64,000 nt of DNA from assembly GCA_030373505.1 (NCBI GenBank), contig JAUCYS010000007.1, positions 1 to 64,000 on the forward strand, written 5' to 3'. Of this stretch, positions 1-64,000 are shown piece after piece. The notes beneath the pieces are model-generated. The model searched no databases. It saw only the letters and a program-made list of their open reading frames with translations, and was not told where the DNA came from. This stretch comes from Parasphingorhabdus sp. (GTDB lineage Bacteria; Pseudomonadota; Alphaproteobacteria; Sphingomonadales; Sphingomonadaceae). The position numbers were made by a program, and so were the translations under genes. Numbering within the stretch: position 1 is the first letter of the stretch; each line of letters begins with the position of its first letter.

Positions 1-7
1 CCCTCAC

Positions 8-45
8 TGCCCCTTTCGGGGCATCTCTCCCGCCAGCGGGAGAGA
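8..45 (-). terminator. Tandem hairpins downstream of dnaQ
   Basis: There are two adjacent perfect inverted repeats. TGCCCC/GGGGCA (8-13 with 18-23) has a 4-base loop. TCTCTCCCGC/GCGGGAGAGA (24-33 with 36-45) has a 2-base gap. They lie just past the dnaQ stop, so they may end dnaQ transcription, but no T-run follows. They could also be a dispersed palindromic repeat of the genome. Confidence 0.45.
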
Positions 46-71
46 GTATTGGGTGGCAGCCGCCGTGCCCG

Positions 72-786
72 CTACTCCACCGCCACCGAATTCCACAAGG
101 CTTTGTCGCCGATCTTGGCGACCATTTTCGCGTGGGCTTCCAGTTCTTCCGGGTGAATGCGCGGGGCAAGCGGGCGAGGGCGGACAAGGGGGGGAAGTTT
201 GCGGACATTACCGTCGGCGTCATATTGGTCGCCATCGCCGGCATTGACGAGGCGGAACGCCGCCTGCCTGCCGCCCGACATCTCGATATAGACTTCCGCC
301 AGCAGTTCGGCATCGAGCAGCGCGCCGTGCTTGGTGCGGTGGGCATTGTCGATCGAATAGCGTTTGCAGAGTGCATCGAGGCTGTTGGGGCCCATGGGAT
401 GCTTGCGCCGCGCAAGCGCCAGCGTGTTCGAGGACCATGTCATCGGCGATCGGGCCCTTTCCAAGGCGGCCGAGCTCGACATTGATGAAGCCCATATCGA
501 AGGCAGCGTTGTGGGCGATCCAGCGCGCGCCCTCGAAAAAGGCGAGCAGATCATCGGCGATTTCCGAAAATCTGGGCTTGTCCTGAAGGAACTCGTCCGT
601 GATTCCATGCACCTGCAGAGCCTCGGGATGCACGGTCTTGCCATCGGCATTGATATAGACGTGGAAGGTGCGGCCGGTCGGAAAATGGTCAAGCAGTTCG
701 ACGGCGCCAATCTCGATGATCCGGTCGTCATTCTTGTCCATGCCGGTGGTTTCGGTATCGAAGATGATATCGCGCTTCGCCTTCAT
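72..786 (-). CDS. dnaQ: DNA polymerase III epsilon subunit, one frameshift
   Basis: 3'-5' proofreading exonuclease of the replicative polymerase (DEDD family). Exo I is FDTETTG with D10 and E12, Exo II is HNAAFD near residue 95, and Exo III is HRTKHGALLDAELL. The frame breaks near 427-428, where GAACACG on the coding strand should read GACACG. Removing one A restores VLDTLALARRKHP and a 237-residue protein, the normal family length. The start at 786 overlaps the coaE stop (TGATG). The sequence style is Hyphomicrobiales-like. An isolated extra base in a two-A run suggests sequencing error more than gene decay, because dnaQ is essential. Confidence 0.88.
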
Positions 787-1411
787 CAGATGCTGTCCCT
801 TGTGCTGTCTCTTGTCGCCCGCGGGCCTCGTCTTTTCAGATCGGCAATGATCGCGTCAACCGCCGCGCGCGCCGCGTCCATGCCATCGCCGGTGTCGACA
901 ATATAATCGGCCCGCGCGCGTTTTTCGCCATCGGGGAGTTGTTGTTTCAGGACCGTTTCGAGTTTTTTCCACTGTCATATCCGGCCGCGAGAGCACGCGT
1001 TCACGCTGAATAGCCGGATCGCAGGTGACGACGACGACATAATCGACATCGCGCTCGCCGCCGGTCTCGTAAAGCAGCGGCACGTCGAGCACCGCGATCA
1101 GCGCGCCGTCGGCCCGCGCCCGTTCCAGAAACGCCTGTCGCTCTTCGCGCACCAGCGGATGGACGATCGCCTCAAGCCGCTTGAAGTTTTCAGCCTTGCC
1201 GGCAAGCGCCTTGCTGAGCTTCTGCCGGTCGATCGCGCCATTGACCGCAACGCCTGGGAAGGCGGCTTCCACCGGCTCGACGGCGCACCCGCGATAAAGC
1301 CGGTGTACGGCGTCATCGGCGTTGAAGACCGGCATGCCTGCCTCGGCAAAAAAAGCCGGCCGTGGTCGATTTGCCCATGCCGATCGATCCGGTGAGGCCG
1401 AGCAATATCAT
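786..1411 (-). CDS. coaE: Dephospho-CoA kinase, two frameshifts
   Basis: Last step of CoA synthesis: phosphorylates the 3'-OH of dephospho-CoA. The P-loop [12 protein letters not shown] lies at the N-terminus, followed by VHRLY, IVHPLV and [10 protein letters not shown], all typical of CoaE. Two insertions break the frame. A 7-A run on the plus strand at about 1348-1354 should be 6, and a 6-A run on the coding strand near 965 should be 5. With both corrected the protein is 207 residues, standard for the family. The start ATG shares ATGA with the aroE stop, so the genes are probably translationally coupled. Both indels are in homopolymers, the signature of sequencing error. Confidence 0.88.
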
Positions 1412-2267
1412 GCCGTTTCTCCAAGGGTCGGCAAGGATTTCGGCCATCAGCCCGTCATCGACCTCGGGCTTTCGGCCGAACCATTTCTCGAAACCGGGCA
1501 CGGCCTGATAGAGCAGCATGCCGATTCCCTCGGCGGTTCTGAAACCCTGCTGTTTCGCCTGTTTCAGGATCGGGGTTTCGAGCGGCACATAGACGATATC
1601 GCGACGATCGCGTTTTCATGCAGCGGCGAGAAATCAAAATCGGGAACCGCACCACCCTTCATGCCGAGCGAGGTGGTGTTCACGAACAGGCCCGCGCCTT
1701 CCATCACCGCATCAAGATTGTCCATGTCATGGGCATGCACCCGGTCGCCGAGCCGGAAGGCGAGTTCGAGGCGCGCGCCAGCGTGCGGTTGACGATGTGG
1801 ACATGGGAAAAGCCGCGATTCTTCAGCGCCAGCACCACGGCGCTGGCACCGCCGCCGGCGCCCAGAACCACCGCGCGTTCCGCATAATCCCAGCCGGGAT
1901 GGAGCGCGTCGAGGCTGCTGGCAAAGCCGAAACCATCGGTATTGGTGGCGTGGATGCGGCCGTCTTCCACCCATAGCGTATTGGCGACGCCAAGCGTGGT
2001 GGCAAGCTCGTCGCGCTCGTCGGCAAGTTCGAAGGCGGCGGCCTTATAGGGCATGGTAACGTTGCAGCCGACATAGCCGGCCTCGCCGGAGCGCAACTTG
2101 TCCATGAATTCTCCGATTGCGCCGGGGGCGACATCCTGGCGGACATAGTCTCCATCGATGCCGTATTTCTTCAGCCAGTAGCCATGCACCAGCGGCGAGC
2201 GCGATTGATCCACCGGATGGCCGATAACGCAGGCCCTAGGCTTTGCCGTTTCACGTGAATCATTCAT
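1408..2267 (-). CDS. aroE: Shikimate dehydrogenase, three frameshifts
   Basis: NADPH-dependent reduction of 3-dehydroshikimate in aromatic amino acid synthesis. Visible motifs are [10 protein letters not shown] (substrate site), NVTMPYK (catalytic Lys), NTDGFGF and the GAGGGASAV nucleotide loop. Three indels interrupt it. One base is missing near 1773 (before LELAFRLGD), one is missing near 1603 (before IVYVPLETP), and one C is extra near 1425-1427. Corrected, the gene encodes 286 residues and stops at a TGA overlapping the coaE ATG. ATG at 2267 is preferred to TTG at 2270. The N-terminal DSRET is encoded by a degenerate parS (2247-2262). Confidence 0.87.
2247..2262. promoter_or_regulatory. 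Degenerate parS site inside aroE
   Basis: CGTTTCACGTGAATCA differs at two positions from the consensus TGTTTCACGTGAAACA. It encodes the SRET peptide of AroE. A real ParB site of the Hyphomicrobiales-like segment is plausible because it lies near the candidate origin. Confidence 0.5.
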
Positions 2268-2874
2268 CAATCGCTCCCAGTTTGCGCAAGGCCTTCAAAA
2301 GCGTCAGCATCGGCAGGCCCAGTATCGTGAAGAAATCGCCCTCGATTTTCGAGAAGAGTTGCACGCCCGGCCCTTCGAGCTGGTAAACGCCTGAGGAAAA
2401 AAGCACCTCATCCGGAAGCAGCGCGAGATAGTGATCGATCGCCGCCTCGCCGAGCGTACGCATGGTGAGCCGCACCGTCTCCGCTGCTTCGAAGACAATT
2501 TCGCCGTCTCTGGCGATCGCGAATGCGCTGATCAGCGAATGGCTCTGGCAGGAAAGACGCTTCAGATGATCGCGGGCCTCTTCCCGGCTTTCCGGCTTGG
2601 AATAGGGCCGGCCTTCGAATTCCATGACCTGGTCGCCGCCGATCACAAACGCATTTTCCGTCCGCGCCGAAACAGCGAGCGCCTTTTCGCGCGACAGCAG
2701 AGCCGCCAGGAAGGCGGGTGTTGCGCCCGTCTTCAGATAGGGCGCTTCGATGGCGCGCTCGTCGACATCGGGCTTTTTGGCGGTGAAGACGAGTCCGGCA
2801 TTTGCAAGCAGCGCCCGGCGCGAGGGACTGGTCGAGGCAAGCACGATAGCCGGTTTTTCAGGGGTAGCGCTCAT
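2260..2874 (-). CDS. maf: Maf-like nucleoside triphosphate pyrophosphatase
   Basis: Maf/Ham1-fold pyrophosphatase of 204 residues that hydrolyses non-canonical or bulk NTPs. The N-terminal LASTSPSRRALL contains the signature S-x-RR substrate loop. DERAIEAPYL and VIGGDQVM follow, the latter carrying conserved acidic residues. GGAGAGAC precedes the ATG at 2874. The stop overlaps the aroE start, in line with a ppsR-maf-aroE-coaE-dnaQ transcription unit. This is the only intact gene of this minus-strand set. Subfamily (YhdE or YceF type) was not resolved. Confidence 0.9.
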   Translation of the reverse strand: MSATPEKPAIVLASTSPSRRALLANAGLVFTAKKPDVDERAIEAPYLKTGATPAFLAALLSREKALAVSARTENAFVIGGDQVMEFEGRPYSKPESREEARDHLKRLSCQSHSLISAFAIARDGEIVFEAAETVRLTMRTLGEAAIDHYLALLPDEVLFSSGVYQLEGPGVQLFSKIEGDFFTILGLPMLTLLKALRKLGAIDE

Positions 2875-2893
2875 GTCTCTCCTTCAGGCCTTT

Positions 2894-3713
2894 TCAGCCG
2901 CGCTGGTGTTTCAGGGCGAGGATGGCGGCCGCCGTTTCCTCGATCGATCGGCGCGTGACATCGATGATCGGCCAGTCATTGCGGGCGGCCAGTGAACGGG
3001 CATATTTCAGCTCCTCGGCAATGACGGCGCGGTCGGTATAGTCGCTCTTGCCGTGATCGCCGCCAGCGCCGAATTCGCGATATTCGCGCACCTGCGAAAT
3101 CCGCCCCGTGGACGCGATCAGGCAGACGATCAGCGGCTTTTCAGCGCGGTAGAGACTGTCCGGTAGCGCGACCCCCGGCACGATCGGGATATTGGCCGCC
3201 TTGACGCCGCGATTGGCGAGATAGACGCATGTCGGCGTTTTCGATGTCCGGCTTATCCCCAGTATGACGATATCGGCTCGTCATAGGTCTCGGGCATCTG
3301 GCCGTCATCATGCTCCATGGTGAAATTCAGCGCCTCAATGCGGGCGAAATAATCCTCGTTGAGACTGTGCTGCGCCCCGACGCGGCGTTGCAGCGTGGTA
3401 CCGAGATAGGACTGGAAGACGGCGGCCACCGGCTCCAGCACATTGACGCTCGGCACGCCCATGTCGCGCACATTTCGTGGATCAGGGCGGAAAGCTCCTC
3501 GTTGACCACGGTATAAAGCACGATGCCGGGAGCATCATCGATCGCGCGCAGCACGGTGAGCAGCTGCTTGCGGCTTCTGATGAGCGGATAGACATGCTCG
3601 ATCGGCTCATGACCGCCGAACTGGGCGGATACCGCGCGGCCGGCAGAGATCAGCGTTTCGCCCGTCGAATCGGAGATCAGATGCAGGTGAAAGAAGTTTT
3701 TCCGGTTTTCCAC
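2894..3713 (-). CDS. ppsR: PEP synthase/PPDK regulatory kinase-phosphatase, two frameshifts
   Basis: DUF299/PDRP family: ADP-dependent kinase and Pi-dependent phosphorylase acting on PEP synthase or pyruvate phosphate dikinase. The N-terminus [11 protein letters not shown] and the C-terminal [14 protein letters not shown] are family hallmarks. The start is GTG at 3713. Two deletions break the frame: a C near 3468 (TGCGC for TGCCGC, before RDMGVPSVN) and a G near 3270 (GAGCC for GAGGCC, before [14 protein letters not shown]). Correction gives 273 residues. [20 protein letters not shown] is the Hyphomicrobiales form. The gene flanks the candidate oriC, as CC_0001 does in Caulobacter. Confidence 0.87.
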
Positions 3714-3798
3714 GATGTCCTTCGCCTGCTGTTCATAACATTGGAGAACCCGGGACGAAAAATCTCATCCGGTTTTCGCCTGTGGGCAGTGCGCGTGT

Positions 3799-3807
3799 TT
3801 ATCCACA
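3799..3807 (+). promoter_or_regulatory. DnaA box, perfect
   Basis: TTATCCACA matches the high-affinity DnaA consensus at all nine positions and lies in the ppsR-hemE gap. Confidence 0.6.
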
Positions 3808-3887
3808 TATGCTCAAATGACGAAAGCGTGAAATCCATCCTGTTGAAAACGGGGACAATGCCGACCGTCGCACCGCTTTTCCGTGGG

Positions 3888-3896
3888 TTTTACACA
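3888..3896 (+). promoter_or_regulatory. DnaA box, relaxed consensus
   Basis: TTTTACACA fits TTWTNCACA. It is 80 bases from the perfect box and on the same strand. Confidence 0.45.
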
Positions 3897-4121
3897 GGGT
3901 TTCCGCCTTGCGCCAGAGCCGGGAGGCGTTGAATCCATTGGGGTGAACAACGAAATCCCCGATCTGCCAAAATCACGGTTCCGAAAATCACCGATGCAAA
4001 ACTGGAAACCGGGGAAATGACTCATGACTGCGGCAAAAGCTTTAATCCTTGATCGTCACAGACTCTAAGAAATAAAAGAAACCGAACATAACAAGATTCA
4101 TTTAGAGGCGAGGCTGGGGAT

Positions 4122-5148
4122 ATGGCGAAAAGGGCACTGGAACGGGTGCTGGATGGCGAGACCGTAAACCCACCGCCGATCTGGCTGATGCGCCAGGCAG
4201 GACGCTATTTGCCGGAGTACCGCGCCGTGCGGGAAAAGGCCGGAGGCTTTCTGAACCTCTGTTACAATCCGGATTTCGCAACGGAAGTGACGCTGCAGCC
4301 GATCAGGCGATATGGCTTTGACGCGGCGATCCTGTTTTCCGACATTCTGGTCATTCCCGATGCGCTGAAGCGCAATGTCCGCTTTGAGGCCGGGGAAGGA
4401 CCGAGACTTGATCCGATCGACGCAGACGCCATCTTGGCTCTTGAAAAGAGCTATGACGCAGGCCGGCTCGATCCGGTTATCGAAGCGGTGAAGCGGATAC
4501 GCCGGGAGCTGCCGGAGGAAACCGCGCTGCTTGGCTTCTGCGGCGCGCCCTTTACAGTGGCGACCTATATGATTGCCGGGCGCGGCACGCCCGACCAGGC
4601 GCCGGCGCGGCTGTTTGCCTATCGCCACAGACGCGAATTTCTGAGGCTTCTCGACTATCTCGCCGATCTCTCGGCCGATTACCTGATCCGCCAGCTCGAG
4701 GCCGGCGCCGGCACGGTGCAGATATTCGACAGCTGGGCTGGTGTGCTCGGCGAGGAGGATTTTGCCGACTTTGCTGCGGCCACCCGTCGCGCGGATCGTT
4801 GCGAAGGTGCGGGCGAAGCATCCGGGCGCAAAGATCATCGCCTTTGCAAAGGGCGCTGGCCCCAATCTCGCAACCTACAGGGCAAAAACCGGCGCGGACG
4901 CGATCGGCCTCGACTGGACGGTGCCTCTTACCATCGCCAGAGACCTGCAGAAGGATGGGCCGGTGCAGGGCAATCTCGACCCGCTTTCCGTGGTCGCTGG
5001 CGGCCATGCGATGAAAAGCCGCGCCCTTGCCATTCTCGAAGCGCTTGCGGACGGACCGCTGATCTTCAATCTTGGCCACGGGATAACGCCCGAGGCCGAT
5101 CCGGAGCATGTGGCAGCACTTGTACGGCTCGTGAGAGGCGAAGAATAG
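4122..5148 (+). CDS. hemE: Uroporphyrinogen decarboxylase, one frameshift
   Basis: Converts uroporphyrinogen III to coproporphyrinogen III in heme synthesis. The N-terminal signature [17 protein letters not shown] (with the active-site Arg residues), [13 protein letters not shown] (catalytic Asp) and [13 protein letters not shown] are present, and FNLGHGI is near the C-terminus. One extra base near 4783-4787 (in GCCACCCG) shifts the frame. Correction joins FADFAAA to VARIVAKV and gives 341 residues. [17 protein letters not shown] follows the Hyphomicrobiales pattern. hemJ follows 25 bases later. Confidence 0.88.
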
Positions 5149-5173
5149 TCTTTTTCAAAAGGGAGGATGCCTG

Positions 5174-5703
5174 ATGGCAGATCGGAACAATGCCGGCAGC
5201 AAGGCGGCAGGACGGGCCATGACGGCGCTGCTGGTGTTTCTGGCGCTCTGTCTTGGCATCTACATCTTCGACCGCGATAATTTCTATCTCTGGGCCAAGG
5301 CAATCCACATCATGGCGGTGATCGCCTGGATGGCGGGCATGTTCTACATGCCGCGCCTGTTCGTCTATCACGCCGATACAACGCCCGGTTCGGAAAGCTC
5401 GGAAACCTTCAAGGTCATGGAATACCGGCTGATGAAGGCGATCATGAACCCGGCCATGATTCTGACATGGATCTTCGGTCTATATCTCGCCTGGGAGGGT
5501 TTCGGTTTTCCGGCGGTTGGCTGCATGTCAAGATTCTGGCGGTTTTTGTGCTATCCGGGGTGCATGGCTATTTCAGCAGGGCGATGAAGGATTTTGCGGC
5601 CGACAAGCGTACAAAGAGCGCGAAACACTGGCGGATCGTGAATGAGGCGCCGACCGGTTTGATGATCATCATCGTCATAATGGTGGTTTTGAAGCCGTTT
5701 TAA
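5174..5703 (+). CDS. hemJ: Protoporphyrinogen IX oxidase HemJ, one frameshift
   Basis: Inner-membrane, heme-containing oxidase of protoporphyrinogen IX. It has several hydrophobic helices and the conserved KAIHIMAVIAWMAGMFYMPR and ETFKVME-RL-K-IMNPAM stretches; it ends in VVLKPF. One T is missing in the TTTT run at about 5507-5510. Restoring five T reads GFGFSGGWLHVK and gives 176 residues. The spacer after hemE suggests one operon. The sequence resembles rhizobial rather than sphingomonad HemJ, which supports a foreign or chimeric origin for this end of the window. Confidence 0.86.
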
Positions 5704-5757
5704 TCATTTGATGAACGGATTAGGCCGGTTTCAGCGATAAAAATGCGGTTTTTGCTC

Positions 5758-5786
5758 TTGTAACGTCAGCGGCAAATCAGTATCTT
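5758..5786 (+). promoter_or_regulatory. Possible sigma70-type promoter of rho
   Basis: TTGTAA (5758-5763) and TATCTT (5781-5786) are separated by 17 bases, each matching 4 of 6 consensus bases. This is 116 bases before the rho start. Confidence 0.35.
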
Positions 5787-5828
5787 CCGGCCACTCATCC
5801 AAAAGGCTGTGCGAAAGTATCCCCCTTT

Positions 5829-5844
5829 GCCAATCCGAATTGGC
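5829..5844 (+). promoter_or_regulatory. Hairpin in the rho leader
   Basis: GCCAAT-CCGA-ATTGGC is a perfect 6-base stem with a 4-base loop in the untranslated leader of rho. rho is autoregulated by leader attenuation in other bacteria, so a role is possible but not shown. Confidence 0.3.
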
Positions 5845-5902
5845 ACTGCTCTACCAGCGCAACCGGCCTTGCTATCATCATGACAACATCACGGTTTTCT
5901 TC

Positions 5903-7168
5903 ATGTCTCAAATGAAGCTTCAGGAACTGAAGAGTAAAACGCCTACCGATCTCCTTGCCTTTGCCGAATCTGTCGAAGTCGAGGGCGCGAGCACGTTGCG
6001 CAAACAGGAACTCATGTTTGCCATTCTCAAAATGCTTGCGGCCCAGGACGTCGAGATCATCGGCGAGGGCGTCGTCGAGGTCCTTCAGGACGGTTTCGGG
6101 TTCCTGCGTTCGGCCAATGCCAATTATCTTCCCGGCCCGGACGATATCTATATTTCACCCTCCCAGATCCGCCGCTTCGCGCTGAAGACCGGCGACACGG
6201 TTGAAGGGCCGATCCGCGGACCGAAGGAAGGCGAGCGCTATTTCGCGCTGCTCAAGGTCAACACCATCAATTCCGACGATCCGGAAAAGATCCGTCACAA
6301 GGTCCATTTCGACAATCTGACGCCGCTCTATCCCGATGAGCGCTTCAAGATGGAGCTCGACAACCCGACCTCCAAGGACAATTCCGCCCGCGTCATCGAT
6401 CTGGTCGCGCCGCTCGGCAAGGGCCAGCGCGGCCTGATCGTCGCCCCGCCGCGCACCGGCAAGACCGTGCTCTTGCAGAACATCGCCCATTCGATCACCG
6501 CCAATCACCCCGAATGTTTCCTGATCGTGCTGTTGATCGACGAACGGCCTGAGGAAGTGACGGACATGCAGCGTTCGGTGAAGGGCGAAGTGGTCTCATC
6601 CACCTTCGACGAACCGGCCGTACGCCACGTGCAAGTCGCTGAAATGGTTATAGAAAAGGCAAAGCGCCTGGTGGAGCACGGCCGCGATGTCGTGATTCTG
6701 CTCGATAGTATCACCCGTCTCGGCCGCGCCTATAACACGGTCGTTCCTTCCTCCGGCAAGGTGCTGACCGGCGGCGTCGACGCCAATGCGCTGCAGCGCC
6801 CGAAGCGCTTCTTTGGTGCTGCGCGCAATATCGAGGAGGGCGGTTCGCTGACGATCATCGCAACGGCGCTGATCGATACCGGCAGCCGCATGGACGAGGT
6901 GATCTTCGAGGAATTCAAGGGCACCGGCAACTCCGAAATCGTGCTCGACCGCAAGGTTTCCGACAAGCGCATCTTCCCGGCGCTCGACGTCGGCAAGTCC
7001 GGGACCCGCAAGGAAGAATTGCTGGTCGAGGACGAGAAGCTCAAGAAAATGTGGGTGCTGCGCCGCATCCTCATGCAGATGGGCACGATCGACGCGATGG
7101 AATTCCTGCTCGACAAGATGAAGGACAGCAAGTCCAACGACGATTTCTTCGACAGTATGAATCAATAG
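5903..7168 (+). CDS. rho: Transcription termination factor Rho (chimeric)
   Basis: Hexameric RNA-DNA helicase, 421 residues from ATG at 5903 ([18 protein letters not shown]). DGFGFLRS is the RNA-binding cold-shock fold, [15 protein letters not shown] the Walker [21 protein letters not shown] and [13 protein letters not shown] the ATPase core, and [10 protein letters not shown] the R-loop. The frame is intact. Residues 1 to about 260 read like Hyphomicrobiales Rho ([33 protein letters not shown]). The end ([36 protein letters not shown]) reads like Sphingomonadales Rho. The switch lies between about 6.68 and 6.99 kb, in the most conserved part of the gene. Confidence 0.95.
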
Positions 7169-7186
7169 CACGGCAAGGCTGGCCTG

Positions 7187-7480
7187 ATGATTGTCGAACA
7201 TGCGATCCTGCAGGTCCGACCGGGGCAGTCAGAGGCATTCGTGGTCGCGCTGGCAAAAGCCAGGCCGCTGGTTGCCTGCCAGCCGGGCTTTCAGTCGATC
7301 GAGGTCAGGCCATCTGCGGAGGACCCGGCACGCTATCTGTTGCTGATCGAGTGGGACCGGATTGAATCGCACCGCCACGGCTTTCGGCGGTCGCCGGAAT
7401 ATCGGCAATGGAGCGCCTTGCTTCACCAATTTTATGACCCTATGCCGGTTATAAGCTATTATGGACGATCGGTTTTGTGA
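7187..7480 (+). CDS. Antibiotic biosynthesis monooxygenase (ABM) domain protein
   Basis: A 97-residue single-domain dimeric alpha/beta-barrel (ABM/YgiN-like) protein. It begins MIVEHAILQVRPGQSEAF and contains the typical CQPGFQSIEVRPSAEDPARYLLLIEWD strand-turn-strand, written here in two adjoining parts (CQPGFQSIEVRPS, then AEDPARYLLLIEW). Such proteins include heme-degrading and quinone monooxygenases, but many are of unknown role. Its TGA overlaps the TerC gene ATG (TGATG at 7478-7482), so the two are probably co-translated. Function beyond the fold cannot be assigned. Confidence 0.8.
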   Translation: MIVEHAILQVRPGQSEAFVVALAKARPLVACQPGFQSIEVRPSAEDPARYLLLIEWDRIESHRHGFRRSPEYRQWSALLHQFYDPMPVISYYGRSVL

Positions 7481-8205
7481 TGATTGAACTGCTTTCTATT
7501 CTCTCTGCAGCGAGTGGACTTGGCTCCTTTTCCGATATCTGGGGCGCGATCGTCCATGATTTCTCCAATATCGGCTCGCCGGCGGCGCTGGCGGCCTTCG
7601 GGCAGGTGGTGCTGATCGATCTGGTTTTTGCGGCCGACAATGCCATTGTTGTCGGCGCACTGGCCGGCGGCTTGCCGGCGGACCAGCGGCGCAAGGTGAT
7701 TCTGATCGGGATTGCCGCGGCACTGGTGCTGAGGATCATATTTGCCCTGATCGTGGTGCAGCTGTTGCAGATCGTCGGGCTGGTCCTGGCTGGCGGCCTG
7801 TTGCTGCTCTGGGTCGGCTGGAATTTCTATCGCGAGATTTTCCACGAGGGAGAATCCGCAGGGTCCGACGAGATCGTTGGCGACGAACATAGCGGCGTCA
7901 AATCGTCCAAGACCTTCTGGGGCGCTGTCTGGGGCGTGACCGCGGCCGACGTGTCGATGAGCCTCGACAATGTTCTGGGCGTGGCCGGCGCCGCGCGCGA
8001 GCATCCCGGCATTCTGGTCATCGGCCTGTTGCTGTCGGTGGCACTGATGGGGCTGGCCGCCAATGTCATCGCGAAATATATCGAGCGCTACAAGTGGATC
8101 GCCTATCTGGGTCTGGCGGTGATCGTCTATGTCGCCGGCAAGATGATCTACACCGGCTTGCTGGGTGATGAGCAAACGATCGGCGTGCTGACGCTGTTCG
8201 GGTGA
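7480..8205 (+). CDS. TerC/Alx-family integral membrane protein
   Basis: A 241-residue protein with about seven hydrophobic helices. It has the acidic intramembrane motifs LVFAADNAIVVG near the N-terminus and DVSMSLDNVLGVAGAA in the middle, as in TerC/Alx/YjbE proteins linked to Mn2+ export and metal homeostasis. ATG at 7480 is chosen over GTG at 7477. Upstream and downstream genes overlap it by one to four bases, forming a tight three-gene unit. I saw no yybP-ykoY riboswitch upstream. The exact substrate is not shown by the sequence. Confidence 0.88.
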   Translation: MIELLSILSAASGLGSFSDIWGAIVHDFSNIGSPAALAAFGQVVLIDLVFAADNAIVVGALAGGLPADQRRKVILIGIAAALVLRIIFALIVVQLLQIVGLVLAGGLLLLWVGWNFYREIFHEGESAGSDEIVGDEHSGVKSSKTFWGAVWGVTAADVSMSLDNVLGVAGAAREHPGILVIGLLLSVALMGLAANVIAKYIERYKWIAYLGLAVIVYVAGKMIYTGLLGDEQTIGVLTLFG

Positions 8206-8738
8206 TTCTGACCGCCGGAAATGTTGCCGTCATTACCGGAGGACCAGGAGCCGGAAAAACGACCCTTTGTGAACAGCTGGCCGGAAAAGGAATTTCCATA
8301 GGTTCCGAGTCCGGAAGAGCCGTGTTGAGCAGGAACGGTGGTCATGAACTGCGTCAGCAGGACCCTCTTGCTTATGCGCTTGAAATTCTGAATCTGGATA
8401 TCGACAATTTCAAAGCCGCGCATTCCGGTTCCGAGCGATGGCTGTTCGACAGGGGCTTTGCGGATAATGCCGGATTTCTGGATTTGATGGGCCTGCCGAT
8501 AGCCGATGAAGTTGATCAGGCCTGTCGCGCCTATCGCTATCAGGGTCCGGTTTTTATCGCGCCGCCGTGGCGGGATATCTATCAGCAGGATGATGACCGG
8601 ATACAGGACTGGCGGGAAGCCAAGGCTACCTATTTTGCGGTAAAGGCGGCCTGGGAACGCTATGGCTATGATCCGGTTACACTGCCCAAAATGAGCGTTG
8701 AAGAGCGCGCCTCATTCGTCCTGGATCGCCTGGCCTAA
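8202..8738 (+). CDS. P-loop AAA-type NTPase of unknown role
   Basis: A 178-residue protein starting at GTG 8202, overlapping the TerC stop. The Walker A GGPGAGKTT is at residues 13-21, and WLFDRGFADNAGF gives a possible Walker B or lid. The layout resembles the small AAA_28 or NadR-like predicted kinase families, which bind ATP and phosphorylate small molecules, but the substrate is unknown. It ends convergently three bases into the stop of the next minus-strand gene (8735-8738), so transcription of the two units runs head-on. Confidence 0.75.
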   Translation: MILTAGNVAVITGGPGAGKTTLCEQLAGKGISIGSESGRAVLSRNGGHELRQQDPLAYALEILNLDIDNFKAAHSGSERWLFDRGFADNAGFLDLMGLPIADEVDQACRAYRYQGPVFIAPPWRDIYQQDDDRIQDWREAKATYFAVKAAWERYGYDPVTLPKMSVEERASFVLDRLA

Positions 8739-9136
8739 GCCTTCATCGTCTCCAGCATCTTGCCCATTTCTTCCCAGACCTTGTTGATCGCCTTCAGCGG
8801 CCGGACCATCACCTTGAAATCCTGAATCTTGCCCTCCTCGTTCCAGCTGATGATATCGACGCCGTTGACATGGATATCGTCCAGCTCGAGCTCGAATTCC
8901 AGCATCGCCATATTGGCCTCGTCATCGACAATTTCGCGCACATAGCGGAAACTATCATTGCCGAGCACCATGTCAGCGGCGCTGAGATAGGCCAAGACGA
9001 TGGGCTTGCCGGCCTGGGGTGTGTGGACCACAGGCGAGTGGAACACCGCGTCTTCGGCAAGCTGGTCGCTGAGTCCGGACTGGCCCTTGTTCTCGATATG
9101 GTGGTGCCAGACCTTCAGATTGTCGCGGGCGCTCAC
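8735..9136 (-). CDS. SnoaL/NTF2-like domain protein
   Basis: A 133-residue cone-shaped NTF2-like protein. The pattern LAEDAVFHSPVV ... GKPIVLAYL ... DIISWNEEGKIQDFKVMVRPLKA is typical of SnoaL-like ketosteroid-isomerase-fold families. The start is GTG at 9136, overlapping the TGA of the dienelactone hydrolase gene upstream, so both belong to one transcript. The substrate is unknown. Proteins of this fold act as isomerases, cyclases or binding proteins. Confidence 0.78.
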   Translation of the reverse strand: MSARDNLKVWHHHIENKGQSGLSDQLAEDAVFHSPVVHTPQAGKPIVLAYLSAADMVLGNDSFRYVREIVDDEANMAMLEFELELDDIHVNGVDIISWNEEGKIQDFKVMVRPLKAINKVWEEMGKMLETMKA

Positions 9137-9831
9137 ACCAGATGTTCCTCGAAAAAGGCTTCGGTGCGCCGGTCGGCGAGGCTGGCGGCGGTTTCGTTCC
9201 GGCGTTCGCCGAACTCGGCGGCAAAGCCGTGGTCCAGACCTTCATAATCGTGCAGCGTGACCTTGGGATGGTCATCCAGTCCGGCGTGCATCGCGGCCTG
9301 GGTTTCGGGGGAGACAAAGCCGTCGGCGGTCGGGATATGCAGCATCACCTCATGCGAAATGGCGTGTTTCTCGTCCAGCAGACCGTCGATGCCCACGCCA
9401 TAATAGCCGACGGAGGCCCTGATGTCGGTGCGGCAGGCGGTCATAAAGGCGAGGCGGCCGCCGAGACAATAGCCGACGCAGCCGACCTTGTGGCTGCCGA
9501 TCGCCTGTTGGGCAAAGTGAATCGTTGCCTCGATATCGCGAATCCCCTGATCCTGATTGAATTTCCCCATCAGGTCGAGCGCGGTCTGGAACTCTTCCTC
9601 GACATCGGCATCAAGATCGGTTCCCTCGTTGATCCGCCAGTAGAGATCCGGCGCCAGCGCCAGATAGCCAAGGCTCGCCCAATGGTCGCATTTGGCCTTG
9701 ATGCCCTTGTTAACGCCAAAGATTTCCTGAATCACGATGATCGCAGCGGTTGCCTCGCCGTCCGGCCTTGCCACATAGCAGGGGAATTCCGCGTCTGCTT
9801 CGAGTGTTTTTACCTGTTCCATAGCGCCCAT
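9133..9831 (-). CDS. Dienelactone hydrolase family protein
   Basis: Alpha/beta hydrolase of 232 residues. VGCVGYCLGGRLAF carries the nucleophile Cys in the G-x-C-x-G elbow typical of dienelactone hydrolases, IQEIFGVN the conserved Glu, and GLDHGFA the catalytic His. ATG at 9831 is chosen because AAGGAG lies 8 bases upstream; the reading frame stays open to 9855. It is co-transcribed with the SnoaL-like gene. The family opens dienelactones in chlorocatechol degradation, but many members are general carboxyl hydrolases and nothing nearby indicates aromatic catabolism. Confidence 0.87.
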   Translation of the reverse strand: MGAMEQVKTLEADAEFPCYVARPDGEATAAIIVIQEIFGVNKGIKAKCDHWASLGYLALAPDLYWRINEGTDLDADVEEEFQTALDLMGKFNQDQGIRDIEATIHFAQQAIGSHKVGCVGYCLGGRLAFMTACRTDIRASVGYYGVGIDGLLDEKHAISHEVMLHIPTADGFVSPETQAAMHAGLDDHPKVTLHDYEGLDHGFAAEFGERRNETAASLADRRTEAFFEEHLV

Positions 9832-9964
9832 TTTCCAGCTCCTTTGTATCATCACTTGATTCTTTGGTCACAATATCCCCATATCAGATGCAGGCAAGGT
9901 GGAACATCAGCCTGTTGGGTGAGGGAGGGAACTTCGCTGCAACGGTTAAACAGAGGAAGACATA

Positions 9965-10234
9965 ATGAAAGTCACCGTTGAACTGGATTGCACGCCGGAA
10001 GAGGCCCGCCGACTGATCGGCCTGCCCGATGTGGCGCAACTGAACGAACGCTATGTGGACGAAATGTCGAAATTTCTGCAGGGTGCCAATTCGGTCGAGC
10101 AGCTCCAGAATTTCACCAAGATCATCGCGCCGATGGGCGAGGCGGGTCTGAAAATGTTTTCGTCCTTTGTGACCGGCGCGATGGGCGCTGCGGGCGGCGG
10201 AAAATCGTCGTCTGCCAAGAAAAAGTCCGACTAG
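9965..10234 (+). CDS. Small conserved protein upstream of mnmE
   Basis: An 89-residue soluble protein with no known function. It starts MKVTVELDCTPEEARRLIGLPD after GAGGAAG, has a mainly helical middle (YVDEMSKFLQGANSVEQLQNF) and ends in a Gly/Ala segment with a Lys/Ser-rich tail. I recall similar short proteins in Sphingomonadales annotated DUF6489. It lies 18 bases before mnmE, so it is probably expressed with the tRNA-modification genes. Confidence 0.75.
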   Translation: MKVTVELDCTPEEARRLIGLPDVAQLNERYVDEMSKFLQGANSVEQLQNFTKIIAPMGEAGLKMFSSFVTGAMGAAGGGKSSSAKKKSD

Positions 10235-10252
10235 CTACCGTTTCCAGCCATA

Positions 10253-11548
10253 ATGACCGCTGATGACACTATTTTCGCCCTGTCGAGCGGACAGCCGCCG
10301 GCGGCGATCGGAATCCTGCGGATCAGCGGTCCGGAGGCGGGAAAGGCCCTCGCTGGCCTGACCGGTGGTTTACCAGAACCGCGTGTAGCTACCCTGCATA
10401 ATATAACCAATATGGTTAATGGAGAGGTGCTGGACCAGGCCCTTTGTCTCTGGTTTCCGGGGCCGAACAGCGCCACCGGAGAGGATCTGGCCGAAATCCA
10501 TTGTCACGGCGGGCGAGCGGTTATTCGGGCGATCGAGGGCGCGCTCGAGCAGATCAGTGGCTTGCGCCGGGCGGAGCCGGGGGAATTTACTCGCCGGGCC
10601 TTTACCAACGGCAGGATCGATCTGGCGGAAGCGGAAGGTCTGTCCGATCTGCTGTTTGCCGAAACCGAGCTGCAGCGCAAGGCGGCGGTGCGCAATGCCG
10701 GCGGCGCGCTGTCGCGCAAGGTCGAAGACTGGCAGACCCGCATCTTGCAACTGTCGGCGCAGGTTGAAGCCGAACTGGATTTTTCCGACGAGGATGATGT
10801 CACCCCGGCGCAGGCCGGTAGCGTCCGCCAGGCGGCGGAATCTCTGGTCGGGGAAATGAGCGGTCTGCTGGCCCGGCCGCGTGCCGAAAAGCTGCGCGAC
10901 GGAATACGGGTGGTGCTCGGGGGGCCGCCGAACAGCGGCAAGTCCACCTTGCTCAATGCGCTGGTCGAACGGGAAGCAGCGATCGTTTCCGATATCGCGG
11001 GGACCACCCGCGATGTAATCGAGGTGCCGATTGCGCTCGGCGGTGTTCCCTTTCTCTTTATCGATACGGCTGGCGTGCGGGAAAGCGGAGCGGAGATCAT
11101 CGAGCAGATCGGGATCGACCGGGCTCGCCAGCAATTTGCCAGCGCCGACATCATAGTATGGCTCGGCGAGGAAGGGCAGGGACCGCGTTCCGACAATCTG
11201 GTCGAGGTCGGGTCGCGCAGTGATCACGCCGATCATGAGCCGAAGGGCGAGGGATCGTTCACGCTGTCGCCGGTCAGCGGTGAGGGGATGGATGCGCTCG
11301 TCGACTTTCTGATCGGGAAGGCGAAAGATATATTGCCGGACAGCGATCAGGTCAGCATCAACGCACGGCAGGCCGACCATTTGGCCGCCGCCTGCGATAG
11401 CCTGGCGGCGATGATGGACGAGACCGATTATCTGATTGTGGCGGAGCATCTGCGAATGGCGCGCAAGGCGCTGGATGCGATTACCGGCAGAGCGAGCACC
11501 GAGGATATGCTCGACGGGCTGTTCGGGAAATTCTGTATCGGCAAATGA
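10253..11548 (+). CDS. mnmE: tRNA uridine-5-carboxymethylaminomethyl modification GTPase
   Basis: With MnmG it installs the cmnm5 group on U34 of tRNAs. The 431-residue protein has the N-terminal formyl-THF-binding domain (IFALSSGQPPAAIGILRISG), a G domain with G1 GGPPNSGKST and G3 DTAG, the IAGTTRDVIEVPI K-loop region, and the C-terminal FCIGK with the required Cys. The G4 NKxD motif is not clear (GSRSD at about residue 321 is the nearest), a divergence also common in related sphingomonads. A parS site immediately follows the stop. Confidence 0.95.
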   Translation: MTADDTIFALSSGQPPAAIGILRISGPEAGKALAGLTGGLPEPRVATLHNITNMVNGEVLDQALCLWFPGPNSATGEDLAEIHCHGGRAVIRAIEGALEQISGLRRAEPGEFTRRAFTNGRIDLAEAEGLSDLLFAETELQRKAAVRNAGGALSRKVEDWQTRILQLSAQVEAELDFSDEDDVTPAQAGSVRQAAESLVGEMSGLLARPRAEKLRDGIRVVLGGPPNSGKSTLLNALVEREAAIVSDIAGTTRDVIEVPIALGGVPFLFIDTAGVRESGAEIIEQIGIDRARQQFASADIIVWLGEEGQGPRSDNLVEVGSRSDHADHEPKGEGSFTLSPVSGEGMDALVDFLIGKAKDILPDSDQVSINARQADHLAAACDSLAAMMDETDYLIVAEHLRMARKALDAITGRASTEDMLDGLFGKFCIGK

Positions 11549-11549
11549 T

Positions 11550-11565
11550 TGTTCCACGTGGAACA
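11550..11565. promoter_or_regulatory. parS site 1 (mnmE-mnmG gap)
   Basis: TGTTCCACGTGGAACA is a perfect 16-base palindrome matching TGTTNCACGTGNAACA. It is two bases past the mnmE stop and 2.6 kb from parA. Confidence 0.88.
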
Positions 11566-11621
11566 GATGACCGGTGCGGTAGATTTTGACCTGCAAAGCC
11601 GCTTGGGCTATGGGCCGCGGC

Positions 11622-13484
11622 ATGATGCGGAAATTTGATATCATTGTGGTTGGCGGAGGCCATGCCGGTTGCGAGGCCGCTGCCGTGGCTGCGCGCATGG
11701 GCGTGTCGACCGCTCTGGTCAGCTTTACCCGCGACAGTATCGGGGCGATGTCCTGCAACCCGGCTATCGGCGGGCTTGGCAAGGGCCATCTGGTCCGCGA
11801 GGTCGATGCCTTTGACGGTCTGATCGGAAGGGCGGCAGATGCCGCCGCGATCCATTATCGCATGCTCAATCTGTCGAAGGGCACGGCGGTGCAGGGGCCG
11901 CGGGTTCAGGCTGACCGGAAACTCTACAAGGCTGCCATCCACCGGATGCTCGATGCGCAGGATGGCCTGACCATCATCGAAGGGGAGGTCGCTAGCCTGA
12001 TTCTGTCCGGCTCCGCCGTCTCCGGTATCCGCATGGCCGATGGTTCGGAAATTCACGCCGAGGCGGTGATTCTGGCGACCGGCACCTTTCTGAACGGCAA
12101 ATTGTTTCGGGGTGAGGAAACGCTCGCCGGCGGACGGACCGGGGAGGCGGCATCGGTCTCTTTGGGGCAGCAGATTCGCGACGCGGGTCTGCCCATCGCT
12201 CGTCTGAAAACCGGAACGCCGCCGCGGCTGGATGGGCGGACGATCGACTGGGCCGCTTTGCCCGAACAGCCATCGGATGAGGATGGGTGGACGATGTCGC
12301 CGCTGTCAAACGGACGACAGGTACCGCAGACTTTTTGCGCGGTCAGCCGGACCAGTTCCGAAACCCATGAGATTATCCGGGCGTCGCTCGATCGCTCGCC
12401 GCTGTTCAGCGGTGCCATCGATGCGCAGGGGCCGCGCTATTGTCCGTCCATCGAAGACAAGATTCACCGCTTTGCCGATCGCGATTCGCATCAGGTCTTT
12501 CTCGAGCCGGAAGGTCTCGGCAGCAATCTCGTCTATCCCAACGGCATTAGCACATCGCTGCCCGCCGATGTCCAGCTCGCCTTCGTTCGCACCATGGACG
12601 GCCTGGCCAATGCCAAGATACTGGTTCCGGGCTATGCGGTCGAATATGATCATATCGATCCCAGGGCTCTGGACCGGTCACTCCGCGTTCGCGATCTTGA
12701 AGGGCTTTATTGCGCCGGGCAGATCAACGGCACGACCGGCTATGAAGAAGCAGCGGCGCAGGGACTGATCGCCGGGCTGGGTGCCGCTTGCGCCGTGCAG
12801 GGGAGAGAGGCTCCGCTGCTTGATCGGGGCACGAGCTATATGGCGGTGATGATCGACGATCTGGTGCTGCAGGGTGTCACGGAGCCTTACCGGATGCTGA
12901 CCGCTCGGGCGGAATATCGTCTGAGGCTGCGGGCAGACAATGCGTCCACCCGGCTGACGCCAATTGCGCTCGAAACCGGATGCGTCTCGGCGGAACGGGC
13001 CGACTGGTTTTCCCGTCGGCAAGCGTCCCGTGCTGCCATCCTGGAAGTGCTCGACCGAAGCTGTTCTACAGATGATCTGGCAAAGGCTGGTGTCGAGGTG
13101 CGCCGCGACGGAACCCGGCAAAGCCTGTTCGCTTGGCTTCGCTTCCCCAATATCTCGATCCGTTCGCTGGAAGGACTGGAAGCATGTTTGCGTGATGGCG
13201 ATGCCGAACTGCTGGCAGAGATCGAGGAAGACGCACGCTATGCACCCTATCTCGAGCGGCAGGAATCGGAATTGCGCGACTTGCGCGCCAACGAGCAGAT
13301 CGCGCTCGGCACCGATATCGACTATGCTGGAATAGCCGGTCTTTCCAATGAAATGGTCGAACGGCTGACCAGGGCCCGGCCGGAAACACTGGCGGCGGCA
13401 TCCCGTATTAGGGGGATTACACCGGCCGCGCTGGCCGCGATTCTCGTTCATGCCAGACGCCAGAACCGGAATCTGGCCGCATGA
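11622..13484 (+). CDS. mnmG: tRNA uridine-5-carboxymethylaminomethyl modification enzyme MnmG
   Basis: FAD-dependent partner of MnmE in U34 modification, about 620 residues. [16 protein letters not shown] is the FAD-binding GxGxx[24 protein letters not shown] and [15 protein letters not shown] are family signatures, and [19 protein letters not shown] binds the flavin C-terminally. ATG at 11622 or 11625 fits the family N-terminus; no strong ribosome site is seen, and ATG at 11586 would add 12 residues. Its TGA overlaps the rsmG ATG (ATGA at 13481-13484). Confidence 0.94.
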
Positions 13485-14098
13485 CCGAAGACGAGGCGCA
13501 GGCCTGGCTGCGCGCCGAATATGATGTTTCACGTGAAACATGGCAGCGGCTAGAGCTGTTCATAGCGTTGCTGCGCGACGAGATGCAGCGGCAGAATCTG
13601 ATTTCCAAAGCCAGCGCAGACAGTCTGTGGGGACGGCATATCGTCGATAGCGCGCAATTGTTGCGCTATGCACCGAAACCCGAGGCTGGCAAAGTCTGGC
13701 TGGATCTCGGGACAGGGGCCGGATTTCCCGGTATCGTGATTGCGATACTTGGCAACTACCAGGTGCAGATGGTTGAATCCCGCAAACGGCGATGCGAATT
13801 TCTCAATCATGTCATCGACCAGACTGGTATCGGCGATCATGCGATGGTGCTGGCAGACCGGCTCGAGAATATCGAATGCTTCTCCGCCGACGTGATCAGC
13901 GCCCGGGCTTTCGCTCCGCTGGATCGGCTCATCGCACTTTCGCACCGCTTTTCCACAAAAAATACGGTTTGGCTCTTACCTAAAGGCAAAAATGCGGTAA
14001 GGGAGTTGAAAGGCCTGTCACCAAAACGGCAAAAAATGTTTCACGTGGAACATAGTTTGACCGATCCGGACGCCGGAATCTTGGTGGGCAAGGGCTAG
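13481..14098 (+). CDS. rsmG: 16S rRNA (guanine527-N7)-methyltransferase
   Basis: SAM-dependent methylation of G527 in 16S rRNA, 205 residues. [17 protein letters not shown] is the SAM-binding motif [15 protein letters not shown] motif II, and [12 protein letters not shown] a family block. Two parS sites fall inside the coding sequence: one encodes DVSRET near the N-terminus and the other MFHVEH near the C-terminus. The protein sequence here is therefore partly dictated by the segregation site. Translation is coupled to mnmG. Confidence 0.93.
13525..13540. promoter_or_regulatory. parS site 2 (inside rsmG 5' end)
   Basis: TGTTTCACGTGAAACA is a perfect match to the bacterial parS consensus and a perfect palindrome. 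It encodes VSRET of RsmG. Confidence 0.93.
14037..14052. promoter_or_regulatory. parS site 3 (inside rsmG 3' end)
   Basis: TGTTTCACGTGGAACA matches TGTTNCACGTGNAACA with one asymmetric position. It encodes FHVEH of RsmG and lies 74 bases before parA. Confidence 0.88.
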
Positions 14099-14125
14099 AA
14101 ACCGGTTTTTTAGGGTAGACCTGCC

Positions 14126-14908
14126 ATGGTTCGTATCGCAATAGCCAATCAGAAGGGCGGTGTGGGCAAGACGACCACAGCGATAAATATGGCCACCGCG
14201 CTGGCCGCAAGCGGGTGGAAAGTACTGCTGATCGATCTCGATCCGCAGGGCAATGCCTCCACTGGCCTCGGATTGTCGCAGGGCGACCGCGTCAACAGCA
14301 GCTACGATCTGCTGATCAATGATGTTTCGCTCTCCGACTGTATCAACCAGACCAAGGTCCCGGGCCTGGAAATCGTACCCGCCACCGTCGATCTGTCGGG
14401 TGCGGAGGTCGAGCTGGTCGAATTCGAGGAGCGCACTCACCGCCTGAAAAAGGCGCTGGATGCCGCTGACAACAGCCGCTGGGATATCATTCTGATCGAC
14501 TGCCCGCCGTCGCTGGGCTTGCTCACGCTCAATGCCATGGTCGCGGTTGAATCCCTGCTGGTGCCGCTGCAATGCGAATTTTTCGCGCTGGAAGGGCTGA
14601 GCCAGCTGTTGCAGACCGTCGAGCGCATTCGGGCCCGTTTCAACCGGCAGCTTTCGGTGATGGGCGTGGTCCTCACCATGTATGACCGGCGCAACAAGCT
14701 GACCGAGCAGGTATCGGATGATGTCCGGGCCTGTCTGGGCGATGTTGTCTTTGATACGGTGATTCCGCGCAACGTCCGTCTGTCCGAAGCGCCGAGTCAC
14801 GGGCTTCCGGCGCTGATCTATGATCATCGCTGCAGCGGGTCGGTTGCCTATATCGATCTCGCGCGCGAGCTGATCGGGCGTCTGCCCGACCGCAAGGTGG
14901 CTGCCTGA
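14126..14908 (+). CDS. parA: Chromosome partitioning ATPase ParA
   Basis: Soj/ParA-type deviant Walker ATPase of 260 residues that binds DNA non-specifically and moves ParB-parS complexes. ANQKGGVGKTTTAINMA holds the signature Lys residues, LLIDLDPQGNAST Walker A', and ILIDCPPSLGLLTLNA Walker B. PRNVRLSEAPSHG is the typical chromosomal-type C-terminal block. There is no N-terminal HTH, so this is a chromosomal rather than P1-plasmid form. The stop base overlaps the parB ATG at 14908. Confidence 0.95.
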   Translation: MVRIAIANQKGGVGKTTTAINMATALAASGWKVLLIDLDPQGNASTGLGLSQGDRVNSSYDLLINDVSLSDCINQTKVPGLEIVPATVDLSGAEVELVEFEERTHRLKKALDAADNSRWDIILIDCPPSLGLLTLNAMVAVESLLVPLQCEFFALEGLSQLLQTVERIRARFNRQLSVMGVVLTMYDRRNKLTEQVSDDVRACLGDVVFDTVIPRNVRLSEAPSHGLPALIYDHRCSGSVAYIDLARELIGRLPDRKVAA

Positions 14909-15870
14909 TGGCCGATGAGGAGATCGCGAAGGAGACGGCCAAGCGCCCGGCCAAGCGGGTGACCGGATTGGGCAGGGGGCTGAACAGCCTGTTCGGCGAT
15001 ATCCAGCGCGAAGAGCCGATTGTCACCGGCGAGACGGCCGAGGAAAGCAGCGCTGCCACGGGGACGATCATCGAGGGTCTGCGCTCGATCGCGGTTTCGG
15101 ATATCCGGCCCAATCCCGACCAGCCGCGCCAGACGTTCGATTCCGATGCGCTGGATGAGCTGGCCAGCAGCATGCGCCAGCGCGGTGTGATCCAGCCGAT
15201 CGTCGTTCGTCCGCATGGCAAGAATTTCCAGATTGTCGCCGGTGAACGGCGCTGGCGCGCCGCACAGCGTGCTCGCCTGCACCAGATCCCGGCCGTCGTC
15301 CGCAATCTCAACGACGAAGAAACGCTCGAAATCGCGATCGTCGAAAATGTCCAGCGCAAGGACCTCAATGCCATCGAAGAAGCAGAGGCCTATGCGCGGC
15401 TGAGTCAGGATTTCGGCCATAGCCAGGCGCGACTGGCCGAGATTGTGGGCAAATCCCGCAGTCATATTGCCAATCTGATCCGCTTGCTGGAATTGCCGGC
15501 CAGCGTGAAGGCGCTGGTGGTCGATGACAAGCTCACCATGGGTCATGCCCGCGCACTGATCAATGCCCCCAATGCCGAAGAGCTTGCGCCGCAGATCGCC
15601 CAAAAGGGATTGTCGGTGCGAGACGTCGAACGACTGGTCCGCAAAGCCCTGGCCGGTACCAAAGCGCCGTCGACCAGGAAAGCGGGCGCGTCGCTTTCCG
15701 ACAATGATGCGGATATCCAGGCACTGGAAACCCATCTCGGCGATCTGCTGGGCCTGAATGTCAAGATCCGGCCGGACGGGCAGGGGCAGGGCGGCACCAT
15801 GGCGATTGAATATGGCAATCTCGACCAGCTTGACCTGATTTGCCAGCGGCTGACCGGCGAACATATCTAG
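14908..15870 (+). CDS. parB: Chromosome partitioning CTPase ParB
   Basis: ParB/Spo0J of 320 residues. The N-terminal GLGRGLNSLFGD is the ParA-stimulating region. PNPDQPRQTFD starts the CTPase fold, followed by GERRWRA and ENVQRKDLN (CTP-binding C-motifs). GKSRSHIANLIRLLELP is the parS-reading HTH, and a C-terminal dimerisation region ends the protein. It is expected to load on the parS sites at 11550, 13525 and 14037 and spread. It ends the mnmE-mnmG-rsmG-parA-parB run. Confidence 0.95.
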   Translation: MADEEIAKETAKRPAKRVTGLGRGLNSLFGDIQREEPIVTGETAEESSAATGTIIEGLRSIAVSDIRPNPDQPRQTFDSDALDELASSMRQRGVIQPIVVRPHGKNFQIVAGERRWRAAQRARLHQIPAVVRNLNDEETLEIAIVENVQRKDLNAIEEAEAYARLSQDFGHSQARLAEIVGKSRSHIANLIRLLELPASVKALVVDDKLTMGHARALINAPNAEELAPQIAQKGLSVRDVERLVRKALAGTKAPSTRKAGASLSDNDADIQALETHLGDLLGLNVKIRPDGQGQGGTMAIEYGNLDQLDLICQRLTGEHI

Positions 15871-15910
15871 AGTTCCGGCGTCCCTCGGGCGTCGAATCTT
15901 CCGGAACTGG
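15871..15910 (+). terminator. Weak hairpin after parB
   Basis: AGTTCCGG (15871-15878) pairs with CCGGAACT (15901-15908) across a 22-base loop that can itself partly fold. No T-run follows, so a Rho-independent role is uncertain. Confidence 0.3.
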
Positions 15911-15977
15911 CCCTAAAGCGCGCGGCACCCTCCGGTTTTACCCCAATTTTTATTATATATATCAGTTACTTAACAGG

Positions 15978-15992
15978 TTAATTCCAAATTAA
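15978..15992. promoter_or_regulatory. CtrA box upstream of the pilin gene
   Basis: TTAATTCCAAATTAA is a perfect TTAA-N7-TTAA CtrA site, extended to the palindrome GGTTAAT-TCCAA-ATTAACC. A further TTAA lies 8 bases upstream. It sits in a strongly AT-rich tract (about 15945-16000), some 145 bases before the pilin ATG. No other perfect site was noticed in the window. Confidence 0.6.
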
Positions 15993-16135
15993 CCATAACT
16001 TGCAGCAAAGGCTTATTCTTTCCACAGGATAAGAGCGGCTGAATGCTGACACAGGCGATAGCCGACCAGTGGGTTTGGTCCGACTACACCGCATGTGTCC
16101 GTTCAACCACGCAAAAAAAATAGGGACCAGTAACT

Positions 16136-16627
16136 ATGAAGAAATTTACCAAGGCCGTTTTGGCCTCGTCTGTGCTTGTGGCTTCGCTGATGAGCGCAAC
16201 AGCGGCAAGAGCCGATACAGCGACCGCAGATGCTCGCGCCAATATCCTGCAACAGGTTACCGTCAATTCCGATGGCAGCGCACTCGATTTCGGCACGATC
16301 GTTACCGGCGCGGCTGCGTCGACCGTGTCGGTCAGCGCTGGCGGCCGTTCCTGCGGTGCCGGCCTCGTCTGCTCGGGCACCACGTCCGCGGCCGGATTTG
16401 ATGTCACCGGCACGGCTGGCGAAACCGTGAGCGTTGCTTCGGATCCGACCGTTACGCTGACCAGCGGCACCAACAGCATGACCGCCAATATTGTCGCCAG
16501 CGCTTCGACGCTGACGCTGACCGGCGGCACCGGCTCTTTCAACGTCGGCGGACTGCTCAACGTGGGTGCCAACCAGGCCGACGGCGCCTATGAAGGCAGC
16601 TTCAACGTGACAGTCAACTATAACTAA
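16136..16627 (+). CDS. DUF4402-type fimbrial subunit (predicted major pilin)
   Basis: Secreted 163-residue protein. The signal peptide (MKKFTKAVLASSVLVASLMS, cleavage after ARA or ADT) is followed by a Thr/Ser/Gly/Val-rich all-beta sequence. Two Cys eight apart (SCGAGLVC) probably form a disulfide. ALDFGTIV near residue 55 and a C-terminal GAYEGSFNVTVNY strand match DUF4402 proteins, whose last strand resembles donor strands of chaperone-usher pilins. It is followed by a terminator and then chaperone and usher-like genes, so it is probably the main fibre subunit. Confidence 0.82.
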   Translation: MKKFTKAVLASSVLVASLMSATAARADTATADARANILQQVTVNSDGSALDFGTIVTGAAASTVSVSAGGRSCGAGLVCSGTTSAAGFDVTGTAGETVSVASDPTVTLTSGTNSMTANIVASASTLTLTGGTGSFNVGGLLNVGANQADGAYEGSFNVTVNYN

Positions 16628-16682
16628 AGACTCCGTCGGGGGCCGACAGGTCGCCAGACAGAAACAGAATCACCCGTTCGCG

Positions 16683-16704
16683 ACCCGCTCGCGAGCGGGT
16701 TTTT
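16683..16704 (+). terminator. Intrinsic terminator between pilin and chaperone genes
   Basis: ACCCGCTC/GAGCGGGT is a GC-rich stem with a tiny loop (16683-16700), followed directly by TTTTT. Placed after the first gene of the locus, it would let most transcripts end after the pilin while some read into the assembly genes. Confidence 0.8.
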
Positions 16705-16853
16705 CGTGCCCGCGGCTTTGACCGCCGCTAGCCGATATCCGCAATCCCCTGTGGTTAGCCCTTTGGTAACCATCTTTCTTCATAAGCACAGCCGGGAAGG
16801 CGGAAAAAGAACGCCTAATCCGTGCAATATGACCAGTAAAGACGGAGACTATA

Positions 16854-17696
16854 ATGACCAACCAGGCTTTCAGGGCTTTGAAGAGCTGTTGCATCGGGCT
16901 GACCGGCCTTGCGACAGCAATGATGATGACAAGCGCGCCGGCACAGGCCGCTGGCGATCTTTTGGTGGCACCAACGCGCGTGGTGCTGGACGGAGACCGC
17001 GGCACAGAAGTGATTTTGAACAATATCGGTTCGGAAACCGCAACCTACCGGATTTCGCTCGAACTGCGCCGGATGACGCCGGATGGGCGCCTGGAAGAGG
17101 TCAGCGAGGACGAGGCGAATGCCATGGAGCAGGCCGCAAAGGCGATGATTCGCTATGCGCCGCGCCGGGTTACCTTGCCGCCGAACCAGCCGCAGGCCAT
17201 CCGCCTGGGTGTTCGCGCGCCCGAGGGCCTGGCTGACGGAGAATATCGAGTGCATCTGCTTTTCCGGGCGATCCCGGAAGCCCGTTCGGTCACCGATCGG
17301 GAAGTCCCGGACGGCGGATTTACGATCGCGCTGACGCCGATCTACGGTGTGACCATTCCGGTCATCGTTCGCTACGGCAATCTCCAGGCCACCGCAGCCA
17401 TTGCCAACGGCCGCATGGAAAAAGATGCCGATGGCCAATCCTTTGCCTTCGATCTCAGCCGGTCGGGCGATCGTTCGACCTATGGCGAAATCCGGATCAC
17501 CAAGCCCGGCGTCGACGAGCCGGTGATGATCGCGCGGGGTATCGCCGTCTATCCGGAAGTGACCAAAAGAACGGTGTCCCTGCCAGTGTCGCCGGACATT
17601 GCAGCGCAGCTCAATGGACCCGTTACGGTTGCCTATTATGAGGCAGCCAATGATGGCGGAGCGCTGATCGCGAAATCCGATATGGTCATCAGATAA
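16854..17696 (+). CDS. Periplasmic fimbrial (PapD-like) chaperone
   Basis: A 280-residue protein with a signal peptide (hydrophobic stretch GLTGLATAMMMTSAPAQA). LLVAPTRVVLDGDRGTEVILNN opens a PapD-type Ig-like domain, and MIRYAPRRVTLPPNQPQAIRLGVR is the classic region around the G1 strand before domain 2. It is expected to bind pilins in the periplasm and hand them to the outer-membrane protein encoded next. It lies 226 bases after the pilin, past a terminator, and 58 bases before the usher-like gene. It is longer than the ~230 residues usual for FGS/FGL chaperones. Confidence 0.82.
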   Translation: MTNQAFRALKSCCIGLTGLATAMMMTSAPAQAAGDLLVAPTRVVLDGDRGTEVILNNIGSETATYRISLELRRMTPDGRLEEVSEDEANAMEQAAKAMIRYAPRRVTLPPNQPQAIRLGVRAPEGLADGEYRVHLLFRAIPEARSVTDREVPDGGFTIALTPIYGVTIPVIVRYGNLQATAAIANGRMEKDADGQSFAFDLSRSGDRSTYGEIRITKPGVDEPVMIARGIAVYPEVTKRTVSLPVSPDIAAQLNGPVTVAYYEAANDGGALIAKSDMVIR

Positions 17697-17754
17697 ACAT
17701 TATTCGTCAATGACTTGAGACGGCGCCACGCCGTCAAACGGTCATGATGTAAAA

Positions 17755-20490
17755 ATGGGGCAGCGACAGAATATAATTGGCCGGGGCCTTTGTGCGCTGG
17801 TCAGGGCCGCGGGGATTGTTGCGATCTCGGCGGCTTCGCTGTTCCTTGCATCGCCAGCCGCTTCGGCCAGCGGCTGGTCTGCCAGCGATGATGATGCGTT
17901 GCTGTTCGATCTGCGCTCGGGCAAATATCGTCTCGGCGAAGGAGTCAGGGGCTATCAAACCGATTCCGGCATATGCGTCGATCTTGCCGACATGATCATC
18001 GCCATGGATATCCCGGTTCGGCTCGATAAAAAGTCGCGCCGCGCAACTGGCTGGATTTTTTCCGAAAGCCAGACATTGACGATCGACCGCGATGCCGGAA
18101 CGGTCGAGATCGCGGGCAACAGTACAAAACTGACGTCCGGGCAAATCTTTGACGTACCCGAGGGCTGGTGCGTCGACGTTGAAAGCCTGTCGCGCTGGTT
18201 CGAAGTGGATTTTACGCCGGATCTGTCCAATGCGCTGCTTAGCATCCGGTCGGAGAGCCAGTTGCCGTTCGAGCGCGCGCTGGCGCGCAAGGAACAAGCG
18301 GCCAAAATCCGGCCGAGCAAAAGCTTTGATCTGTCCGGCCTGCCGCAATCGTCGGAACCCTATAAATTGTGGCGGACACCGTCGGTCGATGCCGTGGTTT
18401 CTGCGGGTGGCCTGAAGGACAAGAGATCGGGGCAGCAATTTGACCTGCGCTATGAACTTTACGCATCGGGCGAAGTCGGCAAGGCAAGCTTTGATGCGCG
18501 CCTGTCGTCGGACAACAGGGGCGTGCCGGAAAATCTGCGGCTTCGTGCCTATCGGACAGATCCCAGGGGGCAATTACTTGGCCCGCTGAAGGCGACGCAT
18601 TTTGCTCTCGGTGATATATCAACCTTTTCCACCCCGCTGGTCTCGCAGTCGGTTGCCGGCCGAGGGGCCCTGGTGACCAACCGTCCGATCGAGCGGCCGG
18701 ACAATTTCGACCGCACCAGTTTCCGCGGCGAACTGCCGAGCGGCTGGGACGCCGAACTCTATCGCAACGACCAGTTGCTTGCCTTTGCCGAAAATCGGGC
18801 TGACGGGCGGTTTGAATTTATCGATGTGCCGCTGCTCTATGGCCAGAATCGCTTCGAAATCGTGCTTTATGGCCCGCAAGGGCAGATCCGGCGCGATATC
18901 AAGGTCATTCCGGTAGGCCTGGACTCGATTCCGCCGCGAAAAACCTATTATTGGGCCGGCATCCATGAAGCCGGGGAGGATCTCGTCCGGCTGGGCACGC
19001 AGGCCCCGGTCCGTCAGGGCGGCTGGCGCGGCGGCGTGGGGCTGGAGCGCGGGCTCAACGCCACGACCTCGGTGGCCGCATCGCTGTTCAGCTTGCAGAT
19101 CGACGGCAATCGTCATGACTATCTGGAAGGATCCGTTCGCCGCGCCGTGGGACCGGCGCTGGCCGAGCTGTCCGCGGCTTCGGATCTGGGTGGCGGTATG
19201 GCTTTTCGTGGCCAGTTGCTGGGCCAGCTGGGCAATAGCTATATCACCGCCGAATCCGTGTGGGCGCGGGGCGGCTTTGTCTCCGACCAGATAGAAGACA
19301 ATGTCGAATCACGGCACCGTGTCTCGGTCGACCACAGCTTCAAGATCGGCAGCAAGGCCGTGCCCGTGCATATTGACGCCCAATATGACACCCGTGCCGA
19401 CGGGCGCGACAGTCTCGACCTGACGGGTCGCATGTCGCTCAATCTGAACCGGCTCTCGCTGACCGGTGAACTCAACTGGGAAAAGGGATTCAGCGATATC
19501 GGACCCGACCCGCCCGACCGGCTGGGCGCCCGACTGCTGGCCAATGGCCGGATCGGCAAGGTGCGGCTGCGCGGCGAGGCGCTTTATCGTCTGGCTCCTG
19601 AAAAGCGGTTCGAACGGGTCAATTTCACTGGCGAATGGCGCGCCGGTGAGCGATCGGACTGGCGTGCGGAACTCGGCTATGACGCCGGACTGAACCGCGG
19701 ACGGGCCGGAATCGGAATCGTGCGGCGGTTCGACCATTTCTCGCTGACCGCCAGCGCGGAAGCGGCGAGCGACGGATCGGTGGCGGCCGGACTCAATCTG
19801 GTGTTCAGTCTCGGACCGGATCCGCGGAGCGGAAAATTCCGCATTTCAAACAACAAGTTGGCCAATAGCGGCCAGGCGATGGCGATCGTCTTTTACGACA
19901 AGAACCGGGACGGTATTCGGCAGCCCGGAGAGAGACTGGCGGAACATGTCGAGCTGACCGCCGGACAATCGGTAGCGCTTACCCCCACCGACGCCAACGG
20001 GCGCGCGGTCATCGACAATCTGCAGCCGTTCCGGCCTGTACTGATCGGGATAGACAGCAGCAGCCTGCCCAGCCCCTATATCCAGCCGGCGCTGCCGGGC
20101 ATCGTGATCACGCCCCGGCCCGGCGTCGCGACAACGGTCGAGCTGCCGCTGGTCAGCGCCGGTGAGGTCGAGGGAACGCTGATCCGTAGCGGCGGCGGTA
20201 CGCTTGCCGGTGTCGGCCTCGAACTGGTCGACAGCGCTGGCCGCGTCGTCCGGGAAACCGAGACGGAATTTGACGGCTTTTTCCTGTTCGATGGCGTGCC
20301 CTACGGCCAATATAGCCTCCGCATCGGTACCCTGTCGGCGCAGGCGATCGGAGTGCCGCCCATCCTGGCGGCGCGGGCGGTGGTCGACGACGACCATCAG
20401 GTCGCCCGGTTGGGTACCGTAGCCGTTGGTGCCAGCCGCACCATCGCGCAGAATGATAGCGGTCCGCCAGACCGGGCCGAACGGCCCTAG
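17755..20490 (+). CDS. Usher-like outer-membrane protein with SdrD-B/CarboxypepD-type C-terminus
   Basis: A 911-residue exported protein (signal peptide ending near SPAASA). An N-terminal region of about 150 residues has paired Cys (ICVDLADM, WCVDVESL) and a run LPFERALARKE. A long middle reads as alternating amphipathic beta-strands. FRGELPSGWDAELYRNDQLL and YGPQGQIRRDIKVIPVG resemble usher barrels. The C-terminal part has a Ca-binding-like DKNRDGIRQPGE (SdrD-B type) and a carboxypeptidase-regulatory-like domain (FDGFFLFDGVPYGQYSLRI). It probably secretes or anchors the DUF4402 fibre. It is too divergent from FimD/PapC for firm naming. Confidence 0.72.
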   Translation: MGQRQNIIGRGLCALVRAAGIVAISAASLFLASPAASASGWSASDDDALLFDLRSGKYRLGEGVRGYQTDSGICVDLADMIIAMDIPVRLDKKSRRATGWIFSESQTLTIDRDAGTVEIAGNSTKLTSGQIFDVPEGWCVDVESLSRWFEVDFTPDLSNALLSIRSESQLPFERALARKEQAAKIRPSKSFDLSGLPQSSEPYKLWRTPSVDAVVSAGGLKDKRSGQQFDLRYELYASGEVGKASFDARLSSDNRGVPENLRLRAYRTDPRGQLLGPLKATHFALGDISTFSTPLVSQSVAGRGALVTNRPIERPDNFDRTSFRGELPSGWDAELYRNDQLLAFAENRADGRFEFIDVPLLYGQNRFEIVLYGPQGQIRRDIKVIPVGLDSIPPRKTYYWAGIHEAGEDLVRLGTQAPVRQGGWRGGVGLERGLNATTSVAASLFSLQIDGNRHDYLEGSVRRAVGPALAELSAASDLGGGMAFRGQLLGQLGNSYITAESVWARGGFVSDQIEDNVESRHRVSVDHSFKIGSKAVPVHIDAQYDTRADGRDSLDLTGRMSLNLNRLSLTGELNWEKGFSDIGPDPPDRLGARLLANGRIGKVRLRGEALYRLAPEKRFERVNFTGEWRAGERSDWRAELGYDAGLNRGRAGIGIVRRFDHFSLTASAEAASDGSVAAGLNLVFSLGPDPRSGKFRISNNKLANSGQAMAIVFYDKNRDGIRQPGERLAEHVELTAGQSVALTPTDANGRAVIDNLQPFRPVLIGIDSSSLPSPYIQPALPGIVITPRPGVATTVELPLVSAGEVEGTLIRSGGGTLAGVGLELVDSAGRVVRETETEFDGFFLFDGVPYGQYSLRIGTLSAQAIGVPPILAARAVVDDDHQVARLGTVAVGASRTIAQNDSGPPDRAERP

Positions 20491-20567
20491 CCTAGGGCGC
20501 GGCGCTTCTTGTAACGTCGGGGCTTTCTGGTACTGATCCTTTTTTCAGGACCAAGCGGGATAACCCA

Positions 20568-21467
20568 ATGCAAGTCATCGCCAATGGCATCAATATTGAA
20601 GTCGAAGACCACGGCAATCCGGAAGATCCGGCAATTTTGCTGGTCATGGGCTATACGGCGCAGCTGATTTACTGGCCGATGGATTTCGTCAACGGGCTGG
20701 TCGAAAAGGGCTTTCGGGTCGTCACCTTTGACAATCGGGATGTCGGCCTGTCCTATAAATTTGATGGCGTGCGCGGGCCCAACCCGATCCGCCAGCTGAT
20801 CACCAAACGCCTGTTCCCGCGGAGGCAGATGGCGCCCTATACATTGAGCGATATGGCGCGGGACGCGGTCGGCGTTCTCGACGCGCTGGAGATTGAACAG
20901 GCGCATATCGTCGGCGCCTCGATGGGCGGCATGATCGGCCAGCTGATCGCCGCGGACCATGCGGACCGGGTCCTGTCCTTCACGCCGGTCATGTCTTCGA
21001 CCAACGGGCCCGGGCTGCCTGGGGCTCATGCCGATGTCCGCCGGGTGCTGATGCAGACGGCCCGGGCCAAGGCGCGAACTCCCGACGAGGCGCTGGAACT
21101 GGGTCTTGCCTTCTCGGCGCTGATCGCGTCGGAGGAAGGGCGCAACCGTCCCGAAGAACGGCGTGCGATGATGAAACTGGCGCAGGAACGCGCCTTCTAT
21201 CCGGCCGGCCCGAAACGCCAGATGGCAGCGATCATCGATACCGGCAATCTGCGGCCGGTGGCCAACCGGATCAAGGTGCCAACCATGGTCATCCATGGCG
21301 CCGACGATCCGCTCATTCCGCCAGCCTGCGGCAGGGATATCGCGGCCAATATCAAGGGGGCACGCTTTGAACTGGTCGAGGGCATGGGCCATGATCTGCC
21401 GCCGAGCAAATTGCCGGAAATGGTTGACCTGATCGCCGCGCATTGCGGGGCTGCGCAGGAAGCGTGA
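20568..21467 (+). CDS. Alpha/beta-fold hydrolase
   Basis: A 299-residue enzyme with the catalytic triad visible: Ser in GASMGGM (nucleophile elbow), Asp in HGADDPLI and His in GMGHDLP. FDNRDVGLSY supplies the oxyanion-hole region as in epoxide-hydrolase and TAP-like esterases. The substrate is unknown. It is a stand-alone plus-strand gene 78 bases after the usher-like gene and converges with the next minus-strand gene, whose stop is two bases away. Confidence 0.87.
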   Translation: MQVIANGINIEVEDHGNPEDPAILLVMGYTAQLIYWPMDFVNGLVEKGFRVVTFDNRDVGLSYKFDGVRGPNPIRQLITKRLFPRRQMAPYTLSDMARDAVGVLDALEIEQAHIVGASMGGMIGQLIAADHADRVLSFTPVMSSTNGPGLPGAHADVRRVLMQTARAKARTPDEALELGLAFSALIASEEGRNRPEERRAMMKLAQERAFYPAGPKRQMAAIIDTGNLRPVANRIKVPTMVIHGADDPLIPPACGRDIAANIKGARFELVEGMGHDLPPSKLPEMVDLIAAHCGAAQEA

Positions 21468-21468
21468 A

Positions 21469-22377
21469 TCATTCCGGAAGCGGCAGGCAGTAGGTGACGG
21501 CCGCTTCGCTCATCCTGATTTCGCGGGCCTGTACCGGCATCATGTCGCCGTCGACCTGAAAGGCGGCCAGTCGCGAGGGTTCATCCTCGGCCGCTATCGT
21601 TAGGCGACGGGCCGGCAGCGTCCTGACAAAGGCCAGCTGCGCCGGATCACGGCCAAGCGCGACGGTCACGAGAAAGCGGATGAAATCGCGGCGCCGCGCC
21701 CGGCTCAGTGACACAATATGGAAAATATCCGACGCCATCGTCGCCGCCGGAGCCAGCGTCCAGCTGCCGGCATAGTGGCGGGCCTTGATCACGTAAAAGG
21801 CAGCGCTTGAAAGCACACTCTGGCTGCCGTCAGCCGCGTCCACTGTCAGCGAAAAATGCAGCCGCGGCCAGTCTGCCAGCAGCCGCACCATCGCCCAGGC
21901 ATAGGCGGCACCGCCGATCCGCTTCTTCAGCGCCGGGCTGTGCCGCGCCACCGCCTGCCCGTCCGGCCCGGCGCTGATGCAGGCGACAAAGGGCTGGCCG
22001 TCGCTGGTGACGGTTGGTGCCGCCAGCCGTGCGCTTTTTCCGGCGAGAAAGCCCGCCATGACCTCCCGGGCAAATCGTTCCGGGTCGGCGGAATAGCCCA
22101 GTTCCCGGGCCACGAGATTGACGGTTCCGGCGGGGTAGACGCACAGCGGCTTTGCCAGACCGGCCCTCGCCATCGACGCGACAACCAGACGCAGTGCCCC
22201 GTCTCCACCGGATATGCAGATCAGGTCGGACTCCGGAAAAATTTCGAACTGCCCGTCATGTTCGGTCCGGCCCAGCCTGACTCTGGCTCCGCATGCCTGA
22301 AACGCGCGCGAAAGGACATCCAGGCGGAATTCGTCAAATGTGCCCGACGCGGGATTGTGAATCAGCTCGACCAGCAT
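21469..22377 (-). CDS. Diacylglycerol kinase-family lipid kinase
   Basis: DAGK/YegS-type catalytic domain: IHNPASGT near the N-terminus, CISGGDGALRLVV (nucleotide-binding GGDG) and VYPAGTVNLVARELG (the GT-N-LA-ELG block). The protein is 302 residues from ATG 22377. The frame is open to a TTG at 22446, which would add 23 residues of poor quality. Members phosphorylate diacylglycerol, sphingosine-like lipids or undecaprenol. A role in sphingolipid metabolism is possible in this group but is only inference. Confidence 0.84.
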   Translation of the reverse strand: MLVELIHNPASGTFDEFRLDVLSRAFQACGARVRLGRTEHDGQFEIFPESDLICISGGDGALRLVVASMARAGLAKPLCVYPAGTVNLVARELGYSADPERFAREVMAGFLAGKSARLAAPTVTSDGQPFVACISAGPDGQAVARHSPALKKRIGGAAYAWAMVRLLADWPRLHFSLTVDAADGSQSVLSSAAFYVIKARHYAGSWTLAPAATMASDIFHIVSLSRARRRDFIRFLVTVALGRDPAQLAFVRTLPARRLTIAAEDEPSRLAAFQVDGDMMPVQAREIRMSEAAVTYCLPLPE

Positions 22378-22459
22378 CGGACGGCCATGGGGCCTGTGCG
22401 GCTGGTCCGTCAATGACCGGCCGGAAGAATGATCTGTCAGCAGCAACCGTATCCGAGGT

Positions 22460-24100
22460 CTATGCCGCTATTTGCACACGCTGCAGCGCAATGTCCCTGG
22501 CGGCCTTGTAACCTGCCTTGCCATTGGCCGCGCGCGGTACCTCGTCGACCAGGATGAAGGCGCGAGGCGACTTGTAGGCAGCCAGCCGGGTGCGGACATG
22601 TTCGGCGAGCGCCGCTTCATCGAAGCGGAAGCCGTCTGCCATCGACAGCACGGCGGTCACCTTCTGGCCAAAGCGGTCGTCGGGCAGGCCGACCACCAGA
22701 CAGTCATAGACCGATTCATGCGTTTTCAGCGCTTCTTCCACCTCTTCCGGAAAGATTTTCTCACCGCCGCTGTTGATGCAGGCGGAGCCGCGGCCGAGCA
22801 GGGTGATCGAGCCGTCCGCCTCAACCGTCGCAAAGTCGCCCGGAATCGAATAGCGCACGCCGTCGAAGGTCCGGAAGGTCTCCGCGCTTTTCGCTTCGTC
22901 CTTATAATAGCCGAGCGGCACCATCCCGCCGTTGCAGATCAGCCCCATTTCACCGGAGCCGGGTGTCACGGGCTTGCCATCCTCGGTCAGCACCACGGTC
23001 GTCGGGTTGAGCTCGAATTTCGCGGTCTGGCTGTCGTCGATATTTTCGACCGTCGTGATCGCCGTGCCCATGCTGCCCTCGGTCGAACCCATGCTGTCGA
23101 CGATCGCCATGTGCGGCAGATGCGCGAGCAGCCCGCGTTTCACCTCGGTCGACCACATCACGCCGGAGGACCCCATCATCAGAAGAGATGATAAATCAGC
23201 TACTTGCCCCTCGGCCTTGGCGTCATCCAGCGCGGCGAGCATCGGCTTGGCAAAGACATCGCCGACGATCGTGATATCGGTGACCTTTTCTCGCGCCGCC
23301 AGCTGCCAGAGCGCGGCAGGGTCGAAATGGCTGTTGTTGAACAGGACCACGCAGCCGCCCAGGCTGTGCGGGATCATCGCTCCGATCCACATGCCGGTGC
23401 CGTGCATCAGCGGACAGGCGGGAATGGCGCGCGGGGTTGCGCCGAGCTCGTGCAGTTGCCGGACCAGCGGGCCAAAGCCCGATGCGTCCGCAGGCGGTTC
23501 CATCATCCGCATTTCGAAACCCTTGGCGAGCAGCCGGCTGGCAAATGTCTTCTGATCATACATCACGCCCTTGGGCATGCCGGTAGTGCCCCCGGTATAG
23601 AGCATGTAGAGATCATCGTCCGACCGCTCAATCACCGGCATCGGCTCAGCGGCCTGCAGCGCCTGTTCGTAGGACACCGCACCTTCGAGATGTTCGCCCG
23701 ATCCGTCGTCGATCTCGAGGAACAGCCTGACCTGATCGAGCTGGTCGCGGATCGCGGCGACGCGCGGCGCGAATTGCGCCTGGAAGACCAAAGCCTCGCT
23801 GTCGCTGTTGTTGATCACATGCGTCAGCTCTGCCTCGAGATAGCGGTAGTTGACATTGACCGGGCAGATTCGCGCCTTGAACGCCCCGAACTGCGTCTCG
23901 AGATATTCTGCTGCATTATAGGAATAGATCGACAGCTTTGCGCCCGGCTTCAGCCCATGGTCGGTCAGCACCTGCGCCACCCTGGCGGCGCGATTTTCAT
24001 AGTCTGCCCAGCTGTAGCGCTTGTCGCCATCGACGATCGCGGGCTTGTCGGGTATCGCCTCGGCTATATTTTCCCAGATATCGGCCATCTGCCAGGTCAT
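22460..24100 (-). CDS. Acyl-CoA synthetase (AMP-binding)
   Basis: ANL-superfamily ligase of 546 residues that activates a carboxylic acid with ATP and CoA. MLYTGGTTGMPKGVM is the P-loop-like A3 motif, DSMGSTEGSMG the A5 region, YYKDEAKSAETF and DFATVEADGSITLLGRGS the adenylate hinge, and GKAGYKAARD the end with the catalytic Lys. GGAGAG lies 6 bases before the ATG. It is the last of the carboxylase cluster genes on this strand. The chain-length or isoprenoid preference is not visible. Confidence 0.9.
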   Translation of the reverse strand: MTWQMADIWENIAEAIPDKPAIVDGDKRYSWADYENRAARVAQVLTDHGLKPGAKLSIYSYNAAEYLETQFGAFKARICPVNVNYRYLEAELTHVINNSDSEALVFQAQFAPRVAAIRDQLDQVRLFLEIDDGSGEHLEGAVSYEQALQAAEPMPVIERSDDDLYMLYTGGTTGMPKGVMYDQKTFASRLLAKGFEMRMMEPPADASGFGPLVRQLHELGATPRAIPACPLMHGTGMWIGAMIPHSLGGCVVLFNNSHFDPAALWQLAAREKVTDITIVGDVFAKPMLAALDDAKAEGQVADLSSLLMMGSSGVMWSTEVKRGLLAHLPHMAIVDSMGSTEGSMGTAITTVENIDDSQTAKFELNPTTVVLTEDGKPVTPGSGEMGLICNGGMVPLGYYKDEAKSAETFRTFDGVRYSIPGDFATVEADGSITLLGRGSACINSGGEKIFPEEVEEALKTHESVYDCLVVGLPDDRFGQKVTAVLSMADGFRFDEAALAEHVRTRLAAYKSPRAFILVDEVPRAANGKAGYKAARDIALQRVQIAA

Positions 24101-24190
24101 GCGATTCTCTCCTTATATTTTTCTGGAAAGAATAGCCGGATCGCAGATTTACGCAACCAGATGGCGAAGGCGGGAGTCGATTGATCCGCT

Positions 24191-25348
24191 CTATGGCTGC
24201 GGGCGGGCAGCCAGTTCGGCCAGAATCGCTTCGCCATGTTCACCGAGCGCCGGGCTGGGGCCGCAGGGGGCCAGCTTGCGGCCACCGAAGCGGGCCGGCG
24301 GCGTGACATGCTGCACGGGCCCGAGAAGGGGATGCTCGCACTGTTCGAAAATGCCCATGGCCAGCGCCTGCTGGTCGGCGGGCAAGTCTTCCAGCGACAG
24401 GCAGGCAGCGGCCGGCACATCCTTGCTGGCCAGCATTGCCACCATTTCCGCGCTCGTCAGATTGGGCTTCTCGCCGGCGATGATAGAGGCCAGCTCGGCC
24501 ATATGGACGCTGCGATTGGCCAGTCCCTTGTATTTTTCCTCGCCTTTCAGGTCGGGCCGACCGACCAGATCGAACACCGCATCCCAATGGCTGTCGGTCA
24601 TCGCCGCATAGGCGATGGCGCCGTCGGTCGAGCGCAGCGGCAGCTGATAATAGTCGGCAAAGGGTGCGCCATGGGCCACATCCTCGCCCTTCAGCGTCAG
24701 GTGCATGCCGCCGTCGGGCCAGAGAAAGGCGATGCAGCTTTCCAGCATCGACAGGTCGATATGCTGGCCGCTGCCGCTGCGTTCGCGGGCAAAGAGCGCG
24801 GCGGTGATCGCCTGCGCCGCGGTATAGGCGGTGATCTTGTCGCAGATCAGCGTCTTGACATAGGCGAAGCCGCCAGGATGGCCCTGCAGGGTCATGAAGC
24901 CGGCCATGGCCTGCATCACATGGTCATAGGCCGGGCGGTTCGACAGCGGCCCTTCGTGACCGAAGCCGGTGATCGCGCAATAGATCAGGCCGGGCTTCGC
25001 TTCGCGCAGGGCAGCGCTGCCCAGTCCCAGCCGGTCCATCACCCCCGGCCGGTAATTGTGGATCACCACATCCGCCTGCAGGCACAGCTCGCGGGCGCTG
25101 GCAATATCGGCGGGCGACTTGAGATCGAGGGTGATCGAGCGCTTGGCCTGGTTGCAATTGTGGAACAGGCCCGAGATTCCTCCCTTCTGGCTGCCCAGCC
25201 AGCGCATCGGATCGCCGATCCCGGGCGGTTCGACCTTGATCACGTCGGCCCCCTGCTGGGCGAACATCATCGTCGCCAGCGAGGCAGTGATCATGGTGGA
25301 AAATTCGACGACCCGGATCCCGGCCAGCGGTTGTGTTGTGTCTGTCAT
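24191..25348 (-). CDS. CaiB/BaiF CoA-transferase (family III)
   Basis: A 385-residue CoA-transferase that moves CoA between acids. LAGIRVVEFSTMITASLATMMFAQQGADVIKVE is the family N-terminus (seen as the parts LAGIRVVEFSTM and GADVIKVEPP), NCNQAKRSITLDLKSP the CoA-binding region, and AYDHVMQAMAGFM holds the conserved catalytic Asp. ATG at 25348 (MTDTTQ) is chosen; the frame is open to 25417. It lies between the acyl-CoA synthetase and the FMN enzyme genes, so the pathway has two ways to make the CoA ester. Confidence 0.9.
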   Translation of the reverse strand: MTDTTQPLAGIRVVEFSTMITASLATMMFAQQGADVIKVEPPGIGDPMRWLGSQKGGISGLFHNCNQAKRSITLDLKSPADIASARELCLQADVVIHNYRPGVMDRLGLGSAALREAKPGLIYCAITGFGHEGPLSNRPAYDHVMQAMAGFMTLQGHPGGFAYVKTLICDKITAYTAAQAITAALFARERSGSGQHIDLSMLESCIAFLWPDGGMHLTLKGEDVAHGAPFADYYQLPLRSTDGAIAYAAMTDSHWDAVFDLVGRPDLKGEEKYKGLANRSVHMAELASIIAGEKPNLTSAEMVAMLASKDVPAAACLSLEDLPADQQALAMGIFEQCEHPLLGPVQHVTPPARFGGRKLAPCGPSPALGEHGEAILAELAARPQP

Positions 25349-25438
25349 GCCATCCTCATCCCCGCTTCGTTCGAGCGAAGCTGACCGGAGCATATGGCGC
25401 GATCGGGGCTTCGACAAGCGCAGGATGGATAGGGGTGG

Positions 25439-26593
25439 TCAGTCGGCGAGACTGGCCGAGAGCCGCTCATAGGCGGTCAGGAAATCTTCCTTGAAGCCCT
25501 GCACCACCTGGCCGGCGGTCATTGGCTCGTTCATCAGGCCGACGCCCTGGCCGACCCAGTAGGTCGCCAGATCCTTCGCGCCCTGGCTGTCACCCTGGCT
25601 GAGCTTGTCGATTACCCTGAGCGGCGGTTCGGCGACCAGTGACTGCAGCGGCATCGGCAGCGGGGTCGGCGCGCCTTCCGCTTCCCAGGCATCGGTCCAG
25701 GGTGAGCGCAGCTGCCGCGAGGGCTTGCCGGTGCGTGAACGCGCCCGCACCGTGTCGCGCGAGCTGGCGGCGAGCATCTTTGCCTTCACCACCGGATTTG
25801 TTTCTGCCTCGACCGTGGTCAGCCAGACCGACCCGCACCAGACGCCGCTGGCACCCATGGCCATGGCGGCCGCCATCTGCGCGCCGGTGGCGATGCCGCC
25901 TGCGGCCAGCACCGGCGTCTCGTCGCCGATCTGCGCCAGCGCATTGCAGACCTCGGGAATCAGCACCATCGTCGAAATCTCGCCGGTATGGCCACCGGCC
26001 TCGCCGCCGACGGCGATGATGATATCGACTCCGGCCGCGACCTGGCTCATCGCATGGTCTTTCGTGCCGACCAGGGCAGCTACGGGCACGCCATGCTTCC
26101 GGCCCATGTCGAGCATCACCTGCGGCGGGATCCCCAGCGCATTGGCAATCAGCTTGATCGGATGGCGAAAGGCAACCTCGAGCAGCGCCGCCGCCGTGCC
26201 GCCGCGCAGATTGTCGGTAAAGGCGACCTGCTCGCGGCGCACCGCCTCGATATCCTCCGCGATACGGGCGGGGTCGACGCCATGACGCTGCATTATGTCA
26301 TTGGTAAAGCGCTTATGTTCCTGGGGAAGCGCTGCCAGCACGGCTTCGGGGTCGAGCTGCTCGCCCTTGCCTTCGACCTTGTTCGGGACGATAATATCGA
26401 GACCATAAGGCTTGCCGTCGACATGGGCGTCGATCCAGCTCAGTTCCTCTTCCAGCGTCTCCGGCGAGCAGTTCACCCCGCCGAACACGCCCATGCCGCC
26501 GGCGCGGGACACGGCGGCGACGACATCGCGGCAATGCGAGAAGGCAACCAGCGGGAATTCGATGCCGAGCAGATCGCAGATCTTGTTGTTCAT
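25439..26593 (-). CDS. Nitronate monooxygenase family FMN enzyme
   Basis: A TIM-barrel flavoprotein of 384 residues related to 2-nitropropane dioxygenase/NMO. VGGEAGGHTG carries the conserved His, VLAAGGIATGAQMAAAMAMGA the FMN phosphate site, and a C-terminal GLMNEPMTAGQVV region follows. GGGGGAGA precedes the ATG by 5 bases. Homologues within fatty-acid clusters are often FMN-dependent enoyl reductases or of unknown role, so nitronate need not be the substrate. It is followed upstream by a REP-like repeat. Confidence 0.82.
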   Translation of the reverse strand: MNNKICDLLGIEFPLVAFSHCRDVVAAVSRAGGMGVFGGVNCSPETLEEELSWIDAHVDGKPYGLDIIVPNKVEGKGEQLDPEAVLAALPQEHKRFTNDIMQRHGVDPARIAEDIEAVRREQVAFTDNLRGGTAAALLEVAFRHPIKLIANALGIPPQVMLDMGRKHGVPVAALVGTKDHAMSQVAAGVDIIIAVGGEAGGHTGEISTMVLIPEVCNALAQIGDETPVLAAGGIATGAQMAAAMAMGASGVWCGSVWLTTVEAETNPVVKAKMLAASSRDTVRARSRTGKPSRQLRSPWTDAWEAEGAPTPLPMPLQSLVAEPPLRVIDKLSQGDSQGAKDLATYWVGQGVGLMNEPMTAGQVVQGFKEDFLTAYERLSASLAD

Positions 26594-26609
26594 TGTATGT
26601 CTCCCCCTG

Positions 26610-26718
26610 CCGTTAGCACTGAGCCTGTCGAAGGGCGCCTAGCGACGAGAGGCGTGGTTCGACAGGCTCACCACTAACGGTATGCCTCTGACATCCTTTG
26701 GTCGGCTCAGGGCTAACG
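26610..26718. repeat. REP-like inverted repeat, family A copy 1
   Basis: A 23-base arm starting CCGTTAG with core TGAGCCTGTCGAA (26610-26632) faces its near-perfect complement at 26658-26680 across a 25-base spacer. A third partial half, GGCTCAGGGCTAACGG, lies at 26703-26718. The whole gap between the carboxylase and NMO genes consists of it. Confidence 0.8.
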
Positions 26719-26725
26719 GACTGTA

Positions 26726-28720
26726 TCAACCTTCGTCCGCTTCCTCATCCGCGACAATCTCCAGAATCAGGTCGTCGGCCGCGATCTGCTTGCCAGCAGT
26801 TGCGGCGATTGTGTCCACGGTGCCGTCAATCTGGGCGAGAATCTCGTGCTGCATCTTCATCGCCTCGAGCACCGCCAGCTTGTCGCCCTTGCTAACCCGT
26901 GCGCCGGCCTCGACCAGGATCTCGAGCAAAAGCCCGTGCATCGGTGCGACCACGGTGCCGCCGCCACCGGCATCCTCCATGGCGCTCAGACCGGTCTGGT
27001 CGGTCACCGTCAGCGAGCGCGTCGGCAGCGCCAGATAGAGGGTGCGGTGATCGTCATAATAGATCGCCTCGACGGTGCGGCCATCGACCCGCAGCTTCGC
27101 ATGGTCGGCGGTCAGGCTCATCAGTGTGACCGAGGCCTTGTCCTCGCCCGCGATCACCCGATACTCGCCGGGCCGGTCGACATGGACATGGACGGTCTGG
27201 GCGGCCTCGCCTTCGGCATATTGCACCACGGTCTCCAGCGCGCCGGTGTTCGACCAGTCGAGCATCTCCGGATTGACGTTGAGCGCCAGCCTGTGGGCCG
27301 CCTGTTGTCGCAGCTTGTGGTGGATGACCGCGGCGATGGCATAGGAGGCGAAATCATGGGTGCCGAGATCGACTCCGTCCTCGCCGTAATTTTCGGCGAT
27401 AAAGGCGGTGGTCGCTTCGCCACTGACAAAGTCCGGCTTGTCCAGCGCATCGATCAGGAAATCGCGGTTGGTCTTTGGACCGAACAGCGCGGTTTCCGAA
27501 AGGGCCTTGATCATCCGCCGCCGCGCCTCGTCGCGGGTGGCACCGTGGGTGATGATCTTGGCAACCATCGAATCGTAGAAGGGCGAAACCTCGCCGCCGG
27601 TCCGGATGCCGCTGTCGACCCGCGACAGGTCCGACGGCTTCCACAGATGGACCGGACCGGTGCTCGGCAGAAAATCGTCCGCCGGGTCTTCGGCATAGAG
27701 CCGGACCTCCATGGCATGGCCGGTGAGCGTGATGTCCTGCTGTTCGAGGCCCAGCAAGTCGCCTGACGCAACTTTCAGCTGCAGCCCGACCAGATCGAGT
27801 CCGGTCACTTCCTCGGTCACCGGATGCTCGACCTGCAGCCGGGTGTTCATTTCGAGGAAATAGAATTCGCCCGACTGGTCGAGCAGAAATTCGACGGTGC
27901 CGGCGCCGACATAGTCGACCGCCTTCGCCGCCTCAACCGCTGCCGCGCCCATCTGCTCGCGCAATTCCGGCGTCATCACCGGGCAGGGCGCTTCCTCGAT
28001 CACCTTCTGGTGGCGCCGCTGCACCGAACAGTCGCGCTCGCCGAGATGGATGGTGTTGCCGTGGCTGTCGGCAAAGACCTGGATCTCGACATGGCGCGGC
28101 TTGATGATCGCTTTCTCGAGGATCAGCTCGCCATTGCCAAAGGCATTTTCCGCTTCCGAACGCGCCAGCTTGATCGCATTGGGTACGTCGGACAGGTCAT
28201 GGACCAGCCGCATGCCGCGGCCGCCGCCGCCCGCTGCGGCCTTGACCATCAATGGCACGCCGATCTTCTGTGCTTCGGCGATCAGCACGTCGTCCGCCTG
28301 ATCATCGCCCTGATAGCCGGGCACGCAGGGCACGCCGGCGGCGATCATCGCCCGTTTCGAGCGGGCCTTGTCGCCCATTACGTCGATCGCCTTTTCCGGC
28401 GGGCCTACGAAGATGATGCCGGCATCGGCGCAGGCCTTGGAAAAGGCGGCGTTTTCCGAAAGGAAGCCGTAGCCGGGATGGATCGCATCGGCGCCGGTAT
28501 CCTTTGCCGCCTGGATGATCTTGTCGACCAGCAGATAGGATTCATTGACCGGAGCTGGTCCAATGCGCACCGCGTCGTCCGCCATCTGAACATGGGGGGC
28601 TTTGGCATCGGCATCGGAATAGACCGCAACCGTGCGCATGCCCTGTGCCTTGGCGGTGCGCATGACCCGGCAGGCGATTTCGCCGCGATTGGCAACCAGG
28701 AGGGTGTTGATTCTTGTCAT
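26726..28720 (-). CDS. Acyl-CoA carboxylase biotin-carrying alpha subunit (MCC/GCC type)
   Basis: Biotin carboxylase plus carrier protein in 664 residues. The order is: BC domain N-terminus (LLVANRGEIACRVMRTA), ATP-grasp glycine loop (KAAAGGGGRGMRLV), EMNTRLQVEHPVTE, then a linker domain and a C-terminal biotinyl domain with EAMKMQHEI (biotinylated Lys). It partners the carboxyltransferase at 29790. The chain layout fits methylcrotonyl- or geranyl-CoA carboxylase rather than acetyl-CoA carboxylase. ATG at 28720 follows AAGGAA. The exact acyl-CoA is not decided by the sequence. Confidence 0.9.
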   Translation of the reverse strand: MTRINTLLVANRGEIACRVMRTAKAQGMRTVAVYSDADAKAPHVQMADDAVRIGPAPVNESYLLVDKIIQAAKDTGADAIHPGYGFLSENAAFSKACADAGIIFVGPPEKAIDVMGDKARSKRAMIAAGVPCVPGYQGDDQADDVLIAEAQKIGVPLMVKAAAGGGGRGMRLVHDLSDVPNAIKLARSEAENAFGNGELILEKAIIKPRHVEIQVFADSHGNTIHLGERDCSVQRRHQKVIEEAPCPVMTPELREQMGAAAVEAAKAVDYVGAGTVEFLLDQSGEFYFLEMNTRLQVEHPVTEEVTGLDLVGLQLKVASGDLLGLEQQDITLTGHAMEVRLYAEDPADDFLPSTGPVHLWKPSDLSRVDSGIRTGGEVSPFYDSMVAKIITHGATRDEARRRMIKALSETALFGPKTNRDFLIDALDKPDFVSGEATTAFIAENYGEDGVDLGTHDFASYAIAAVIHHKLRQQAAHRLALNVNPEMLDWSNTGALETVVQYAEGEAAQTVHVHVDRPGEYRVIAGEDKASVTLMSLTADHAKLRVDGRTVEAIYYDDHRTLYLALPTRSLTVTDQTGLSAMEDAGGGGTVVAPMHGLLLEILVEAGARVSKGDKLAVLEAMKMQHEILAQIDGTVDTIAATAGKQIAADDLILEIVADEEADEG

Positions 28721-28736
28721 TTCATTTTCCTTCACC

Positions 28737-28805
28737 CCGTTCATGCTGAGCTTGTCGAAGCATGGCATTGCGCCAGCTGTCCTTCGACAGGCTCAGGACG
28801 AACGG
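28737..28805. repeat. REP-like inverted repeat, family A copy 2
   Basis: The left arm is CCGTTCATGCTGAGCTTGTC extended by GAAG; the right arm runs CTTCGACAGGCTCAGGACGA then ACGG, with a 21-base spacer. The core GCTGAGC-TGTCGAAG is shared with the 26.6 and 60.4 kb copies. Confidence 0.8.
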
Positions 28806-28825
28806 CAGAATTTCCAAACATCTGT

Positions 28826-29638
28826 TCATTCCGGTTTCACGACCCAGTTCGGCTTGCGCTTTTCGAAGAAGCTGGCGACGCCTTCCTTGGCCTCTTCGCT
28901 GACCACGCGGTCGGCGAAATTCTCGGCGGCGAGGCGGACCACCTCGTCGCGCGGTTTGCCGGCGATCTGGCCGAGCAGCTCCTTGGTGGCCGCGATCGCA
29001 CCGGGCGCGGAGCCCAGCACCTGCTTGCGCAGCTGCATCTCGATCGCTTCCAGTCCGGCGACATCGTCGGCGACAAAGTCGGCAAAGCCTAGTTGGTGCG
29101 CCTCGCTGCCGTCGAACCGCGCCGCGGTCAGCATTAGCCTGCGGCCGGTGGCATAGCCGAGCTTCTGGATCACGAAGGGTGAGATCTGCGCCGGCGTCAC
29201 GCCGATGGCAGTCTCGGTCATCGCGAAGCGGGCGCCGCTTTCGCAGATCACGGCATCGGCGCAGCAGGCCAGACCAAAGCCGCCGGCCATCGCCGCGCCC
29301 TCGATCAGCACGATCACCACTTGTGGAGCGGTGTTGACCAGGTCGAAAATCTCCGCCGCGCCGGTCGACATCGTGATGATCGCTGCCCGGTCACCGCTCT
29401 GCTGGAAATTCTCCTTGAAATTCTTCAGGTCCGCGCCAGCGCAAAAGACCCCGCCGCGTCCGCGCAGCGTAATGCCGCGCACCGAGCGGTCGTCGCGTAC
29501 GCCTTTCAGCACGTTGGCCAGTTCTGCGACCAAGGCGTCACTCAGCGCATTGCGATTGTCCGGCTGGTTGAACCAGATGGTCAGCCAGCCCTGCTGGAGC
29601 TCGAGTTCGAGGGTTTTGGTTTCGGGGAGGTTTGTCAT
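28826..29638 (-). CDS. Enoyl-CoA hydratase family protein (methylglutaconyl-CoA hydratase-like)
   Basis: Crotonase-fold enzyme of 270 residues. VVIVLIEGAAMAGGFGLACCAD is the oxyanion region (seen as IEGAAMAGGFGLA), and FAMTETAIGVTPAQISPFV follows. The Gly-Val-Thr-Pro-Ala-x-Ile-Ser-Pro block is typical of LiuC/AtuE-type hydratases acting on 3-methylglutaconyl- or isohexenylglutaconyl-CoA. The usual first catalytic Glu (Glu144 of rat crotonase) is not seen in GGFGLACCAD, while a Glu occurs in MTET. ATG at 29638 is chosen; upstream codons run into a REP repeat. It lies between the two carboxylase subunit genes. Confidence 0.86.
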   Translation of the reverse strand: MTNLPETKTLELELQQGWLTIWFNQPDNRNALSDALVAELANVLKGVRDDRSVRGITLRGRGGVFCAGADLKNFKENFQQSGDRAAIITMSTGAAEIFDLVNTAPQVVIVLIEGAAMAGGFGLACCADAVICESGARFAMTETAIGVTPAQISPFVIQKLGYATGRRLMLTAARFDGSEAHQLGFADFVADDVAGLEAIEMQLRKQVLGSAPGAIAATKELLGQIAGKPRDEVVRLAAENFADRVVSEEAKEGVASFFEKRKPNWVVKPE

Positions 29639-29643
29639 AGTTC

Positions 29644-29769
29644 GTATCCCTGCGAAGGCAGGGATCCATCTCCTGCCCTTGTCTCCAGACGCGATGGTCG
29701 GGTTTTCTCGCGACCCTCTGTGCTTGACGCATGTGTCCGAGATGGACCCCCGCCTTCGCGGGGGAACAC
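29644..29769. repeat. REPIN-like inverted repeat, family B
   Basis: Two hairpin-forming units face each other: ATCCCTGCGAAGGCAGGGAT (29646-29665) and CCCCCGCCTTCGCGGGGG (29747-29764). Outer arms ending CCATCTC (29672) and GAGATGG (29739) are complementary across a 66-base spacer. It fills the gap between the hydratase and carboxyltransferase genes. Confidence 0.8.
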
Positions 29770-29789
29770 GCAATGTTCCAGAACCCCAA

Positions 29790-31412
29790 TCATATCCGCG
29801 CCACCCCGAAGGCATTGGGATGCAGCGTGCGGTTCTGCGCCTCGAAAATCGTTTCCAGCGCGAAGCCCAGCACCTTGCGGGTGTCGCGCGGGTCGATCAC
29901 GCCATTGTCGAGCACCCGGCCGGAGGTGAAGAAGGCACTTTCCTGCGCTTCGAAAATATCCTTGATCCGCTGTTCCTGCCTGGTGATCGCTTCCTCATCC
30001 GGTTCCTCGCCCTTGCGCTTGGCCTGCACCCGGGCAACATGGCTCATCGTGTTGGCGGCCGACGCGCCGGCCATCACCCCGGTCTTGGCATTGGGCCAGC
30101 TGAACAGGAAATCGGGTTCGAAGGCGGTGCCGCTCATGCCGTAATTGCCGGCGCCAAAGCTCGCGCCGATATAGAGCGACAGTTTCGGCACCCGGACATT
30201 GGATACGGCCTGGATCATCTTGCTGCCCAGCTTGATCATGCCCTTGTGCTCGGATTCGGTGCCGACGATATAGCCGGTGGTGTTGTTGAGGAAGATGATC
30301 GGCAGCTGCGACTGGTCGCAGAGCTGGAAAAAATGCGTGGCCTTGGCAGCCGCTTCCGGATCAAACGGGCCGTTGTTGCCGATCAGCCCGACCGCATGGC
30401 CCATGATGCTCGCCTGCATGCAGACGGTGTTCGGCCCATAGCGTGCCTTGAACTCCTCGAAATCGGATCCGTCGACGATCCGCGCGGCGACCTCGCGGAC
30501 GTCATAGGGCGTGGTATAGTCGATCGGTACGATCCCGGCGATCTCGTCGATATCGTAGAGGGGTTCCTCATAATCGTTGCGGCGGATCGGCGTGCTGTTC
30601 TTGTTCCAGTCGAGCCGGCCCATGGTCTCGCGAGCGATGGCAATGCCGTGGGCATCGTCATCGGCGAGATATTCGACGCTGCCGGTGGTCGAGGCGTGCA
30701 TTTCGGTGCCGCCCAGTTCGCGGTCGTCGGCCACTTCGCCGGTTGCTGCGTGGACCAGCGCGGCGCCGCCCAGCGCCGCCATGCCATTGTCGCGCACGCC
30801 GATCACATAGTCCGACATGCCGGGCATATAGGCACCGCCTGCCGTGGACGGGCCGTGCAGCACGACCATAGTCGGGATACCCGCTGCGCTCAGCCAGGCG
30901 AGATTGCGGAACAACATGCCGCCATGGGCCCAGAGCTCGACCTTATATTCCATCAGATTGGCACCGGCGCTCTCGACCAGATGGATGAAGGGCAGCTTGA
31001 ACTGCTGCGCCATTTTTTGAGCGCCCTTGCTGGCATCCCAGCCGCCTGCGGTGGCGGCACCGGCACGAATGCCGCTGTCGTCGACCCAGATCATGCAGCG
31101 CACGCCCTTGACGAAACCGATGCCGAGGATGGCGCTGCCGCCCGGAATGCTGGTTTCGGGATTGTCGTCCTCGACCAGATAATTGGCCATATTATAGAGC
31201 TGCAGCCAGGGCATGCCGGGATCAAGCAGCCGTTTCAGCCGCTCGTGCGGAGTCAGCTGGCCGCGCTTTTCGAAGGTCGGCCGGCGTTTTTCCGATGCCG
31301 CCACCGCCCGTTGTTCAAGATTGCGCAGATGATCGATCAGCGCCAGCATGTCCTTGCGATTCTGCTCGTAACTGTCGGAGCCGACGGCGATCTTCGATTT
31401 AAACTGGGGCAT
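29790..31412 (-). CDS. Acyl-CoA carboxylase carboxyltransferase (beta) subunit
   Basis: Carboxyltransferase of 540 residues with the two crotonase-like halves of the MCC/PCC beta family. KRGQLTPHERLKRLLDPG is the N-terminal block, ESAGANL with GPSTAGGAYMPGMSDYVIGV binds acyl-CoA, and FLNNTTGYIVGTESEHKGMIKLGSKM, seen as FLNNTTGYIVG and EHKGMIKLGSKM, is the carboxybiotin site. KRGQL-PHERL recalls geranyl-CoA carboxylase (AtuC) more than LiuB, from memory. ATG at 31412 is preferred to an upstream ATG at 31451. It is the first gene of the minus-strand cluster, divergent from the TetR gene. Confidence 0.9.
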   Translation of the reverse strand: MPQFKSKIAVGSDSYEQNRKDMLALIDHLRNLEQRAVAASEKRRPTFEKRGQLTPHERLKRLLDPGMPWLQLYNMANYLVEDDNPETSIPGGSAILGIGFVKGVRCMIWVDDSGIRAGAATAGGWDASKGAQKMAQQFKLPFIHLVESAGANLMEYKVELWAHGGMLFRNLAWLSAAGIPTMVVLHGPSTAGGAYMPGMSDYVIGVRDNGMAALGGAALVHAATGEVADDRELGGTEMHASTTGSVEYLADDDAHGIAIARETMGRLDWNKNSTPIRRNDYEEPLYDIDEIAGIVPIDYTTPYDVREVAARIVDGSDFEEFKARYGPNTVCMQASIMGHAVGLIGNNGPFDPEAAAKATHFFQLCDQSQLPIIFLNNTTGYIVGTESEHKGMIKLGSKMIQAVSNVRVPKLSLYIGASFGAGNYGMSGTAFEPDFLFSWPNAKTGVMAGASAANTMSHVARVQAKRKGEEPDEEAITRQEQRIKDIFEAQESAFFTSGRVLDNGVIDPRDTRKVLGFALETIFEAQNRTLHPNAFGVARI

Positions 31413-31494
31413 GGGTGGGGCGCCTCTTTCCGATTTGATCGTGTGAACCATTCGCCATTTGACACGGCGAGTCCATAAAGGCTAATTGAATAGC

Positions 31495-31511
31495 ACTCGA
31501 TATTATCGAGT
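31495..31511. promoter_or_regulatory. Palindromic operator of the divergent TetR regulator
   Basis: ACTCGAT-ATT-ATCGAGT is a perfect 7-3-7 inverted repeat, 23 bases before the TetR gene ATG and 83 bases before the carboxyltransferase ATG. A TetR dimer bound here could control both promoters. Confidence 0.68.
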
Positions 31512-31533
31512 CAAGTTCATAAAGAGACAATCC

Positions 31534-32262
31534 ATGGCTTCAAAAGCAATCCCTTCGGAAACCCAGCGCGCCAAGCTGGAGCGCAAGGAGCGGGCCATAT
31601 TGGAGGCGGCCCGGACCATCTTCGTGAATCACGGCTTCGACGGGGCCCGGATGCAGGAAATTGCCCGCCGCGCCGGAATCGGCGAGGGCACGATCTACAG
31701 CTATTATGATTCCAAGGCGGAACTGATGCTGGCGGTGCTGCAACAATTCTGGGACGGGCTGACCCTGGAAGCCGAAGACGTGATGGCGGCAGAGCAAGCC
31801 ACGGATTTCTTTGGCCGTCTGCGCGCACTGGCACATTATCATCTCAATACCGTGATCGTGAACGCCGATTTCATCAACCTGACCTTCGCCCTGCGCCGCA
31901 ACAATAGCGAGGTCAGCGTCTCGCGCGACCATCTGCGCCATTATGTGGCGGTATTCGACCGGCTGTTCCTGCGCGGACAGGATCGCGGCGAGCTGCGTGC
32001 GGACGCGGTGCTCTGGCAGGCGCGCGACATATTCTACGGCAGTCTCGAATATAGCGCCCGCTCGATCGAAATGACGATGGAGGCCGATCGCAGCACCCGC
32101 GACCAGCAGCCGGTGGTCGACGATATGGTCGCGCTGTTCCGGGCGCATTATGGTGCTCATCCGGAAGGCGAAGCGGCTGACGGCACCACGCTCGCTGCCC
32201 TGTCCCGGCAGATCGAGCAGCTGACCGAAAAAGTCGACACGCTTGCCAGTCGTCTTTCCTGA
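31534..32262 (+). CDS. TetR/AcrR family transcriptional regulator
   Basis: A 242-residue repressor. The N-terminal HTH is clear: AILEAARTIFVNHGFDGARMQEIARRAGIGEGTIYSYYDSKAELML, seen as the parts AARTIFVNHGFDGARMQEIA and GIGEGTIYSYYDSKAEL. The helical C-terminal ligand domain is unspecific and ends in a short coiled-coil-like stretch (LSRQIEQLTEKVDTLASRL). It is divergent from the carboxylase cluster with a palindrome between, so it probably represses that cluster and responds to a pathway acyl-CoA. It converges on fadB-like with a shared terminator. Confidence 0.9.
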   Translation: MASKAIPSETQRAKLERKERAILEAARTIFVNHGFDGARMQEIARRAGIGEGTIYSYYDSKAELMLAVLQQFWDGLTLEAEDVMAAEQATDFFGRLRALAHYHLNTVIVNADFINLTFALRRNNSEVSVSRDHLRHYVAVFDRLFLRGQDRGELRADAVLWQARDIFYGSLEYSARSIEMTMEADRSTRDQQPVVDDMVALFRAHYGAHPEGEAADGTTLAALSRQIEQLTEKVDTLASRLS

Positions 32263-32271
32263 CGGTCAAAA

Positions 32272-32300
32272 AAAGGGCCCCCGAAGGAGCCCTTTCTTTT
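32272..32300. terminator. Bidirectional terminator between TetR and FadB-like genes
   Basis: AAAGGGC (32272-32278) pairs with GCCCTTT (32289-32295). A-rich sequence precedes it and CTTTT follows, so it can work for both converging genes. Confidence 0.78.
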
Positions 32301-32316
32301 CGTCTGAGGCAGCAGC

Positions 32317-34506
32317 CTAAGCCGCCTTGTAAAAGCTCTCGCCGGCACCCGCTTTCTTGCGGAAGCTCGTTGGCGGCTTGAATCTTTCACCATATTTCTG
32401 CGCCAGATTGTCGGCGATGCGAACAAAATTGTCGACGCCCATCGTGTCGATATGGCTCATCGGACCGCCGGTCCAGGGCGCAAAGCCCCAGCCGAAGATC
32501 GCGCCGAGATCGGCCGATTGCGGGTCGGAGACCACACCCTCGTCATAGCATTGCGCGGTGGCGATCAGCTGGATGAACATCAGCCTTTGCTTGACCTCTT
32601 CGACATCCGGCTGTTCCTCAGCCAGCGGGAAATGCTCGGCCAGGCCGGGCCACAATTTCTTCGAACCGTCCTCGGCATATTCGTAGAAGCCGCCGCCAAA
32701 GCGTTTCCCGCGCCGGTCGATCTGGTTGACCATGATGTCCATCAGCTGCTCGGTACCGCTCGGGACATAGGCGTCGCCCATTTCTTCCTTGGTTGACGTC
32801 ATGATATCATAGCCGAGCTGCAGCGTGGTTTCATCGACCACCGCCAGCGGGCCGATCGGCATGCCCATGGCGACCGCGGCATTTTCGATCAGCGCCGGTT
32901 TGACACCCTCGGCGACCATCAGCATCGCTTCATTGGCATAAGGCGGGAAGACGCGGTTGGTGTAGAAGCCGCGCACGTCCTTGACCACGATCGGCACCTT
33001 GCGGATCTTCGCGTTATAGTCGAGCGCGACGGCCAGCGCCTTGTCGCCGGTTTTGGCACCGGGGATGATTTCCAGCAAGGGCATTTTCTCGACCGGCGAG
33101 AAGAAATGCATGCCGATAAACTGGTCGGGCCGTTCGCTGTTCTTGGCGAGGTCGGTGATCGGCAGGGTCGAGGTGTTGGACGCGAAGATCACGTCCTTGC
33201 CAATCACCGCCTCGGTTTTCCTGATCACGTCCGCCTTGACATCGGGCCGTTCGAAGACCGCCTCGATGATCAGGTCGACATCCTTCAGATCGTCATAATT
33301 GTCGGTCGGGGTGATCCGCGCCATGAAAGCCTCGGCTTTCTCCTTGGTCATTTTGCCGCGCGATACATTCTTGTCGACGATCTTCTGGCTGTAGGCGATC
33401 GCCTTCTGCGCCTCTTCCATATTGCGGTCGAGAACCACCACGTTCATGCCGCCCTTGGCGGTGACATGAGTGATGCCCGAGCCCATCAGGCCGGCACCGA
33501 GCACACCGACAGTCTTGATCTCGGATTTCGGGACGCCCTCGGGACGGGCGGCGCCTTTTTCCGCAGCCTGTTTGTTGATGAACAGGGTACGGATCATATT
33601 CTTCGCCTGAGGACCGCTCAGCAGCTTGGTGAAATATTTGCTCTCGACGCGCAGCGCGGTGTCGATCGGCAGCATCGAGCCTTCGTACAGGCACGACAGG
33701 ATCGCCTTTACCGCTTCATAATTGCCCTTGCTCTGTTTCAGCGCGATGGCCGAGGAACCGAGATAGAGCGGCACGGCGCGAGGGTCCATCGAACCGGCGC
33801 CACCGGGGAATTTATAGCCCTTCTTGTCCCATGGCGCGGACGCCTTGGGATTGGCCTTGACCCATTCCCTGGCCTTGGCGACGACTTCGTCCGCTGGGAC
33901 GACTTCATCGATAAAGCCTTGCGCCTTGGCGGTCTGCGGATTGGCGGGATTGCCCATCATGATCATCATGCCCGCGGCCTGCAGACCCGACAGGCGTGGC
34001 AGGCGCTGGGTGCCGCCGCCGCCCGGCAGCAGGCCGACCTGCACTTCGGGCAGGCCAAGCTGGATTTTCGGATTGTCGGCGCAGACGCGATAGTGGCAGG
34101 CCAGAGCCAGTTCGAGACCGCCGCCGAGCGCCAGGCCGTTGAGCGCGCAGGCCACCGGCTTGGCGTGGGCGGTGCCCTTGAGCAGGTCCTTGGCGCTGTG
34201 GCCGCCGGTTTCCATGCGACGCAGGATGCCGTTCAGCTCCCAGGCGCTTTCGAAGGCTTCGGCCATGCTGTCGGCCTTGGAAGCGCCAAGCATGTTGAGA
34301 TCGGCGCCGGCGAGGAAGCCGGACTTCTTGCCGGAGGTGATCACGGCGCCCTTGATGGCGTCGTTGCTGATCAAGTCCTCGACGAAGGCCTTGAAATCGG
34401 TGATCAGCGCCTGGTTCCAGACGTTCATCGACTGGCCGGGCAGATCGATGGTGAGAAGGGCAATGCCGTCGCTGTCAATATCGACGGTGAATGTTTCGTA
34501 GGTCAT
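32317..34506 (-). CDS. fadB/fadJ: 3-hydroxyacyl-CoA dehydrogenase/enoyl-CoA hydratase, trifunctional alpha type
   Basis: Bifunctional beta-oxidation enzyme of 729 residues. The N-terminal crotonase domain has [20 protein letters not shown] and [22 protein letters not shown] (both catalytic Glu present). The 3-hydroxyacyl-CoA dehydrogenase domain begins [14 protein letters not shown] (Rossmann) and has [27 protein letters not shown] (catalytic His) and [12 protein letters not shown]-terminal dehydrogenase half ends the protein. It pairs with the thiolase just upstream on the same strand, the standard alpha-beta order reversed. Confidence 0.92.
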
Positions 34507-34614
34507 ATTCTGTTCCTTACTGTCTCATCCTGTGCTCTGCATCGGATACGGAGCGTTGGCGAGAGGGCAGTTGCCAGCCCTCCAGAGCTCCGCATCAAGC
34601 GCGGAGCACAAATA

Positions 34615-35829
34615 TCAGTTCACCCGTTCGATGATCGTGGCGATGCCCATGCCGCCGCCGATGCAGAGCGTGGTCAGAGCGGTGGACTTGCCGGTTCGTT
34701 CCAGTTCGTCGAGCACCGTGCCGAGGATCATCGCTCCGGTTGCGCCGAGCGGATGGCCCATGGCGATCGCGCCGCCGTTGACGTTCATCACGCTGTGATC
34801 GACATTCATGGCATCCATGAAGCGCAGGACCACGGCAGCAAAGGCCTCGTTCAGTTCCCACAGATCGATATCGCTGGCGGTCATGCCGGCGCGTTCCAGC
34901 GCCTTCTTGGCGGCAAATTCCGGGCCGGTGAGCATGATCGTCGGTTCGGAACCGATGGCCGCCATCGAGACGATCCGTGCCCGCGGCTTCAGGCCGTATT
35001 TCTCGCCGGCCTTTTCGTTGCCGACCAGAACCGCTGCCGAACCGTCGACGATGCCGGAGCTGTTGCCGGCATGGTGAACGTGGTTGATCTTCTCGACCTC
35101 GGGATGTTTCAGAATCGCGACATCATCAAAGCCGGGCATCTGCTCGCCCATCATCTTGAACGCGGGGCCAAGTGCGCCGAGCGACTGCATGTCGGTTTCG
35201 GGCCGCATCAGTTCGTCCCGGTCGAGCACGACCTCGCCGATCACATCGCGGATCGGCAGGATCGACTTGGCGAAGCGATTCTCGTCCCACGCCCTGGCGG
35301 CGCGCTTCTGGCTCTCCACGGCATAGGCGTCGACATCGTCGCGGCTATAGCCATATTTGGTGGCGATCAGATCAGCGGATATGCCCTGCGGCACGAAATA
35401 TTCCTGAAAGACCAGAGTCGGGTCGGCCATGCCGCCGAGACCGTCGCTGCCCATCGGGATGCGCGACATGGATTCGATGCCGCCGCCGATGGCGAGATCG
35501 GTCTCGCCGGAACAGACCTTGCCGGCCGCGATATTGACTGCTTCCAGACCGGACCCGCAGAAGCGGTTGACCTGGATCGCCGAGGTGGTGTCGGCATAGC
35601 CGGCCTTGAGCGCGGCCATGCGGCTGATCACCGCGCCCTGCTCGCCGACCGGGGAGACGCAGCCAAAGGCGATGTCTTCTACTTCATGGCCTTCGAGCTC
35701 ATTGCGATCGTTGATCGATGCCAGCACCTGGGAGGCGAGGTCGAGGGCGGTGATTTCGTGCAGGCTGCCGTCGTTGCGGCCCTTGCCGCGCGGCGATCGG
35801 ACGGCGTCATAGATTAAGGCTTCGGTCAT
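34615..35829 (-). CDS. fadA: Acetyl-CoA C-acyltransferase (thiolase)
   Basis: Beta-oxidation thiolase of 404 residues. [13 protein letters not shown] holds the nucleophilic Cys, [11 protein letters not shown] the NEAF motif, [15 protein letters not shown] the active His, and [14 protein letters not shown] the second Cys. ATG at 35829 ([15 protein letters not shown]) is chosen over an open frame to 35871. An ACGT-rich inverted repeat and a good -35/-10 pair lie upstream. It is the first gene of the thiolase-fadB unit, separated from fadB-like by 108 bases. Confidence 0.92.
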
Positions 35830-35870
35830 AGGGGGTCCTCTCGATGGAAGAATGTAATGGCTTGCCACCA

Positions 35871-35899
35871 ATGCTAATGTTGCACTGCAGCACAGTCAA
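35871..35899 (-). promoter_or_regulatory. Predicted promoter of the thiolase gene
   Basis: Read on the minus strand, TTGACT (35894-35899) and TAGCAT (35871-35876) are 17 bases apart. They match 5 of 6 and 4 of 6 of the sigma70 consensus. Confidence 0.5.
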
Positions 35900-35903
35900 G
35901 CAG

Positions 35904-35919
35904 TTTACGTAAACGTCAA
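35904..35919. promoter_or_regulatory. ACGT inverted-repeat operator upstream of thiolase
   Basis: TTTACGT-AA-ACGTCAA is a 7-2-7 inverted repeat with one mismatch pair, abutting the predicted -35 element. From memory it resembles operators of MerR-type regulators of acyl-CoA degradation (LiuR type). Confidence 0.5.
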
Positions 35920-35968
35920 TTAGAGGAGAGAGGCGACTCGCCTCTCCCTCGTTCGCCCCGACCATAAA

Positions 35969-37129
35969 CTATTCGAGGATCGATTGATATTTCTGGCTGA
36001 AAACATCGCGTCCGACGATATAGCGCATGATCTCGCTCGATCCGGCATAGATCCGGCTCATGCGGGCGTCGGTGAAGATACGGCTGATCTCATATTCCTT
36101 CATATAGCCGGCGCCGCCGTGCAGCTGCAGCCCGAGATCGGCCATTTCCCATTCGATCTCGCTGCCCAGCATCTTGCCCTTCGCAGCGATATTGGCGTTG
36201 AGCCCGCCCTGATTGTGAATCTCGACGCAATGGTCGACATAGACCTGCAGCATGTCGATTTTTGCATCCATTTCGGCCATTTTGAACTGGGTATTCTGCA
36301 TATCCGACAATTTCTTGCCGAAAACATCTCGTTCCATGACAAATTCGCGGGTCACGTCGAAGGCACGCCGCGCCGAGGCGGCATAGCCGACCATCGCGAT
36401 CAGCCGTTCCTCGGCCAGCCCCTCCATCAGGTGGATGAAGCCCTTGCCGGGCGTGCCCAGGGTATTTTCCTTCGGTATCCTGACGTCGTTGAAGAACAGC
36501 TCGGCGGTATCCTGCGCGTGCAGGCCGATCTTTTCGAGATTCTTGCCGCGCTCGAAGCCCTCCATGCCGCGCTCGACGATCAGCAGCACCATCGCATGCT
36601 TGTCGTCGACACCGTCGATCTTGGCGGCGACGATCACGACATCGGCATTGATGCCGTTGGAAATATAGGTTTTTGAACCATTCAGCAGCCAGTGGTCGCC
36701 CATGTCCTTCGCCATGGTCTTCATGCCGGACAGATCGCTGCCGGCGCCCGGCTCGGTCATCGCTACGGCGAGGATCGTCTCGCCGCTGACGCATTTCGGC
36801 AGGAAGCGCTCGCGCTGCTCCTCGTTGCCGATATTCTTCAGATAGGGCCCGACCAGCCGGCTGTGCAGCGTGTTATACCATTCGCCGCAGCCCGCCCGGG
36901 CGGTTTCCTCGATGATGATCTGCTCGTAGCGGAAATCATTGTCGCCCATCCCGGCATATTTTTCGTCCGGCCAGATCATCAGAAAGCCCTGATCGCCAGC
37001 TTTCCTGAATATTTCCCGGTCGACGATTCCCGCCTCGCGGAATTCGTCCATCCGCGGCGCGACCTCGTCGGCGAGAAAACGGCGATAGGCATCGCGAAAC
37101 ATATGCTGTTCTTCGGTAAATTTGCGCAT
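35969..37129 (-). CDS. Acyl-CoA dehydrogenase (long-chain type)
   Basis: FAD-dependent alpha,beta-dehydrogenase of 386 residues. MTEPGAGSD and KTYISNGINADVVIVAAK bind FAD and substrate; GSSEIMRYIVGRD is the C-terminal signature. The MCAD-type catalytic Glu position (IY-E-G) is Ala here (IYAGSSEIM). A Glu in GLAEERLIA on helix G is a likely base, as in long-chain and isovaleryl-CoA dehydrogenases. It lies upstream of the thiolase-fadB unit on the same strand and supplies the first beta-oxidation step. Confidence 0.9.
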   Translation of the reverse strand: MRKFTEEQHMFRDAYRRFLADEVAPRMDEFREAGIVDREIFRKAGDQGFLMIWPDEKYAGMGDNDFRYEQIIIEETARAGCGEWYNTLHSRLVGPYLKNIGNEEQRERFLPKCVSGETILAVAMTEPGAGSDLSGMKTMAKDMGDHWLLNGSKTYISNGINADVVIVAAKIDGVDDKHAMVLLIVERGMEGFERGKNLEKIGLHAQDTAELFFNDVRIPKENTLGTPGKGFIHLMEGLAEERLIAMVGYAASARRAFDVTREFVMERDVFGKKLSDMQNTQFKMAEMDAKIDMLQVYVDHCVEIHNQGGLNANIAAKGKMLGSEIEWEMADLGLQLHGGAGYMKEYEISRIFTDARMSRIYAGSSEIMRYIVGRDVFSQKYQSILE

Positions 37130-37183
37130 GGGACTGTCCTTTGGCCAGAGGGGATGAGGCGGGCTCGCAGCGCTCCGCCTTTG

Positions 37184-37202
37184 GGGCGGTCTTAATCCGC
37201 CC
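37184..37202. promoter_or_regulatory. Inverted repeat in a divergent intergenic region
   Basis: GGGCGG-TCTTAAT-CCGCCC lies between the divergent acyl-CoA dehydrogenase and FMN reductase genes. An alternative stem, CCGCC/GGCGG, overlaps it. A regulatory role is possible but unproven. Confidence 0.3.
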
Positions 37203-37269
37203 GGTTTAATCGGTCAATTAAGAAACAAGCCCGTTGCAATTGCCGGGCATTCCTCGGTATGGCAGCACC

Positions 37270-37836
37270 GTGGACAAGACAAAAAAACCCTTCATCCTTG
37301 GCCTTGGTGGTACGACCAGCCCCGTTTCCTCGACCGAGATGGCGCTGGCGATTTCGCTCGAAGCCGCAGAAGCCGCAGGAGCGGAGACCGAATTGTTCGG
37401 ATCGGATCGAATGATGGCGCTGCCGCATTATCGCTCCGACCCGGCCGGAATCAACCAGACCGGCAAGGATCTGGTCGCGCTGGTGCGCCGCGCCGACGGG
37501 CTGATCCTGTCGAGCCCAGGCTATCACGGCACTGTTTCTGGTCTGGTCAAGAATGCCATCGACTATATCGAAGAAACTGCGACCGATGATCGCGTCTATC
37601 TGGATGGCCTGCCGATCGGGCTGATCGTCACCGCCTATGGCTGGCAAGCAGTCGGCAGCACGCTTGCTGCGCTGCGCTCGATCGTCCATTCGCTGCGCGG
37701 CTGGCCGACACCGCTCGGTGTGGGAATCAATGCATCGGGCGGCATGTTCCGCGACGGGGTCTGTGCGGACACCGGGGTGAACGAGCAGCTGAAACTGGTC
37801 GCCCAGCAGGTCATGCTGCGCGCCGAGGCGCGCTGA
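37270..37836 (+). CDS. NADPH-dependent FMN reductase family protein
   Basis: Flavodoxin-like fold protein of 188 residues from GTG 37270; a TTG at 37234 would add 12 residues. FILGLGGTTSPVSSTEMAL is the FMN-phosphate loop, LILSSPGYHGTVSGLVKNAIDY the P-G-Y-H/N-x-S-x-P-like flavin block of SsuE/MsuE/azoreductase relatives. It probably supplies reduced flavin or reduces quinones. It is a single gene convergent with the epimerase gene; the two stops are two bases apart. Confidence 0.85.
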   Translation: MDKTKKPFILGLGGTTSPVSSTEMALAISLEAAEAAGAETELFGSDRMMALPHYRSDPAGINQTGKDLVALVRRADGLILSSPGYHGTVSGLVKNAIDYIEETATDDRVYLDGLPIGLIVTAYGWQAVGSTLAALRSIVHSLRGWPTPLGVGINASGGMFRDGVCADTGVNEQLKLVAQQVMLRAEAR

Positions 37837-37837
37837 C

Positions 37838-38839
37838 TCAGGCCGGCGGCAGATTGCCGTAAAAATCCCGGTACCAGCGGACAAAGCGCTGCAGGCCGTC
37901 TTCCAGCATGACTTTTGGTTCATAGCCGGTCAGCGCATGCAATTTTGAGACATCGGCAAAGGTGGCGGTGACGTCGCCCGGCTGCATCGGGCGCATGATC
38001 TTCTGCGCCTCGATACCCAGCGATTCCTCCAGTGTCCGGATCATCTCCATCAGGCCGACCGGCCGGCTGTCGCCGATATTGAGAATGCGGTTGCTGTGCG
38101 GTTCCGGCGGACGGTCGAGCGCGCCGAGGATGCCGTCGACAATATCATCGATATAGGTGAAGTCGCGGGCCATCCTGCCCTCGCCGTAGACCTCGATCGG
38201 TTCGCCCGCCAGAATCTTCCGGGTGAAGCCGAAATAGGCCATGTCGGGCCGGCCCCAGGGGCCATAGACGGTGAAGAAACGCAGCCCGGTCTGCGGAAAG
38301 CCGTAGAGTTTCGCATAGGACTGGCTCATCAGCTCGCAGGATCGCTTGGTCGCGGCGTAGAGCGAGACGGGGTCATTGACCGGTTCGTCTTCGGTAAAGC
38401 CGACGCCGCCCATCGGTTTGTCGCCATAGACCGAGCTGGAGGAGGCGTAGACAAGGTGCCGGAAATTCTCGGCATGGCGGCTGGCCTCCAGCAGCGACAA
38501 ATGGCCCTGCAGATTGGATTTCTGATAGGCGAACGGATTGTCGATACTGTAGCGCACCCCTGCCTGGGCAGCGAGATGAATGATCCGCTGCACGCCGCTG
38601 TCCACAACCAGCGCCTTGACGGCATCGGCATCGGATATGTCCATTTCGGCAAAGCGGAAGCCGTCCAGGGCATTGAGATTGGCAAGCCGGGCCGCCTTCA
38701 GCGCCGGATCATAATAATCGTTGAGATTGTCGATCCCGATCACCGATTCCCCGCGCTCGACCAGTCGCGTCGAAACCGCATGGCCAATGAAACCGGCGGC
38801 ACCGGTTACAAGAATCGGGGAAATATCGGTGTCTGGCAT
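37838..38839 (-). CDS. NAD-dependent UDP-sugar epimerase (UDP-glucuronate 4-epimerase-like)
   Basis: Extended SDR of 333 residues. VTGAAGFIGHAV is the NAD-binding GxxGxxG, YASSSSVYGDKPMG carries the catalytic Ser, and YAATKRSCELM the YxxxK pair. GIDNLNDYYDPALKAARL and RFFTVYGPWGRPDMAYFGFT are typical of UDP-glucuronate 4-epimerases (LpsL/CapI). It would supply UDP-galacturonate for surface polysaccharide or glycosphingolipid synthesis. No glycosyltransferase neighbours are present. Confidence 0.88.
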   Translation of the reverse strand: MPDTDISPILVTGAAGFIGHAVSTRLVERGESVIGIDNLNDYYDPALKAARLANLNALDGFRFAEMDISDADAVKALVVDSGVQRIIHLAAQAGVRYSIDNPFAYQKSNLQGHLSLLEASRHAENFRHLVYASSSSVYGDKPMGGVGFTEDEPVNDPVSLYAATKRSCELMSQSYAKLYGFPQTGLRFFTVYGPWGRPDMAYFGFTRKILAGEPIEVYGEGRMARDFTYIDDIVDGILGALDRPPEPHSNRILNIGDSRPVGLMEMIRTLEESLGIEAQKIMRPMQPGDVTATFADVSKLHALTGYEPKVMLEDGLQRFVRWYRDFYGNLPPA

Positions 38840-38965
38840 ATTGGTTTCCGCAAAAAGTTGATCGCAGGTTGTCTAGCATGAACCGGTAAAGATTTCGCAA
38901 GGGAAACGGTTGTCCAGCGTTGCGCGACCCTATGCGGCCCCTGCATCACGGAAGCCGTAAAGAAA

Positions 38966-38999
38966 AACGGCGGCGCTTTTCAGCACCGCCGTTCTTTTT
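38966..38999 (-). terminator. Intrinsic terminator of the TonB-dependent receptor gene
   Basis: AACGGCGGCGC pairs with GCACCGCCGTT (one mismatch) across a 6-base loop. A-rich sequence on its left gives a T-run in the minus-strand transcript; T's on its right mean it may also act on the plus strand. Confidence 0.82.
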
Positions 39000-39015
39000 G
39001 TCTCTTCTGGTTCGC

Positions 39016-42000
39016 TTAGAATTCGTAGCGAACACCCAGCTGGATCCGCCACAAGGATGCGGACAGGTTCTGGAAGTTGGTATCGTCGGGGTTGAAGCCC
39101 TTCATCACGTACCGGCCATTGGCATCGACGCCGCCAGTGATCAGCGGAGTGGTATAGTTGCGCGACCGGAACAGGTTGGCGCCGCTGTCGATCAGGTTCA
39201 GGAAATTGTTGAAGTCGGCAAAGACCTGGATCTTGTCTTCGACACCGAACAGGCGACCCGGTCCGGGCAGTTCCTGCGACAGGCGCATATCAAGATCAAA
39301 GAACCAGTCATTGCGGCAGCTATTGCGCGGGATCGACTGTCCGCGATATTTCGCGATGCACTTGTTGGCATTGATATAGCTGTCGAGACCCGCAGCCGCA
39401 TCGGCAGCCGTCTGGACCACATTGCCGCCGACAACATTGTCGACATAGACGACATTGGGGTCAGTCAGGCCGGTCGGTACGTAAAGCAGCGCATTGTCGT
39501 TGCCCGATGCAGAGTCGTTGAACACGTTACCATTGTCAAAGGTCACGCTGTATGGACGGCCCGAACGTGCGACAAAGACAAAGCCCAGCTGGGTTGCGAG
39601 ATCGCTGAAGAATTCCTCGCGGAAATTCATCGCCCAGGTGATATTGTGGCGCGATTCATATTCCGAAGTTGCCACTGCATTGTTCTGACGGTCGAATGAG
39701 GCAACAATATCGTAGCTCGAGGTTGCCGTCGAGCTGGCATTGTAGCGGTTGTTCTTGGCGTTGGTATAGGCATAGCCGAGGTTAAAGCTGACGCTGCCGT
39801 TGTCGGTCAGCAGGCCGCCATTCCAATATTTGGAGAGGCGGACCGAAGCGACATGGCTGTTGAAGGCCTTGCCATTGGTCAGCTGGATTTCGTCGTCCCG
39901 GCGAGTGTTAAAACAAGCGGCCGTAACATTTTCATAGGTCGGTGAAAGGCCACCGGTGCCAACCAATGCAGCGTTACATCCAGCAGCATTCGGATCAATC
40001 GCCGCATAGATCGGCCGGCCATCAACCGTGAAACCATTCAGCCCCTTTCTGAAATCAACAACTTGCGAAAGATCAACAAAATCCGCAGGATTACGGAAAC
40101 GGCTGAAGATATAGTCAAAGTTCAGCTTCCAGTCGTCAAAGAAACCGCCGTTGCCCGTGCCGAATGTGGTCGAAACGCCAAAATTGGCACGCAGCACCGT
40201 TGGGGTCTTGAAGTTCGGGTCGGTCGACTGGGCATCCCCTTCGCCTGCAGCGGCTTTACCGATACCGTCGTCGACGGCACAGGTTGGCGCTGTCGGTGCT
40301 GCCCCGTTGGTCGGGACGGCGAGTTGGGTGCCAGCGGGGACGCAGCCTGGCACCCCGGTCTGTCCTTGGCCCACACCAAAACCATTGTTCTGGAACGCAT
40401 TCGACAGCCAGACAGAGGGATCGCCACCGGTGAAGATACCGACGCCGGCGCGGATTTGCGTATCGCTGAAGAAGCCATCGTTGAACATATCATAGGTGGC
40501 AGCAAAACGCGGCATCAGCACGGGATCCACCTTGCTGAACGCATTGGCGTTGGTGAAGCCGTAACGCTCCAAGAACAGCGGGTTTGCATCCGGTGCATCG
40601 CCGTCGAGCCAGTCGACGCGAACACCGCCCACCAGGGTCAGTTGGTCGGTGGCTTTCCATTCATCCTGTGCATAGATGGAGAACAGACCGCGTTTCCAGT
40701 TGGCTGCGGCAACATTGACATCACCGGAGCGCGAGAAATTGCCGTAAAATCCTGCTGCAGCATTGTCGGTCAGGCAGTTCGCGAGATCTCCACCCTGAAT
40801 TTGGCTGGCGGTCGGGAAGGTGTTGGAACCGCAAGCCAGCAGGCCGGCCTGCAGGTCGGCAACGTTTGCAAAGGTGAAGGTTCCGGTTGCGTTCTGCACG
40901 AACAGGTTGAACACCTTGGTCTGGTTGAGCTCGCCGCCCAGGGTCAGCTTGTGATCACCGGCTTCCAGATCGGCCTTGACCTTGAACTGGTTGATTTCGG
41001 TCTTCAGGTCATTGGCGGCACGGGAGAAACCGGGGCCAAAGACCAGCGAACCGGTTTCGCCATTGTCGGGGTTGGTCACGCCGACGACGATCCGCGGGAT
41101 CGGATTGCCAGTCTGGGCCTCGCCGCCGCCAACCGGATCCTGGAGATCCTGAACTTCCGAACGCGATGCCCGGATTTCGGTCGAGAAATTGTCGGTCCAG
41201 TTCGAGTAGAGGCGAGCCGAATAATAGTTCGATTCGGTACCCGAATTGTAGAAAGTGTTGTTACCGGAATAGGTGCGGCTCGAGGTGCTGACATCGTCCG
41301 AGCTGACCTTGGTTTCGTCCAGCCGCTGGTAGGTGGCCTCGAAACGGTGCTGGTCGTTGATCACCCAGTCGAGCCGCCCGAAGAAACGGCGGTTGGATTC
41401 CGGCAGATTGCGGGTGATGCCACCGGACTCGATGCCGAAATTCTGGCGAACGATGTCGGAGACATTGTTAAACTGCGCTTCGGTCACGAACGGCAGTTCG
41501 GTACCAAAACCAGAACCGATCGGTCCGGTAACCTGCGACGATCCCAGTTTGGCTTCTTCATAGCCGAACGAGAAGAACAGGTGATCCGGAATGATCGGAC
41601 CGGACAGGGTCGCGCCATAGCGTTTCTCGTTGAACGGATCGATGGTCAGGTCTGTGTCGGCAAATTTGTCGCCCTGCAGGCCGCTGTCGGAATAGGTGAA
41701 AAAGGCACTGCCGTGGAACTGGTTCTGGCCGGCCTTGGTCACGACGTTGATGGCGCAGCCGGTAAAGGCGCTATATTCGACATCATAAGGCGCGAATTCG
41801 ACCGAGGTTTCGGCGATGACGTCGAACGGCAGCGGCAGCGAGTTGCGCGAGGCAAAGGGGGTACCGTTAAGACCGTAAACGTCCGACTGGATGATGCCGT
41901 CGACCGAGAAGGAGTTGGCGCGGTCATTGCCGCCGAGGCAGCTGACCCGGTCATTGGAACCGGAGCGATCAAGGCTGACGCGGGGATCGATGCGGATGAA

Positions 42001-42477
42001 GTCGCGAATATCGCGGGTCAGGGTCGGGAAGGTTCCCAGTTCGGCTGCGCCGAAGGACTGGCCGGGGCCGATTGCCAGCTGCGAAATCGCGACCCGTGCG
42101 CCGGTGACGACGATCACATTTTCGCTGGCGCCGCTGGTCAGCGTAAAGCCAAGCGTGGTGTTGCCCTGCAGGTTGATGCTGACATTTTCAAGGGTCTGGC
42201 CTTCATAACCCGGTGCAGTAGCGGTTACCGTGTACGGTCCGCCGGTGGTCAGGCTTTCGGCCCGGAACTGGCCGGACGCGCCCGCCGAAATGGAGCGCTG
42301 TGCGCCGGTCCGGGTGTCGGTGACGACCACGGTCGCGCCAGACAGCGGATTGCCGGATTCATCGCTGACCGTTCCTTCAATACCGGAGGTGATTTGCTGC
42401 GCTGCTGCCGGCACGGCCATCAGGCCGGCGGTGGACAGGCTGACAACGCTGGCAGCCAGAAGATATTTGATTTTCAT
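39016..42477 (-). CDS. TonB-dependent receptor, Oar-like
   Basis: Outer-membrane receptor of 1153 residues. A signal peptide (MKIKYLLAASVVSLSTAGLM, cleaved near AAAQQ) precedes a carboxypeptidase-regulatory-like domain (GIEGTVSDESGNPLSGATVVV). A plug region follows (FPTLTRDIRDFIRIDPRVS), then a long barrel ending in QLGVRYEF with the C-terminal Phe sorting signal. The N-terminal domain and size match Oar/OmpA-related receptors. ATG at 42477 is chosen because the signal peptide starts there. The substrate is unknown; there are no transporter neighbours. Confidence 0.9.
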   Translation of the reverse strand: MKIKYLLAASVVSLSTAGLMAVPAAAQQITSGIEGTVSDESGNPLSGATVVVTDTRTGAQRSISAGASGQFRAESLTTGGPYTVTATAPGYEGQTLENVSINLQGNTTLGFTLTSGASENVIVVTGARVAISQLAIGPGQSFGAAELGTFPTLTRDIRDFIRIDPRVSLDRSGSNDRVSCLGGNDRANSFSVDGIIQSDVYGLNGTPFASRNSLPLPFDVIAETSVEFAPYDVEYSAFTGCAINVVTKAGQNQFHGSAFFTYSDSGLQGDKFADTDLTIDPFNEKRYGATLSGPIIPDHLFFSFGYEEAKLGSSQVTGPIGSGFGTELPFVTEAQFNNVSDIVRQNFGIESGGITRNLPESNRRFFGRLDWVINDQHRFEATYQRLDETKVSSDDVSTSSRTYSGNNTFYNSGTESNYYSARLYSNWTDNFSTEIRASRSEVQDLQDPVGGGEAQTGNPIPRIVVGVTNPDNGETGSLVFGPGFSRAANDLKTEINQFKVKADLEAGDHKLTLGGELNQTKVFNLFVQNATGTFTFANVADLQAGLLACGSNTFPTASQIQGGDLANCLTDNAAAGFYGNFSRSGDVNVAAANWKRGLFSIYAQDEWKATDQLTLVGGVRVDWLDGDAPDANPLFLERYGFTNANAFSKVDPVLMPRFAATYDMFNDGFFSDTQIRAGVGIFTGGDPSVWLSNAFQNNGFGVGQGQTGVPGCVPAGTQLAVPTNGAAPTAPTCAVDDGIGKAAAGEGDAQSTDPNFKTPTVLRANFGVSTTFGTGNGGFFDDWKLNFDYIFSRFRNPADFVDLSQVVDFRKGLNGFTVDGRPIYAAIDPNAAGCNAALVGTGGLSPTYENVTAACFNTRRDDEIQLTNGKAFNSHVASVRLSKYWNGGLLTDNGSVSFNLGYAYTNAKNNRYNASSTATSSYDIVASFDRQNNAVATSEYESRHNITWAMNFREEFFSDLATQLGFVFVARSGRPYSVTFDNGNVFNDSASGNDNALLYVPTGLTDPNVVYVDNVVGGNVVQTAADAAAGLDSYINANKCIAKYRGQSIPRNSCRNDWFFDLDMRLSQELPGPGRLFGVEDKIQVFADFNNFLNLIDSGANLFRSRNYTTPLITGGVDANGRYVMKGFNPDDTNFQNLSASLWRIQLGVRYEF

Positions 42478-42728
42478 GATATGAATTCCCCGTTCATGAA
42501 CCACTAGAAAAATAAAAATGTCATAAGATGATCGACTGCAAACTATTGACAGTGAGATCAAAGCAGGCCGTCTCTAGGACCCATAAATGACAGTTTTGTC
42601 TCAAGTGAAACGAGAAATGCCGCGGTGCAGCATTTTATTTATTTTAGGCAGGGTTCCGGATGCGTTTTTCCGGCAGAAAATCGGATTTTCCGTCAGGAGC
42701 TGGTCAGCCATCCCCTTGTTTTACAGCG

Positions 42729-43334
42729 TTATATTCGGGACATGATGCTTTCGAACAGGTCGTCGAAGGCGGGTCCCCACTGTTGCGAATTTATCACGAT
42801 ATCGGCGTGAACTTTTGATGGCTCGACATGGAGGTCGTGCATCGGACCGACCTGATTGGCGAACTGATCGTGCACCGATTGCGCCGTGCGCCCGCGCTCG
42901 CGGACGTCGCGTTCGAGTCGCCGGGCAAAGCGCGTTTCGGAATCGCATTCGACGAAAATGCTGAGATCGAGAAGCTCGCGCAGCGGCTGGTGCTGGAGGA
43001 TCAATATGCCGTCGATCAGGATCACCGGCCGCGCTTCGGTCCGCTCGGTCTCGACCTTTGGCATATGGGTCGGGAAATCATAGAGCGGCCGGTCAATCGC
43101 CTGGCCTTTTTTCAGCTGCTCCAGCTGCGCGCACAGCTGCTCGAAATCCACCGCATCGGGATGGTCGAAATTGGGACCGCCCTTGCCAGCGGGGGCATCG
43201 CCCAGCCCGAAAAAATAGTCGTCCTGCGGCAGGATGACGCATTGCTCGGGGCCCAGCTTCTCGAATATCCTGCGCGTCAGGGTGGTCTTGCCGGAACAGC
43301 TGCCGCCACTGATGCCGACCGCTTTGGGCCTCAT
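42729..43334 (-). CDS. udk: Uridine kinase
   Basis: P-loop kinase of 201 residues that phosphorylates uridine/cytidine for pyrimidine salvage. ISGGSCSGKTTLTRRI is the Walker A, QDDYFFGLGD the substrate Asp region, and YDFPTHMP and ILIDGILIL (Walker B) follow in family order. The ATG overlaps the TGA of the oxygenase gene upstream (ATGA). It is near a nucleoside transporter, which fits a salvage role. PRK/panK relatives are the alternative, but the YDFPTH block favours Udk. Confidence 0.86.
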   Translation of the reverse strand: MRPKAVGISGGSCSGKTTLTRRIFEKLGPEQCVILPQDDYFFGLGDAPAGKGGPNFDHPDAVDFEQLCAQLEQLKKGQAIDRPLYDFPTHMPKVETERTEARPVILIDGILILQHQPLRELLDLSIFVECDSETRFARRLERDVRERGRTAQSVHDQFANQVGPMHDLHVEPSKVHADIVINSQQWGPAFDDLFESIMSRI

Positions 43335-44275
43335 ATCAGGCCGATCTCGCGGAGCCGCTGCTGCAGATAGTCATGGGCGGTGATCGACTCCGGATAGTGA
43401 TCGGGATGGGCCGCGTCGATGCAGCTGGGCAGCGTCTCGATCAGATAGTCTGGCCGGAAGTGCAGGAAGAAAGGCATCGAATAGCGGGAGAAGCCGCGCC
43501 GCTCCGGGGCCGGGTTGACCACGCGGTGAGTGGTCGACGGCAAGCGGTTGTTGGTCAGCCGCTGCAGCATGTCGCCGATATTCACTGCCAGCTCGCCGGC
43601 CTTCGGGGTGACGGCGCGCCACTTGCCCTTGCGGTCGAGCAGTTCGAGGCCCGCTTCCTCGGCGCCGATCAGCAGGGTGATGGTGTTGATATCCTCGTGC
43701 GCGCCAGCCCGGACGGCGGGAGAATCCTCGGGTACCGGCGGATAGTGGATCAGCCGCATCACCGAATTGCCGTCGCGCACCGTGTCGACGAAGAAATCGG
43801 GGGCAAGGTCCAGATATCGGGCGATCGCTTCCAGAATGCGTGCGCCCGCCTTGTCGAAGGCGGCGAACATTTCAAGATAGGTTTCGCGAAAGCCGTCCAG
43901 TTCCTTTGGCCAGACATTGGCGGGCATATAGGGTTCGAACCTGTGACCGGCAGGCAGCTCCCGGCCGATATGCCAGAATTCCTTGAGATCGCTGATATCG
44001 GAATCCTTGGCGCTCTCCGTCCCGAACGGGGTGTAGCCGCGAGCCCCGCCGCCGCCGGCGATATGATAGGCGCGCTTCACATCCTCGGGCAGCGCGAAAA
44101 AGACACGCGACATGGCCTCTGCCCGCGCGATCAGCTCTGCCGGGATGCCATGGTCGGCGACCACCGCAAAGCCCCAGTCGGCGAAGCTGCGACCGATGCG
44201 GTCGGCAAAGCCATCGGGATCCTGGTCGGCCAGGGCGAGCGAAACGGCGGATAAACTGTCTGCGGTCTGGGTCAT
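43331..44275 (-). CDS. 2-oxoglutarate/Fe(II) oxygenase, isopenicillin-N-synthase family
   Basis: A 314-residue non-heme iron oxygenase. The N-terminal DIOX_N region (FADWGFAVVADHGIP) and the DSBH core are present: HEDINTITLL supplies the His-x-Asp, STTHRVVNP the second His, and RYSMPFFLHF the R-x-S that binds 2-oxoglutarate. The family includes ethylene-forming, gibberellin and many unknown oxygenases. There is no peptide synthetase nearby, so it is not an antibiotic gene. Its stop is coupled to udk, and the link to nucleoside metabolism is only positional. Confidence 0.86.
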   Translation of the reverse strand: MTQTADSLSAVSLALADQDPDGFADRIGRSFADWGFAVVADHGIPAELIARAEAMSRVFFALPEDVKRAYHIAGGGGARGYTPFGTESAKDSDISDLKEFWHIGRELPAGHRFEPYMPANVWPKELDGFRETYLEMFAAFDKAGARILEAIARYLDLAPDFFVDTVRDGNSVMRLIHYPPVPEDSPAVRAGAHEDINTITLLIGAEEAGLELLDRKGKWRAVTPKAGELAVNIGDMLQRLTNNRLPSTTHRVVNPAPERRGFSRYSMPFFLHFRPDYLIETLPSCIDAAHPDHYPESITAHDYLQQRLREIGLI

Positions 44276-44319
44276 GCTCTTAAAATGTGTCCTCGGGCGC
44301 GTTTGTCAATCGGGATCGC

Positions 44320-45555
44320 TCAGCCGAGCGACAGCAATATGCCGGCCAGCGCCGCGCTCATCAGGTTGGCCAGCGAACCTGCCGCCAGCGCGCGCAGACC
44401 GAGCCGGGCAATGACCGGCCGCTGGTTGGGCGCGAGACCGCCGGTGACCGCAAGCTGGATGGCGATGCTGCTGAAATTGGCGAAGCCGCACAGGGCGAAG
44501 ATCACGATCGCGTTGGTCAGCGGCGAGATGCCGTCCTGCATCTTGCCGAGCTCGATGAAAGCGACAAATTCGTTGAGCACGACCTTGGTGCCGAACAGGC
44601 CGCCGGCCCCCAGCGCCTCGTCCCACGGCACACCGATCAGATACATGATCGGCGCGAAAATATAGCCGATCACCTGCTGGAAACTGAGCTCGGGATAGCC
44701 GAACCAGCCGCCGACGCCTGCAAGCAGACCATTGGCCAGCGCGACCAGCGCGACAAAGGCCAGCACCATCGCGCCGACTGCCACTGCCAGCTTGACCCCG
44801 GTCTGTGCGCCCATGCCGGCGGCCATGATGATATTGGCGGGCTTCTCGTCTTCATATTCGACCGCCATCACCAGTTCTTCCGGCGCCGGATCCTCGGGAT
44901 TGTCCGGCATGATGATCTTGGCCATCAATATGCCGCCCGGTGCCGACATGAACGCGGCGGCGAGCAGATAGTCGATGCGGATACCCATCGCGGCATAGGC
45001 GGCGAGGATCGTGCCGGCGACGCCGGCCATGCCGACGCTCATCACGGTGAACAGCTGCGACTGGGTCAGGCTGGCGAGATAGGGACGGATGACCAGCGGC
45101 GATTCGGACTGGCCGACAAAGATATTGGCAGCGGCGCAGAGCGATTCCACCTTGGAAATGCCAGTGATCTTCTGGATGCCGCCACCGACCCATTTTATGA
45201 TGAACTGCATCACGCCGAGATAATAGAGGATCGAGATCAGCGCCGAGAAGAAGATGATCACCGGCAGGGCGGCAATGGCGAAGCTGTTGCCGCCAATCGT
45301 CGGATCGGCGAGCGGGCCGAAGATGAAATTGGTACCGGCCGAGGCATAGCCGAGCAGATTGGAGACGCCGAACGCCATTGCCTGGATGATCCGCTTGCCG
45401 GCCGGGACATATAGCACGATCACGGCGATGCCGGCCTGCAGGGCAAAAGCGGCACCGACCACGCGGAACCGGATATTGCGCCGCCCGGTCGACAGGGCAA
45501 AGGCAATCAGCAGGATCAGCGCCATGCCGGCGAGGCTGGTCAGGATTGGCATCAT
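44320..45555 (-). CDS. nupC: Concentrative nucleoside transporter (NupC/CNT family)
   Basis: Integral membrane Na+ or H+/nucleoside symporter of 411 residues with about ten helices. VESLCAAANIFVGQSESPLVIRPYL is seen as AAANIFVGQSESPLVI, the family nucleoside-binding block; LNEFVAFIELG and FALCGFANFSSIAIQ are conserved C-terminal motifs. The start is ATG at 45555 or 45552. It is 44 bases upstream of the oxygenase-udk pair on the same strand, so uptake and phosphorylation of nucleosides are probably linked. Confidence 0.92.
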   Translation of the reverse strand: MMPILTSLAGMALILLIAFALSTGRRNIRFRVVGAAFALQAGIAVIVLYVPAGKRIIQAMAFGVSNLLGYASAGTNFIFGPLADPTIGGNSFAIAALPVIIFFSALISILYYLGVMQFIIKWVGGGIQKITGISKVESLCAAANIFVGQSESPLVIRPYLASLTQSQLFTVMSVGMAGVAGTILAAYAAMGIRIDYLLAAAFMSAPGGILMAKIIMPDNPEDPAPEELVMAVEYEDEKPANIIMAAGMGAQTGVKLAVAVGAMVLAFVALVALANGLLAGVGGWFGYPELSFQQVIGYIFAPIMYLIGVPWDEALGAGGLFGTKVVLNEFVAFIELGKMQDGISPLTNAIVIFALCGFANFSSIAIQLAVTGGLAPNQRPVIARLGLRALAAGSLANLMSAALAGILLSLG

Positions 45556-45592
45556 GTCTGCCTTCCGGACACGGATGGGGGCGGCATTTGCT

Positions 45593-46162
45593 TCACCATT
45601 TGAAGCTTCCGGCTTCAGCGGTGCAGGCAGCGGCGAGGCGGTCGAGACAATCGTCGATATCGTCCGACACGATCAGATGCTTGCGCCGTTCGGCGGAGAC
45701 AAAGCCCTGATCTGCCATGGTGTCCAGAAAGGCGATCAGCGAATCCCAATATCCGGCGATATTCAATATTGCGAACGGCTTGTTGTGATAGCCGAGCGCG
45801 TTCCAGCTCCAGGCCTCGAACAGTTCGTCCATCGTGCCGACGCCTCCCGGCAGGGCGACAAAGGCGTCGGTCAGATCGGTCATCCTGGCCTTGCGTTCGT
45901 GCATATTCCGGACGATGTGCAGCTCCGTGACGCCCTTGTGCGCCACTTCCAGATCTTTCAGCATCTCCGGAATCACGCCATGCACCTGTCCGCCCTCGGC
46001 CAGCACGGTGTCGGCAATGATTCCCATCAGGCCAAGCCGACCACCGCCATAGACGAGGTCGACGCCGCGTGCTGCCATGGTCTTGCCCAGCAAAAAGGTG
46101 GTTTCGGCATAAGCCGGGTTCTTCCCGGCATTGGCGCCACAATAAACGGCCAGTCTCTGCAA
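45593..46162 (-). CDS. LOG family cytokinin riboside 5'-monophosphate phosphoribohydrolase
   Basis: A 189-residue Rossmann-fold nucleotide hydrolase. VYGGGRLGLMG and the catalytic PGGVGTMDELFEAWSW motif with HERKARM upstream are the LOG signature. The family releases the base from nucleoside monophosphates, including AMP and cytokinin precursors. With NupC and Udk nearby, a general nucleotide salvage or house-cleaning role is more likely than hormone synthesis. It lies 38 bases upstream of nupC on the same strand, possibly one operon. Confidence 0.9.
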   Translation of the reverse strand: MQRLAVYCGANAGKNPAYAETTFLLGKTMAARGVDLVYGGGRLGLMGIIADTVLAEGGQVHGVIPEMLKDLEVAHKGVTELHIVRNMHERKARMTDLTDAFVALPGGVGTMDELFEAWSWNALGYHNKPFAILNIAGYWDSLIAFLDTMADQGFVSAERRKHLIVSDDIDDCLDRLAAACTAEAGSFKW

Positions 46163-46285
46163 ATTGCCCCCGGTCGCGCGACACCGGGCCGCGATCTGAT
46201 ATAATCGGTTTCTTTTTCCCTATAGAAAAAATGCGGCGCGTGACTATTTCTTTTTTTTCGTCGCGGACCGCGCTAGGTCTTCGCG

Positions 46286-46927
46286 ATGACAGAAACTGCA
46301 CAAACCAATCTCATCCCGCGATCCCTGTTCGTCTTCGCGGTCCTCTATGGCGGGATGACCTGCATCGCGGGCATATTAGGCGCGAAACAGGTTGCGATCG
46401 GGCCACTGGCGGTGGAATCCGGGATTTTCCCGTTTCTGCTGCTGGTCGTCCTGTCGAGTTCGGTCGCTGAACTGCACGGCCGGGACGTGGCCAACCGGCT
46501 GGTCCGCTTCGGCTTCATTCCGCTGATCACCGCGATTGTGCTGATCCAGCTCGTGCTGGCGCTGCCGACCGATCCGGGCATGTATGAGCCAGCCAAGGAA
46601 GCCTTTCCGATCATCCTGTCGCAGGGGGCCCGGCTGATGTTTGCCGGGATCATCGCTTATGGCGTGTCGCAGTTTCTCAACGTCTATATCTTTTCCCGCC
46701 TGACCAGCATGAAGGGTGCATTGCTGGCTTTGCGCGCCGCTATTGCCAGTGCCCTGTCGCAGATTGTCGATACGGTCATCTTCATCACTATCGCTTTCTA
46801 CGGCGAGCGCCCGATCGGCCAGTTGCTGCTGGGACAGGGTTCGGCCAAGGTCGTCCTGTCCTTCCTGCTGGTGCCGTTCCTGATCGTATTTTTTGTCAAA
46901 CTGGGTCGCCGACTGGACCGGGGATGA
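46286..46927 (+). CDS. yhhQ: Queuosine precursor transporter (YhhQ/VUT family)
   Basis: A 213-residue membrane protein with about six helices. SVAELHGRDVANRLVRFGFIPLI and FLNVYIFSRLTSMKGALLALRAAIASALSQIVDTVIFI are the two family blocks, seen as AELHGRDVANRLVRFG and RAAIASALSQIVDTVIFI. It imports preQ0/preQ1 for tRNA queuosine synthesis. The leader (46205-46285) has an A/T-rich stretch but no preQ1 aptamer that I could recognise. It is a single plus-strand gene convergent with the MocA-like gene. Confidence 0.9.
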   Translation: MTETAQTNLIPRSLFVFAVLYGGMTCIAGILGAKQVAIGPLAVESGIFPFLLLVVLSSSVAELHGRDVANRLVRFGFIPLITAIVLIQLVLALPTDPGMYEPAKEAFPIILSQGARLMFAGIIAYGVSQFLNVYIFSRLTSMKGALLALRAAIASALSQIVDTVIFITIAFYGERPIGQLLLGQGSAKVVLSFLLVPFLIVFFVKLGRRLDRG

Positions 46928-46934
46928 AGGCTAC

Positions 46935-47531
46935 CTAGCCTGGTCTCTCCGTCTTTCCCCCGGCCAGAAGCAGGTCTTCTACTGTGTCGATATCCATGAG
47001 CAGATGATCGTCGCCGGCGACCAGCCGGGCATCTGCCAGCAACCCGCGAGCGCCGGCGTCCCCTTGCAGCAAGGTCAGCGCTTTCAGCTTGGCGAAGGAA
47101 AAAATCGCTGGCGGCATCGCGCGCCCGTCGCGCGCGGATGCCACAATGCCACCGGACGTCGCAAAGGCGGCCAGCAGCTTGCCGAGATGATCGCCCGTCA
47201 CAAAGGGCATATCGGCCAGCAGGATGCACAGGCCGGAGGCTCCGCTCTGGATCGCGCGGTCAGCGGCAATCCGGACAGAGGTCGCCTGGCCTTGCGCCGC
47301 GTCTTCATTGGCGATGATCTGATAGCCAAGATCGCGCCATCCTGCCGCGCAGCGATGGTCTGGCGGAGCGATGACCCATTTTTCGGCGAAGGGCATTTCC
47401 GATCCGGCTTCGGCGGCGTGCAGGCCGAGCATCTTGTCGTCCAGCATCGCGCTCAGCTTGTCCTGATCGCCAAACCGGCGGGATTGGCCGGCGGCGAGCA
47501 GCGCCAGCATGATGCCGGACTGCTCGTTCAA
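46935..47531 (-). CDS. MocA/MobA-like molybdenum cofactor nucleotidyltransferase
   Basis: A 198-residue NTP-transferase. LLAAGQSRRFGDQDKL is the signature LAAGxSxRFGxxKL loop, and LLADMPFVTGDHL holds the Mg-binding Asp. The family adds CMP or GMP to molybdopterin. Its ATG overlaps the cytochrome c stop in a unit that also encodes a molybdenum hydroxylase, which strongly supports CMP transfer (MocA) to form molybdopterin cytosine dinucleotide. Confidence 0.87.
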   Translation of the reverse strand: MNEQSGIMLALLAAGQSRRFGDQDKLSAMLDDKMLGLHAAEAGSEMPFAEKWVIAPPDHRCAAGWRDLGYQIIANEDAAQGQATSVRIAADRAIQSGASGLCILLADMPFVTGDHLGKLLAAFATSGGIVASARDGRAMPPAIFSFAKLKALTLLQGDAGARGLLADARLVAGDDHLLMDIDTVEDLLLAGGKTERPG

Positions 47532-48001
47532 CTGGCGTCGCTGCTTTCGAGAAAGGCGATCACGGCCTGTCTCTTTGCCGCATCCGCCATCGGTCCGGCC
47601 ATCATCGTCGTGCCCGGAATCTTGGTCGCCGGACCGGCGATAAAACTGTCCAGTTCAGCTGCGGTCCAGATGATCCCCGACGTCTTCAGCGCATCCGAAT
47701 AAGCGAAGCCGGCGGCCTGTCCAGCGGGCTTACCGACGATCCCGAACAGATTGGGGCCGGCCCCATGGGGTGCGCCTTTGGCGACAGCATGGCAGACGGA
47801 GCAATTGGCAAAGGCGGCTTTACCTTCTGCAATCAGCGCGCTGGTAGGAGCCGCGGTAGCGACAGCGGCAGCAGCGATCGCCGCCGGCGGGGTGTCGGGC
47901 TGGCGCACGATGATCTGTTCCACCGGTTCGGGGGCCGGATCGGCACCACAGGCGGCCAGCAGGAAAACGGACAGGCAGGCAAATGTGCGGGCTGGGGTCA
48001 T
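47528..48001 (-). CDS. Lipoprotein cytochrome c
   Basis: A 157-residue class I cytochrome c. The lipobox FLLAACG marks an acylated, membrane-bound periplasmic protein; a Pro/Ala-rich linker follows, then CSVCH (heme binding), GPNLFGIVGKPAG and a Met ligand in TTMMAGPM. ATG at 48001 gives the clean signal peptide. It follows the molybdenum hydroxylase large subunit by 13 bases and is most simply its electron acceptor. Confidence 0.9.
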   Translation of the reverse strand: MTPARTFACLSVFLLAACGADPAPEPVEQIIVRQPDTPPAAIAAAAVATAAPTSALIAEGKAAFANCSVCHAVAKGAPHGAGPNLFGIVGKPAGQAAGFAYSDALKTSGIIWTAAELDSFIAGPATKIPGTTMMAGPMADAAKRQAVIAFLESSDAS

Positions 48002-48014
48002 GGTTCGGTTCCGA

Positions 48015-50255
48015 TCAGGCAAAGTCATGTTTGGCGAGGGGCAGCTCGCGAATCCGCTTGCCGGTGGCGGCAAAGATCGCGTTGGTCACGGCGGGGGCGA
48101 TCGGTGGCAGGCCGGGCTCGCCGCCGCCGCCGAGATGTTGGTGATCGCCGTTGATCAGCGCGACCTCGATCGCCGGCATCTCGCCCATCCGGAGCATCGG
48201 ATAGTCGTGGAAATTGCTTTGCTGGACCTTGCCGCTGGCCAGCGTAATATCACCATAGAGCGCAGCGGTCAGGCCATAGGCGATCGCGCTTTCCATCTGT
48301 GCGGTAAAGCCGTCCGGGTTAATGACAAAGCCCGGATCGGCAGCGACATAGACTTTGGTGACCTTCGGCTTGCTGCCGCTCATGTCGACTTCGGCCACCT
48401 GCGCCACAATCGACCCGAAGGACGGCACAAGGGCGATGCCCCGACCGTGCTTGTCGGGCAGCGGCGTGTCCCAGCCGGACATTTTCGCGGCGGTGTCGAG
48501 CACCTTCAGATGGCGCGGCGAGTCCGCCAGCAGTTCGCGGCGGAAGGCATAGCCGTCCTTGCCAGCGGCGTGGGCCAGTTCGTCGACAAAGGACTCGATG
48601 AAAAAGCCGTGCTGGCTGTGGTCGACCGAACGCCAGGGGCCAAAGCGTAGCTGCATCGGCACCTCGACCTTGCGGATCTTGTGGCTGGCGATCTTGTAAT
48701 AGGGCACGGTCGGCGCATCTTTCGGGTCGAACAGATGGGTGTGGATATTGTCCCAGCTGACCAGTCTGCCATCCTTGTCGAGCCCGCCCCGGAACCGGCT
48801 GGTTGCCGACGGCCGGTAGAAATCCTGTGCAGTGTCTTCTTCCCGCGACCAGATCATCTTGACCGGATAGCCCGTTGCCTTGGCGATTCGCGTCGCCATG
48901 GCGATATAGTCGCCTTGCGCCCGCCGCCCGAAGCCCCCACCGAGATAAGCGTTGTGGTAAGTCACATCCTCGAACGGCAGACCGGCAGCATCGGCGGCGG
49001 CCTGACGCGCCTTGACCGGCGCCTGATGACCGGACCAGACATCGCATTTTCCGTCGCGCACCCAGGCGGTGCAGTTCATCGGCTCCATTGCGGCATGGGC
49101 GAGGAACGGGACCTTATATTCCGCTTCGACTTTGACCGCCGCGTCGGCAAAGCCTTTCGCGACATCGCCTTCCTCGGTCTCGCTATCGCCGCCATCCTCG
49201 CCGGCGTCGTCGAGATGGCTGGCGTAGCGAGCAAAGATCGCCTCCTGATCGAGTCCGTCGCCTTCGGTCTTGCTATATTTTGTGTCGATGCTGCTCAGCG
49301 CCTGCTGTGCCTGCCAGTAGCCATCGGCGACCACGGCGACAAAATCCCCCATATTGAGGATCTGCAGCACGCCGGGCATGGTTTTGGCGGTACTTGCGTC
49401 CATGGATTCGACCGTTGCACCGATCACCGGGGGCGCCTTGACCGCTGCATATTTCATGCCCGGCACATTGGCGTCGATGCCAAAGATCGCGCTGCCATCG
49501 ACCTTTTCCGGAATATCGTGGCGCGCTTTCGGCTGGCCCATGATCGTATATTTGTCCGGTGTTTTCAGCGTCGGCCTGGCGGGCAGGCTCTGCTCCGCCG
49601 CAGCGAGTGCAAATTGCGAAAAGGGTGCGGAACTGCCGCTCCTGGCATGGGTTATCATGCTGTTGGCGGTTGATATTTCCCCGGCCGGGACCTGCCATTC
49701 GCTTGCTGCCGCCGCGACCAGCATCTCGCGGGCGGCGGCACCGGCGGTGCGCATCGCTCGCTGGCCGGTCGCGCGCACCGAATAACTGCCGCCAGTGAAC
49801 TGCAGACCCATGGCCTGCGCCAGTTCCAAGATCCCGCCAGCGACGGTCGGTTCGAACAGGGCCGGGACCTCGAGATCGGGAGCGAGAAAATCGCGGGCGA
49901 TCGAATCGGAGACATATTGCATGTCCGCCGGCGCCTCGAGAATCCGCACCCTGTTCCAGTCCGCGTCCATCTCGTCGGCCAGCATCTGGGCGAGCGCGGT
50001 ATAGACACCCTGGCCCATTTCGACGTGCGGGATGACGGCGGTGACGATATTGTCGGCATCGACCTTGACCCAGGCATTGAGCAGCCGCTCATCTTTCCCG
50101 TTGGCCAGTAGCGGATTCAGCCGGTTGACCGGATTGCCCTGGCGCACGGCCACGCCGACAACCAGCGCGCTGCCGGCCACCACGCCAGCGCCAATGAAGG
50201 CCCGCCGCGTCCATTTGCCCTTTTTCTCCGGGCTGCCGGTCTCTGTTTTGCTCAT
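48015..50255 (-). CDS. Molybdopterin-binding aldehyde/isoquinoline oxidoreductase large subunit
   Basis: Xanthine dehydrogenase-family protein of 746 residues, IorB-type. The Tat signal TRRAFIGAG is at residues 16-24. [21 protein letters not shown] and [15 protein letters not shown] bind the cofactor, and [17 protein letters not shown] contains the conserved Glu base. The protein contains no FAD or FeS domain; those functions lie in the small subunit and cytochrome. The start overlaps the stop of the 2Fe-2S gene by 4 bases. Substrate (aldehyde, N-heterocycle) is not determinable here. Confidence 0.91.
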
Positions 50256-50731
50256 GCCACCGTCTCCTTGGTGACGGGCTGCCCGGCCGCGGCCTTGATT
50301 GCCTGGCGGATGCGGTTGTACATGCCGCAGCGGCAGACATTGCCTGCCATGGCGGCATCAATCTGCGCGTCGGTGGGATTGGGATTCTTTGCCAGCAAGG
50401 CAGTGGCCGTCATGATCTGGCCCGACTGGCAATAGCCGCATTGCGGCACCTGCGCCTCAATCCACGCCTGCTGCACCCTGTGCAAAGTGCCGTCTTCGCC
50501 GGCTATGCCCTCGATCGTCGTGATGCTCTTGCCCTCGGCGACAGATATGGGGGTTGAACAGCTGCGCACCGGCTTGCCGTCGAGATGCACGGTGCACGCC
50601 CCGCACTGGGCGATGCCGCAGCCGAATTTGGTGCCGGTCATTCCCAGATTTTCGCGCACCACCCACAAAATCGGGGTCGCGGGATCCACTTCCACCGCTT
50701 TCGCCTGTCCGTTCACGTTCAGCTTGATCAT
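50252..50731 (-). CDS. [2Fe-2S] small subunit of the molybdenum hydroxylase
   Basis: A 159-residue IorA-type ferredoxin subunit. [22 protein letters not shown] carries the plant-type cluster Cys set (seen as [11 protein letters not shown]), and QCGYCQSGQ plus NVCRCGMY the second cluster of xanthine dehydrogenase small subunits. It is co-translated with the large subunit (ATGA) and has no signal peptide, so it probably travels with the Tat-exported partner. It is the first gene of the unit. Confidence 0.92.
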
Positions 50732-50846
50732 GGAAATTCACCCGCTATTGAATGGCAATTTGCAACCTATACCGAACGGGATCAAGAAGCCAAGCGCCCT
50801 TTCGGACAGGGTTGGTTGCTTCTGTCTCTCCCGGTCTCGGTAACCG

Positions 50847-51587
50847 TCAGGCGAAAATCTCGGCAAGAGCGCTGCTGTCGGTGCCTTCCCTGGCAGTGCG
50901 CAGGTCGACATAGATGGAGGCCACCCCGGCCGCCTGAAGCGCTCCGTTGATCGTGTTGATCGCCAGCGTGACGAGCACCAGCAACGGCGTGCTGAGAGAC
51001 CCGACAAAGGCGACCAGCAATCCGAAGACGGTCGTTATGACCACGAAAATCAGCAACAGCACGAAGATCAGCCGTTTGGACCCGGAGGTCAGCTGCGCGC
51101 TGCGCTTGAGGGAATCGATAATCCCGCGATCCTCGGCCATCATCACCGGTGTGGCAACAATCCACATCAGATAGAGAATGACCCCGGGAATGATCAGGAA
51201 CAACAGCCCAAATCCGATACCGAGGCCCATCACGATTCCCAGACCGATCAGCGGCAGCAATTTTTTGAGCGCTGTGGCGATACATTCCCCGAGACTGAGC
51301 GGCTTGCCGCCCAGATCGTTCAGCGTCGCGACGATCAGGGTCGCTTGCAGCAAGATCGACAGCAGCATCAGTACGAAGAAACTCAGGCCCTGCGACGAAT
51401 AGCTGGTAGAAATGTTGAATCCGTTCGATCCGGTGGTGAAATTGCCTTCGGCGGTTTGCAAAAGCGCATTGGGGATGCCGATAATCAGAAAGGACAGGCC
51501 GAGATAGATGGCCGGGTGCCGCGTGATGACACCAAATGTATTGTTGAGTACCCGACTGATATCCATCTTGCCTGCCGCTTCGGCCAT
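50847..51587 (-). CDS. Multi-pass membrane protein (GPDPase membrane-domain-like)
   Basis: A 246-residue protein with about six hydrophobic helices and the N-terminal motif MDISRVLNNTFGVITRHPAIYL, as in the membrane domain of glycerophosphodiester phosphodiesterases and DUF975-like proteins. No catalytic domain is present. It is divergent from the MoxR operon across 154 bases; proteins of this type commonly neighbour SpoIIM/RDD/DUF58 genes. The function is unknown. Confidence 0.78.
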   Translation of the reverse strand: MAEAAGKMDISRVLNNTFGVITRHPAIYLGLSFLIIGIPNALLQTAEGNFTTGSNGFNISTSYSSQGLSFFVLMLLSILLQATLIVATLNDLGGKPLSLGECIATALKKLLPLIGLGIVMGLGIGFGLLFLIIPGVILYLMWIVATPVMMAEDRGIIDSLKRSAQLTSGSKRLIFVLLLIFVVITTVFGLLVAFVGSLSTPLLVLVTLAINTINGALQAAGVASIYVDLRTAREGTDSSALAEIFA

Positions 51588-51741
51588 CTGTTCGTCTCCC
51601 CGCTATCGACCAAGTTACAGGCTGGCATATTTCTTGTCTCCCGTAAAGTTGCTCCGGCGGGCGATCTTCGCGCTTGCCCGATCATCGGGATTCTGCGACA
51701 CCCTGGCCGTGGTAAAAGCAGCGCAAGGCAAGGGGAATGAA

Positions 51742-52377
51742 GTGAGCGCTTCTTTTGACGATGCGTGGCAGGATATGCGCGCCGACCCGGCGATCCAGTT
51801 CACCCCCGCCGCTGCTCCCAAGCCCCCCGAAACCCCGCAGTGGTGGCGCGATTTTCTGGCGTGGCTGGGCGATCTTCTTGCGCCGGTCGCAGAAGCCGTT
51901 GCCGCCGCCTGGCCGATCTTGCGGATCGTGCTGCTGATTCTGCTGGCCGTCGGCGTGCTGACCCTGATCTGGGTGATCGTGGCGCCCTATGTCGAGCAAT
52001 GGCGTGGCCGAAAACCCGCACCGGAGGAAAGCTGGCAACCCGAGCCGGAGGTCGCCCGCGCGCTGCTCAGCGAAGCAGAGACGCTCGCTGCTGCCGGCCA
52101 GTTCGAGCGCGCGGTCCGGCTTCTCCTTCAGCGCAGCATCGCCGATATAGAACAGCGCCGCCCCGACCTGCTGCGACCGTCGAGCACCGCGCGGGAGATC
52201 GAGCGGTTTGAAAAGCTGCCCGAAGCCCCCCGCGCGATGTTTGCCGTGATTGCGGGTCAGGTCGAGCGGGCTGTCTTCGCAGCGCTGCCGATCGACGAGA
52301 GCGGCTGGCAGGCCGCGCGGGATGCCTATGCCGGATTTGCGCTGAGCGAAAGCTGGCGAAAGGCGGCGAACGCATGA
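51742..52377 (+). CDS. DUF4129 membrane protein
   Basis: A 211-residue protein with one clear transmembrane segment (ILRIVLLILLAVGVLTLIWVIV) preceded by a short amphipathic N-terminus. A C-terminal helical DUF4129 domain follows (ALLSEAETLAAAGQFERAVRLLLQRSIADIE, seen as AGQFERAVRLLLQRSI). GTG at 51742 is chosen, 10 bases after AAGGGG; upstream codons lack family likeness. ATGA overlap with the next gene begins the six-gene overlapping unit. Confidence 0.8.
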   Translation: MSASFDDAWQDMRADPAIQFTPAAAPKPPETPQWWRDFLAWLGDLLAPVAEAVAAAWPILRIVLLILLAVGVLTLIWVIVAPYVEQWRGRKPAPEESWQPEPEVARALLSEAETLAAAGQFERAVRLLLQRSIADIEQRRPDLLRPSSTAREIERFEKLPEAPRAMFAVIAGQVERAVFAALPIDESGWQAARDAYAGFALSESWRKAANA

Positions 52378-53654
52378 GCGGCCAGGCCAGCCCGTTCCGG
52401 CGGACCACCATCATGATCATGTTTGCGGTCAGCTTCGCCGCCTTCGTGGCGCTGCTCTACGGGCTGGGCATGGGCGATCCGCTTGCCTCGGGCAAGAATG
52501 GCGAGGCGCACGGGGCATCGAACAGCATCGTTGGCTACAGGGCGCTGGCCAGCCTGCTCGAAAAAACCGGTGTGCCGGTACAATATGCGCGTTCGCAGGC
52601 AGGGATGGATGATGCCGGCCTGCTGGTTCTGACGCCCGGCCCGTTTACGCCTGCTGCAGACATCGGCACCATTCTCCAGCAGCGCGCCTATATCGGACCA
52701 ACCATGATCATCTTGCCGAAATGGCAAGTGGCCAGCGACAAGAAGCTCAAGAGAGGCTGGGTATATCGCGGGGGGCTCTGGGGCGAGAAACCGGGCGTGG
52801 AAATGCTCGGCGCCATCGCCCAGGTCAGTATCTCGATCGACGAGAAGGCGGCACCCGACGGACCCGTTGCGTCGGCGGTAGGCGGACCTGTGAAAACACC
52901 GGCCAAACCCGTCACGATCAAGGGCAAATCCATCCGCACCATGGTGCCGGGTCCGGCAGACAACGGAGCGCTGGTTGCCTATCTCGACGATGGCGGGGTC
53001 TATGCGCAGCTCGACCGTCTCGATGAATCGCACATCACCGACCCGGACGAGATCGACGAATCCTTCTATCCGCTGGTGATCGTTGCCGATGCCGACCTGC
53101 TCAACAATGCGGGGATGGCAGACAGGCAGACCGCCCGTCATGCGCTCGCGCTGGTCAAGGCAGCGGCGACGGCAAGCGACGGCAGCGTGACCTTTGATCT
53201 GACCCTCAACGGTCTGGGGCGTGCGGAAAATCTGCTGACCCTGGCCTTTTCCCCGCCGTTTCTGTCGGCCACCATTTGCCTGATCACGGCGGCTCTCGCC
53301 GCAGCATGGATGGCGTTCAACCGGTTCGGACCGCCGGTCACGGAACAGCGCAGCATCCAGTTCGGCAAGACCGCGCTGGTCAACAACAGCGCTGCGTTTA
53401 TCGGCCGGATGCGGCGCGACCATCTGGTTGCCGCTCCTTATGCTGCCATGATCCGCAGCCAGTCGGCCGCAGCGATCGGTGTCAGCCCGCAGGCCAGCGA
53501 ACAGGAAGTGCATGACAGGCTGGACGCTCTGGGAGACAGGGACGGCCATCGCTTTTCCGCCTTGTACGACCAGCTGGTCCGCGCCCGCAAACCGCAAGAC
53601 ATTGCCGAAGGGGCCGCAGCCCTTCATATCTGGAAAAAGGAATTTATCGGATGA
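52374..53654 (+). CDS. DUF4350 domain membrane protein
   Basis: A 426-residue protein anchored by an N-terminal helix ([20 protein letters not shown]) and a helix near residue 300 ([19 protein letters not shown]). The region between is a DUF4350-type soluble domain: [19 protein letters not shown] and [13 protein letters not shown] short cytoplasmic tail follows. Members occur only with MoxR and DUF58 partners. The start overlaps the DUF4129 stop; the stop overlaps the MoxR start. Confidence 0.8.
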
Positions 53655-54607
53655 CCATCGACGAACTGAAAAGTCTGGCGGACAATATCCGCAGCCAGGT
53701 GGGCAAGGCGATCATCGGACAGGATGAGATTGTCGGCCATCTGCTGATCGCACTCTTCTCGTCCGGTCATGTGCTGCTCGAAGGGCCGCCGGGAACGGCC
53801 AAGACCTTCCTCGCACAATGTTTTTCGGCCACGCTCGGCCTGGTTTTCGGGCGCATCCAGTTCACCCCCGACCTGATGCCGGGCGATATCATCGGCTCCA
53901 ACCTGTTCAATTTCCAGACGAGCAGCTTCACGCTGACCCGCGGCCCGATCTTCTGTGACCTGCTGCTCGCCGATGAAATCAACCGGACGCCGCCAAAGAC
54001 GCAGGCAGCAATGCTGGAGGCGATGCAGGAGCGGTCGGTCACCATCGATGGCGAGACCCATGCGCTGGGTGCGCGATTCATGGTGGTCGCGACCCAGAAT
54101 CCGATCGAGCAGCAGGGCGTCTATCCGCTGCCGGAGGCGCAACTTGACCGCTTTCTGTTCAAGCTGCTGATCGAATATCCTGATGCCGAGGAAGAGAAAA
54201 AAATCGTCAGCCAATATGGCGAGCGCAGCGGCGCGCCGGTACCCGCGGACTTCGGCATAGCCCAGCAGGTGGATGGCGCAACGCTGACCGCCGCGACCGA
54301 GGTGGTCCGGTCGGTGAAGCTGGTCGACGAGGTGGTCGACTATGTCGTCCGGCTGATCCGGGCGACGCGCGAAACCGCCGATCTGGAAAACGGGGCGAGC
54401 CCGCGGGCCGCTATCATGCTCGCCCATGCGGCACGCGCACGGGCAGCGATTTCCGGGCGCGACTATGTGATTCCCGATGACGTCAAGGCGCTGGCACCGT
54501 CGGTGCTGCGCCACCGCACCATGCTCTCTCCGGCAGCAGAGATCGAAGGCCGGCAGATCGACAGCATCATTACCGGACTGGTCGAGCGGACGGAAGCGCC
54601 GCGTTGA
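53651..54607 (+). CDS. MoxR-family AAA+ ATPase
   Basis: A 318-residue AAA+ ATPase. [15 protein letters not shown] is Walker [24 protein letters not shown] (seen as [18 protein letters not shown]) Walker B with the MoxR insert, and [16 protein letters not shown] the sensor and Arg-finger region. MoxR proteins act as chaperones with a vWA-type partner; here the partner is the DUF58 protein encoded next. ATGA overlaps at the start and TTGA at the end. Confidence 0.94.
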
Positions 54608-55926
54608 ATTTCTACCCGACGACACGGGCCATCTGGCTGATTGCGCTCGGCGCGCCGATTGCCGCCGTGCTGGCGGCGATCATGCCGTCGCTATGGGCCA
54701 TTGGTGCGGCCTGGGCGCTGATGCTCATATTGCTGCTTCTGCTCGACGGTCTGGCCGCAGCCAGGGTGCAGGATGTGCGGCTGGCCGTGGCACCCAGCGC
54801 CGAAATCGGAGCGCCGCTCGCTCTCGGGCTTGAGGCGGAATTTTCCGGCAGGATCGGGCCGCGGACCATATACGGTAATCTCGGACTGGACGAACGGCTG
54901 GCCGAAGAGGGCGCGGTGGCCTTTGCCCTGCACCGGGACGATCCTCAAACAGGTGCGTTTTCGGGTCAGGCGACGATCGTTCCGGTGCGGCGCGGGCTCG
55001 GCGAGATTGGCAAGCTGTGGCTGCGATGGACGGGACCGCTGGGTCTCGCCTGGCGGCAGATCCAGAAACAGGGCGCGCAGCAGGTCGCGGTCGTGCCGAA
55101 TATCGCGGCGGTGCGCAGCCCGACGGTGCAGATGTTCCTGCGTGATTCGATCTTCGGCCTGCTCGCCCGGAAATTTCGCGGCGAGGGCAGCGAATTTGAA
55201 GCGCTGGCCGAATACCAGCCCGGCATGGACCGGCGGAGCATCCACTGGAAGGGATCGGCGCGGCACAGCAAATTGCTCGCCAAGGAATATGAAGCCGAGC
55301 GGAACAACCAGATCATATTCGCGCTCGATTGCGGTGCGGCGATGTGCGAACCGGTCGACGGTCTTCCGCGGATCGACCGGGCGGTGTCGGCGGCGCTGCT
55401 GACCGCCTATATCACGCTGAAGGCGGGCGACCGCACCAGCCTGTTCAGCTTTGCTGCCCGGCCGGAACTGTCGACGCCCTTTCTCTCGGGGAGCCGCAAT
55501 TTTTTCCGGTTGCAGCAGGAAGCCGCCACCATCGACTATCGGCACCAGGAGAGCAATTATACGCTGGCGCTGTCCACCCTGCAGAGTCAGCTCAAGCGGC
55601 GCTCGCTGATCATCATCTTCACCGATTTCACCGACCCGACGGCGGCCGATCTGATGCTGGAAGCGGCCGGGCGGCTGATCGACAAGCATCTTGTGCTGTT
55701 CGTGGTGCTGGAAGACCGGGAACTGACGGCGATCATCGACCGGTCTCCCGAGAGCGCCGAGGATGTCGCCCGGGCGGTGACGGCGCGAAATCTGCTCGAC
55801 CAGAAAAAGCTGGTGGTGACGCGGCTTCGGCACATGGGCATTGATGTGATTGAGGGCGCGCATCAGGATATCGGCACGCGCCTGATCAACCGCTATCTGA
55901 CGATCAAAAGGCGAGGCAGCCTGTGA
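54604..55926 (+). CDS. DUF58 (vWA-like) protein
   Basis: A 440-residue protein with two N-terminal helices ([20 protein letters not shown] and the following segment) and a C-terminal DUF58 region. The signature [33 protein letters not shown] is seen as [20 protein letters not shown], then [11 protein letters not shown] and [12 protein letters not shown], the metal-site-like Asp positions of a vWA fold. The start is TTG 54604 within TTGA. It is the usual MoxR partner. Confidence 0.93.
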
Positions 55927-56945
55927 GCAGCGAGCAGGACCTCGGTGCGGCAGTGCTGCGCAGCGACCGATTCCGGCTGGAACGGGAAGCGGACTGGATC
56001 CGGCTGGAAGCGATTGTGACGCGGATGGAAAAGGGCAAGGCCCGGCGCCTGTCCGACGAGGATGTGCTGGCCCTGCCGACGCTGTACCGGACTTTGCTGT
56101 CCAGCCTGTCGATCGCCCGGGAAAATTCGCTCGACGCTGGCCTGATCGACTATCTCGAGGGGCTGGCGCTGCGCTCCTATTTTCTGGTCTATGGTACCCA
56201 GACCAGCTTCGCACGCTGGCTCGGCAGCTTCTTTGGTGGCGGCTGGAGCCGGGCGGTGCGGGCTATCCAGCTCGATATCTGGATTGCCCTGTTCGTGATG
56301 ATCGCAGGCGCCGCGATCGGCTATATCCTGGTCGCCGGAAACAGCGACTGGTTCTACGCGCTGGTGCCGGGCGATTTTTCGGACGTGCGCGTGCCGGGCG
56401 CGAGCGAAGAGGCACTGCGCGGTACGCTGTTCGGCGGGCAGAAAGGGGACGGGCTGGGGGTTTTCGCCGCCTTTCTGTTCAGCAACAATGCGCAGGTTGC
56501 GATCCTCGCCTTCGCCCTCGGCTTTGCCTTTGCCATTCCCAGCATATTGCTGCTGATCCACAATATGGCCTTGCTCGGTGCGATGCTCTGGGTGTTTGCG
56601 CAGCGGGGACTGACGGTGGACTTTGTCGGCTGGCTCTCGATCCACGGCACGACCGAGTTGTTTGCGATCCTGCTGGCCGGTGCCGCAGGCATCCATGTCG
56701 GGCGATCAATCGCCTTTCCCGGCGCTCGCTCGCATCTCAAGGCGGCCAGCGATGCCGGCAAGCGGGCCGCACTGGTGATGGCCGGGGTTATCATCATGCT
56801 GATCTGTGCCGGCCTGCTCGAAGGTTTCGCCCGTCAGCTGATCGACAATACCGCCGGACGCTTTGGCGTCGGCGGCGGCATGCTGCTGCTGTGGCTGATC
56901 TATTTCATCGGTTTCGGCCGGGATCGGCGGAGGCCAGGCGCATGA
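55923..56945 (+). CDS. SpoIIM-family (stage II sporulation protein M) membrane protein
   Basis: A 340-residue protein. A cytoplasmic helical N-terminus with coil character (READWIRLEAIVTRMEKG) precedes about five to six transmembrane helices (IWIALFVMIAGAAIGYILVA, AFLFSNNAQVAILAFALGFAF and others) with the HGTTELFAILLAGAAG motif of SpoIIM/CPBP-like proteins. GTG start overlaps TGA of DUF58. In non-sporulating bacteria the family always accompanies MoxR/RDD genes; its role is unknown. Confidence 0.88.
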   Translation: MSSEQDLGAAVLRSDRFRLEREADWIRLEAIVTRMEKGKARRLSDEDVLALPTLYRTLLSSLSIARENSLDAGLIDYLEGLALRSYFLVYGTQTSFARWLGSFFGGGWSRAVRAIQLDIWIALFVMIAGAAIGYILVAGNSDWFYALVPGDFSDVRVPGASEEALRGTLFGGQKGDGLGVFAAFLFSNNAQVAILAFALGFAFAIPSILLLIHNMALLGAMLWVFAQRGLTVDFVGWLSIHGTTELFAILLAGAAGIHVGRSIAFPGARSHLKAASDAGKRAALVMAGVIIMLICAGLLEGFARQLIDNTAGRFGVGGGMLLLWLIYFIGFGRDRRRPGA

Positions 56946-57889
56946 GCGACAGCAGAGCCGTCGAACCCTGGATCCGGCGATCCGCAAACCCGAAGCTTGA
57001 CCGCATCCTGGTCACCCCGGAAGGCGTACCCCTCAATGTGACGGTCGCGGCAGCGGGCGCTCGGGTGGGCGCTCTGCTGCTCGATATCGTGATCATCATC
57101 GGACTGATCCTTCTGGTCACCCTGATCGGAGCGGCGCTGCTCTGGGCCTTTGGCCTTGCTTTTGACGGCGCGCCGGAAAGTGCCAGCGGCCCGCTGCAAT
57201 TTCTGGCCGTCCTCTGGATCATCGCCGTCTTTCTGTTCCGCAATGCCTATTTCCTCTATTTCGAGCTGGGCGACCGGGCTGCGACATGGGGAAAACGGGC
57301 CGTCGGCATCCGGGTCGCGGCGCGCGACGGTGGCCGGCTGACTGCAGAGGCGGTGATCGCGCGCAATATCGTCCGCGATATCGAACTATTTCTGCCGCTG
57401 ATCTTCCTGACCTCCGGCGAGGCCAGCGGCACGATGACCGATCTGACCGCAGTTGCGGGATTTCTCTGGGTGCTGATGTTTCTGCTCTTTCCGCTGTTCA
57501 ACCGGGACCGGCTCCGCGGCGGTGACGTGATCGCGGGCACCTGGGTGATCCAGAATGTGAAGAAGAATCTGGGCAATATTGTTGCCCCGGCAGCCGCGGC
57601 GTCCGGGACGGAGGGAGCGGCGCCGAGTGCGCGCTATCAGTTCTCCGATGAAGATCTGGCAGTCTATGGCGAATATGAACTGCAGACGCTGGAAAATGTC
57701 CTGCGCAGCGACCAGGACGAAGCGCTGCAAAAGGTCGCGGCGTCAATCTGCCAGAAAATCGGCTGGGAACCGGGCAGCGGCGACGAACGGGCCTTTCTCG
57801 AGGCTTATTATACCGCGCTGCGCGCGCGGCTGGAACGCAGCATGAGATTCGGCAAGCGGCGCAAGGACAAGCACAGCGCGCCCGAATGA
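56942..57889 (+). CDS. RDD-family membrane protein
   Basis: A 315-residue protein with three to four transmembrane helices. RVGALLLDIVIIIGLILLV, RAATWGKRAVGIRVAARDGGRLT (the R...D pair, with WGKRAVGIRV) and LFPLFNRDRLRGGDVIAGTWVIQ define the RDD domain. A cytoplasmic C-terminal tail of about 100 residues resembles the DUF with EDLAVYGEYELQTLENVL. The ATG overlaps the SpoIIM stop. It ends the six-gene unit. Confidence 0.9.
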   Translation: MSDSRAVEPWIRRSANPKLDRILVTPEGVPLNVTVAAAGARVGALLLDIVIIIGLILLVTLIGAALLWAFGLAFDGAPESASGPLQFLAVLWIIAVFLFRNAYFLYFELGDRAATWGKRAVGIRVAARDGGRLTAEAVIARNIVRDIELFLPLIFLTSGEASGTMTDLTAVAGFLWVLMFLLFPLFNRDRLRGGDVIAGTWVIQNVKKNLGNIVAPAAAASGTEGAAPSARYQFSDEDLAVYGEYELQTLENVLRSDQDEALQKVAASICQKIGWEPGSGDERAFLEAYYTALRARLERSMRFGKRRKDKHSAPE

Positions 57890-57964
57890 CCGGTGGGATG
57901 CCGATGACCGGGTCGCGCCGATCCGCGCTTGCCGTAGCGTCAGCTTAATTGCGCGGTTAATTGC

Positions 57965-57992
57965 TTGTTTCCGGCGGTTTTCAGCCTATAGT
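57965..57992 (+). promoter_or_regulatory. Predicted promoter of the acyl-CoA dehydrogenase pair
   Basis: TTGTTT (57965-57970) and TATAGT (57987-57992) are 16 bases apart. A strong AAGGAG ribosome site (58010-58015) precedes the ATG at 58020. Confidence 0.5.
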
Positions 57993-58019
57993 CCGGCCCA
58001 ATTCAGACCAAGGAGCGGC

Positions 58020-59219
58020 ATGATGAATCTGGAATTCACAGAAGAAGAAAAGGCCTTTCGCGCCGAAGTGCGTGAATTTATTGACAATAATTATCCCGAA
58101 AATATCGGGACTCGCGGTGTCCAGGACGAGATGAGCCGTGAGGACATGCTCGCCTGGCACAAGATCCTCGGCAAGAAGGGCTGGTCGGTTCCGGCCTGGC
58201 CGAAGGAATATGGCGGCACCGACTGGACGCCGACGCAGCGCTATATCTGGTCGGAAGAAAATGCCCGGAAAAACGCCGTGATGCCGCTGCCGTTCGGCGT
58301 CGCCATGGTCGGTCCGGTGATCTACACATTCGGCAATGACGAACAGAAAGCCGAGCATCTGCCCGGCATCCGCTCGGGTGATGTATGGTGGTGCCAGGGC
58401 TATTCCGAGCCAGGTGCCGGCTCCGATCTGGCCTCGCTGAAGACGACCGCCGTGCGCGATGGCGACGATTATATCATCAACGGCCAGAAAACCTGGACCA
58501 CTTTGGCCCAGCACGCGGACTGGGGCTTCTTCCTCTGCCGCACCGACCCGGATGCGCCGAAGCCGCAGATGGGTATCAGCTTCATTCTGGTCGACATGAA
58601 CACGCCCGGCATCGAGGTCCGACCGATCAAGCTGATCGACGGCGGCCATGAGGTCAACGAGGTGTGGCTGACCGATGTCCGCGTCCCTGCGACCAACCTG
58701 ATCGGTGAGGAAAACAAGGGCTGGACCTATGCCAAGTTCCTGCTCGCCCACGAACGCTCCGGCATCGCCGGCGTTGCGCGCTCCAAGCGCGGCGTGGAGC
58801 AGCTCAAGGAAATCGCCAAGGCGGAAATGCTCGATGGCAAGCCGCTGATCGAGGACATGGGCTTTGCCACCAAGATCAGCCAGCTGGAGATCGACCTTTC
58901 CGCTCTCGAAATCACCGAGCTGCGGACCCTGGCTGGCGAACAGGCCGGCAAGGGACCGGGTCCGGAAAGCTCGCTGCTCAAGGTCAAGGGCACCGAGATC
59001 CAGCAGCGGCTGACGGAACTGACGCTGGAAGCGGTCGGCCATTATGGCGCGCCCGATTTCCGCAGCTTCCCGGATGACGGGTCGAACGATTTCCCGATCG
59101 GGCCGGATTATGCCCATCACGCGGCACCGACCTATTTTAACATGCGCAAGACGTCGATCTACGGCGGGTCCAACGAGATCCAGCGCAATATCATCACCAA
59201 AATGATCCTCGGCCTTTAA
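58020..59219 (+). CDS. Acyl-CoA dehydrogenase, large (alpha) subunit-like
   Basis: A 399-residue flavoprotein. YSEPGAGSDLASLKTTA and KTWTTLAQHADWGF bind FAD and acyl-CoA, and IYGGSNEIQRNII is the C-terminal signature (Gly instead of the MCAD catalytic Glu). LLAHERSGIAG on helix G has a Glu that could be the base. It is followed 24 bases later by a second, shorter dehydrogenase. This arrangement is that of PimC/PimD and ChsE/FadE heteromeric enzymes. AAGGAG precedes the start. Confidence 0.9.
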   Translation: MMNLEFTEEEKAFRAEVREFIDNNYPENIGTRGVQDEMSREDMLAWHKILGKKGWSVPAWPKEYGGTDWTPTQRYIWSEENARKNAVMPLPFGVAMVGPVIYTFGNDEQKAEHLPGIRSGDVWWCQGYSEPGAGSDLASLKTTAVRDGDDYIINGQKTWTTLAQHADWGFFLCRTDPDAPKPQMGISFILVDMNTPGIEVRPIKLIDGGHEVNEVWLTDVRVPATNLIGEENKGWTYAKFLLAHERSGIAGVARSKRGVEQLKEIAKAEMLDGKPLIEDMGFATKISQLEIDLSALEITELRTLAGEQAGKGPGPESSLLKVKGTEIQQRLTELTLEAVGHYGAPDFRSFPDDGSNDFPIGPDYAHHAAPTYFNMRKTSIYGGSNEIQRNIITKMILGL

Positions 59220-59243
59220 GCGGACCGGGACAGGGGAACCAAT

Positions 59244-60377
59244 ATGCATTTCGATTTTACCGACGAACAGAATATGGTGCGCGATGGCATTTCGCGCCTG
59301 ATCCGGGAACAATATGACTGGGACACGCGGCGCAAGGTCGTCGAAAGCGACTCCGGCTGGCGGCCCGAGCTTTGGGCCCAGCTCGCCGAACTCGGGATGC
59401 TCGCGGCGCCTTTCCCGGAAGAAGATGGCGGCTTCGGCGGCGCCACCGAAGCCATGATAATCATGGAAGAATTCGGCAAGGGCCTGGCGGTCGAGCCGTT
59501 CATTCCGACCGTCGTCTGTGCTGGCGGTGCGCTCAAACATGGCGGCAGCGCGGCGCAGCGCGAGGAATATATCGGCGGAATCATTTCCGGCGAGATGGTC
59601 TTTGCCTTTGCCTATGCCGAACCGCGCGGGCGCTATGATCTGGCCAATCTCGAAACCACGGCGAAGGCCGATGGCGGCGATTATGTGCTGAACGGCCACA
59701 AGGCCGTCGTGATCGGTGCCCCCTGGGCGACCCATCTGGTGGTGACCGCACGGACTTCGGGCGGACAGACCGACAGGGACGGCGTCTCCGTCTTTGTCGT
59801 CGCCAAGGATGCCCAGGGCGTCAGCACCCGTGACTATGCCACGGTCGACGGCCGCCGCGCTTCGGAAGTCTATTTCGAGAATGTGAAAGTCTCGGGCGAT
59901 GCGCTGATCGGTGACGCCGACAATGGCCTGCCGCTGATCGAGAAGGTGGTCGACGAAGCCACAGCCGCGGTCTGTGCCGAAGCGGTCGGTGCGATGAAGG
60001 TCACCAACGAGACCACCCTCGACTATTCGCGCCAGCGCAAGCAGTTCGGTGTGCCGATCGGCTCCTTCCAGGTGCTGCAGCACCGCATGGCGGACATGCT
60101 GATGGAATATGAGCAGTCGGTGTCGATGTGCTATCTCGCGACGATCAAGCTCGACGAGGATGACGCGACCCGCAAGAAAAATGTCTCCGCTGCCAAGGTC
60201 CGCATCGGCCAGGCCGGCCGCTTCATCGGCCAGTCGGCGATCCAGACCCATGGCGGCATGGGCATGACCGACGAACTCGCCGTGGGCAGCTATTTCAAGC
60301 GGCTGTCAATCATCGAGGGCGAGTTCGGCAGCGTCGACCATCATATGCGGCGGCATATCGCGCTGACCGCGGGGTAG
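59244..60377 (+). CDS. Acyl-CoA dehydrogenase, small (beta) subunit-like
   Basis: A 377-residue protein of the same fold with clear divergence. It has FAYAEPRGRYDLANLETTA and RKQFGVPIGSFQVLQHRMADM, but lacks the C-terminal IYxGxxEI signature, ending in KRLSIIEGEFGSVDHHMRRH. Such subunits lack or share the active site in heteromeric dehydrogenases that act on bulky or dicarboxylic CoA esters (PimD type). The short spacing and matching style suggest an alpha-beta partner of the gene upstream. Confidence 0.87.
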   Translation: MHFDFTDEQNMVRDGISRLIREQYDWDTRRKVVESDSGWRPELWAQLAELGMLAAPFPEEDGGFGGATEAMIIMEEFGKGLAVEPFIPTVVCAGGALKHGGSAAQREEYIGGIISGEMVFAFAYAEPRGRYDLANLETTAKADGGDYVLNGHKAVVIGAPWATHLVVTARTSGGQTDRDGVSVFVVAKDAQGVSTRDYATVDGRRASEVYFENVKVSGDALIGDADNGLPLIEKVVDEATAAVCAEAVGAMKVTNETTLDYSRQRKQFGVPIGSFQVLQHRMADMLMEYEQSVSMCYLATIKLDEDDATRKKNVSAAKVRIGQAGRFIGQSAIQTHGGMGMTDELAVGSYFKRLSIIEGEFGSVDHHMRRHIALTAG

Positions 60378-60388
60378 CTCCACCAAAC

Positions 60389-60470
60389 CCGTTCGCCCTG
60401 AGCCTGTCGAAGGACGAGCGCGGCACCGAAAGCTGGTTCGGATGGGCTTCGACAGGCTCAGGACGAACGG
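60389..60470. repeat. REP-like inverted repeat, family A copy 3
   Basis: The left arm CCGTTCGCCCTGAGCCTGTC is extended by GAAG; the right arm is CTTCGACAGGCTCAGGACGA extended by ACGG, with a 34-base spacer. The same GCTGAGC/GCCTGTCGAA core occurs at 26.6 and 28.7 kb. Confidence 0.82.
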
Positions 60471-60504
60471 CACCGGGGCCGAAATGAAGTTTGCCCTATC
60501 AATT

Positions 60505-60540
60505 AAGGGGATAGCGCCTGTCTGGCTCTGTCCCCTTTTT
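60505..60540 (+). terminator. Possible terminator after the acyl-CoA dehydrogenase pair
   Basis: AAGGGGA (60505-60511) pairs with TCCCCTT (60531-60537) across a 19-base loop, and TTT follows. The large loop makes it uncertain. Confidence 0.45.
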
Positions 60541-60577
60541 CACGCTACGCCTGCTGCATCCTTTGGAGAGGGTGCAG

Positions 60578-61879
60578 ATGAAAACCAACACCGGACCGGC
60601 CGCTGGCGGCGTCTATCGCTATTATGTCCTGGTCATGCTCATGCTGACCTTCATGTTCAACATCGCCGACCGGCTGGTGATGTCGATCCTGATCGAGGAC
60701 ATCAAGGCGGAGTTCGTCCTGAGCGACACGCAGATCGGACTGCTCGCCGGCACGGCCTTCACCTTCTTCTACCTGATCCTGGGTATTCCGGCCGGGCGGC
60801 TGGCCGACCGCACCAACCGCAAGACGATGGTTGCGGTGTCGCTGGCCCTGTGGAGCTTGATGTCGGCGCTGTGCGGTGCGGCGCTCGGTTTCTGGACCCT
60901 GCTGCTCGCCCGGCTCGGTGTCGGGGTCGGCGAGGCCGGTGGCGGTCCGCCCTCCGCGTCGATCATCACCGACTATTTCGCGCCGCACGAACTGTCGCGG
61001 GCGATGGGCATATTTGCCGCCGGAGCGGTGCTGGGACCGGTGCTCGGCTATGTCGCCGGCGGGCTGATCGCCGAGGCCTATGGCTGGCGCTGGACCTTCG
61101 TGATTCTGGGCCTGCCCGGCATATTGCTCGGCATCCTGCTATACTACACGGTCCGCGAACCCAGGCGCGGCCGCTTTTATACCCGAAAGGCGCAGCAAGT
61201 CGTCTCGGACAAGCAGGAGCCGTTTCTGGTGACCATGCGCTCCTTATGGGCGAACAGCGTCTTTGTCCGGGTGGTCGTTGCCAACAGCTTCACCAACATG
61301 CCGGCCTATGCCTTCGCCATCTGGCTGGCACCGATGCTGATCCGCAATTTTGATCTGACGTCGGGAGAGGTGGGCGTATATCTTGGTGCGATGCTGTTTT
61401 TTGGCGGCGTGCCGGGGATGATATTGGGCGGCTATCTCGCCGACTTTCTTGCCCGCAAAAATCCTCGCTGGCGGCCATGGTATTGCGGCGTGGCGGTTTT
61501 TCTGACCATGCCATTCTGGATCCTCTGTCTGCTGACCACGAGTCTGGAAGTCACGCTCGGACTCTATATCTGCGGCTATATCCTGCTGGTCTCGACGCAG
61601 GGCGCGGCGATTTCCATGGTTCAGGCTGCGGTGCTGCCAACCGAGCGCGGCACCGCCTCCTCGATCAGCAGCCTCTCGATCACATTGCTTGGCTACGGTA
61701 TCGGGCCGGCGCTGATCGGGCTGATGAGCGACAGCTGGGCCGGTGCCTATGGCAGCCTGTCGCTCAACTATGCGGTCATCGCGACCGTGCTGGTCAGCCT
61801 GTCGCTGGCAACGGTGCTGTTCTGGTGGACCGGCAAGGCGGTGATGGAAGAGCTGGAGCCATCCCTGGCTCCGGCCTGA
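60578..61879 (+). CDS. MFS transporter, Spinster-like
   Basis: A 433-residue permease with twelve predicted helices. LIEDIKAEFVLSDTQIGLLAGTAF is seen as LSDTQIGLLAGTAF, the family N-terminal block; GRLADRTNRKTM is the loop 2-3 motif, LLLARLGVGVGEAGGGPPS the conserved helix 4, and FMFNIADRLVMS helix 1. These signatures match Spinster/sugar-phosphate-like MFS proteins common in sphingomonads next to catabolic genes. GGAGAGG precedes ATG 60578, preferred to a TTG at 60563. The substrate is unknown. Confidence 0.88.
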   Translation: MKTNTGPAAGGVYRYYVLVMLMLTFMFNIADRLVMSILIEDIKAEFVLSDTQIGLLAGTAFTFFYLILGIPAGRLADRTNRKTMVAVSLALWSLMSALCGAALGFWTLLLARLGVGVGEAGGGPPSASIITDYFAPHELSRAMGIFAAGAVLGPVLGYVAGGLIAEAYGWRWTFVILGLPGILLGILLYYTVREPRRGRFYTRKAQQVVSDKQEPFLVTMRSLWANSVFVRVVVANSFTNMPAYAFAIWLAPMLIRNFDLTSGEVGVYLGAMLFFGGVPGMILGGYLADFLARKNPRWRPWYCGVAVFLTMPFWILCLLTTSLEVTLGLYICGYILLVSTQGAAISMVQAAVLPTERGTASSISSLSITLLGYGIGPALIGLMSDSWAGAYGSLSLNYAVIATVLVSLSLATVLFWWTGKAVMEELEPSLAPA

Positions 61880-61880
61880 A

Positions 61881-62621
61881 TCACAGCAGCAAGCCACCGT
61901 CCGCGATGATGGTCTGGCCGACAATATAATTGGCAAGCGGCGAGGCCAGAAACAGCGCCAGCCCGGCCATGTCATCGGGATCGCCGATCCGGCCCATCGG
62001 GATGGACTCGATCGTGGCTTTCCGGCGCTTGGGATTGTCGGTGGTGACCCTGGTCATCTTGGTCGCGATCAGCCCGGGAGCAATGCCGTTGACTCGGATG
62101 CCGTCGGGCGCCCAGGCCTTGCCCAGGGTCCGGGTCAGGCCGGCGGCACCGGCCTTGGACGCATTATAGGCGGGATTGCCGACCGTGGCGTGGAAGGCGG
62201 CGGTCGAGCTGATGATGATCAGCGAACCCCGAGCCGCCTTCAGCAGATCGTAAAATTGCCCAGCGCAAGTCATCAGGCTGTTGAGATTGACCTGGACCAC
62301 CTTGGCGAAATTATCCGGCTCGAATTCGGCGCGCTTGTACAAGACCATGCCCTGCGAGCAGACCAGCACGTCCATCCGGTCGAACTTTTTCCGCAGCGCG
62401 ATGATCGCCGCATCATCGGCGGCATCCAGCTGGTGATAGGTAAGGCCGTCGAGATCGGATCCATCCGCCTTGTCGTAATCGGTTTCGCCGGCTCTGGTTC
62501 CGGTGACATGTACGTCCGCGCCGCAGCCGCGAAAGGCCTGCGCGGTGGCATTGCCGATTCCGCTCGAGCCGCCGATGATGCAGACGGTCTTGCCGCGAAA
62601 GTCGAGGGACGTGTCGATCAT
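61881..62621 (-). CDS. Short-chain dehydrogenase/reductase
   Basis: Classical SDR of 246 residues. IIGGSSGIGNATA is the NAD(P)-binding loop, ISSTAAFHAT supplies the catalytic Ser, YNASKAGAAGL the YxxxK, and IRVNGIAPGLIATKM the C-terminal block. VCSQGMV stands where NAG is usual. The stop lies two bases from the end of the convergent MFS gene. Substrate unknown. Confidence 0.9.
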   Translation of the reverse strand: MIDTSLDFRGKTVCIIGGSSGIGNATAQAFRGCGADVHVTGTRAGETDYDKADGSDLDGLTYHQLDAADDAAIIALRKKFDRMDVLVCSQGMVLYKRAEFEPDNFAKVVQVNLNSLMTCAGQFYDLLKAARGSLIIISSTAAFHATVGNPAYNASKAGAAGLTRTLGKAWAPDGIRVNGIAPGLIATKMTRVTTDNPKRRKATIESIPMGRIGDPDDMAGLALFLASPLANYIVGQTIIADGGLLL

Positions 62622-62710
62622 GATCTTCTCCTATGCAATTGACTATTGGCCGACCATTTGCGGATCGTCTAGACCCGCCACCAGATATGGCTGGATACGG
62701 AGCAGAAAAA

Positions 62711-63481
62711 ATGGACATCCCCTTTTCCCTCGCCGGGCGGACGGCGCTGATCGCAGGCGCCTCATCGGGTTTTGGTGCCCGTTTTGCCAAACTTTTTGCC
62801 AAGGCCGGTGCGCGTGTTGTCCTTGGTGCAAGACGGACCGATCGCACGGCAGAACTGGCGGAAAAGATCAAGGCTGGCGGTGGCGAAGCGCTGGCGGTTC
62901 CGCTCGATGTGACGGACGAAGCGTCGATTGTCGCTGCCTATGATGCGGCTGAGGAGGCATTCGGCACGGTCGATTCGATCGTCGCCAATGCCGGTGTCGC
63001 GGCGACGGGCCGCTCGACCGATGTCCCGGTCGACCGGCTGCAGATGCTGCTCGATACCAATTTCAAGGGAGTCTATCTGGTCGCGCGCGAAGGGGCCAAG
63101 CGGCTGATCGCCAGCGGCAGCCGCGAAAAGGAAAATGGCCGGATCGTGATTATCGGCTCGATCACTTCGCGGCTCACCGGCGAAGGCGACAGTGCCTATG
63201 CCGCAAGCAAGGCTGGTGTGACGCATCTGAGCCGCAATCTTGCGCGCGAATGGGTGCGGCAGGGGGTGAATGTGAACACGATCCATCCCGGCTATATTCC
63301 CACCGAAATCCAGGGCGACTGGTACCAGACCGCTGGCGGCCAAGCGCAGATCGCCGGTTTCCATCGCCGCCGGCTGCAGGATATCGAATCGCTCGACCCG
63401 ATGATGCTCTATTTCTCGTCCGACGCCTCCCGCATGGTGACCGGATCGGATATCATCATCGATGACGGCCAGTCGCTCTGA
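62711..63481 (+). CDS. Short-chain dehydrogenase/reductase
   Basis: Classical SDR of 256 residues. LIAGASSGFGARFA is the cofactor loop, VANAGVAATG the NAG motif, IIGSITSRLT the Ser, YAASKAGVTHLSRNLA the YxxxK, and VNTIHPGYIPTEI the following block. ATG at 62711 (MDIPFSLAGRTALI) matches the family start; the frame is open to 62633. It is divergent from the previous SDR across 89 bases, so the pair may share regulation. Probably an alcohol or hydroxyacyl-CoA oxidoreductase. Confidence 0.9.
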   Translation: MDIPFSLAGRTALIAGASSGFGARFAKLFAKAGARVVLGARRTDRTAELAEKIKAGGGEALAVPLDVTDEASIVAAYDAAEEAFGTVDSIVANAGVAATGRSTDVPVDRLQMLLDTNFKGVYLVAREGAKRLIASGSREKENGRIVIIGSITSRLTGEGDSAYAASKAGVTHLSRNLAREWVRQGVNVNTIHPGYIPTEIQGDWYQTAGGQAQIAGFHRRRLQDIESLDPMMLYFSSDASRMVTGSDIIIDDGQSL

Positions 63482-63542
63482 CCGCAGACCCCTAATTAAA
63501 CAAAGGGTCCCGGACGCAAAATAAACCTGTCATAGCTTGCCT

Positions 63543-64000
63543 ATGGCAGAGGACATTCGCCCCAACGAGGGCCTTGAAAACACGGCAGATTCCGCATCTG
63601 CCTCGACCCGGCGGTCCAATTATGCGCTCGCCGTGCTGTTCATCGTCACCATGCTCAACTTTCTCGACCGGCAGGTGATCTCGATTGTCGCCGAACCGAT
63701 CAAGCGTGATCTTGGCCTTTCCGACACCCAGTTGGGCCTGATGACCGGTCTGTCCTTTGCCGTTTTCTACACCACGCTGGCGATCCCGCTGGCGGCGCTG
63801 GCCGACAAATGGAACCGCAGCCGGATCATCGGCATTGCTATCGCCATCTGGTCGCTGATGACCGTGCTATGCGGACTGGCCGGCAGTTTCGTTCAGCTGT
63901 TTCTCGCCCGGGTCGGAGTCGGCATCGGCGAAGCGGGGTCCGCCCCGGCCTCGCACAGCCTGATTGCTGATCTGTTTCCGCCCGAACGACGGGCCGGCGC
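63543..64000 (+). CDS. MFS transporter, Spinster-like (partial, cut by window end)
   Basis: The first 152 codons of a permease are present and the frame stays open at base 64000. LNFLDRQVISIVAEPIKRDLGLSDTQLGL (seen as FLDRQVISIVAEPIKRDL) and LADKWNRSRIIG are the Spinster-family N-terminal signatures, and FLARVGVGIGEAGSAPASHSL is helix 4. It closely parallels the MFS gene at 60578, so two related transporters flank the SDR pair. A loose repeat (GACCC ... GGGTC, 63487-63510) precedes it. Confidence 0.86.
   Translation, partial: MAEDIRPNEGLENTADSASASTRRSNYALAVLFIVTMLNFLDRQVISIVAEPIKRDLGLSDTQLGLMTGLSFAVFYTTLAIPLAALADKWNRSRIIGIAIAIWSLMTVLCGLAGSFVQLFLARVGVGIGEAGSAPASHSLIADLFPPERRAG

Follow-up and report, generated by a model that had tools for sequence, protein, structure and literature searches.

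Gene content at the left end of contig C22

The window analyzed here is a stretch of 64,000 bases that forms the start of contig C22 (180,829 bases); window base 1 is C22 base 1. The source bin comprises 28 contigs with a total of 3.13 Mb; its listed completeness is 87.9% and its listed contamination 0.15%. We compared the rho gene of the window with 24 same-genus loci, 19 Hyphomicrobiales loci (L032 to L050), and 9 named Sphingomonadales loci. The latter two sets were assembled from locus titles and taxonomic background (L044 bears only the title "Bacterium"), and comparisons with the grouped loci point to a Sphingomonadaceae-like genus for the bin. Among the 31 other members of this genus, 27 have a full-length match to rho, two have a partial rho (G008 and G029), and two have no rho match (G019 and G021); 24 were fetched for the identity, motif, exact-run, and junction comparisons. 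A scan for diagnostic sites in rho used 12 of these 24 loci together with two Martelella references. The features of the window are as follows.

1..63, no strand: repeat arm and flank, a dispersed repeat of Martelella genomes (genus-wide matches, inverted repeat in L224, match to plasmid pMM593)
72..5700, no strand: Martelella-derived gene block (identity to M. mediterranea DSM 17316; indels; Pfam)
within 72..5700, minus strand: dnaQ, broken (Pfam RNase_T)
within 72..5700, minus strand: coaE, broken (Pfam CoaE)
within 72..5700, minus strand: aroE, broken (Pfam Shikimate_dh_N)
2260-2874, minus strand: maf, intact (Pfam Maf)
within 72..5700, minus strand: ppsR (Kinase-PPPase), broken (Pfam Kinase-PPPase)
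4122-5145, plus strand: hemE, broken (Pfam URO-D)
5174-5700, plus strand: hemJ/UPF0093, broken (Pfam UPF0093)
5903..6889, plus strand: rho residues 1-329, Martelella derived (identity to L212, diagnostic sites, tree)
6890..6930, plus strand: junction interval (last donor-type site, 6889; first recipient-type site thereafter, 6931)
6931..7168, plus strand: rho residues 343-421 and stop, assigned to the bin's own genus (identity, diagnostic sites, tree)
7187..64000, no strand: native sequence with ABM monooxygenase, TerC, AAA, SnoaL-like, dienelactone-hydrolase-like, mnmE, mnmG, rsmG, parA, and parB genes, and onward (gene matches to G005 and G010; annotated to about 16 kb)

The names dnaQ, ppsR, and hemJ, in part taken from a preliminary description of this DNA, are presumptive, as are the names of the right-hand genes from AAA through parB, i.e., all but ABM monooxygenase and TerC.

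The surroundings of rho are ordinary conserved alphaproteobacterial synteny: the order dnaQ-coaE-aroE-maf-ppsR-hemE-hemJ-rho is identical in six same-genus and three Hyphomicrobiales loci. Pieces of the left-hand genes have 47 to 72% amino acid identity to the Hyphomicrobiales locus L032 and 34 to 57% to the genus member G010, in which one aroE piece has no match. On the right-hand side, nine of ten genes match the genus member G005 at 72 to 98% amino acid identity; the remaining one, the AAA gene, has no match in G005 and is 64% identical to its counterpart in G010. Five of these ten genes match L032, at 35 to 59%. The amino acid identities thus bear out the preliminary description, which had assigned the genes left of rho (HemJ, PpsR, HemE, AroE, and DnaQ) to the affinity of the first part of Rho and those right of it to the affinity of the second part.

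The two parts of rho and the switch between them

rho is a single intact open reading frame of 421 amino acids (5903-7168, plus strand), and its Rho domains all scored above the Pfam cutoff (Rho_N, PF07498; Rho_RNA_bind, PF07497; ATP-synt_ab, PF00006). Identity at the DNA level reverses along the gene. Across 5903-6544, the best Hyphomicrobiales locus has an identity of 0.846, compared to 0.723 for the best of the 24 same-genus loci and 0.75 for the closest among 5 further loci from the same order as the bin. The two groups tie across 6545-6931 (Hyphomicrobiales, 0.871; genus, 0.860), and the genus leads across 6932-7165 (0.936 versus 0.784). Identity to the Martelella locus L212 is 96.9% over 5903-6889 and 77.9% over 6931-7152. 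Trees of the two parts also disagree: the N-terminal part groups with L212 (support, 0.987) within Martelella (support, 1.0), and the C-terminal part falls inside the clade of the bin's genus (support, 0.977). The halves of rho therefore match different genera, and the proposal that the gene is a chimera of Hyphomicrobiales and Sphingomonadales sequences is upheld.

We then looked at the protein motifs quoted in the preliminary description. LVEHGRD occurs in 16 of the 19 Hyphomicrobiales loci, with LVEHKHD at the same place in all 24 genus loci. KAITDNHPE is likewise present in 24 of 24 genus loci; Hyphomicrobiales carry forms like the 10-residue counterpart in the window. Toward the C terminus, the 19-residue motif of the window is found in 23 of the 24 genus loci, and DDFFDSMNQ is found in all of them. 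The 15-residue N-terminal motif is present in rho but is not one of the four commonest forms in any group; a single Hyphomicrobiales locus of the 19 has the nearest form listed, and genus loci show LVSMAEELGVEGAST-like forms. Hence, all five quoted motifs are present and four sort cleanly by group, the exception being the 15-residue motif, which has a form of its own. KIFVLRRIL and FFDSMNT had been given as rhizobial forms. KIFVLRRIL, with ILAPMGTTDAIE, occurs in 4 of the 19 Hyphomicrobiales loci; it is also present in all three Martelella references, but at least two of these end in FFESMNT rather than FFDSMNT.

Diagnostic sites locate the switch. Up to 6889, 143 sites in rho match the donor only, 9 match the recipient only (5 firm and 4 weak), and 6 match neither. 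From 6931 onward, 47 match the recipient only (45 firm and 2 weak), 1 matches the donor only (7066), and 1 matches neither. No site between 6889 and 6931 is diagnostic in this set of 12 genus and two Martelella sequences. The switch had correctly been placed in 6.68 to 6.99 kb, and it is now narrowed to about 6890-6930 (residues about 330 to 342). It follows that the Hyphomicrobiales part spans about 329 residues and the other part about 79; the sizes first given for these parts were about 260 and about 60.

Within 6890-6930, every base of the window has a counterpart in one or more of the 3 Martelella sequences and in one or more of the 24 genus sequences. L212 is identical to the window here, and each of the 24 genus sequences differs from it at 2 to 9 sites. 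The window base at 6889 is shared with 2 of the 24 and that at 6865 with 1 of the 24. Across the 24 × 3 reference pairs, exact runs in rho reach at most 53 bp; this maximum, at 6878-6930, is between L213 and L019, indicating that such an exact run can occur at the place of the junction. Among the 21 pairs with an exact run of at least 30 bp, the longest run is at the junction in 3 and elsewhere in 18. We give the 53-bp run less weight as support for a long exact overlap because the window differs from L213 and from L019 at two sites within it and because none of the 24 genus sequences matches the window throughout 6890-6930. Any stretch shared exactly by donor and recipient at the join is putative.

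Contigs of two other draft genomes of the genus end or start inside rho, at residues 207, 275, and 334 (G008, contigs C4 and C206, loci L120 and L121; G029, contig C100, locus L122). These broken contigs suggest that assemblers tend to break within the conserved core of rho.

Source and integrity of the left-hand block

Earlier searches covered the order of G060 (397 genomes, 173 of them without a score) and its family (a sample of 151 genomes from a larger set), with best matches of 85% for the left part of rho and about 70% for hemE-hemJ in full. The notion that the left-hand block has no close source was rejected once the genus of G536, the best match of the family search, was searched (13 genomes): for window 1-7152, identity was 94% to G609, 93% to G610 (51-7152), and 88% to G614. 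Over 64-6889, it is 95.0% to M. mediterranea DSM 17316 (G609:C1), 94.2% to G610, and 88.4% to G614; the value for 64-5902 is 94.7% to DSM 17316. Beyond rho, identity to DSM 17316 drops to about 40%. We take G609 to be M. mediterranea DSM 17316 because it contains a stretch of that strain's plasmid pMM593 at 100% identity and the same coordinates. The dnaQ-to-rho segment of DSM 17316 is collinear with the window over the whole block at 95.0% identity but lacks the ten indels of the window and has no break called by the frame model (L212). The divergence of about 5% suggests that the block would come from a different species or lineage.

The contig begins in a repeat. Window 1-31 is one arm of a 31-nucleotide inverted repeat in L224, with base 1 forming the inner end of that arm. 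Short matches to about window 1-45 to 1-80 are dispersed through most of the 13 G536-genus genomes, with at least 9 to 27 matches per genome in 9 of them, main locus included. M. mediterranea pMM593 gave the sole match among plasmid records, and the 1-63 repeat does not recur elsewhere in the bin. The repeat is palindromic and intergenic (window 1-63; L224 12607-12715) and occurs at many sites in most Martelella genomes searched. We presume that it resembles the rhizobial RIME element.

Ten single-base indels lie in the first 5.5 kb of the window (at about 0.4 to 5.5 kb), none of which is present in the three Martelella references. They break dnaQ, coaE, aroE, ppsR, hemE, and hemJ but leave maf and rho intact. 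In the comparison with L214, the position of one indel is displaced by 7 bases; that of another moves by 1. Reference-specific indels were left uncounted (near the repeat, at 803 and 5150 for L214 only, and at 5821 for L213 only, among others). Frame changes number 9 in 6.75 kb on the left and, on the right, 1 in 41.4 kb compared to G010 and 4 in 43.3 kb compared to G005. The left-hand open reading frames at 90-903 and 2873-3929 are antisense to dnaQ and ppsR, and their frame changes mark the same indels; the tenth indel falls between the aroE and coaE frames used, so that no frame change was counted for it. The four right-hand changes relative to G005 are in three open reading frames (24006-24309; 28638-30141, also changed relative to G010; and 45419-46935), which may be spurious reading frames, gene remodeling, or single errors. 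A codon-based frame model made no call in these three.

This frame model made 4 calls in window 1-6000 and none in 6001-64000, in 55 other contig ends (330 kb), or in ten control loci. Two controls, L118 and L119, are from C22 itself (L119 overlaps its right end), a third, L212, overlaps L224 and L225, and the training set took in maf and rho of the window. Since the model finds 4 of the 10 known indels, it is conservative, and zero calls elsewhere mean a low rate rather than none. By this model, frame breaks are not general to contig ends, and the foreign block alone among the stretches tested carries predicted breaks. Indels, frame changes, and the frame model all indicate that sequence quality differs between the two sides of the join.

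A comparison of composition left and right, suggested at the outset as a check, separated the contig ends but was weakly informative. Of 56 contig ends, the left end of C22 alone scores donor-like in a Markov analysis. Four of the six 1-kb tiles in 1-6000 lean toward the donor and two toward the recipient; the tiles at 4001-6000 and the inner 3 kb of the left end of C22 lean toward the recipient, and composition alone is therefore insufficient to settle origin.

Could the split in rho be chance variation of a slowly evolving protein, or could contig ends in general be error rich or foreign looking? rho is highly conserved and its middle (6545-6931) is uninformative, as this explanation would have it. 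However, none of the 55 other ends has a frame-break call, albeit from a conservative model, none scores donor-like by composition, and identity to a single genome is 95% across 6.8 kb. We therefore assign this explanation no probability.

Origin of the join

We searched the bin for the sequence that the foreign block displaces. It has no second copy of the N-terminal part of rho, and no native copy of the left-hand genes was found (best 40 of 96 candidates scored). The 14.4- to 26.3-kb stretch of G010 has no match in the bin (best 40 of 58 and best 40 of 78 candidates scored), and part of it is conserved in five of five genus loci tested. The next stretch of G010 matches contig C7 at 90% (best 40 of 78 candidates scored), and C7 begins at G010 26.27 kb; about 18 kb of native sequence thus separates C22 from C7. 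On the far side of the gap, about 57 bases (C7:1-57; L149) do not align to G010 and are possibly a second join error; the gene at the start of C7 is presumably leuS. Martelella-like DNA is present at the rho locus in none of the 31 other genus members, two of which have no match at all, and the junction was not found in any of them. Their matches of at least 200 bp are at most 75% identical, and shorter ones reach 96% over 26 bp.

Judged from sequence comparison, the two sides of C22 come from different, specific genome sources. We conclude that C22 is very probably a chimeric assembly, with the first ~6.9 kb from Martelella and the rest from the bin's own Sphingomonadaceae-like genome, and that the hybrid gene is most likely a database error rather than biology. 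We propose that a Martelella species was present in the same DNA sample and that a low share of reads from it built the first ~6.9 kb of C22. With a gene order common to both orders, the assembler would have crossed between the genomes through a short near-identical stretch of rho, and the foreign path would have ended at the dispersed Martelella repeat. An assembler would be expected to leave a foreign path that breaks off at such a donor repeat. Low depth of the Martelella reads would have caused the indels, and the join itself would have arisen during assembly, not from a chimeric DNA molecule in the library. The jump of an assembler from one organism to another in conserved rho, as first suspected, is strongly supported by the single source, the start at a repeat, the frame breaks, and the ~18-kb gap. 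Four points count against an assembly chimera: the foreign block is not uniformly bad, since the Martelella half of rho and maf are intact; the rho frame is kept across the join, as in real homologous recombination; every genus sequence has 2 to 9 differences from the window at 6890-6930; and native copies missing from an 87.9%-complete bin also fit a real replacement.

The alternative first offered was recombination, for which we found no support beyond the contig itself. Here, a Martelella dnaQ-to-rho segment, at least 6.9 kb and origin proximal, would have replaced the Sphingomonadaceae copy by a crossover in rho, an inter-order event that we consider very improbable. The shared gene order, the join in near-identical DNA, the in-frame rho, and the lack of native copies of the replaced genes in the bin are all consistent with it. 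Against it, the ten indels break six of the replaced genes, for which the bin yielded no other copy, although the indels may be sequencing errors. Several of these genes are essential, and with broken genes and no other copy found in the bin, the contig as written would code for no working set. Moreover, the frame model calls breaks in the foreign block alone, the contig stops at a donor repeat with no return to native DNA, the ~18 kb of native sequence not found exceeds what the block replaces, and the event is seen in none of the 31 other genus members. A version in which the hybrid Rho works and the indels are sequencing errors due to thin coverage at the end of the contig is just as doubtful; recombination would need such errors to be confined to the foreign block, together with an unseen second junction. 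Homologous replacement of core genes resembles C22 in having an in-frame crossover in a conserved gene with synteny conserved on either side. It differs in that C22 has no visible second crossover, its genes are broken, and no second genome has the event.

A chimeric DNA molecule or read from library preparation or amplification could also have joined the genomes, with the assembler following it. This would explain the foreign block, its position at a contig end, and, if few reads supported it, the errors, and it requires no long exact shared stretch. Ligation, however, would join unrelated places, whereas the switch is at orthologous rho bases and the left end is at a donor repeat; a template switch during amplification would still fit. 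We judge a library origin to be highly unlikely.

A chimeric assembly of Martelella and the bin's genome has parallels. In chimeric interspecies contigs of metagenome assemblies (PMC8172020), two organisms are joined, as in C22, in mutually similar sequence beside a gap in the native assembly. The join in C22 differs in that it falls in one protein-coding core gene, within a short part of it, with the result that the encoded Rho looks intact.

If the junction were a true recombination, essential and highly connected core genes would be swappable from one order to another, a very surprising result. Taken as an artifact, it means that a bin listed at 0.15% contamination holds about 6.9 kb from another order. 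With no native copies beside the foreign ones, marker-gene checks can miss such contamination. We recommend flagging it as a probable misassembly and regarding window 1-6930 as unfit as evidence on the bin's organism. Protein databases would take in a hybrid Rho, and a false transfer would show up in trees of rho, hemE, coaE, aroE, maf, and dnaQ built from this bin.
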